Shown here piece after piece: positions 1 to 25,892 of a stretch of 25,892 nucleotides of DNA; within the stretch, counting starts at the first letter, position 1, and every line of letters starts with the position of its first letter. Both the position numbers and the translations under genes were made by a program. The notes under the pieces were generated by a model. It had not been told where the DNA came from. It saw only the letters and a list, made by a program, of their open reading frames with translations, and did not search any database. Source of the DNA: a virus; IMG/VR virus record IMGVR_UViG_3300031758_004756, positions 1 to 25,892 of that record; one strand, written 5' to 3'.

Positions 1-1
1 T

Positions 2-955
2 CGTTTTGTTCGTTTAAATTCTGATGGCGCTATGGATACTGCGTTTACAACCAATACTGGTACTGGTGCTAATAGTTCTATTCTTTCTGTAGCAATTCAA
101 TCTGACGGTAAAATCCTTGTTGGTGGTGCTTTTACTGCTTGGAATGGCATAACTGTAGGTCGTTTTGTTCGTTTAAATTCTGATGGCGCTATGGATACTG
201 CGTTTACAACCAATACTGGTACTGGTGCTAATAGTTCTATTCTTTCTGTAGCAATTCAATCTGACGGTAAAATCCTTGTTGGTGGTAGTTTCACTACTTG
301 GAACGGTACGACTGTAAACCGTATTGTTCGTTTAAATAGTGATGGTACTAGAGATACTGCATTTACTACTAATACTGGTACTGGTGCTAATACTACTATT
401 GAAACAATCGCAATCCAGTCTGACGGAAAAATAATTGTTGGTGGTAGTTTTACTATTTGGAACGGTGCGACTGTAGGTTTTATTGTTCGTTTAAATAGTA
501 ATGGGACTAGAGATACTAGTTTTACGACTAATACTGGTACAGGGGCTAATACTACTATTGTAACAATCGCAATCCAGTCTGACGGTAAAATTCTTGTTGG
601 CGGTAATTTTACTGTTTGGAACGGCACGGCCGTAGGTCGTATTGTTCGTTTAAATGCTGACGGTACTAGAGATACTGCATTTACAACAAACACTGGTACT
701 GGTGCTAGTGGTGGTGTTGTATCAATAGCAATTCAGTCTGACGGTAAAATTCTTGTTGGCGGTAATTTTGGTGCTTGGAACGGTACGACTGTAACCCGTA
801 TTGTTCGTTTAAATAGTGATGGTACTAGAGATACTGCATTTACTACTAATGCTGGCAATGGTGCTAATAATACTGTTCGTTCAGTCACTATTCAATCTGA
901 CCGCAAAATACTTCTTGCGGGTACTTTTACTAGTTTTAATGCTCTTAATCAATTC
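2..955 (+). repeat. Six tandem 159-bp (53-residue) repeats
   Basis: Units begin at 2, 161, 320, 479, 638 and 797, each starting at the codon before the VRLN motif, with a strict 159-bp period. Units 1 and 2 are identical at DNA level over 127 bases (1-127 and 160-286), including every silent position. The later units differ at many third positions. This shows a recent duplication within an older array. Confidence 0.95.
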
Positions 956-997
956 AGAAGATTTTTTGTTCGTATAGGAGGAGAAGACGCATCATGA
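2..997 (+). CDS. Delta-60 repeat tail-fibre-like protein, 5' end missing
   Basis: The frame is open from the window edge, so the true start lies upstream; the first ATG at 32 is inside a repeat and is not a credible start. The visible 331 residues are six copies of a 53-residue unit with the cores VRLNSDG, DTAFTTNTGTGAN and IQSDGKILVGG, then a short tail ending in GGEDAS. This is the delta-60 repeat (DUF5122, TIGR02608), a beta-propeller-type repeat often found in large surface and phage fibre proteins. The last copy is degenerate (SDRKILLAG, FNALNQ), as usual for a capping repeat. The gene precedes small tail-type genes and a glycosyltransferase, so a tail fibre or receptor-binding role is inferred. 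Codon use is strongly T-ending and AT-rich compared with the genes to the right. The stop overlaps the next start as ATGA. Confidence 0.85.
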   Translation, partial: RFVRLNSDGAMDTAFTTNTGTGANSSILSVAIQSDGKILVGGAFTAWNGITVGRFVRLNSDGAMDTAFTTNTGTGANSSILSVAIQSDGKILVGGSFTTWNGTTVNRIVRLNSDGTRDTAFTTNTGTGANTTIETIAIQSDGKIIVGGSFTIWNGATVGFIVRLNSNGTRDTSFTTNTGTGANTTIVTIAIQSDGKILVGGNFTVWNGTAVGRIVRLNADGTRDTAFTTNTGTGASGGVVSIAIQSDGKILVGGNFGAWNGTTVTRIVRLNSDGTRDTAFTTNAGNGANNTVRSVTIQSDRKILLAGTFTSFNALNQFRRFFVRIGGEDAS

Positions 998-1176
998 ACG
1001 ATTACACACCAATAACAAAAGAACAGTTTTTAGAACAAAATCCGTTTGGAAGCATCTCAAAGCAAAACCCTGATGGTTCAATTACTGTCTTAACGCAACA
1101 GGAGTACGATGACTGGGTAGAGTTTTCCAGAGGAATCTGGGATGACGCATCTATAACAGAAGAAGAAAATGAATAA
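994..1176 (+). CDS. Small acidic protein of unknown function, fibre-associated
   Basis: A 60-residue protein that starts inside the stop of the repeat gene (ATGA), with an AGGAGGAG ribosome site near 976-983. It contains TKEQFLEQNPFG, NPDGSITVLTQQEYDDW and a highly acidic C-terminus (DDASITEEENE). No signal peptide or membrane segment is visible. Its position directly after the fibre gene suggests a fibre accessory or assembly role, but no family is recognised and the function is unknown. A ribosome site (AGGAG) for the next gene lies shortly after its stop. Confidence 0.7.
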   Translation: MNDYTPITKEQFLEQNPFGSISKQNPDGSITVLTQQEYDDWVEFSRGIWDDASITEEENE

Positions 1177-1202
1177 TTACCCCCAACAACAGGAGAAGAA
1201 TA

Positions 1203-1433
1203 ATGTCCAATGTACAACTAGATGTCAACAAGATTGTTGAATCGCTCGTAAATCAGATTTCCCAGAAGGCCACACGTTGCTTTCCTGCGACGAACACCCG
1301 CAAGCATCATTTGGCTGGACGCTTGACGGGGAAACTTGGATTGCGCCGAGCCCTAATCCCGCCGAACTATGGCAACCAGAGTCCACCGCTCCTACGGAGT
1401 CTTGATGATCTCAATCATTACCCCGACCTATAA
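1203..1433 (+). pseudogene. Chimeric ORF: 5' half of a small coiled-coil gene fused out of frame to another gene
   Basis: The first 23 codons (MSNVQLDVNKIVESLVNQIS and on) match the start of the intact 47-residue gene at 2199 (MSDNLELDIDKIVLSLTNQI). After about 1270 the similarity ends and the reading becomes basic, proline-rich and unlike a folded protein, running 29 bases into the glycosyltransferase gene. The same DNA read in another frame gives a recognisable tail-type peptide (see 1241-1405). A good AGGAG site precedes the ATG, so a 76-residue product may be made, but it looks like the result of a deletion that joined two genes. An alternative is an assembly error at this point. Confidence 0.6.
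1241..1405 (+). pseudogene. 5'-truncated remnant of a small tail-associated protein
   Basis: This frame is open from just after an in-frame TGA at 1238 to a TGA at 1403-1405 and has no ATG or GTG start. It encodes FPEGHTLLSCDEHP followed by FGWTLDGETWIAPSPNP, matching the W-x-L-x-E/G-x-T-x-W-x-A-P pattern of small phage tail-fibre accessory proteins (for example SWVLNEETCLWEAP types). Its stop overlaps the glycosyltransferase ATG as TGATG, the coupling seen elsewhere in this genome, which supports this having been the real upstream gene. The N-terminal part is missing and replaced by the start of a coiled-coil gene. Confidence 0.55.
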
Positions 1434-2199
1434 CACCGACAAGTCAATCCTCGCCAGAACGTGGGCATCACTCAAGGCTCAGACGCTCACAGATTGGGAA
1501 TGGGTTGTATGGGACGATTCCACCAATACCGAGACGTGGCGCCAGTTGTACGGTTTCTGTTCCGACGAGCGCTACAAGATCGCAATGTACAGATCGCACG
1601 TTCACTCCGGCTCGATTGGAGAAATCAAGCGCAACGCATTTATGGTTGCTAAGGGCGACATTCTTGTTGAACTAGATCATGATGACGAACTGACGCCGGA
1701 CTGTCTTGCCGAGATCGCTAGCGCGTTTGAGGATCCAGAGGTTGGATTTGTCTACTCGGACTGGTGTGAAATTCTTGCCGATGGCCAGTCCGGTCGCTAC
1801 CCAGAAGGTTGGGGTTTTGGCTATGGGTCAGACTATTGGTCTGACGAGTACGGAGTGTGGGTAATGTCAGCGCCAGAAGTTAACGCGGTCACGATGAAGC
1901 ACATCGTGTCAGCACCAAACCACGTACGCGCGTGGCGAGCCGACGTCTATAGAAAACTTAACGGACACAACCCTGCGTACGTTGTTGCCGACGACTACGA
2001 ACTTGTTGTAAGAACGTTCCTTGAGACAAAATTTGCTCACATCAATAGGCTTCTGTATAAGCAGCACGTCGGGCCGTCAACGGCGCAACGGCAAAGAAAC
2101 GCGCTAATCCAAGACCTAGTAGCCGCTATTTCGTCACAATACAGTGATATGATAGACAGCAGATTTGAAGAACTAAACAAACAGACGGAGACTGAGTAA
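1405..2199 (+). CDS. Family 2 glycosyltransferase (GT-A fold)
   Basis: The 264-residue product starts with MISIITPTYNTDKSILARTW, the nucleotide-sugar-binding strand typical of GT2 enzymes, followed by WEWVVWDDST and the metal-binding motif LVELDHDDELTPDC (DHDD at about 91-94). FVYSDW and a histidine-containing acceptor-side region follow. I chose the ATG at 1405 over an upstream one at 1369 because it has a GGAG site 5 bases upstream, overlaps the previous stop (TGATG) and begins exactly at the conserved strand. No membrane segment is visible. It lies among fibre-type genes, so it may modify a virion protein or host surface sugar; the acceptor is unknown. It is unrelated in fold to the two GT-B-like enzymes at 6899-9141. 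Confidence 0.85.
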   Translation: MISIITPTYNTDKSILARTWASLKAQTLTDWEWVVWDDSTNTETWRQLYGFCSDERYKIAMYRSHVHSGSIGEIKRNAFMVAKGDILVELDHDDELTPDCLAEIASAFEDPEVGFVYSDWCEILADGQSGRYPEGWGFGYGSDYWSDEYGVWVMSAPEVNAVTMKHIVSAPNHVRAWRADVYRKLNGHNPAYVVADDYELVVRTFLETKFAHINRLLYKQHVGPSTAQRQRNALIQDLVAAISSQYSDMIDSRFEELNKQTETE

Positions 2200-2342
2200 T
2201 GTCAGACAACCTAGAACTTGATATCGACAAGATCGTTCTAAGCCTCACAAACCAGATAGCACAGCAGGCACAGAAGATCGCTATTCTTGAAGCTACAGTT
2301 GACGCGCTAAACAAGGCGCTTCAAAACAAAGAAGAAAACTAG
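2199..2342 (+). CDS. Small coiled-coil protein (47 residues)
   Basis: Starts in the stop of the glycosyltransferase (TAATG) and runs MSDNLELDIDKIVLSLTNQI then IAILEATVDALNKALQNKEEN. The C-terminal half has a heptad pattern of I, L, V and A and is predicted to form a coiled coil. The N-terminal half is paralogous to the truncated ORF at 1203. Similar tiny coiled-coil proteins follow fibre genes in many phages, possibly as trimerisation or chaperone proteins; that role is inference. Its stop TAG at 2340-2342 is read on the other strand as part of the stop of the WhiB gene. Confidence 0.75.
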   Translation: MSDNLELDIDKIVLSLTNQIAQQAQKIAILEATVDALNKALQNKEEN

Positions 2343-2354
2343 TCTTTCTTCTTT
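2328..2354. terminator. Candidate bidirectional terminator between convergent genes
   Basis: A perfect 10-bp inverted repeat, AAAGAAGAAA at 2328-2337 and TTTCTTCTTT at 2345-2354, encloses a 7-base loop that contains the shared stop codons. T-runs follow on the plus strand and, reading leftwards, on the minus strand. The stem is A/T-rich and so weak, but the symmetry and the place where two transcription units meet support a two-way terminator. Confidence 0.45.
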
Positions 2355-2824
2355 TTCTTCTCGTTTTCAGATTTCTTACGAGAAGCATGATACGCGGTAA
2401 CTGCGTTAGCACTAGTGCGACTTCTCCACGTAAACTCGCACTCCGAGCACTGCACAAGTTTCATTGTCGTCCATCGGCCGCCTTCAGGCGATGGCGCAAC
2501 AATCACCGACAACTTGACTGGTCGAGCACCGCAGTACGGGCAGTTGGGAAACCGAGTGCGTCTGATCTCTTTGCCTTCGTGAGACAGCGACAGGGTGCGT
2601 CTAATTTCTGCCTCGTCTTTTCCACCCCAGACTCCCCAGATCTCTTTGTTCTCGAGAGCGTACTTTAGGCATTCCTTACGAACGTCACATTGGAAGCACA
2701 GATTTCTAGCATCATATTTTTCTCTTGGTACCGCAGAGAAAAAGTACGACGACATGTGCTTGTTGCTACGTTTACCGCATTCAGCTTCGTCCATCCACTC
2801 GAAGTCGCCTACACCTTTTGGCAT
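2339..2824 (-). CDS. WhiB-family iron-sulfur regulator with C-terminal zinc ribbon
   Basis: The 161-residue protein has the WhiB signature: four cysteines at 16, 43, 46 and 52 (AECG, LCFQC, KEC) that bind a [4Fe-4S] cluster, and the GVWGG turn at 64-68 followed by a basic stretch. A second cysteine set follows, CPYC at 95-98 and CSEC at 126-129, which reads as a zinc ribbon, then a lysine-rich tail. Ordinary WhiB proteins of about 80-120 residues lack the ribbon. Phage WhiB proteins such as TM4 WhiBTM4 act on host sigma-factor-dependent promoters and can block septation or superinfection; the exact role here is inferred. The start has a GGTGGAG site and overlaps the upstream gene by 16 bases. 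Confidence 0.92.
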   Translation of the reverse strand: MPKGVGDFEWMDEAECGKRSNKHMSSYFFSAVPREKYDARNLCFQCDVRKECLKYALENKEIWGVWGGKDEAEIRRTLSLSHEGKEIRRTRFPNCPYCGARPVKLSVIVAPSPEGGRWTTMKLVQCSECEFTWRSRTSANAVTAYHASRKKSENEKKKKKD

Positions 2825-3159
2825 TGAATCTCCACCCAGGTCACCTCGAGAACTTCGTCAACGTCATCTCCGTCGCGTGTCTCGCCGTCCTGGGCGCAGA
2901 TTGTCATGTCGGTGTCACCGTCTACACAGCCGGCGTAGCCGAGCATAGCGATAGCGCCGTCTAAAAGTTTGTATCCTTCACCAAGAGAAACGGCAATCCC
3001 GTCTCTCTGAAGCGCAGATGCAAGAGCTCTTTTTACTACGTCGTTCTCGAGATCAACGTGCCCAACGGTGTAAAACGTTGTTAGATCTCTGTCAAAAGAG
3101 TCATAGTCTTCCCCAGACCATTCGACCCAGAGAGATTCACCAATTCTAGAATCTTTCAT
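2809..3159 (-). CDS. Acidic protein of unknown function upstream of WhiB
   Basis: The product is 116 residues from the ATG at 3159 (MKDSRIGESLWVEW); a GTG at 3183 would add eight residues. It is rich in Asp and Glu (DGDTDM, ETRDGDDVDEVLEV) and ends in VEIQCQKV. No motif or family is recognised. Neither start has a ribosome site, but a TACAAT -10 box sits 9 bases before the ATG, so a leaderless message is plausible and is why I prefer 3159. The overlap with the WhiB start implies co-translation. Confidence 0.65.
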   Translation of the reverse strand: MKDSRIGESLWVEWSGEDYDSFDRDLTTFYTVGHVDLENDVVKRALASALQRDGIAVSLGEGYKLLDGAIAMLGYAGCVDGDTDMTICAQDGETRDGDDVDEVLEVTWVEIQCQKV

Positions 3160-3168
3160 AGTAGAAAG

Positions 3169-3174
3169 ATTGTA
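3169..3174 (-). promoter_or_regulatory. Candidate -10 box for a leaderless transcript
   Basis: Reading leftwards, TACAAT (5 of 6 to TATAAT and fitting the actinobacterial TANNNT pattern) lies 9 bases before the ATG at 3159. That spacing puts the transcription start at or next to the start codon. No clear -35 box is seen. It would drive the unknown gene and WhiB. Confidence 0.35.
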
Positions 3175-3261
3175 TCTTGTCACGCGACGTAAGCGCGGTA
3201 ATCTTGGCAGGATTATCTATGTTAGCGGACGAGACGCTGAATTAGAGGCCTTCTACAGGGT

Positions 3262-3774
3262 TCAAGCCACTACTACGTAGCCGTCTTGGTGCGGCCACAG
3301 GTACTCGTACCCCGGAGGGCATGTTCCAGTGTCTTCTGGCCACTTGAACTGCGAATACCATTCGTAGTTCTTGTTCAGTAGCGCGACACGGTGAGTTGAG
3401 CACAGGTTCTCAAAGTACGTACGGTCATGCATCCACAACGGCAACGTAATGTCACTAGATATTCTACCAAGTGACACAGCGGTGTCGTAGGTACGTAGTG
3501 TCTTCTCGAGGAGCGTAGACTTGTACCCACGAGACCGCCACTCAAAGTACGTAGCCGTGATGTAGGAGACAAGTAGCGTCTCATGCCCTCGCCACATCTT
3601 GACTACAGGGTGACTTGACCAGCCTTTTGGCGCACGGTCGTTGCCGTCGGGGTCAAGCCCGCACATATTGAGAAGACATTGCCACGCCTCAAGGGTCTGC
3701 TTGTGCAGGCGCTTGTTGTCAAGCACCGCGGCCGTTTCTTCAAACGAATTTGTAGATACAAGAAAAGATTGCAT
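3262..3774 (-). CDS. Pyrimidine-dimer DNA glycosylase-like protein (MSMEG_6728-type family)
   Basis: The 170-residue protein opens MQSFLVSTNSFEETAAVLDNKRL, followed by HPVVKMWRGHE and a C-terminal pattern PLWMHD, THRVALLNKN and YLWP. This order matches actinobacterial MSMEG_6728-type proteins, which are related to T4 endonuclease V and the Pyr_excise family that cuts at UV dimers; the match is from recall of the family pattern. The conserved basic residue near the N-terminus (NKRLHKQ) fits. A GGAG site precedes the ATG. It appears to have its own promoter at about 3804. A repair role is inferred; activity on modified DNA is also conceivable given the neighbouring genes. Confidence 0.7.
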   Translation of the reverse strand: MQSFLVSTNSFEETAAVLDNKRLHKQTLEAWQCLLNMCGLDPDGNDRAPKGWSSHPVVKMWRGHETLLVSYITATYFEWRSRGYKSTLLEKTLRTYDTAVSLGRISSDITLPLWMHDRTYFENLCSTHRVALLNKNYEWYSQFKWPEDTGTCPPGYEYLWPHQDGYVVVA

Positions 3775-3803
3775 GAGTCACTCCGTCACTGTTTAGAACA
3801 ATG

Positions 3804-3809
3804 ATTATA
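3804..3809 (-). promoter_or_regulatory. Candidate promoter -10 box (TATAAT)
   Basis: In the 74-base gap before the glycosylase-like gene, the minus strand reads TGATATAATCATTG, giving a perfect TATAAT about 29 bases before the start codon. No good -35 match is visible at 16-18 bases upstream. It would start a transcript for the glycosylase-like gene and perhaps WhiB. Confidence 0.45.
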
Positions 3810-3848
3810 TCAGGACGGCGGAAAATCTTGTGACACACGCTTTTTATG

Positions 3849-5090
3849 TTATTCTTGGTAGAAGTTCTTCTTCACGAAGTTGCGGCTAAAGCCCTTGTCA
3901 GTGTCCAAAAGCCATTCGCGTTCGCCGATCAACTCACCCTGCGGGCCGTTTGGTTGACCTTCTAAAGCCGCCGCCGTTGCTTGACCGATCCATGTCGCCG
4001 CCTGGACGGCCACTGCCTTGCCCCACGTGGCCCCAAGAGCCGAGTAGTTGTTGACACTGACAAATTCCCAATTGTCGGGCAGACCTTGAATTCTAGCGGC
4101 TTCTCTGTGCGTGATACGGCGCGGCTGTGTCGGGTGCACGATGTGATCAAGAGCACTGCCTGTCATAACGTGACAGAACGAGTTCGCGTCCCAACGAGCC
4201 GGAAGCGAGAAACCCATGTAGAAGTCGTTTAGACGAATCTTCTCTTCCTTGGTGGCCCATGACTGCGGGAACGTGTTGTTGTTCTTCTCGACAGCCTCTT
4301 TAAGAGCAACGTTCAGCGCGGCCATAGGCTTCCAACCTTCGTTACCGAGAATGTCGAAGATCTCTTGGATTCTCTGCGACTCGAGGTTTGTTCTATTCAT
4401 GTGGCCGTCGACGTAGCCGTCTTCATTTCTTAGATCAGCAACAAACTTCGACGGTTCAGCGTTGTACTTCTGTCTGTTCCACGTGATTTCAAGGTTCTCG
4501 AGATCTCCGATGACGTCGATCATCTTTGGCATTTCCTTCGGCATTTCAGCGTGCGCGCCGAAAGGCATACCGCTTTCGACAGCCACCCAGAAGTAGCGCA
4601 TGCGGTACGAGAATCCACCGACCATTAGATTGTTGTGCTTAACGTGATACAGGTCGTATTTCTTACCGGAGAGCTCTTCGAGCATGTCGCGGTATTGATT
4701 CATCACGGCTCGGCCTTGCGTATACGCCTGCTGCACGCACTCAAACACGACCATCTTTGGTTTGATCCGGGCAGCGTACTTCATGAACGCACGCGTGTGC
4801 TCGTGGGCCTTAGCGTCGGGGCCACGGTTCGCTGGGCCAGACCACAGCGACCAACCAGAGCATGGCGGGCAACCAAGAACAACGTCAGCGCTCGTGTCAG
4901 GCCAATCGTTTGGGTCTTCAGAGAAGAACGACGTCCATTGTTCGCCAAGGTGTTTTCTATTCACCTCGGCAACCGGGTTACCAAAGTTAAGAGTGCCCGT
5001 TCGGACCGTCATATCGAGTCCGGATCTCACGAACCCGAGGCTCATAAAGCCAGCAAGACCGTTGCAGTCAATGAAGGTGGGATTGCTCAT
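3849..5090 (-). CDS. DNA (cytosine-5) methyltransferase
   Basis: The 413-residue protein shows the C5-methyltransferase motifs in order: motif I FIDCNGLAGFMSLGF (6-20), motif IV GCPPCSGWS with catalytic Cys77, motif VI as FECV at 116-119, motif VIII YRMR at 162-165, a target-recognition region at about 180-310, RRITHREAARIQGLPDNW (motif IX, 323-340) and GATWGKAVAVQA (motif X, 352-363). The usual ENV of motif VI reads ECV, which is atypical: the Glu is kept but the Asn is replaced by Cys. No restriction enzyme gene adjoins it. It transfers methyl from SAM to cytosine C5. It lies downstream of an apparent hydroxymethylcytosine cassette, which makes its substrate unclear. An AGGA site precedes the ATG. 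Confidence 0.9.
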   Translation of the reverse strand: MSNPTFIDCNGLAGFMSLGFVRSGLDMTVRTGTLNFGNPVAEVNRKHLGEQWTSFFSEDPNDWPDTSADVVLGCPPCSGWSLWSGPANRGPDAKAHEHTRAFMKYAARIKPKMVVFECVQQAYTQGRAVMNQYRDMLEELSGKKYDLYHVKHNNLMVGGFSYRMRYFWVAVESGMPFGAHAEMPKEMPKMIDVIGDLENLEITWNRQKYNAEPSKFVADLRNEDGYVDGHMNRTNLESQRIQEIFDILGNEGWKPMAALNVALKEAVEKNNNTFPQSWATKEEKIRLNDFYMGFSLPARWDANSFCHVMTGSALDHIVHPTQPRRITHREAARIQGLPDNWEFVSVNNYSALGATWGKAVAVQAATWIGQATAAALEGQPNGPQGELIGEREWLLDTDKGFSRNFVKKNFYQE

Positions 5091-5137
5091 TGTTGTTCCT
5101 CGTTGTTGTCCAATGCGATGATAAACACTAACACGTA

Positions 5138-5434
5138 TTACTTACTGACCTGACCTTTTAGACCGACTTCGTAGCCGCATGCGGCGTACCCTGCAATGTC
5201 GGTCCATGTGTCTGGTTGAAACCCTGAGTTGGAAGCATAGCGAGCGATCTTTACAGCAACCATCGCCATGGCAACGTCCTCGTTAGTGAATTCTCTACCA
5301 AAGAGTACGCCCCAGATCTTGGCTATTCTTCCAAAGTTATCTTCAGGTCCGCCGTATTGAGTGTCTCGTTGCCCAGAAATGATCTTCGCCGCTGTTTCAA
5401 GCATCTCCTGCCGAGGACTTTTTTCGTTTTTCAT
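5138..5434 (-). CDS. DUF6378-like phage protein
   Basis: A 98-residue protein with YGGPEDNFGRIAKIW, EDVAMAMVAVKIARY and DTWTDIAGYAACG. This pattern is that of DUF6378, small helical proteins common in phage metabolic clusters; their function is not known, though the fold may resemble MazG-like nucleotide pyrophosphatases. Its ATG overlaps the stop of the gene upstream (ATGA), so the two are coupled. The methyltransferase follows after 47 bases. Confidence 0.75.
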   Translation of the reverse strand: MKNEKSPRQEMLETAAKIISGQRDTQYGGPEDNFGRIAKIWGVLFGREFTNEDVAMAMVAVKIARYASNSGFQPDTWTDIAGYAACGYEVGLKGQVSK

Positions 5435-5631
5435 GCCTTAGCTCTCGCGATCAACGTAGCAAGATAGAACTCCGAGTCCGGGTCATCACCAGGCTGAGAA
5501 ATGTGTATCTCTGAGTCAAACGGAATGACAGCCGACGGGTCTTGAATGAACTCCGACCACTTACTTGTAAGTGACTCATGAATCTCTTCAAAGGTTCTAC
5601 CGGTGCACTTCATCTCAATGTTAAGTCTCAT
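5431..5631 (-). CDS. Small protein of unknown function
   Basis: A 66-residue protein (MRLNIEMKCTGRTFEEIHESL) ending in SEFYLATLIARAKA. It reads as one small alpha/beta domain with a beta strand at each end; no family is recognised. A GGAG site within the end of the previous gene serves its ATG, 5-6 bases away, and its stop overlaps the next start. It sits in a run of small coupled genes between the dCTPase and the methyltransferase. Confidence 0.65.
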   Translation of the reverse strand: MRLNIEMKCTGRTFEEIHESLTSKWSEFIQDPSAVIPFDSEIHISQPGDDPDSEFYLATLIARAKA

Positions 5632-5633
5632 GT

Positions 5634-5834
5634 CTACTCCTCGTACTCGCTGAGATCTTCGAACTCTGCCTTTATCCCGTAACCGACGCGTTGATACAAA
5701 AGACCACCGTCTACAAAAATGCCGGTATCTGAGTCGTCAGGGCAGACACATCTAACAAAATCGTGCCTATGCACAGACTCAATTACCTTGCCGCACGTTA
5801 AACACTTAAGAGCGTTACGAACTAGCTTCGCCAT
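5634..5834 (-). CDS. DUF7695-like zinc-ribbon protein
   Basis: A 66-residue protein with KLVRNALKCLTCGKVIES, HRHDFVRCVCPDD and FVDGGLLYQRVG. The two pairs CLTC and CVC form a small zinc ribbon, and the pattern matches DUF7695-type proteins widespread in phages and bacteria, of unknown function. It overlaps the preceding gene by 20 bases. Confidence 0.75.
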   Translation of the reverse strand: MAKLVRNALKCLTCGKVIESVHRHDFVRCVCPDDSDTGIFVDGGLLYQRVGYGIKAEFEDLSEYEE

Positions 5835-6204
5835 TTAGAAGTTTCTCCCTGTCTACAACTTCAAATCCCGGTGGCGCAATAGCTGGACTCAGCGTTCTAT
5901 ACCAGCCTCGCTTCACCATCAACACTCCAGGTTCACCAGATATTTCGCACGTAGACCAGGCCACCTGCTCGTATCGAGCTACTACATCGTTCATCACGCG
6001 CCAGTGCTCCGTCTTAGTGTTGAAGTAGTATCTAAGGCCGCCAAACTTTTCCTTGATCTGCTGTATCGTGTAATCTGGGTCGATCTTCGACAGCTCTACG
6101 TCGATCGCGGCGATAATAGCGTGCCACCCCGGCTCACAGTCAATTCTTCTTGACCAGTCCGGTTCAAATCTTTCAAGAACTGCTGAAAGATCTACGGTGC
6201 TCAT
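5815..6204 (-). CDS. Conserved phage hypothetical protein (KEKFGGLRYY type)
   Basis: A 129-residue protein with a central motif IQQIKEKFGGLRYYFN and a later CEISGEPGVLM and GWYRTL. The KEKFGGLR-Y signature recurs in small hypothetical proteins of phages and bacteria, often with a C-terminal two-cysteine knuckle; here only one of those cysteines remains. The function is unknown. It follows the preceding gene almost directly and overlaps the zinc-ribbon gene. Confidence 0.7.
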   Translation of the reverse strand: MSTVDLSAVLERFEPDWSRRIDCEPGWHAIIAAIDVELSKIDPDYTIQQIKEKFGGLRYYFNTKTEHWRVMNDVVARYEQVAWSTCEISGEPGVLMVKRGWYRTLSPAIAPPGFEVVDREKLLNGEASS

Positions 6205-6205
6205 G

Positions 6206-6442
6206 CTATATCGCCGCTATCTTCTTCTCTAGTTTGTACGCTGGGTGTCTAGCAGAGTGTATGTGCGGCGTCTTATAGTCTATCGTGGTCACGTAGATAT
6301 CGCCGTCCTTGATATCTACAACCTTAACAAGTCGGCCGTTATGAAGTCTGCCAGCATCGGTTTTGTATGCGTCTTTTTTCACTCTTAAGACGTCGTCAAC
6401 GTTCACGTCGAGAGCCGACGCATCTTCCCATAGATCATTCAT
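6206..6442 (-). CDS. Small protein of unknown function
   Basis: From the ATG at 6442 the product is 78 residues (MNDLWEDASALDVNVDDVLRV), followed by a strand-rich part with GRLVKVVDIKDGDIYVTTI that may be a small beta-barrel. I chose 6442 because it overlaps the dCTPase stop as ATGA and has a GGTGG site; a GTG at 6487 would add 15 residues. No family is recognised. Confidence 0.65.
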   Translation of the reverse strand: MNDLWEDASALDVNVDDVLRVKKDAYKTDAGRLHNGRLVKVVDIKDGDIYVTTIDYKTPHIHSARHPAYKLEKKIAAI

Positions 6443-6924
6443 GAACCACCGCCAGTGCTCCGTTGAGGGCAAGACGACTCGAGACACGCGTCCACGTCGT
6501 AGTCGTCAAGAGCTCTGAAGCACGCGGTGCACTTGACACCACTGTCAAGAACTCGATAGCCGTTCTTTTGTCTATCAGCATTCTTCTGCATCTTAGCAAG
6601 ATACTCGCGATCAAGCTCATCGTCCGTGGCCCCTGCGGCGCACAGGATGTTCGCTACAAAGTGCAGAACATCAACGCATTCCTTGAGGATCTCGTGACGG
6701 TCGGCATACGGGTCGTCGTGCTGCCACGGCTTCCATGAGATAGCCTTACGCACCTCGGCAAGCTCGTCGTCGATGGCAAGCATATTCCATCGGATGTACT
6801 CGATGAGGGTTCTTAGGTCGTCATGCTCGTCGCTATGGAACGACGCGTAGTCGACGTTGTACACATCCGTCTGTAGTTGACGTGTCTTTTCCAGCCATTT
6901 ACCAAATAGCACGTTGTCTGCCAT
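6439..6924 (-). CDS. T4 gp56-like dCTPase/dUTPase (all-alpha NTP pyrophosphatase) with zinc-knuckle tail
   Basis: The 161-residue protein has the MazG/dUTPase-2 signature: DDELAEV (52-58) with metal-binding E54 and E57, a short W-rich helix (SWKPW), then EILKECVDVLHFVANIL (78-94) with E78, E82 and D85, and finally YLAKMQKNADRQKNGY (108-123). This last segment and the DVLHFV motif closely resemble T4 gp56 (DIFHFVLN, YYLKN, RQDNGY), which hydrolyses dCTP and dUTP to keep normal cytosine out of phage DNA. Residues 132-152 add four cysteines (C132, C135, C147, C152), a zinc-knuckle extension not in T4 gp56. It follows the two glycosyltransferases with a 26-base coding overlap, fitting a role in cytosine replacement. 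A general nucleotide-cleansing MazG role is the alternative. Confidence 0.8.
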   Translation of the reverse strand: MADNVLFGKWLEKTRQLQTDVYNVDYASFHSDEHDDLRTLIEYIRWNMLAIDDELAEVRKAISWKPWQHDDPYADRHEILKECVDVLHFVANILCAAGATDDELDREYLAKMQKNADRQKNGYRVLDSGVKCTACFRALDDYDVDACLESSCPQRSTGGGS

Positions 6925-7933
6925 GACCTAATCCATTCTTCAGTGTCTGTAGTGCGTCTTGCCTGCTGGCAAGAGCGGCGATGTATCTTTTGCGTTGGTC
7001 TACGGAAAGTTCGTAGATGTCAACGTAATCCATTTCCTCTACGTTTGCCGGCAGTAACGACCACGAATCTCCAAGAATGGACGTAATTTTCCAGTCACTT
7101 ACCACCGGCGTGTCGTTGTTTAGAGCTTGCGACATTCTGTAGCTCCACCACAGCGTCCCGTCGTCTTGCGGACTGACGATCGCGCCTGATGAGCGTACTA
7201 TTAGTTTTTCTACGTCTGAGTCTGTCGACAGTCTGTTGCTTTTCATCTCAACGACCTCGTGGCCAAGGGTATTTTTAAGTGACCTAAACCATTTTGCCTT
7301 TGAGTTGTCGACGGTCCAATACCCACCACGCGCCTTAGGCACCGTGTTCAACTCGGTGTTAAGAAGAAATGAGTCGATCTGAACACCTTGGACTACGTCA
7401 CGCGTCGCGCCGAATAATTGGCTTTCAACGTTTTCATTAGAGGTGAACGGCGTCGACGGGTACAGCGTTGTGTAGACCCAACCTGTCGCCAGCGCCTGTG
7501 CGCCTGCGATCACCGATGCCATGATCTTACGGTTGCCTGCAACGTCGGCATATTGTTTTCTAGCCGCGTAGAAAGGCTTGACGATGTCTTCGGGCTTTCT
7601 ATCTATAGCACGAAGGCTTGCCGCGATCTTCGCCGGTTCCGGCGCGTCAACAAATAGTGCAAGACTGCCGTCGTCCTTCAACAGGTTGATCATGTGAAGA
7701 ACGCCGTACGCCTTGTTTGCAGTAAGACTTAGCATCGGAGCGACGCCAAGTAGAACGTGGTCGTACTGATCTAGGTCACTTTTCTTCAGTAGAACGCTCG
7801 GTTCTATGAAGTGAACAGCGACACCGCTGTCCTTTAGTTCGGACGCGACAACGCCTATGAAGCTTGCCTTGCTATGGAATGATCGGTACGACGACTGCGA
7901 CGCGGTCATACCTGAGATAGCGATTGACTTCAT
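6899..7933 (-). CDS. GT-B-like glycosyltransferase, probably for DNA bases (copy 2)
   Basis: The 344-residue protein (MKSIAISGMTASQSSYRSFH) resembles its upstream neighbour in layout: an N-terminal Rossmann half with LDQYDHVLLGVAPMLSL, then LALFVDAPEPAKI, and a C-terminal half with GTLWWSYRMSQALNNDTPVV and WSLLPANVEEM. The pattern of a short N-terminal strand, a Y-D-x-v-l-v segment, a D-x-P/W-x-F/I site and a late E-rich donor-binding region recalls T4 beta-glucosyltransferase. I infer a DNA-base glycosyltransferase because it lies with a dCTPase and a dCMP-hydroxymethylase-like gene. I chose ATG 7933, which overlaps the preceding stop (TGATG), over GTG 7936. The sugar and linkage are not readable. 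Confidence 0.65.
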   Translation of the reverse strand: MKSIAISGMTASQSSYRSFHSKASFIGVVASELKDSGVAVHFIEPSVLLKKSDLDQYDHVLLGVAPMLSLTANKAYGVLHMINLLKDDGSLALFVDAPEPAKIAASLRAIDRKPEDIVKPFYAARKQYADVAGNRKIMASVIAGAQALATGWVYTTLYPSTPFTSNENVESQLFGATRDVVQGVQIDSFLLNTELNTVPKARGGYWTVDNSKAKWFRSLKNTLGHEVVEMKSNRLSTDSDVEKLIVRSSGAIVSPQDDGTLWWSYRMSQALNNDTPVVSDWKITSILGDSWSLLPANVEEMDYVDIYELSVDQRKRYIAALASRQDALQTLKNGLGHGRQRAIW

Positions 7934-9141
7934 CACCTGCTACCGTCTGGGTTTATCCTCAGTCCCTTGTCTTCATTCAACGCACGGTGCACGATCCTAT
8001 TGCAGTGTTCAACAAACGAATCATACGTGGGCATGTGAGCACGCAAGGCATCGGATTGCGCGTTAGCAGCGCCGGCAAGATCGTCGTCGGACATCGACTC
8101 AACCTGCTTGATCGTCAACGAGTACGGTGCGCCAAGCGGCTTGCCTTCACCCTTGTCGGTGACAAGAATTGACTTTACACGAGCGGCGTACATGAACCGG
8201 CTTCTCCACCAACCGCAGCCAGCGTGCGGGTACGGCGGAGAAAGAATGCCCCAATGTTCGTTGTAGAACGAAAGCACGTCTTCCTCTGTGTCAAAACGCT
8301 GTCCGCCAAACTTTCTGATGAGTTTGCGGCTACCGACGATCTCTACAGGCCATTCAGGGTTTTTCTTTTCGAGCCACGTGTCGTGCGGGACGAGGGCCCC
8401 AAGAACCCACGCCTTCTTCTTTTCAGACGGCGGCATCGGAATAGCTGACGACAGAATATTGAAGATCGTTGAGCTCGGGTCTAGCGCTTCGATCCCTGCC
8501 ATTTCAGCAGGCATTCTCTTTCGCACTAGTGACCTGTCGCCGAATGAATACATCGGGCACACTGGTACAAGCCCGTGTGACCAGCGCTCACCGAGAAGAG
8601 CCTGGGCGGTTTGTACCAATTGGCCTTCGTGCGCCTTGATGTTATCGTCATTGTCGTTGAAGAAGTATCTACCGACAGCACACTTCTTTGCGGCGTCGGG
8701 ATTAGCAGCAACGATTCTTTCTAGTGCAGCGTCGGCTTCTGCCTTTGAGAAGTAAGTGGCGTCTTCAGAACCTCGCAGCGCCGAACCAGACAAGAGATAC
8801 TTGTACAGAATCTCTGGGTGACGGACTAGCGAGCGGCACGCGTTGAACACGGCTGAAAACTGCCAGTCGTCAAAGAAACCAACAGCCGGGATACCAGAGC
8901 TAAGAGCGTACAGCGCGCCCATAGCGCCCTGTCGGCCGTTAAGAGAGTTTAGTGGGCCGAGGTTTACCCAGATCACGTCATATGACGATAGATCTTCACC
9001 TGGCGTGACGCGTCGCCAATCAACCTGATGGCCAACGCTTTCGAGAGCTTCGACGATCGACGCTGGCACGTCGATCTTTTTGATTGTTCTATGCTCTGTG
9101 TTGATCTGAAGAGCAGTGAACCCTGTCATTAAAATCTTCAT
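7933..9141 (-). CDS. GT-B-like glycosyltransferase, probably for DNA bases (copy 1)
   Basis: The 402-residue protein opens MKILMTGFTALQINTEHRTI, then SYDVIWVNLGPLNSLNG, AVGFFDDWQFS, KKAWVLGALVPHDTW, and a C-terminal donor-side region AGCGWWRSRFMYAARVKSIL. The arrangement parallels T4 beta-glucosyltransferase (MKIAIINMG, DYDRLIVVNSS, FTDIRLPFS). It is a paralogue of the next gene, sharing the WW-x-S/R-x-R-M pattern and a late V-E-S/E-M segment. It starts with ATG preceded by AAAGGAT and follows the SSB gene after a gap holding a strong hairpin. The role as a glycosyltransferase for hydroxymethylcytosine is inferred from context and fold-level likeness; a virion or cell-wall acceptor is possible. 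Confidence 0.68.
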   Translation of the reverse strand: MKILMTGFTALQINTEHRTIKKIDVPASIVEALESVGHQVDWRRVTPGEDLSSYDVIWVNLGPLNSLNGRQGAMGALYALSSGIPAVGFFDDWQFSAVFNACRSLVRHPEILYKYLLSGSALRGSEDATYFSKAEADAALERIVAANPDAAKKCAVGRYFFNDNDDNIKAHEGQLVQTAQALLGERWSHGLVPVCPMYSFGDRSLVRKRMPAEMAGIEALDPSSTIFNILSSAIPMPPSEKKKAWVLGALVPHDTWLEKKNPEWPVEIVGSRKLIRKFGGQRFDTEEDVLSFYNEHWGILSPPYPHAGCGWWRSRFMYAARVKSILVTDKGEGKPLGAPYSLTIKQVESMSDDDLAGAANAQSDALRAHMPTYDSFVEHCNRIVHRALNEDKGLRINPDGSR

Positions 9142-9166
9142 TGATTCATCCTTTGTGTGATGCTCA

Positions 9167-9206
9167 AGTGGCCGCCCACGACACCTTCGTATCGCGGGCG
9201 ACCACT
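9167..9206 (-). terminator. 15-bp hairpin between the SSB and glycosyltransferase genes
   Basis: Positions 9167-9181 pair with 9192-9206 around a 10-base loop. Two of the 15 pairs are G-U wobbles in the leftward transcript but C-A mismatches in the rightward one, so the structure is specific to the direction in which these genes are read. No U-run follows, so it could be a terminator of the U-less kind reported in actinobacteria, an attenuator, or an mRNA-stabilising or processing site. The start codon of the next gene is 26 bases further on. Confidence 0.6.
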
Positions 9207-9222
9207 AGAGAACAGCGGCTCG

Positions 9223-9810
9223 TCAGAACGGAGCGGCCGGCGGTGTCTGTGTCTGAACCTCGGCGGCGACGGGAGCCGGGGCGGCTTCCGGAGCAGGAGC
9301 CGGAGCGGGCGCTGCAACTGGTGCAGGCGCCGGGGCAGGTGCCGGAGCGGGCGCGGGGGCCGGTGCCGGAGCTGCAGCCATCGGCGGAACAGGAGCGGAC
9401 GCTGTCGGGATCGAGTAGTACGTCTTGATCTCGTTCTTCTTCTGTCCCTGCCAGGTGCGGCTACCAACCTGCGCGCGGAAGCTACGACCCTTGAGGGTCT
9501 GCTCGATCTGTGCGTTGGTCGGATTGGTCGCGAAGTAGTCCTTGCCGAGACCGAGCGCGTTCATCTTACGGAAGAAGATTCCGAGCGCGTTCGGGTTGTC
9601 GGTCGAGACCACCAGGTTGTCCCACACGAGACGCTTTGCGTGCGCCCCTGTCGTGACCTGCGCCTTGACGGCGAACATCGTCTTGCCGGTCTGAGTGGCC
9701 TTAGCCTGTGCCTCGACGATCACGAGGTCGTAGTCGCCGTCGGGCAGCGGGTCGTACCCACCGACGTCACCTGCCTCCTTGACGAGGTCACCCCAATTAA
9801 GTGTGCTCAT
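9223..9810 (-). CDS. DUF669-type single-stranded DNA-binding protein with Ala-Pro tail
   Basis: The 195-residue protein has an N-terminal domain of about 135 residues (YDPLPDGDYDLVIVEAQAKA, RLVWDNLVVSTDNPNALGIF, KGRSFRAQVGSRTWQG) matching the DUF669 family of phage ssDNA-binding proteins, usually encoded beside Sak4-type recombinases, as here. The last 60 residues are almost wholly Ala and Pro with a run of about nine AP dipeptides, ending PPAAPF. A terminal Pro-Phe recalls the PF tip with which bacterial SSB binds partners, but the acidic residues before it are missing. It probably coats single strands during replication and recombination. Confidence 0.78.
   Translation of the reverse strand: MSTLNWGDLVKEAGDVGGYDPLPDGDYDLVIVEAQAKATQTGKTMFAVKAQVTTGAHAKRLVWDNLVVSTDNPNALGIFFRKMNALGLGKDYFATNPTNAQIEQTLKGRSFRAQVGSRTWQGQKKNEIKTYYSIPTASAPVPPMAAAPAPAPAPAPAPAPAPAPVAAPAPAPAPEAAPAPVAAEVQTQTPPAAPF
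9226..9396 (-). repeat. GC-rich Ala-Pro codon repeat in the SSB gene
   Basis: Low-complexity tract of GCx and CCx codons encoding the Ala-Pro tail. It raises GC sharply compared with its surroundings and creates long false ORFs on the opposite strand. Such tracts change length by slippage. Confidence 0.8.
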
Positions 9811-9838
9811 TGTGTTTACCTATGTCTTTCTGTGTTGG

Positions 9839-10600
9839 TTACTTTGCTTGCTGATCCGGACGAGGTCCGAAAACGATATCGAGCATTCGTTCGACGCTGA
9901 GGTCGCCTTGCTCGACGATCTTACCGAGGCGGCCTTGAACGCGCTCGCCGGCCTCGTACTGGTTGGTGCGCTCGACGTACATACGGCGAGCTTTGTAGGG
10001 TCCTTGTGTCGGGTCCGGATTGTTGAACTCTTCGACGTTGATAGCGCCGAGGATGTCGTAGAAATACGGAGCCTGAATTGCAAGTTGACCCTGAAGGTAC
10101 GGACGGTAACGCCCGTCCTGACCTTGACGCGCCATAGCTGTCAGCACGACGGCTTCCAGCGGATTGGTGGCGTGCATTGTCAGGTCGCGAAGATCGCGAA
10201 GCAACGCGCCCATGTGGCGAAGAAGTTCGCCCCACTGTTGCATCTGCATCTGATTTGTTCCCGCGATGTTGTCCATGCACTTGACCTGCAACTCAGAAAC
10301 CGAGTCGATGATCAATGATTTGAACTGATGGCGTCCGATCTGAAGCCACTGGTACGCCTTGAGAACCGTATCGTACTCGGTGACGTTGACAACGCAGGTG
10401 TCCCACGTTCCGTCAGCCGCAGGCGGCTCCTCGCGCAACGGGTCCCAGTACTTGACGTTGATAGGTAGGAACCTGTGCCCACCTTCAACGTCAAGCATTA
10501 GACGCGGGTATGGTGCGGTGACTGCAAACGTCGACTTTCCGACCTTTGATTCACCATACACCATGAGGGTAAGCGATCGCTGTACTCCACTCATGGTCAT
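9839..10600 (-). CDS. Sak4-like RecA-fold ATPase (AAA_24)
   Basis: The 253-residue protein has Walker A GESKVGKST (16-24), an acidic-box strand LMLDVEGGHRF, Walker B SLIIDSVSEL, and a Q/R-rich segment after MHATNPLEAVVL that matches the L2 region of the phage Sak4 recombinases. Sak4 proteins are single-strand annealing or ATP-dependent recombinases and usually sit beside an SSB, as here. Its ATG overlaps the nuclease stop (ATGA) with an AAAGGA ribosome site. The protein probably acts with the SSB and nuclease in strand exchange or annealing during replication. Confidence 0.85.
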   Translation of the reverse strand: MTMSGVQRSLTLMVYGESKVGKSTFAVTAPYPRLMLDVEGGHRFLPINVKYWDPLREEPPAADGTWDTCVVNVTEYDTVLKAYQWLQIGRHQFKSLIIDSVSELQVKCMDNIAGTNQMQMQQWGELLRHMGALLRDLRDLTMHATNPLEAVVLTAMARQGQDGRYRPYLQGQLAIQAPYFYDILGAINVEEFNNPDPTQGPYKARRMYVERTNQYEAGERVQGRLGKIVEQGDLSVERMLDIVFGPRPDQQAK

Positions 10601-11556
10601 TCACTTCCTTTCATCTCTGTTGATTCGTAATACTTATACGGATCGCCTTGCGTATACAGCTCAGCGATCGCGTGCTCTGCAGCGCTACCGTCGTCAAACA
10701 ACGGGCACACTGCAAAGAACTGGCACTTCCATTTGCAATCACGGCTTGGCCGAGGGTATGCAACAAAGTGATGATCTTGTCCTTCGTCCAATGCGTCTCG
10801 CACCGCGAGCATGTCGCCTACGGTACCATGAATTCTGTTCCAAAACGCTCTCAACGCAAAGGTGTTGTGTCGAACCTCGATCTGATCGTAGAACGGCGGC
10901 TTTGCGTTGGCGGTGCGCTTGACCTTTTTCAGCATCGTAAAGATGCCACCTTCACTGCGCTCGCCTTCCTTGTTCTGCGCCGCCTCAAGAAGCATGTATG
11001 TCAAGATCTGCTCGTTCATGTGCGCTAGTGCAGCGAACTCGGTGAATGATCCGCCAACAGTCTTGAAGTCGCGGAACATGCGAACACCATCTGCCTTACG
11101 GCGAACACGCATGTCAAGTTTACCTTGAAGTTCTACCCTGCCTTCAAACATAGGCATGGTGATGATTTCTTCTGTCGAGATCATCTCAAGATCAGCGTCG
11201 ATACCGTTTTCGTTGACCCAGTCAAGGTAACCCTCGAGCATGATTCTGCCGAGTTCGGCTTCTGTCTCGAGTTCCATGGTGTCACGGAAGCTTTCCATGA
11301 GCGCCTTCTTGTCGAGCTGTACGAAGTGAGCGTACGCCTCGAGCAATGGAGTACCAGTCGAGTAGTACATGTCAAGCGCAGAGTGAACTCGCGAACCGAG
11401 CGCAAGAGCGCCGGTGAAGTTTTGCGTCTGCGGCTGAAGTCTGCGGTAGTAGTTTAGCCACCACTTTCTTCTGCAGTCTTTGAATGTCTGAATCTCTGAG
11501 TTGGAGATTCTCAGTGGCTCGCGGCGGAGCTCAACCGGAGTTTCGTTGATTGTCAC
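10597..11556 (-). CDS. Cas4/RecB-like PD-(D/E)XK nuclease
   Basis: The 319-residue protein shows the Cas4/RecB order: SNSEIQTFKDCRRKWWLNYY with Cys28, GSRVHSAL with His58, GKLDMR with Asp148, FRDFKT with Asp163 and Lys165 (the D-x-K core), QILTYMLLE (the Q-x-x-x-Y motif at 183-187), then CKWKCQFFAVC with Cys274, 278 and 284. Together with Cys28 the three C-terminal cysteines would bind a [4Fe-4S] cluster. It is likely a 5' or 3' DNA exonuclease that prepares ends for the adjacent Sak4 and SSB. The start is GTG with AGGATC upstream, overlapping the helicase stop (GTGA). Confidence 0.88.
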   Translation of the reverse strand: MTINETPVELRREPLRISNSEIQTFKDCRRKWWLNYYRRLQPQTQNFTGALALGSRVHSALDMYYSTGTPLLEAYAHFVQLDKKALMESFRDTMELETEAELGRIMLEGYLDWVNENGIDADLEMISTEEIITMPMFEGRVELQGKLDMRVRRKADGVRMFRDFKTVGGSFTEFAALAHMNEQILTYMLLEAAQNKEGERSEGGIFTMLKKVKRTANAKPPFYDQIEVRHNTFALRAFWNRIHGTVGDMLAVRDALDEGQDHHFVAYPRPSRDCKWKCQFFAVCPLFDDGSAAEHAIAELYTQGDPYKYYESTEMKGSE

Positions 11557-13355
11557 AGTGATCCTGTCTTGTCGTCTCTCAACATCTTGAGAAGTTGGTC
11601 TTTGTCTCGTACGATTTGCTCGAAGTTGTCGGCCTTGGTATCTAGAACCTGAATAACGCGCTCCTCGATCGTCCCGTCAGTGACGTAGTCGGTGATCACG
11701 ATGGAGTCGTGGATCTCGCTACCGATTCTGTGCACGCGGTCAAGAGCCTGTTTGTAATCGACAAGTGACCACGGACGCTGAAGCATGATGAGTCTGCGAG
11801 CCGCTGTCAATGTAACGCCGACACCTCCGGCTTGCGCCGTGAAAAGAATCCACTTGATTCTTCCATTCTGAAAATCATCGATAGCCTTTTGGCGCTCTTC
11901 TTCTGTTTGTGCACCAGTGATTAGTCCGTGCGGGATCTTTGCTTTCTCAAGGCGGGCGCTGAGAAGTTCGATGAGCTGACGTGATACGGCGCAGACGGCA
12001 ACCGAGTCATCTCCAAAGTCGCCAGCGTCGATGTCGTCCATCAACGCGTCAACCTTGCACGATGGCTCTGACAGTTTGACGGCGATCTCGCCCGTAAACT
12101 CGTCTACGTCAACCATAGCGTATGAACTGGCAAACTGTAGCAGACGCGTCGCCTGCGTAAGAGGGCTTGGAGCAGTTAGCGCCTCGCCACCTTCCAACTG
12201 CGCGATCATGACGTCACGCATTTGCTCGTACGCCTTTTTCTGCTTTGTAGACATTTCTACGTCGCGACGTTCCTTGATCACTGGCGGCAACCACGGTAGC
12301 ACCTTTGCCTTAAGCATTCTGCGCATCCGTGGGTTGATAGCCGCGTAGAACTCATCGTGCATATGCGGCTTGACGCCTAGCACCATCATTCCACCAAACG
12401 CGTTCAACATAGTGTCAACCATGCGATCGATCCAGCGCGTCTTGCTAGGCCATTCATTTGGCGACAGCCAATGCAGAATCGGCCATAGGTCTAGAACGTT
12501 GTTAGCGATCGGTGTTCCTGTCAGCGCAAAGCGAATGTCAGCTTTTCCTGTGGCCGCCCACAGCGCGCGTGTCTGCTTGCTCTTCGGTTCCTTTGAACGG
12601 TGAATCTCATCGGCGACAACGGCCTTGAAGTCGATCTTGTTTAGTTCACGCACGTGAACCTCACAGCGATTTTCCGAGACCTTTTCATCGTGGCCGCCGC
12701 ATTCAACACAGCGCGCCAACGCAACGGACCCGTAACTAGCAAGACGTGAGTGCGTGCGCAACGACTCCCAGTTGATGACGTATACATCAACGTTTTCTTC
12801 GGCAAATTGTTTACGTCGCTGTGTCGCTGATCCGCTGATGACCTGGACGTTTACACCAGGCCACCACATTCCAAACTCGCGTCTCCAGTTCTTCTTGAGC
12901 GTGTTAGGGCACACGATGAGCGCTGGGAATACGTCTTCGCCTCTGTCTTTTAGTTCCTTCAACGCGCGAATTGTTTGCGCTGTCTTACCAAGGCCTGGCT
13001 CGTCGGCAAGCAATGCGCGACGGGCAGCGGCAAGAAACTTTACTCCAGCGCGCTGGTGAGGGAACAACGCCTCGTCGCCGTCTGCTGTCTCAAGTTCGCG
13101 CAGTTCGTTGCAGGGCGTCACTCGTGTGTTGAGTTCGGTTGTAGCCCACTCGGCAAGTCTTGGTCCGATGCGCAGCTCAGTCTTGAAGACCGATCGCAGT
13201 GCAAGGCATGTTGACCAGCCGAGCGGCGCCCGCCACGCCTTGTCGGCTGCAGACCAGGTCGCACCCGGGATCCCCTTGCATAATTCTTTGTATCGCCATT
13301 CGGTCTCGATACGGATGTGTTCACCCGAATCATTAAGCTCTACATCAACTGGCAC
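11553..13355 (-). CDS. SNF2-type DNA helicase/translocase with inserted zinc motif
   Basis: The 600-residue protein has motif I ADEPGLGKT (117-125), Ia ALIVCPNTLKKNW, II DEIH (249-252), III LTGTPIANN (278-286), V GGVGVTLTAA and VI DRVHRIGS. An N-terminal part with RYKELCKGIPGATWSAADKAW resembles the HARP-like region of SMARCAL1-type annealing helicases. Between Ia and II lies CVECG (216-220) and CEVHV (231-235), a likely zinc knuckle not typical of the family. It probably moves along double-stranded DNA during fork restart or recombination. The GTG start is preceded by AGAGGTG. Confidence 0.9.
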   Translation of the reverse strand: MPVDVELNDSGEHIRIETEWRYKELCKGIPGATWSAADKAWRAPLGWSTCLALRSVFKTELRIGPRLAEWATTELNTRVTPCNELRELETADGDEALFPHQRAGVKFLAAARRALLADEPGLGKTAQTIRALKELKDRGEDVFPALIVCPNTLKKNWRREFGMWWPGVNVQVISGSATQRRKQFAEENVDVYVINWESLRTHSRLASYGSVALARCVECGGHDEKVSENRCEVHVRELNKIDFKAVVADEIHRSKEPKSKQTRALWAATGKADIRFALTGTPIANNVLDLWPILHWLSPNEWPSKTRWIDRMVDTMLNAFGGMMVLGVKPHMHDEFYAAINPRMRRMLKAKVLPWLPPVIKERRDVEMSTKQKKAYEQMRDVMIAQLEGGEALTAPSPLTQATRLLQFASSYAMVDVDEFTGEIAVKLSEPSCKVDALMDDIDAGDFGDDSVAVCAVSRQLIELLSARLEKAKIPHGLITGAQTEEERQKAIDDFQNGRIKWILFTAQAGGVGVTLTAARRLIMLQRPWSLVDYKQALDRVHRIGSEIHDSIVITDYVTDGTIEERVIQVLDTKADNFEQIVRDKDQLLKMLRDDKTGSL

Positions 13356-13392
13356 TCAACACCTCTTGTCGTTCGTTATCTGTCACTGTATC

Positions 13393-13441
13393 ACATACTA
13401 AGCGGAAATGTCTTCACGCATGCAATTTTTTCTTAGTATGT
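13393..13441 (-). promoter_or_regulatory. 10-bp inverted repeat in the upstream region of the helicase operon
   Basis: ACATACTAAG at 13393-13402 and its exact complement CTTAGTATGT at 13432-13441 flank 29 bases. Reading leftwards the inner arm contains TAGTAT, a possible -10 box, and TTGCAT (13420-13425) lies 19 bases before it as a weak -35. The arms bracket this promoter candidate like an operator. The 29-base loop and lack of a following U-run argue against a simple terminator. Confidence 0.4.
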
Positions 13442-13906
13442 TCACTCAAGGAGCCGCAATGGCGCCCAACCGATCTTCACTAGACGCAGAAGACCGTGGC
13501 GTATCGCGTCCAGCGCGTGACCTTCTCCACCACGATGCCAAAGGTCGAGTTTCTTCAGTGCGCTGTTGTCAAACATCTTCTTAGCGTCAGACGGTGACTG
13601 AAACAGCAAAGTACCAGGGTCAATGTCGTTGCTGAGCATCAGATACTTTAAGATGCCGATCTGCTCGAGGCTAAACGGCGCCTGAGAATTTTTTACCGTC
13701 TGAGCGTTAATTGTGAACCTCTCACAGACGATATCTAACTGTGCGCCAGCCAGTTTGGCTGTGCTAATGGCCCCAAGAATCGGAGTATGGTATTCTTCCA
13801 TAAGAAACTCGCCGGAGGCCAAGAGGCGCGGTTCTAGGCCGCTCTCATAGGAAATCAAAGCGACGCCGCTCTTCTTTCCAGGGTCAACAGCCAAAATAAA
13901 CCTCAT
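13442..13906 (-). CDS. RuvC-like Holliday junction resolvase
   Basis: From the ATG at 13906 the product is 154 residues beginning MRFILAVDPGKKSGVALISY, the first strand of the RNase H fold with catalytic Asp8. DIVCERFTI supplies the second acidic residue and GGEGHALDAIRHGLL the C-terminal histidine/aspartate. I prefer this start over 13954 because it overlaps the deaminase stop (ATGA) and begins exactly at the conserved strand. Phage RuvC-like enzymes cut branched DNA before packaging. The gene closes the polymerase group, with a probable regulatory gap before the helicase. Confidence 0.82.
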   Translation of the reverse strand: MRFILAVDPGKKSGVALISYESGLEPRLLASGEFLMEEYHTPILGAISTAKLAGAQLDIVCERFTINAQTVKNSQAPFSLEQIGILKYLMLSNDIDPGTLLFQSPSDAKKMFDNSALKKLDLWHRGGEGHALDAIRHGLLRLVKIGWAPLRLLE

Positions 13907-14223
13907 GTCCACACCACCCTTGCCACCTTCGACCTTAACAGTATACTTTCGCACTTCTTACACGGCTTCGACGGAGCCGGAGACCCATCTGCGGCTATTC
14001 TGGCAATATAGACGTTCGACCCGACCGCAAGAGAACCTGCGGCGGTGATAGCAGCAAATTCGGCATGAACATGAGATGTTCGCCACGCCGTCGCTGGGTC
14101 ACCGATCTTCTTATTCGTCGACGTCGAAACGATCCGCCCGTCACGAACAACCACACAACCGTGCTTATGTCTGCACTTGCTCTTCGAGGCGACCCCTAGA
14201 GCCATTTCAAGGTATCGGTTCAT
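13903..14223 (-). CDS. Cytidine-deaminase-fold protein (short)
   Basis: The 106-residue protein has HAEFAAI (HAE zinc and catalytic site) and PCKKCESILL (PCxxC zinc ligands), the signature of the cytidine/deoxycytidylate deaminase fold. It is shorter than the dCMP deaminase at 16039 and lacks its insert. The substrate is unclear: nucleosides, dCMP or a modified base are all possible. Its start overlaps the polymerase stop (TGATG) and its stop overlaps the RuvC start, so all three are coupled. Confidence 0.78.
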   Translation of the reverse strand: MNRYLEMALGVASKSKCRHKHGCVVVRDGRIVSTSTNKKIGDPATAWRTSHVHAEFAAITAAGSLAVGSNVYIARIAADGSPAPSKPCKKCESILLRSKVARVVWT

Positions 14224-16046
14224 CAGTACTTGTCACCCCATGTCTCAAGCGGGCCATCAACGTCAGCGGTAAGCGGCACTGCCCAACCGTCGGTTGTTGT
14301 CATACACTGTCTAACAAGTTGCTTGATCTCCTCAGCATCTTCTCGAGGGGCCTGCAGCACGATCTCGTCGTGCACCGGGACGATCAACATTTCTGTCAGA
14401 TCTGCTTGGTCGAGCTTTACAAGATTCGACTTAAAAACCTCTGCAGCTCCACCTTGAATGAGATAGTTGACAAGCGTGTAGACTCTTCCTTCGTCGCACG
14501 GCAATCTGCGACCAGTCCACGTGTAGACGTAGCCTTGGCCTTCCGACTTGAGTCTTCGCATCCCGATGTCTTCTATCTGTCTCTGGAAGTATGACATTCC
14601 CGGGAATCTGTTGTCGAACGCGTCAGATGTTTGCTTCATTTGAATCTCAGCAACGCCGGCTGTCAACGCTTGCTTAGCAACGCCAGCGCCGTACAGGCGA
14701 CCGTAGATCATGCTCTTGATCAGACCACGACGCTTGTCTGATTTCTGCATCCCCGGATCGTTGTAGACCTCACGACCAATCTCGGTGAACGGGTCGGACC
14801 CTGTCGCATCGGCAAGATGAAACAGATTGATGAGGTTGGTGTCATTCGACAGACTCGCAAACATACGGAACTCGACCTGGTCAAGGTCGCTCGTGATAAT
14901 CACATGATCATCGTCCTTAGGGATGAAGGCGCGGCGCACAACATCGTCGCCCTTAGGCAACGTTTGTAGCGCCGGGTTTGTGATCGACATACGAGAAGTA
15001 CGAGCACCGAGAGTTTTCACCGATGGGTGAACGATGCCGTCAATAGACTCTGTAAGAAAATTAGAGAAGTACGTGCCAGCAAGTTTGTCAGCTTTGCGCT
15101 GTTTAAGAACGGTGTCAGCAAGAGTAGACACTTCAGCATTTCCGTCACGAGCAAGGATCTTCAACTGGTCCTTAGTGCATGACTTCTGACCTGTAGGCGT
15201 GAACTCGGTGATCTCTGCGCCAAGTGACTCAAACAGGCGGACCAACTGAACGTTGCTCGTAATAGACACTCCGCCATACGTGTCCTTCGCCCACTTCTTG
15301 ACAGATTCAGTGTACGCTGTAAGTTCATCGTACTTTCTCTGTGAGTAGTCAAGATCAACTCGTGCACCGTTGATTTCCATGCGCGTCACGATCTTGCGTG
15401 TCGCCATCTCAAGCTCGTACGCGCGCTGATACGGACCGTCAGGCCCGCACTGCTTATAGAACATCTCCCACAGACGAGTTGTCAAAACGCAGTCAAGAGC
15501 GCCGTACGACCAGTATGGCGTAAAGTTAGTGGGAACCGTCCCCCACGTCCACCCGTTCTTAACTAGTTCAGTGTCGAGTGTCTCTTGTAGAGCAACTGCG
15601 CGACTGTCGATGTGAAGAGCGGCAAGACGCTTTAGAGCGCCAGACCCAAGCGGGTCAACAACGTGTGCCATAATCATCGTGTCGTGTGCACGATGCCACG
15701 GAATATCCCATCGGGACTGAACATCAAACCAGCGCGCCTCGAACGCGATGTTATGGCAGATCAACGGACCGTCAAACTTGTCCATTGCCTCGTAGAAAAC
15801 GCCCGACCACTCGTCCCACGGGATCGACCAGCCCTGCTCACCATCACCAACCTGCACGAGACGAAGACGGCCGTGCCACGGCGACAGTGCGTGATCTCTT
15901 GGGTTTCCGGGCAGCTCACCGGTTTCAGTGTCTACCGAGATAGCGTTGTACGGTCTTCTCTGCCCAAGCCAGTGCAGAAAATCCTGTGCCTTCTGCACGT
16001 TGTCAACAAGGTGCAGTTGCACATTTGAAAGGTCGTTGTCACTCAA
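14223..16046 (-). CDS. Family A DNA polymerase with 3'-5' exonuclease
   Basis: The 607-residue protein has exonuclease motifs ISVDTET (D39, E41), HNIAFE (98-103, with Glu where Asp is usual) and YGALD (181-185), then polymerase motif A TSDLDQVEFR (D387), motif B RRGLIKSMIYGRLYGAG (440-455) and motif C VPVHDEI (H559, D560). No 5' nuclease domain is present. The motif B position equal to E. coli Phe762 is Tyr448, as in T7 polymerase, a form that discriminates little against dideoxynucleotides. The start is TTG with an AAGGA site 8 bases upstream, overlapping the deaminase gene by 8 bases. It is the likely replicative enzyme and would have to accept any modified dCTP. Confidence 0.95.
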   Translation of the reverse strand: MSDNDLSNVQLHLVDNVQKAQDFLHWLGQRRPYNAISVDTETGELPGNPRDHALSPWHGRLRLVQVGDGEQGWSIPWDEWSGVFYEAMDKFDGPLICHNIAFEARWFDVQSRWDIPWHRAHDTMIMAHVVDPLGSGALKRLAALHIDSRAVALQETLDTELVKNGWTWGTVPTNFTPYWSYGALDCVLTTRLWEMFYKQCGPDGPYQRAYELEMATRKIVTRMEINGARVDLDYSQRKYDELTAYTESVKKWAKDTYGGVSITSNVQLVRLFESLGAEITEFTPTGQKSCTKDQLKILARDGNAEVSTLADTVLKQRKADKLAGTYFSNFLTESIDGIVHPSVKTLGARTSRMSITNPALQTLPKGDDVVRRAFIPKDDDHVIITSDLDQVEFRMFASLSNDTNLINLFHLADATGSDPFTEIGREVYNDPGMQKSDKRRGLIKSMIYGRLYGAGVAKQALTAGVAEIQMKQTSDAFDNRFPGMSYFQRQIEDIGMRRLKSEGQGYVYTWTGRRLPCDEGRVYTLVNYLIQGGAAEVFKSNLVKLDQADLTEMLIVPVHDEIVLQAPREDAEEIKQLVRQCMTTTDGWAVPLTADVDGPLETWGDKY

Positions 16047-16521
16047 CGTCGTCGTCCTTAACTACTGTTAGTTCGATCTTACACTTCTTTAGATACTCAA
16101 ACACGTCGTACGGTCTACGATGTAGATCGGCAGAACGCAGTCTGCATACGACGCGCGCAAGACCAGAGTTTGTTATCAACTTAGCGCACTGCATGCACGG
16201 AGCGCTCGTCACGTAGAGTGTCCCACCGGCGACACTCGAGCGGTCTACATATAGCAACGCGTTTGCCTCAGCGTGAATCGCTGGGCAAGCATCATACATA
16301 TTGTCTAGCGGGGCTTCACCTCTTGCTCGAGGGCACCACAGACTGCACGTACCTTGTTCAGGCCAATCAGCCGCAGGGCCGTTGTAACCTGTTGCGCAGA
16401 TTCTTTGCTCGCTAGAAACAATCACGGCGCCTAACTGCGCGCGCGAGCATCGAGATCTAAGCCCAATAGTTTCGGCTACTGCAAGCCATGTCTCATCCCA
16501 AGAAGGTCTTGTATCGTCCAT
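16039..16521 (-). CDS. Deoxycytidylate (dCMP) deaminase
   Basis: The 160-residue protein carries SRAQLGAVIV, ATGYNGPAADWP, CPAIHAEANALLYVDRSS (HAE zinc site) and TSAPCMQCAKLITNSGLARV (PCxxC), the standard dCMP deaminase series; T4 cd has the same parts. It turns dCMP to dUMP, feeding thymidylate and lowering dCMP. The ATG at 16521 overlaps the preceding stop (TGATG); a TTG three bases earlier is possible. It sits between the small protein and the polymerase. Confidence 0.9.
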   Translation of the reverse strand: MDDTRPSWDETWLAVAETIGLRSRCSRAQLGAVIVSSEQRICATGYNGPAADWPEQGTCSLWCPRARGEAPLDNMYDACPAIHAEANALLYVDRSSVAGGTLYVTSAPCMQCAKLITNSGLARVVCRLRSADLHRRPYDVFEYLKKCKIELTVVKDDDVE

Positions 16522-16709
16522 CAATCTTCGTCATCTTCGTCGTCTTCTATCGAGGCTTCTGCAATGCCTGTGATTAGCATCTTGGCGATAAGCTCAAGAC
16601 CGTCCCGTCTGGAGAATCCGGCTTCACGCAAGGTGAGGTACATTTCGTGCATACTCACCGCGGCTTCCTTCATCGGTGAAGAGTATTCGTCATCCCAATC
16701 GCCACTCAT
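16521..16709 (-). CDS. Small acidic-tailed protein of unknown function
   Basis: A 62-residue protein with SMHEMYLTLREAGFSRRDGL and ELIAKMLITG, a helical pattern that I recall as common in small proteins of actinophages, followed by an acidic tail (EDDEDDED). No function is known. The ATG at 16709 overlaps the ThyA-family stop (TGATG) and has an AGAGG site; a GTG one codon earlier is possible. Confidence 0.7.
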   Translation of the reverse strand: MSGDWDDEYSSPMKEAAVSMHEMYLTLREAGFSRRDGLELIAKMLITGIAEASIEDDEDDED

Positions 16710-17569
16710 CACGCCTCTTTTCTTTTGTTCTTTTCGATCGCTGTGATCATGGCACTAGCATACCACCGCTCCTGCGAAGAAAGAGAGTCCAACAAACTGT
16801 GATCTTTTACAGAGTTCAGGATCGCTATTGCCGAGTCTTTGACTTCATCCCACGTATCACCGTAGATAGGCGGCACTGCTTCAACCTTGTCGGTTTTCTT
16901 AAGGTTGTTCGCGGCCGCGTAGTTTGACTCGTAAATGTGCAAAGACCCAACATGATGAGCGTATGCGCCAGGCTCAACGCCAAGCACGCTACACATCGCG
17001 AGTTGAACCCTCGTAAACTGGAAGAAGTCATACGCTGCTCCTAGCCACACGTCGTTCGATCGCATGTACACGCTCATGTTTAGTTTGTTGTCTCTGATTC
17101 TAAACTGATGGAGGACAGTGCACGGGTAGTCTCTCTTACCTTCTTGGTTGTCGTACTCTGGGTTCCAGATGGTGACAACAGCCTGCCGTGTGTCGCGATC
17201 GTTCTTCAGTTTCTCGATCGCGTAGTCGTACTGGCCATTGGTTCTGCGACCGTACGCGCCGTGGAATATCCCATTGTCCTCGGCATAGTTCTTAAACTGC
17301 GGGCCGACGGCAATGACTGTCTCTGGCGTGCTTACACCGCCAAGAAGTTGGCAAGCCTCAACGGCACCGATGCCGGGGACAGTGCCACGGCCGACGCCGA
17401 TCGGCAGAGCGGCGAAGATATCATCGATGTAGATAACTGCGTCTTCTATTTCAAGCGTATTGAATCCTCGCGGCGCGGCAGGCTTCCCGTGGCGCAGCAC
17501 GTGATTGACAAGATCAACGTAGCCGTTGACGCCATCTTCGATATGAATAAGCTTTACGGAAGTATCCAA
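16709..17569 (-). CDS. ThyA-family dCMP hydroxymethylase (T4 gp42-like)
   Basis: The 286-residue protein belongs to the thymidylate synthase fold: folate-side Glu71, YPCT with catalytic Cys150, YMRSNDVW (168-175) and VGSLHIY (207-213). At the position that in thymidylate synthases is Asn (PFN, E. coli N177) it has Asp181 (LGAAYD), the change that in T4 gp42 (Asp179) switches recognition from dUMP to dCMP. CT after the catalytic Cys and RSNDV also match T4 gp42 rather than the PCH/QRSxD of synthases. The reaction would use methylene-THF to make 5-hydroxymethyl-dCMP; a methylating or hydroxylating variant cannot be excluded. The start is TTG with GAAAGG upstream, overlapping the kinase by 16 bases. 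Confidence 0.85.
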   Translation of the reverse strand: MDTSVKLIHIEDGVNGYVDLVNHVLRHGKPAAPRGFNTLEIEDAVIYIDDIFAALPIGVGRGTVPGIGAVEACQLLGGVSTPETVIAVGPQFKNYAEDNGIFHGAYGRRTNGQYDYAIEKLKNDRDTRQAVVTIWNPEYDNQEGKRDYPCTVLHQFRIRDNKLNMSVYMRSNDVWLGAAYDFFQFTRVQLAMCSVLGVEPGAYAHHVGSLHIYESNYAAANNLKKTDKVEAVPPIYGDTWDEVKDSAIAILNSVKDHSLLDSLSSQERWYASAMITAIEKNKRKEA

Positions 17570-18555
17570 TGTGTGTACCTTTCATCTCTGTTATAGGCGA
17601 AGCTCATGATCGCCTGGCCGTACTCAAAACGATCATCGTGATGGAATCTTCTGACGTATTGCGGGTGTGGAAGAACTACGTATCGCTCTTCTTCTAGGCC
17701 GCACTGGCGAACTTTCTTTTCAGCTAATCTGCCAAGAACAACTATCCTCGGCCCACCGAGCACATCAAGCAGATCATGCAACGAGTTTTCGTCAAAGTCA
17801 TCTGAGTTGATGATTCCGCATGAGCGCCAGCCAAGCTCCGGCAAAGAAGACAGCAGATAGTCTCCAGAGTTGCCGTTGACAGGCATGAATGGGAGAATAG
17901 TCTCGGTAGGGTCTTTTCTCTTGTCGCCGATTAGAAGAACGTTCGGGTGTCTAGGGCCGATGTACATCGGAAACTTAGAAAGCGGTTTCGCTGCCATAGA
18001 CTTCTTCGTGGCAGCGTCGATTATCACGTCGGCGGCGTATTTAACATATTTTTCGCCTTGAGGTACGGTAACCTTCAGCTCTACGTTGTACGCTTTGTTG
18101 TAGCCAAACTCATATCTATCAAGAATACCGGCAAGCTCGTGCGCATCTACAAAATCGTCGCCGCGGCTATTGATCCGTTCAGTGATGACCTCGAGAGGCT
18201 GATACACCCAGCACTGCGTCACTCCACGAGACTCGAGAAACAGCTCCACCCAACGCCAGCCGGCAACGCCAAGAAGACCGTACTCGTCCTTGCACGTCTC
18301 GGGTCGCTTCGTGGGTGCGTACGTTACCTCGCCCCAGTGCCATCTGTCAGACACGGCAATCTCGTCTGTCCAGTCAATGTTCTCGATATCAACGGCATAC
18401 TCGTGCAGCACCCAGCGACGCGTAAGTTCTTCAGGCTTGCCTTTGTGAAACTCCCGCACCTCAGTACGTGGGTTTGCTAACCGTAGCTGTTGCTTAATCT
18501 CGGCAGCAAGAGTACTTTTACCAGAAGCGTCTGCGCCTTCCAAAACTATAAACAT
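17554..18555 (-). CDS. P-loop deoxynucleotide kinase fused to a UDG-like domain
   Basis: Residues 1-185 form a thymidylate-kinase-type domain: Walker A GADASGKST (7-15), SDRWHWGE (69-76) for the DR(Y/W) motif and a LID-like region before DVIID. Residues about 195-320 form a second domain, NVLLIGD, PFMPVNGNSGDYLLSSL, GIINSD, PRIVVLGRLA and LPHPQYVRRF, whose order matches family 4/5 uracil-DNA glycosylases, although GEaPG reads GDKRK. The kinase would phosphorylate dTMP or hydroxymethyl-dCMP; T4 gp1 does the latter. The UDG-like half may bind a base or nucleotide without cutting; that is inference. An AAAGGA site precedes the ATG; a possible promoter lies at about 18581. Confidence 0.8.
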   Translation of the reverse strand: MFIVLEGADASGKSTLAAEIKQQLRLANPRTEVREFHKGKPEELTRRWVLHEYAVDIENIDWTDEIAVSDRWHWGEVTYAPTKRPETCKDEYGLLGVAGWRWVELFLESRGVTQCWVYQPLEVITERINSRGDDFVDAHELAGILDRYEFGYNKAYNVELKVTVPQGEKYVKYAADVIIDAATKKSMAAKPLSKFPMYIGPRHPNVLLIGDKRKDPTETILPFMPVNGNSGDYLLSSLPELGWRSCGIINSDDFDENSLHDLLDVLGGPRIVVLGRLAEKKVRQCGLEEERYVVLPHPQYVRRFHHDDRFEYGQAIMSFAYNRDERYTHWILP

Positions 18556-18580
18556 TCGTCAATCCGTCCTTTGGCGGTCT

Positions 18581-18586
18581 AATATA
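18581..18586 (-). promoter_or_regulatory. Candidate -10 box before the kinase gene
   Basis: In the 60-base gap upstream of the kinase the minus strand reads GTTATATATTAG, holding TATATT about 26 bases before the ATG. The upstream -35 region is T-rich with no clear consensus. It could start a transcript for the nucleotide-modification group. Confidence 0.35.
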
Positions 18587-18615
18587 TAACGTCTATTAGC
18601 AGAAAAGATGACCGA

Positions 18616-19092
18616 TCAGGGGATGACCTCGATACGGTAAACTGTCTCGATGCCTTTGTCGATTCTTGACGCTTCCTCGAGCAGTCTCTGGGCGACGTGC
18701 GTAAGATACCTTGCTCCGCTTTCATCGTACTTATAGAGCGCCTCAAGAACCGCGTTTGGGTCCTCGCTTACCTGCGCCCAGTTGCGGTCTTTCTCGGGAA
18801 AGATAACCGCGGCTGAAAGCGAGGCATTGCAGATCTCGCACGGGACGAGCTCTCGTGGCGCGGTAACCGACTGTGTTGGCACCTCGCTAAGGCCGTACCG
18901 TTTGACAAGGTGGCATGTTGCAGCGTGGTAGACAACTGAGACACCGACTCGAGACAAAACATACGAGCCGCTCTCAGTTTTGTACAGTTCAAACTCGATC
19001 CAGCGCAGCGAGTCTCTGCGCCACGACGACGACTTACCAAGAAGCTTGCCGTTGAACTGAAGGATTCTATCCCCGTCTTTTACCTGTATCAT
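18616..19092 (-). CDS. Protein of unknown function with paired cysteines
   Basis: A 158-residue protein with an N-terminal beta-rich part (ILQFNGKLLGKSSSWRRDSL, RWIEFELYKTESGSYVLSRV), a CEIC-type pair (PCEICN near 84-89) with an upstream TCH that together could bind zinc, and a C-terminal helix (ARYLTHVAQRLLEEASRIDK). I do not recognise a family with confidence. It is the first gene after a good promoter candidate and precedes the kinase. Confidence 0.65.
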   Translation of the reverse strand: MIQVKDGDRILQFNGKLLGKSSSWRRDSLRWIEFELYKTESGSYVLSRVGVSVVYHAATCHLVKRYGLSEVPTQSVTAPRELVPCEICNASLSAAVIFPEKDRNWAQVSEDPNAVLEALYKYDESGARYLTHVAQRLLEEASRIDKGIETVYRIEVIP

Positions 19093-19127
19093 GCGAATAC
19101 CATCTTTCGTAGCGAACTAGTTGAATC

Positions 19128-19156
19128 ATAATATGTAAACCGTCTGCACGTGTTCA
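19128..19156 (-). promoter_or_regulatory. Candidate sigma70-type promoter at the tail/early boundary
   Basis: Reading leftwards, TGAACA (19151-19156, 4 of 6 to TTGACA) and TATTAT (19128-19133, 5 of 6 to TATAAT) are separated by 17 bases. The box lies just after the last tail gene and 36 bases before the next start codon, where the gene class changes from structural to metabolic, so it is the best candidate for the head of the early operon. Confidence 0.5.
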
Positions 19157-19170
19157 TAGCAAGACTGTTT

Positions 19171-20325
19171 TTACATCGGGTACGAGTCCGGTAGATCGTC
19201 GTAGGCTACGTGCAGTTGCTCGCCTTCAAATCTTTTGTAGAACAGTCTGTAGACATCCATGAGCCAGTACCTAAACGATTCAGGGCACTCCGGTGACACA
19301 GCTGCTTTGACAAGTGCAGTTGAGTCGCCCATAACGTACTTAGCGACCGGCTGCGGCGGCACGATGTTTAGTAGATCGTTTCTAACGTTCAACGGCATCT
19401 GAAGAGCGCGCAAAACGCTATGGCACGTTACTGCCATCGGCTCACTGTTCCCAAGCTCCGTATGCGACCACGCCCACTCAATGATCATTCTGAACAGTTC
19501 ATGCGCCGTGTGTGCCATGCACTGCGGATGTGTCTGCCATATCCTCTGAGTACCGACAACGTCTACATACGTTTCATCTAGCTCACTGTACGTAATGAAC
19601 GCGATCGGTGCCATGTCAACCGCCATGTCATGGCGTTTGATCGTCGGGAACGCGCCGCGCCCTTGCTCTTGCGCATCAATCGCGCCCTTGAACGATGTGA
19701 TTTCTACGTCAAATTTTACGGTGCCGTGAGTGACCTGCTCAAGGCTTTTGATCGTATAGTCGTTAGCTGAGCACGCGTTCTCATAAGTCTTTGACGCCAC
19801 TTTTGGTACCGATTTCCATAGTTGAAAACCAGTAAACTTTCTTTCTGGTTGATTCACTATCTCGATGTCCCAGTTCAATCGAGCCTGGTTCCATACACAT
19901 GAGAAGTTGTTAGACAGCCGCGGGCGCTTGATCGGCGGCTCCCAATGCCCGTCAACTGAGTTCCACACCCAGTTCTCAAATGGACATGCCTCGGGGTTCT
20001 TGTGATCTGTAAGATCGTTGAACGGTGGCGGAGACGAAATATGAAACACGTCTGGATTTAAGTCACTTACCGTAGATCTATAGTCGGAGTTAGTGTTGAC
20101 GTAGTCTCTTAGCTCATCGATAGAGTGGATTCTTATGTTAAAGATATCCATCATCTCAGGCGCGATTCTTGAGAAATCAAACGTATCTTCTACCTTAGAA
20201 ATTGACGTCTGACCGTCGTAAGCATCAAGAAGAAAGAACGTCTTATCGGGCGACGGAAAGTCACCTTGAAGAGTTTCGTAGATGTTCAGATCTTCGCTAA
20301 ACTGAAAAAATGTTACGTACTTCAT
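19171..20325 (-). CDS. Tail-associated protein with W-rich fibre-type motif
   Basis: From the ATG at 20325 the product is 384 residues (MKYVTFFQFSEDLNIYETL); a GTG at 20331 overlapping the previous stop (GTGA) is possible. Residues around 115-165 hold ENWVWNSVDGHWEPPIKRP and SCVWNQARLNWDIEIVN, two copies of the W-x-W-x(n)-W-x-P pattern found in small phage tail proteins. The C-terminal half has no motif that I recognise. It directly follows a tail protein, so a distal tail or fibre role is inferred. The same motif occurs in the gene remnant at 1241-1405. Confidence 0.65.
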   Translation of the reverse strand: MKYVTFFQFSEDLNIYETLQGDFPSPDKTFFLLDAYDGQTSISKVEDTFDFSRIAPEMMDIFNIRIHSIDELRDYVNTNSDYRSTVSDLNPDVFHISSPPPFNDLTDHKNPEACPFENWVWNSVDGHWEPPIKRPRLSNNFSCVWNQARLNWDIEIVNQPERKFTGFQLWKSVPKVASKTYENACSANDYTIKSLEQVTHGTVKFDVEITSFKGAIDAQEQGRGAFPTIKRHDMAVDMAPIAFITYSELDETYVDVVGTQRIWQTHPQCMAHTAHELFRMIIEWAWSHTELGNSEPMAVTCHSVLRALQMPLNVRNDLLNIVPPQPVAKYVMGDSTALVKAAVSPECPESFRYWLMDVYRLFYKRFEGEQLHVAYDDLPDSYPM

Positions 20326-20327
20326 CG

Positions 20328-22523
20328 TCACCCAGTCAATGTCTCGTAGCTGTATCTTAACTGTATTTCCTTGATCGTCGAGTAGTATAGACCGTCGCCA
20401 GCATAGTAGCCAGGGAACACGTTGGCTTTAATATAGAAGTAGTAGTCAGCGTACGTCGGTGTAAGACTAAAACCTGACAGATAGATCCATCCGTTAGCGA
20501 TAGTTCCAAATCCGCCAGAGTCAAACTTAAGATCTCCGGCGCCGGTGCCGTTCATGTAGACCTGGATTCTGCTAGCGGCGACTCCACCGATCTGTATGGC
20601 GACACCCTCAAGCGTGGCGTCACGGTAGCCGGCCGGAAGTATTGGTCTGAAAAGAATACTCACAAAATCGTCGTCACTCGACGTTTTAGCAACCTTTGTT
20701 GATGTTGTGACAGTGTACGACACACTGCCGAACGCCGCAGAAGTCGGAACGTCGTACGGGTAGTCAGCGTCTGTTCTAGTGACACTTGTTTCTGTTGAAG
20801 ATGTTCTAGCACTTGTACCGCCAAAAACGGTTACGTCTATCCCTCTCGACGTGTCGACGCGCAAGGATCCCCCGCTCGCGCTTGATGGGCTAGATATAGC
20901 GCTGTTGTACGGGGTCGCAAACACCGTATCTCCCGCAGCAGATGACACGAGATACGTCTGGTTATACGTTGAGCTCGAGCTGCCAACAACTCTTACAAAG
21001 TCGCCATTTACAAGATCTATTCTGCTAGAACTGTTCAGCACTATCCTTACGTTTCCGCCTTTTTGAAGAGTAAGCGTGTTAATTCCGTACGACAGCGACG
21101 CGACCACTGTACTGACGTTTGGATACGCTGGGTCAAAGTCAAAGGCTTCAGTGACGAAGTAGGCGTTTTGCCCAAATGTAGCAGCTCTTTGGAAGAACGC
21201 TAGACTTCGCACGCGACTTTCAGTGCCAGACACAGTTTTGTACGGGTACGCTTCCCATTGAGTGCCGGAGTTATTGTCAGACGAAAGATAGTCTTCTGCG
21301 GCGCCGTTCTCACTGGAGTTAGCGAATATTACCGTCGAAAAGTACGAGCTTTCACTTGCAGCCGCGTAGCCAGAAAACGAAGGTATGTATGTTCTAACCC
21401 ACAGCTTCGGTCTTACTGTCGCAGAGTAAGAACTATACGGGCCGTACACTCCCAGAGTCGAGTAGTAGACTCTTGCACGAAAACGGTACTCATCAGTTTG
21501 ATTAGCCGAGAACGCGTACGAAACAAAGCGTGTTGTCGCGTCATTTGTAAGCAGATTGCCTGAGTCGTTGAACGTGGTCACTGTCCATGCACCGCTTGAA
21601 CCTGCTGTTCTTGAGCTGCGCTCCCACTGCATATACGCCGTGCCGTTATTGTACGCGTTCCCTGTCGACACCATCGTAAGCACCGTGTCACTGGTGAACC
21701 CGTCAACTTTAGTGGGTGTTGCCGGTGTGTGCAACGGGTGTGTCGACACGACGTTCGACGGGTCACTGCCACTGCTATAGCCAGACACTGGCGACCCGTA
21801 ATAGGTTCTTGCCGTGCAGTAGTATGCGGTGTTATAGCTCAGCCCGGTAAATGTCACGGTCCTAGACGTTGTGGTGTCATTCGACGGTAGATTAGAACTA
21901 TTTTCCGTGGCTTGAAGAGTGCCGCCAGGGTAGTCGTACAGTCTGAATTGAATGTACGCGGTTGCTCCGTTGATCGAGTAGTTTGCGTTTGACGATGATG
22001 AAAACGAAAGACTTGTTGAGGTGATTGTACCGGTGTTTACCGGAGTTGTTGGCACCGTCTTAACGTAGTCAAGAGTAGAGTCCGTATGCAGAACAAGCAT
22101 CGACGGCCCTGTAAAGAGCACGTTGTCACTCGAGTCAAGGTACTCTATGTACGAATCAAAGTCATATGAAGTACCGCGTGTCAACCCCGTGAAGTTCAAT
22201 TGCGCCGATGTATTTGACGACACCATATTTGTCGTGAACACGCTTGTCGTCTGTGCTGTCGTAAGAAACTGGCCGCTGATCCAGACAACCGCGCGACGTC
22301 TGTCAGTGCCGGTGTGATTGACACCGATCTTTATAGACGTAAATGTCTTATCAACCGTGTCAAGATCCGAGTACGTTTCGTTGGCGTTTCTAAAATAGAA
22401 TGCCACCCACGACGAGCCGTTCCAAATCTCGCCCTTGTTGATATTGACCCACGCCGAACCGTTCCAGATCTCCGGGTCTGTCATCGAAGCCCATGATGAA
22501 CCGTTCCAAACTTCAAGCGCCAT
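20328..22523 (-). CDS. Large minor tail protein with fibronectin-type domains
   Basis: The 731-residue protein starts with three WNGSxW repeats, then a series of fibronectin-III-like segments (for example SRTVTFTGLSYNTAYYCTAR and similar) rich in Ser, Thr, Tyr and Gly. The C-terminal part is beta-rich with many aromatic residues (TPTYADYYFYIKANVFPG). Such composition is usual for minor tail or adhesin proteins of actinophages. No catalytic motif is seen. It sits between two other tail genes, which supports a structural, host-contact role. Confidence 0.75.
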   Translation of the reverse strand: MALEVWNGSSWASMTDPEIWNGSAWVNINKGEIWNGSSWVAFYFRNANETYSDLDTVDKTFTSIKIGVNHTGTDRRRAVVWISGQFLTTAQTTSVFTTNMVSSNTSAQLNFTGLTRGTSYDFDSYIEYLDSSDNVLFTGPSMLVLHTDSTLDYVKTVPTTPVNTGTITSTSLSFSSSSNANYSINGATAYIQFRLYDYPGGTLQATENSSNLPSNDTTTSRTVTFTGLSYNTAYYCTARTYYGSPVSGYSSGSDPSNVVSTHPLHTPATPTKVDGFTSDTVLTMVSTGNAYNNGTAYMQWERSSRTAGSSGAWTVTTFNDSGNLLTNDATTRFVSYAFSANQTDEYRFRARVYYSTLGVYGPYSSYSATVRPKLWVRTYIPSFSGYAAASESSYFSTVIFANSSENGAAEDYLSSDNNSGTQWEAYPYKTVSGTESRVRSLAFFQRAATFGQNAYFVTEAFDFDPAYPNVSTVVASLSYGINTLTLQKGGNVRIVLNSSSRIDLVNGDFVRVVGSSSSTYNQTYLVSSAAGDTVFATPYNSAISSPSSASGGSLRVDTSRGIDVTVFGGTSARTSSTETSVTRTDADYPYDVPTSAAFGSVSYTVTTSTKVAKTSSDDDFVSILFRPILPAGYRDATLEGVAIQIGGVAASRIQVYMNGTGAGDLKFDSGGFGTIANGWIYLSGFSLTPTYADYYFYIKANVFPGYYAGDGLYYSTIKEIQLRYSYETLTG
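22404..22514 (-). repeat. Three 14-residue WNGSxW repeats at the N-terminus of a tail protein
   Basis: The pattern E-(V/I)-W-N-G-S-(S/A)-W occurs at residues 4-11, 18-25 and 32-39 with an exact 14-residue (42-base) period. The DNA copies are similar but not identical. Similar repeats occur at the tips of phage tail and receptor-binding proteins. Confidence 0.85.
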
Positions 22524-22535
22524 GACTAATTCTCA

Positions 22536-23453
22536 CTAGCTAAAGTGAATGTCGCCTGTAGTTGGGGCGGTTGGCTTAGTCGCGCCGTACGAGATGTTTC
22601 TTAGAAAACCGCTAGTGCCGCCGCTAATAGAAATAGTCGTAGTGCCTGTAGCACCAGCAGTGCGTGACGGGGCGCCGTATCCGCCAAACAATGGAGAAAG
22701 CACTCCGATCGTAAACCAAGCACTTCCGTTGGTGTTTAAGTACGCATTACCGAGCTCATCAACACCGCCTGAAGACAACGATGATGCCCCAATCGTCCAT
22801 CCGCCGACACTGCCAGACGTAGACGTCATAGCGCCGGCGGGCGTCACTCTAAACGGCGCGCTACCAAACGTCGAGTTGCCGAGATAGATACCGTTAGTGT
22901 CGGCCTTGAAGATCGTAGTACCGGAGCCGATAGTGATAGTGCCACCGATGATCGTGTTGCCGGAGAGTGTTCTACCAGTAAGAGTGCCAGTCGTAATGTT
23001 GCCGGCATCAAGATTCGATACTGTGATCACGCTAGCGTCGATCGTACCTGCAGTGATCTTGTTCGCGCTGATACTGTCAAGCGCGTTGTCGCCTAACGTA
23101 AACCCGACCCAGCCAGGGCTGACAGGGTCCTCCTGATAGCGATAGAACTTATTATCGTTGTCTGTGTCAAACCAGATGTCACCAGACTTATAGTTACCGC
23201 CGGTCGGTTCGCTAGGTTGACGGTAGATAACATTCTTACCGTTCGCGCTTGCCTGGATAAACGCAACGTTCTCGTTTAGCTCAGCGCTAAGAGTCAACGC
23301 TGTAATAGCACCAGGCGCAATGTTCTCAGACGTGACAACGCGAGCGCCGATACGTGTCGGTGTCCCACGACGGACGATTGACGAAACCTTTGTTTCTGTT
23401 TCAAGAAACCTTTGACCAAAGGTGCGTCTACTTCTTCTAAGATTACTCGCCAA
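22536..23453 (-). CDS. Tail fibre-type structural protein
   Basis: From a TTG at 23453 the product is 305 residues (MASNLRRSRRTFGQRFLETE); I chose this start because GGGAGG lies 9 bases upstream, inside the end of the previous gene. The protein contains GDIWFDTDNDNKFYRYQ, a motif common in phage tail fibres, then repeating turns such as ISANKITAGTIDASVITVSN and GRTLSGNTIIGGTITIGSG that suggest a triple-stranded beta-helix, and ends GATKPTAPTTGDIHFS. It lies between the tail hub-like gene and the fibronectin-type tail gene. Confidence 0.75.
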   Translation of the reverse strand: MASNLRRSRRTFGQRFLETETKVSSIVRRGTPTRIGARVVTSENIAPGAITALTLSAELNENVAFIQASANGKNVIYRQPSEPTGGNYKSGDIWFDTDNDNKFYRYQEDPVSPGWVGFTLGDNALDSISANKITAGTIDASVITVSNLDAGNITTGTLTGRTLSGNTIIGGTITIGSGTTIFKADTNGIYLGNSTFGSAPFRVTPAGAMTSTSGSVGGWTIGASSLSSGGVDELGNAYLNTNGSAWFTIGVLSPLFGGYGAPSRTAGATGTTTISISGGTSGFLRNISYGATKPTAPTTGDIHFS

Positions 23454-25860
23454 CTTTGTCAACCTCCCACTCAGCGAACAACAATAGTTCAACTTGCTCA
23501 GGAAACGCTACGCCGTCAGGGACCTGTACCTTGATGTTCTCGATCTTTCTCACAAGAATATCGTCTCTGATCTCAAGGTCGCTTGACATTCTCATCTGCA
23601 CAAAGTTATCGTAGATGATCACGGCGCACCAATCTCCAGGCGCGTACGTGCCGACGACCGGTGCGATGCTTCCGTTGACACCGATCTTCAGATCTGTGAC
23701 GGGCGGTCTAAACTCGCTTAAATATCGCTGCGCGTAGTCGTAAAGCTGCGCTTCAGCGGACGCGTCCTGCCGTGTCTGTGACTCGTCAAGAATCGGCCAT
23801 CCGCCATTTAATAGATCTGTCGCAGACGCTACAGCGTATGGTTGACTTGCGTCGTCACCAAGATCACTGATGTTGCCGACAACAAAGAATCTTGTCGCCG
23901 CGTTTTCAGCGGACTCGTCCATCGTGACCGTGTTTATGTTCCCAGGGTACTCAAACACGAGCTCATCTGCGCCAAAACGGCTCAACGGCGACACCTCGCC
24001 AGGCGCCGGCGGGTTAGGCACGTTGATCGGAAGCAGCACAAACGTTCTAGTAAACGTTGACGTTGTAGGGTCGTACGCACAGTCAATTCTGTACTCGAAC
24101 CCGTCTACAGTGTCTGAATACTCGTCAAGTTCCTCACCGATTGAGCGCAGCTCGTACCCGCGGTACGTTTTGTTGTCGATCGTAACACCGCTGTAGTCGT
24201 TGGTTGAAAAGCTGATACCAATGTCGGCGTTGCCGGGGAACGGTCCGTAGGTGTTGGAGAAGATGCGTGGCGTAACTGTAGCCGTACCGGCCAATGGGAC
24301 GACTAGGTTGACAGATCCTCCAGTGTCATATTCGTCAACGTTAGAACTCGCGATTGCGAAGTACGTCGGTGTAGCGATCGTCACGGTCTCTTCACTTGAG
24401 TTGTACGAACTCGGGGTCACTCCAGCGATACTTACCTTGTCGCCTACCTTGAACGAGTTATCGGCAGTGATCGTGATATGGCCTGAAACTTCACCACCAG
24501 ATACGTATGCGGCAGGAGTGCCAGCATTAAGTATCGTAAACACCTTCTTAGTTTCGGTGTCGACGTTGTATATAGTGCCGGTGATATTGTACGCTGCCGG
24601 GTCAACACCGGTGATAGTGACCGTGTCACCTGCCTTGAAAGGCACGATCGAATCACAGAAATACCAGAACAACCCAAAAGCGTGAGCTGTGCTTTCGATC
24701 ATCGGGTGCGTGATACTCGTGATCGTTGCCTCGTACACCTCGCTTGATGCAACGTACACGTAATACGTAAACGTAGTTGAAGTCGGAGCAGAGTTGACCA
24801 AATGCTGCCCGTCGAAGGTGGCGTACGCTGCCGCAGGGTCATCTACGTTTTCAATGTCAACGTACTGACCGGCCGAAAAACCATGGCTTGCAGACGTCGT
24901 AAGAGTAACAAGACCAGTAGCTGAGTCTAGTTCTTTCTTTGTCACAGTAGCGATAATCGTCGACGGTGCCCCGTTAGCTACGTTGCTCGCTGTCTTGGCG
25001 TAGGTAAGGGTGTTCGACGTGGTAGAAGTAACGGTATAGCTTCCATCAAAACTTGAGCCGATGTTCTCAACGTCAACGATCTGGCCGACGCTAAGATCGT
25101 GCGTAGACGACGTTGTGAGAGTGACTACGTTATCTGTCAGCGACCTTGCAGATACGCCGAACTGCGACCTAACTCCAGGTTGAATCTCGGAGTTAGGAAA
25201 CTCAATGTTAGAAAAATCTACCTGCATCTCCGTCAATAACTGACGGGTGTAGTCGTACGTGTCGACACGAACCTTGACCGTCGTAGATGCGTACGTGCCA
25301 ACAGGCAGCGACGGGATACTTACAGCAAATGACGTGTCCGTCAAACCGGACGCAAGAGTAGTGTAGTACCCGTTGTACGTAAAGTTCGACACATCATAGA
25401 ACTCAATCTTTACGGGTGCGCCGGCAACAAAATTGTACGATCCGCTGCTGAGAGTCACTACTGTAAGACCGCCAACACTTGCTTTAACAGCGGTCGCACC
25501 GAAGTCGTGGCTGAATGTTCTCCAGATGTTTCTATGGTAGAGATAGCTCGTAAACTCGGATGCCTGAACAGACAAACTCTTTTCTGTCAAACTATACGAT
25601 CTACTCCAGATGATACCGCCCCAGACGCACTCGTCGTTTCTGACAACGTACAACCCGGTCTTACCCGGCATCGTGTTTTCGTACAGATTGAACTGGTCTG
25701 TAGCGTCGATGACCGCGATGTTCCCGCTGAACTTGCCAGCGCTCTTCAATGACCTCTCGTACGAGACACCTTGAAACGGGATCTCGGCAAGAAGAGAGTT
25801 AGACAATAGATCCGTTACAAAGTATCTATACTCTGGCGCTGTCGGGTCGAACCCTGTCAT
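23443..25860 (-). CDS. Minor tail protein, baseplate hub-like (Gp37/ReqiPepy6-type)
   Basis: The 805-residue protein has an N-terminal part (LLAEIPFQGVSYERSLKSAG, GLYVVRNDECVWGGIIWSRS, SLSVQASEFTSYLYHR) like that of hub or tail-associated proteins of siphoviruses of actinobacteria, including the ReqiPepy6 Gp37 group. The central 400 residues are repeated beta segments, several with the pattern V-T-x-T-(T/S)-x-x-x-H-x-(F/L)-x-x-G-Q-x-V-D-(I/V)-E-N (for example near residues 250-275 and 320-345). The C-terminal part resumes a hub-like domain (AQRYLSEFRPPVTDLKIGVN, PGDWCAVIIY). It is the first gene of the visible tail run. Confidence 0.7.
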   Translation of the reverse strand: MTGFDPTAPEYRYFVTDLLSNSLLAEIPFQGVSYERSLKSAGKFSGNIAVIDATDQFNLYENTMPGKTGLYVVRNDECVWGGIIWSRSYSLTEKSLSVQASEFTSYLYHRNIWRTFSHDFGATAVKASVGGLTVVTLSSGSYNFVAGAPVKIEFYDVSNFTYNGYYTTLASGLTDTSFAVSIPSLPVGTYASTTVKVRVDTYDYTRQLLTEMQVDFSNIEFPNSEIQPGVRSQFGVSARSLTDNVVTLTTSSTHDLSVGQIVDVENIGSSFDGSYTVTSTTSNTLTYAKTASNVANGAPSTIIATVTKKELDSATGLVTLTTSASHGFSAGQYVDIENVDDPAAAYATFDGQHLVNSAPTSTTFTYYVYVASSEVYEATITSITHPMIESTAHAFGLFWYFCDSIVPFKAGDTVTITGVDPAAYNITGTIYNVDTETKKVFTILNAGTPAAYVSGGEVSGHITITADNSFKVGDKVSIAGVTPSSYNSSEETVTIATPTYFAIASSNVDEYDTGGSVNLVVPLAGTATVTPRIFSNTYGPFPGNADIGISFSTNDYSGVTIDNKTYRGYELRSIGEELDEYSDTVDGFEYRIDCAYDPTTSTFTRTFVLLPINVPNPPAPGEVSPLSRFGADELVFEYPGNINTVTMDESAENAATRFFVVGNISDLGDDASQPYAVASATDLLNGGWPILDESQTRQDASAEAQLYDYAQRYLSEFRPPVTDLKIGVNGSIAPVVGTYAPGDWCAVIIYDNFVQMRMSSDLEIRDDILVRKIENIKVQVPDGVAFPEQVELLLFAEWEVDKVGE

Positions 25861-25892
25861 GTCTGTCTCTCATCTCTGTTTCTTTGTCAAGG

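Follow-up and report, generated by a model that had tools for sequence, protein, structure and literature searches.

The question raised by this locus is whether a set of nucleotide-metabolism and glycosyltransferase genes serves to rebuild phage DNA around a modified cytosine. The genes lie in IMG/VR contig IMGVR_UViG_3300031758_004756, a 25.9-kb fragment of a virus genome whose host is probably an actinobacterium; the whole analysed stretch of 25,892 nucleotides is called the window here. They specify a gp56-like NTP pyrophosphatase, a homologue of ThyA, a dNMP kinase and a pair each of deaminases and GT-B glycosyltransferases, the latter (GT1 and GT2) being paralogues. We consider it likely that the phage swaps the cytosine of its DNA for 5-hydroxymethylcytosine (hmC) and then glycosylates it. 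Inspection of the ORF list and translations located the ORFs named in the original prediction at their positions, all on the minus strand, except that the deaminase given as 16039-16521 extends to 16524, the earlier figure omitting the stop codon. Domain and profile searches likewise recovered WhiB, a PD-(D/E)XK (Cas4-like) nuclease and Sak4, together with an SNF2 helicase. The C5-methyltransferase homologue, the 106-residue deaminase and the DenV homologue listed below are additions to that prediction.

3262-3774, DenV homologue
3849..5090, minus strand, C5-cytosine methyltransferase homologue with motif X Asn changed to Lys (PF00145, 5e-22)
6439..6924, minus strand, gp56-like pyrophosphatase of the all-alpha dCTPase/dUTPase type, carrying a C-terminal pair of Cys (PF08761, dUTPase_2, 8e-12)
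6899..7936, minus strand, GT2, a fast-evolving GT1 paralogue and predicted second glycosyltransferase (hhalign to GT1)
7933..9141, minus strand, GT1, a GT-B glycosyltransferase predicted to act on hmC in DNA (fold, conserved family, neighbouring genes in relatives)
13903..14223, minus strand, second small deaminase-family protein, 106 aa (PF00383, 4.3e-12)
16039..16524, minus strand, dCMP deaminase (PF00383, 9.5e-19; PHROG dCMP deaminase, 2.5e-41)
16709..17569, minus strand, 286-aa protein of the thymidylate synthase superfamily, dCMP-hydroxymethylase type, starting at TTG (PF00303, MilA match, residues)
17554..18555, minus strand, dNMP kinase (TMK/YorR fold, residues 1-192) with a C-terminal domain (model and structure search)

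The ThyA homologue and nucleotide supply

The ThyA homologue matched Pfam family Thymidylat_synt (PF00303) at 1.4e-22, and its top match in the PDB was the CMP-hydroxymethylase MilA (4.9e-17). Its residues at the diagnostic sites are E58, D143, C146, T147, D169 and D177, and the thymidylate synthase (TS) tryptophans (80 and 83 in E. coli) and TS C-terminal tail are missing. Conservation was scored after dropping ORFs of 230 aa or less and identical copies, which reduced 122 longer ORFs to 58 distinct sequences, to which references were added. E58, D143, C146 and T147 are present in 58/58 of these related-contig sequences and D177 in 57/58, a set that may include the window's own sequence by way of near-identical contigs. 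Thus Asn177 (E. coli numbering), which recognizes dUMP, is replaced by Asp in the window and nearly all its relatives. Asp177 favors dCMP over dUMP and marks modified-cytosine phages (excerpts of PMC8670742 and PMC5175136), while an Asp three residues upstream of the catalytic Cys activates the water used in hydroxymethylation (excerpts of PMC6400193). The features by which dCMP hydroxymethylases are recognized in the available parts of PMC6400193 and PMC5175136, namely the catalytic Cys, Asp177 and the Asp three residues before the Cys, are all found here. Because of these diagnostic residues, the substrate is predicted to be dCMP and not dUMP, and the reaction hydroxymethylation instead of methylation or hydroxylation. 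They support the identification of the protein as a putative dCMP hydroxymethylase, neither a dTMP synthase nor a 5-hydroxy-dCMP synthase of the RB69 type.

The enzyme had been proposed to be gp42-like, and it is the function class that finds support. The equivalents of T4 gp42 Asp145 and Asp179 are kept; however, unlike T4 gp42, the window protein lies outside the gp42 clade on trees and has Gly for the T4 signature residue Ser94, as do 58/58 related sequences. This Gly speaks against our reading, as Ser, for which Thr may stand in the gp42 clade, occupies the Ser94-x-Tyr96 site (two before the conserved Tyr) in T4, Kurnik and two other aligned gp42s; nonetheless, SPO1 gp29, annotated as a dUMP hydroxymethylase, has Ala there. 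A first tree of 24 rows, which used five of seven chosen window-family members, grouped T4 gp42 with ThyA under a long-branch warning. In a second tree, built without MW202657 (long branch), IME13 gp42 (near-identical to that of Aeromonas phage 25) and the family member L062, the window/Gordonia group and gp42 formed separate starred clades. A single clade of gp42 and the window/Gordonia group was not rejected by the AU test (p = 0.324), and therefore we do not claim an origin independent of T4.

Other products of the ThyA homologue have to be weighed. In an ordinary dTMP supply, the deaminase would deliver dUMP, the NTP pyrophosphatase would be a dUTPase, the ThyA homologue would make dTMP and the kinase dTDP, with the glycosyltransferases unrelated. 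Such a scheme agrees with the Pfam and PHROG names (dUTPase_2, thymidylate synthase, thymidylate kinase), but Asp177, Thr147 and Asp143 stand in place of TS residues, the TS tail is gone and a separate ThyX, the true dTMP synthase family, is encoded in 2 of the 15 relatives searched. Moreover, all eight NCBIfam dTMP-synthase models that the protein matched were matched under their cut-offs (for example, 80 against 174.55 bits), so that, with Asp177, the firm placement among dUMP synthases on which the original prediction would have fallen was not seen. We judge this scheme very unlikely. Synthesis of 5-methyl-dCMP, as in Xp12, would give DNA containing 5-methylcytosine, with the glycosyltransferases acting elsewhere. 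Changing Asn177 to Asp does shift TS towards dCMP, with 5-methyl-dCMP as product (excerpts of PMC8670742); yet Asp143 and the lost tail and tryptophans suggest attack by water and not hydride transfer, and 5-methylcytosine would offer glycosyltransferases no hydroxyl, leaving this route a very slim chance. An equally slim chance can be given to a 5-hydroxy-dCMP synthase with the sugar placed directly on the C5 oxygen. Such a linkage, lacking the methylene, is described for arabinosyl-hydroxycytosine in RB69 and for the pentose system of Thanatos (excerpts of PMC13390438 and PMC12838424), and RB69 ORF048 is of the Mosigvirus type that bears the name 5-hydroxy-dCMP synthase (PMC13390438, in the part available). 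Like these systems, the window combines a TS-superfamily enzyme with predicted sugar transfer to cytosine, and the RB69 enzyme shares Asp177 and Thr147 (same excerpts of PMC13390438). However, ORF048 and its look-alike Thanatos TH1_062 have Glu143, Asn169 and MRSQN/MRSEN, and are accompanied by other sugar genes, whereas the window has Asp143, Asp169 and MRSND, like T4 gp42; Glu143/Asn169 as a mark of the RB69 type is drawn from two sequences.

A direct alignment showed IDDExxE, WKxW, VDxxHFV and RQxNGY to be common to the pyrophosphatase and T4 gp56, motif by motif, upholding the gp56-like call; its predicted reaction is hydrolysis of dCTP. ORFs homologous to the second deaminase occur in some relatives only. 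The kinase matched PHROG thymidylate kinase (3.5e-14), and its model (pLDDT 92) superposed on YorR (2axp) with Z 18.1 and rmsd 2.8 over 170 aligned residues. Matches in the structure search were all taken up by the N-terminal domain; a viral fold library returned thymidylate kinases, and PADLOC gave weak matches. The C-terminal domain matched PF03167 under the cut-off (0.0068, residues 256-312) and is possibly UDG-like. The dNMP kinase call may thus be specified further: the enzyme is of the thymidylate-kinase/YorR type, has an additional domain and may take hm-dCMP as substrate.

Glycosyltransferases and UDP-galactopyranose mutases

Since a Pfam search assigned no family to GT1 or GT2, the claim of two glycosyltransferases needed testing. 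GT1 falls in PHROG 14998 (function unknown) and forms a conserved family (A1/A6), whose 143 loci were condensed to a set of 47 that includes five named phage records. The AF2 model of GT1 (pLDDT 84.8) shows the two domains of a GT-B fold along the whole protein. In a fold search T4 BGT (1nzd) ranked first (Z 17.5, rmsd 4.2, 303 aligned), but the non-DNA glycosyltransferases SenB and PimA were near-tied, less than 1 Z apart, and therefore the BGT match shows the fold and not the function. This near-tie tells against our reading, as does the want of detectable sequence kinship between GT1 and T4 BGT in a profile comparison (hhalign probability 0.5%). Among solved structures, no usable match to the GT1 sequence was found; the viral fold library returned mostly unnamed or uncharacterized proteins and general glycosyltransferases. 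An hhalign comparison shows GT2 to be a homologue of GT1 (probability 99.1%, E 1e-18), and GT2 is 33-68% identical to 35 family members. Both calls thus hold up, GT1 by its modeled GT-B fold and GT2 by homology to GT1.

GT1 homologues are also found in T4-like phages. Aeromonas phage 25, phage avDM4, Stenotrophomonas phage IME13 and Erwinia phage FBB1 carry one, all have gp42, and neither BGT nor AGT was found above cut-off in these four. Phage C48C1 and Vibrio phage D484 also gave GT1-like matches, but a search for T4 gp42 detected none in either; the D484 match lies close to a QueC-like gene, so GT1-like proteins may have other ends there. Viral DNA glycosyltransferases and diverse glycans were reportedly described by Pyle et al. 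in Cell Reports in 2024.

A UDP-galactopyranose mutase (UGM) gene adjoins GT1 homologues in actinophages (DSL-LC01 and contigs akin to it), in one cyanophage, in T4-like phages that have gp42 and in which a T4 glucosyltransferase was not detected (Aeromonas, Stenotrophomonas and Erwinia phages, such as Aeromonas phage 25 and Stenotrophomonas phage IME13) and in compact operons composed of dCMP-hydroxymethylase, deaminase, GT1 and UGM. GT1, hydroxymethylase and UGM occur together in 8 loci. From this adjacency we predict galactofuranosyl-hmC DNA, of which we found no published report. No UGM was found in the window, and none in 11 records from its family, 86-136 kb long and possibly fragments; Actinomycetia phage DSL-LC01 has one. 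A strict tie between UGM and the DSL-LC01-type GT1 allele was considered and rejected, as loci L186, L187 and L193-L196 have the allele without UGM. Among viral UGM loci, 63/80 lack a GT1-family neighbour and 17/80 have one, the latter figure being biased upwards because the query was made from eight UGMs, all beside GT1.

That 63/80 figure indicates other uses for phage sugar genes, and the UGM of DSL-LC01 was read by its authors as a cell-wall gene (excerpts of PMC10611076). Both points suit the alternative that hmC is made but stays bare in DNA, GT1 and GT2 acting on the host envelope or virion components. Against it, GT1 stays in the hmC cluster, is present where AGT and BGT were undetected in T4-like phages with gp42, keeps company with hydroxymethylase and UGM in the 8 loci, and has, in its model, a BGT-like GT-B fold. 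We therefore regard bare hmC as unlikely and retain glycosylated hmC as the preferred reading.

The C5-methyltransferase homologue

In the C5-methyltransferase homologue, the motif X site was placed by alignment to the GNS of E. coli Dcm. Lys occupies it in 46/46 family members whose aligned sequence reaches the site, the window protein among them (48 rows, of which two without the site were left out; ORFs no longer than 330 aa had been dropped, the limit being 280 aa for the second locus set, as had duplicate sequences). The Lys-type protein occurs in 15 named phage records, and 15/15 have a hydroxymethylase-type enzyme. Its retention in the cluster argues against our reading, as a cytosine methyltransferase would be senseless on fully hydroxymethylated DNA; we view it as a putative pathway partner. 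PADLOC matched it to general methyltransferase models. CmoX, a 5-carboxymethylcytosine transferase, has Arg350 for the motif X Asn and an SPPC motif (excerpts of PMC12783734). The window protein resembles CmoX in having a basic residue for that Asn but differs in having Lys, not Arg, and GCPPC, not SPPC. CmoA, the supplier of carboxy-SAM (TIGR00740), was found in 0/20 relatives, some of them maybe fragments, and to our knowledge is usually absent from actinobacterial hosts. A CmoX reading was rejected: the Lys fits, the motif and partner gene do not. In vitro, C5-methyltransferases can attach other molecules to hmC.

It seems conceivable, and is offered tentatively as a doubtful proposal, that GT1 represents a family of phage DNA galactofuranosyltransferases. 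UGM-adjacent phages would then have galactofuranosyl-5-hydroxymethylcytosine in their DNA, extended by GT2 where present, and the window phage would draw on the UDP-galactofuranose of its host or use a different sugar for which there is no report. The Lys-type protein would perform a dedicated further step, either with an acidic SAM analogue or with hmC as its target, and would not methylate plain cytosine. UDP-galactofuranose can be made by actinobacterial hosts.

The proposed pathway and its relatives

In the glycosylated-hmC pathway, the gp56-like enzyme would hydrolyze dCTP to dCMP, the ThyA homologue would convert dCMP to 5-hydroxymethyl-dCMP, and the kinase would carry this product (probably dTMP too) towards the triphosphate, while the deaminase would turn surplus dCMP into dUMP, feeding dTTP. 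PolA would incorporate hm-dCTP; GT1, then perhaps GT2, would glycosylate hmC within the polymer, and the sugar might shield the DNA from nucleases. Homologies, specificity residues, folds and the conserved cluster were computed, and from them the scheme would extend to the flux, the kinase substrate, DNA as glycosyltransferase acceptor, the identity of the sugar and protection. The pathway had been called complete: its core steps pass a sequence or structure test, the kinase substrate excepted, and "complete" refers to the genes of a 26-kb fragment. No DNA chemistry of close relatives was found.

The window resembles T4 in predicted dCTP hydrolysis (gp56, whose motifs are kept), dCMP hydroxymethylation (gp42), dCMP deamination (cd), kinase (gp1) and two GT-B glycosyltransferases (AGT/BGT). 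Unlike T4, it has a TMK/YorR-type kinase with an extra domain, a PolA replisome context, a C5-methyltransferase homologue and sugar-adding enzymes of a different family, GT1 being without sequence similarity to BGT. The modified-cytosine contigs of MetaGPA have a TS homologue with Asp177, deaminase and pyrophosphohydrolase domains, and are decorated by carbamoylation through a 5hmC carbamoyltransferase (excerpts of PMC8670742). The window shares the first three; in contrast, glycosyltransferases hold the carbamoyltransferase's place, and scans of window proteins turned up no carbamoyltransferase. In DSL-LC01 (OQ999401) the cluster is syntenic from kinase to WhiB, but a UGM lies between GT1 and GT2, and the GT1 allele is ~31% identical. 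The word "hydroxymethyl" is absent from the main text of the DSL-LC01 paper, as available (PMC10611076).

The window gene order is repeated in DSL-LC01 and many viral contigs, more than chance would give. The cluster is also found in Gordonia phages, of which Sixama, GodonK, Forza and GMA2 have the same enzymes as the window, and, with parts swapped, in Micrococcus phage Kurnik. If our reading is true, cytosine replacement with added sugar would be a common trait of a large phage lineage, uncultured and akin to the lake phage DSL-LC01, and would extend to cultivable Gordonia and Micrococcus phages; we found no report of it in any of these. GT1 would typify a new family, likely DNA glycosyltransferases, that replaces T4's own enzymes in some T4-like phages, and the predicted furanose-bearing base would bear on escape from restriction, CRISPR and base-specific defences. 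UGMs beside GT1, in a class that two papers assign to the cell wall, would become possible DNA-modification genes. A plasmid search returned 113 records, all below 60% identity.

A conserved actinophage gene cluster

The open reading frames of the window and their translations bear out the coordinates of the original prediction. The central minus-strand series runs, from the kinase to WhiB, as follows:

17554-18555 (-), kinase
16709-17569 (-), homologue of thymidylate synthase (ThyA)
16039-16524 (-), deaminase
minus strand, PolA
13903-14223 (-), small second deaminase-family protein, 106 aa
minus strand, RuvC-like protein (label taken from the DSL-LC01 counterpart)
minus strand, SNF2 helicase
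minus strand, Cas4-like nuclease
minus strand, Sak4
minus strand, DUF669/SSB
7933-9141 (-), GT1, predicted glycosyltransferase
6899-7936 (-), GT2, predicted glycosyltransferase
6439-6924 (-), MazG/dUTPase_2 protein (NTP-PPase)
minus strand, DUF6378
3849-5090 (-), C5-cytosine methyltransferase homologue
3262-3774 (-), DenV homologue
minus strand, WhiB (PF02467, 1.6e-15)

The window constitutes the entire 25,892-base IMG/VR virus record and is therefore probably a piece of a larger phage. Its cluster is a common actinophage cluster. Synteny extends from the kinase to WhiB in the Actinomycetia phage DSL-LC01, a lake-water genome, and Gordonia phages Sixama and GodonK carry much of the gene set in a looser arrangement. 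A scan of viral contigs confirmed relatives for three of the proteins: 116 for the ThyA homologue (the best 80 kept), 14 for GT2 (all kept) and 175 for GT1 (the best 80 kept). The order DUF669-GT1-GT2-NTP-PPase is repeated among 47 GT1 representatives (42 viral contigs, 5 named phage records); in their main group, identity to the window is 62-100% for GT1 and mostly 33-43% for GT2. GT1 of DSL-LC01 and of L072, a locus on a related contig, is only 30% identical to the window's, and an ORF of 364-370 aa separates GT1 from GT2 in both. This ORF is a UDP-galactopyranose mutase (UGM) in DSL-LC01 (PF03275, 5e-30), with which its L072 counterpart shares 72% identity. Sequence, structural models and the conserved cluster uphold the claim of a pathway for 5-hydroxymethylcytosine (hmC) plus glycosylation; the predicted pathway is well supported as real and conserved in an actinophage lineage.

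The putative dCMP hydroxymethylase and its partners

Judged by its residues, the ThyA homologue is a predicted dCMP-hydroxymethylase-type enzyme. In the PDB it comes closest to the CMP hydroxymethylase MilA (4.9e-17), and in E. coli ThyA numbering it has E58, D143, C146, T147, R166, S167, D169, D177, H207 and Y209. Related contigs gave 58 distinct ThyA-homologue sequences; all of these carry D143 and T147, and 57 carry D177. D177 points to dCMP as substrate (PMC8670742; PMC5175136), and Asp145 of the T4 enzyme, equivalent to D143, is described as activating the water that forms the hydroxymethyl group (PMC6400193). Position 143 is Leu in both ordinary thymidylate synthases compared, E. coli ThyA and Thanatos TH1_103 (the latter by annotation); SPO1 gp29, annotated as a dUMP hydroxymethylase, combines D143 with N177. 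The window protein is without the C-terminal tail of thymidylate synthases (TS). Placement among dUMP synthases would have spoken against the original prediction; all eight NCBIfam dTMP-synthase models matched score under cut-off, and the protein carries D177. A separate ThyX occurs in 2 of 15 relatives. Counting against the assignment, the window enzyme has Gly where the published hydroxymethylase signature has Ser94.

Mosigvirus phages such as RB69 are described as synthesizing 5-hydroxy-dCMP (PMC13390438). This alternative is unlikely for the window, which has D143/D169 as opposed to E143/N169 in RB69 ORF048 and Thanatos TH1_062. E143/N169 and the O-linked pentose reported for Thanatos DNA (PMC12838424) suggest that TH1_062 belongs to the RB69 type. 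As a hydroxymethylase, the window enzyme would function like T4 gp42 but falls outside the gp42 clade on these trees: the T4, Erwinia FBB1, Aeromonas 25 and Micrococcus Kurnik enzymes make up one starred clade, and the window and Gordonia enzymes another. Merging the two was not rejected by an AU test (p = 0.324), so the independent assembly suggested in the original prediction is no more than a possibility. Micrococcus phage Kurnik (L221, OR756649, 4656-19770) has, by annotation, the same operon framework with the T4-clade hydroxymethylase; a 442-aa protein occupies the GT1/GT2 position, and the glycosyltransferase label is given to two different proteins, for one of which the GT25 match is below cut-off. 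Parts of the pathway thus seem to have been exchanged, since the one framework holds a T4-clade hydroxymethylase and other annotated glycosyltransferases. Kurnik is, in effect, a natural part swap.

The NTP-PPase, a candidate dCTP-removal enzyme, matches dUTPase_2 and, in direct alignment, has IDDExxE, WKxW, VDxxHFV and RQxNGY in common with T4 gp56. In the model of the kinase (pLDDT 92), residues 1-192 form a P-loop kinase of the YorR/TMK type (Z 18.1), whose substrate we infer from the operon. The C-terminal domain of the protein (residues about 196-333) bears a weak, sub-cut-off likeness to uracil-DNA-glycosylase (E 0.0068); an HPQYVRRF motif there is kept in most relatives, and annotated Gordonia kinases are shorter than the window kinase. 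The window encodes two deaminases; the smaller overlaps the RuvC-like gene and has a homologue in only part of the relatives.

Glycosyltransferases and the choice of sugar

No Pfam family matched GT1 or GT2. T4 beta-glucosyltransferase (BGT) ranked top in a Foldseek search with the GT1 model (pLDDT 84.8; 1qkj, E 2e-5) and again in VIA-align (1nzd, Z 17.5, rmsd 4.2, 303 aligned). SenB and PimA lie less than one Z unit from BGT, so the fold of GT1 shows GT-B, not function; no sequence signal between GT1 and BGT is left. GT2 is a GT1 paralogue (probability 99.1%). Invariant in 14 aligned GT1 members from actinophages, T4-like phages and cyanophages are D92 of FDDW, E286 and W311/R313/R315. DNA is the likely acceptor of GT1, its T4-like carriers having gp42 without detected BGT or AGT, the T4 DNA glucosyltransferases. 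In these phages (Aeromonas 25, avDM4, IME13, Erwinia FBB1) gp42 is 57-60% identical to T4's, BGT was not detected and no AGT scores above cut-off; among 15 records both were detected only in T4, avDM4 having a sub-cut-off AGT fragment. Partial GT1-like similarity lies near a QueC-like gene in Vibrio phage D484 (L211, 5386-7640), where gp42 was not detected. A plus-strand protein (1369-2199) resembles GT-A glycosyltransferases in its motifs, and some relatives have a homologous ORF; its target could be the virion or envelope rather than DNA.

The GT1 homologue adjoins UGM in FBB1, Aeromonas 25 and IME13 (PF03275, 5e-54 in Aeromonas 25), as well as in the cyanophage-like C48C1 (5.6e-52), where gp42 was not detected; the avDM4 record begins at GT1, with the adjoining gene on that side outside it. 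A scan started from such GT1-adjoining UGMs yielded 80 viral loci, with GT1 adjacent in 17 and not adjacent in 63. Eight of the 17 (L276, L277, L282-L285, L292, L300) also have a hydroxymethylase with S92, D143, T147 and D177; gene order, displayed for four, is hydroxymethylase, deaminase, GT1, UGM, a small ORF preceding GT1 in two. These loci appear to come from two or three lineages and should not be counted as eight separate cases. From the GT1-UGM adjacency, with the hydroxymethylase in eight loci, galactofuranosyl-hmC DNA is predicted in the UGM-bearing relatives. UGM has been read as a cell-wall gene in DSL-LC01 (PMC10611076) and in Agrobacterium phage Atu_ph04, where a dCMP hydroxymethylase is likewise encoded (PMC6630229); none of the literature matches listed linked UGM, phage and hydroxymethylcytosine. 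UGM is found neither in the 25,892-base window nor in 11 window-family records of 86-136 kb, and the window phage may draw its sugar from a host UDP-sugar, of which galactofuranose is one possibility. Three UGM-bearing contigs (L287, L288, L290) encode a TS-family protein that has Thr147 and Asp177 but lacks Glu58 and carries Arg in position 143.

The C5-cytosine methyltransferase homologue and earlier reports

The C5-cytosine methyltransferase homologue accompanying the pathway has recognisable main motifs. Asn of motif X is replaced by Lys in all 46 aligned family members covering the site (E. coli Dcm, GNS). CmoX, a carboxymethyltransferase, has Arg350 here and has itself been likened to M.MpeI N374K, engineered to take carboxy-SAM (PMC12783734); CmoA was found in none of 20 relatives. 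Homologues in the phage collection (15 records from 10 phages, 13 of the records being from Gordonia phages and the other two DSL-LC01 and Kurnik) all occur with a hydroxymethylase-type ThyA homologue, its residues verified in DSL-LC01, Sixama, Forza, GMA2, GodonK and Kurnik and the other Gordonia phages taken from the ThyA match list. Either part of the cytosine is unmodified or the homologue does something other than methylate cytosine; its presence is mild evidence that replacement is not complete.

A 2024 study reportedly described viral enzymes that attach diverse glycans to DNA, so new hmC glycans are not new as a class. That a new glycosyltransferase family makes a galactofuranosyl-hmC base, with the unusual methyltransferase homologue as partner, is a tentative and rather doubtful proposal. 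The phage contigs described by MetaGPA encode TS homologues that have Asp177, together with domains of deaminases and pyrophosphohydrolases and an hmC carbamoyltransferase (PMC8670742). For GMA2, its authors pointed to DNA protection as a possible role of the glycosyltransferase and methylase genes (PMC4524720), a role also offered for glycosyltransferases of Nanopelagicales phages (PMC10202952); the word 'thymidylate' is absent from both texts.

Also conserved in the cluster is the homologue of the T4 pyrimidine-dimer glycosylase DenV (PF03013, 2.1e-14). At the contig end, an open plus-strand frame (2-997) translates into a repetitive protein, perhaps of tail-fibre type, with recurring LNSDGxxDTAFTTNTGTGA...SDGKILVGG units.
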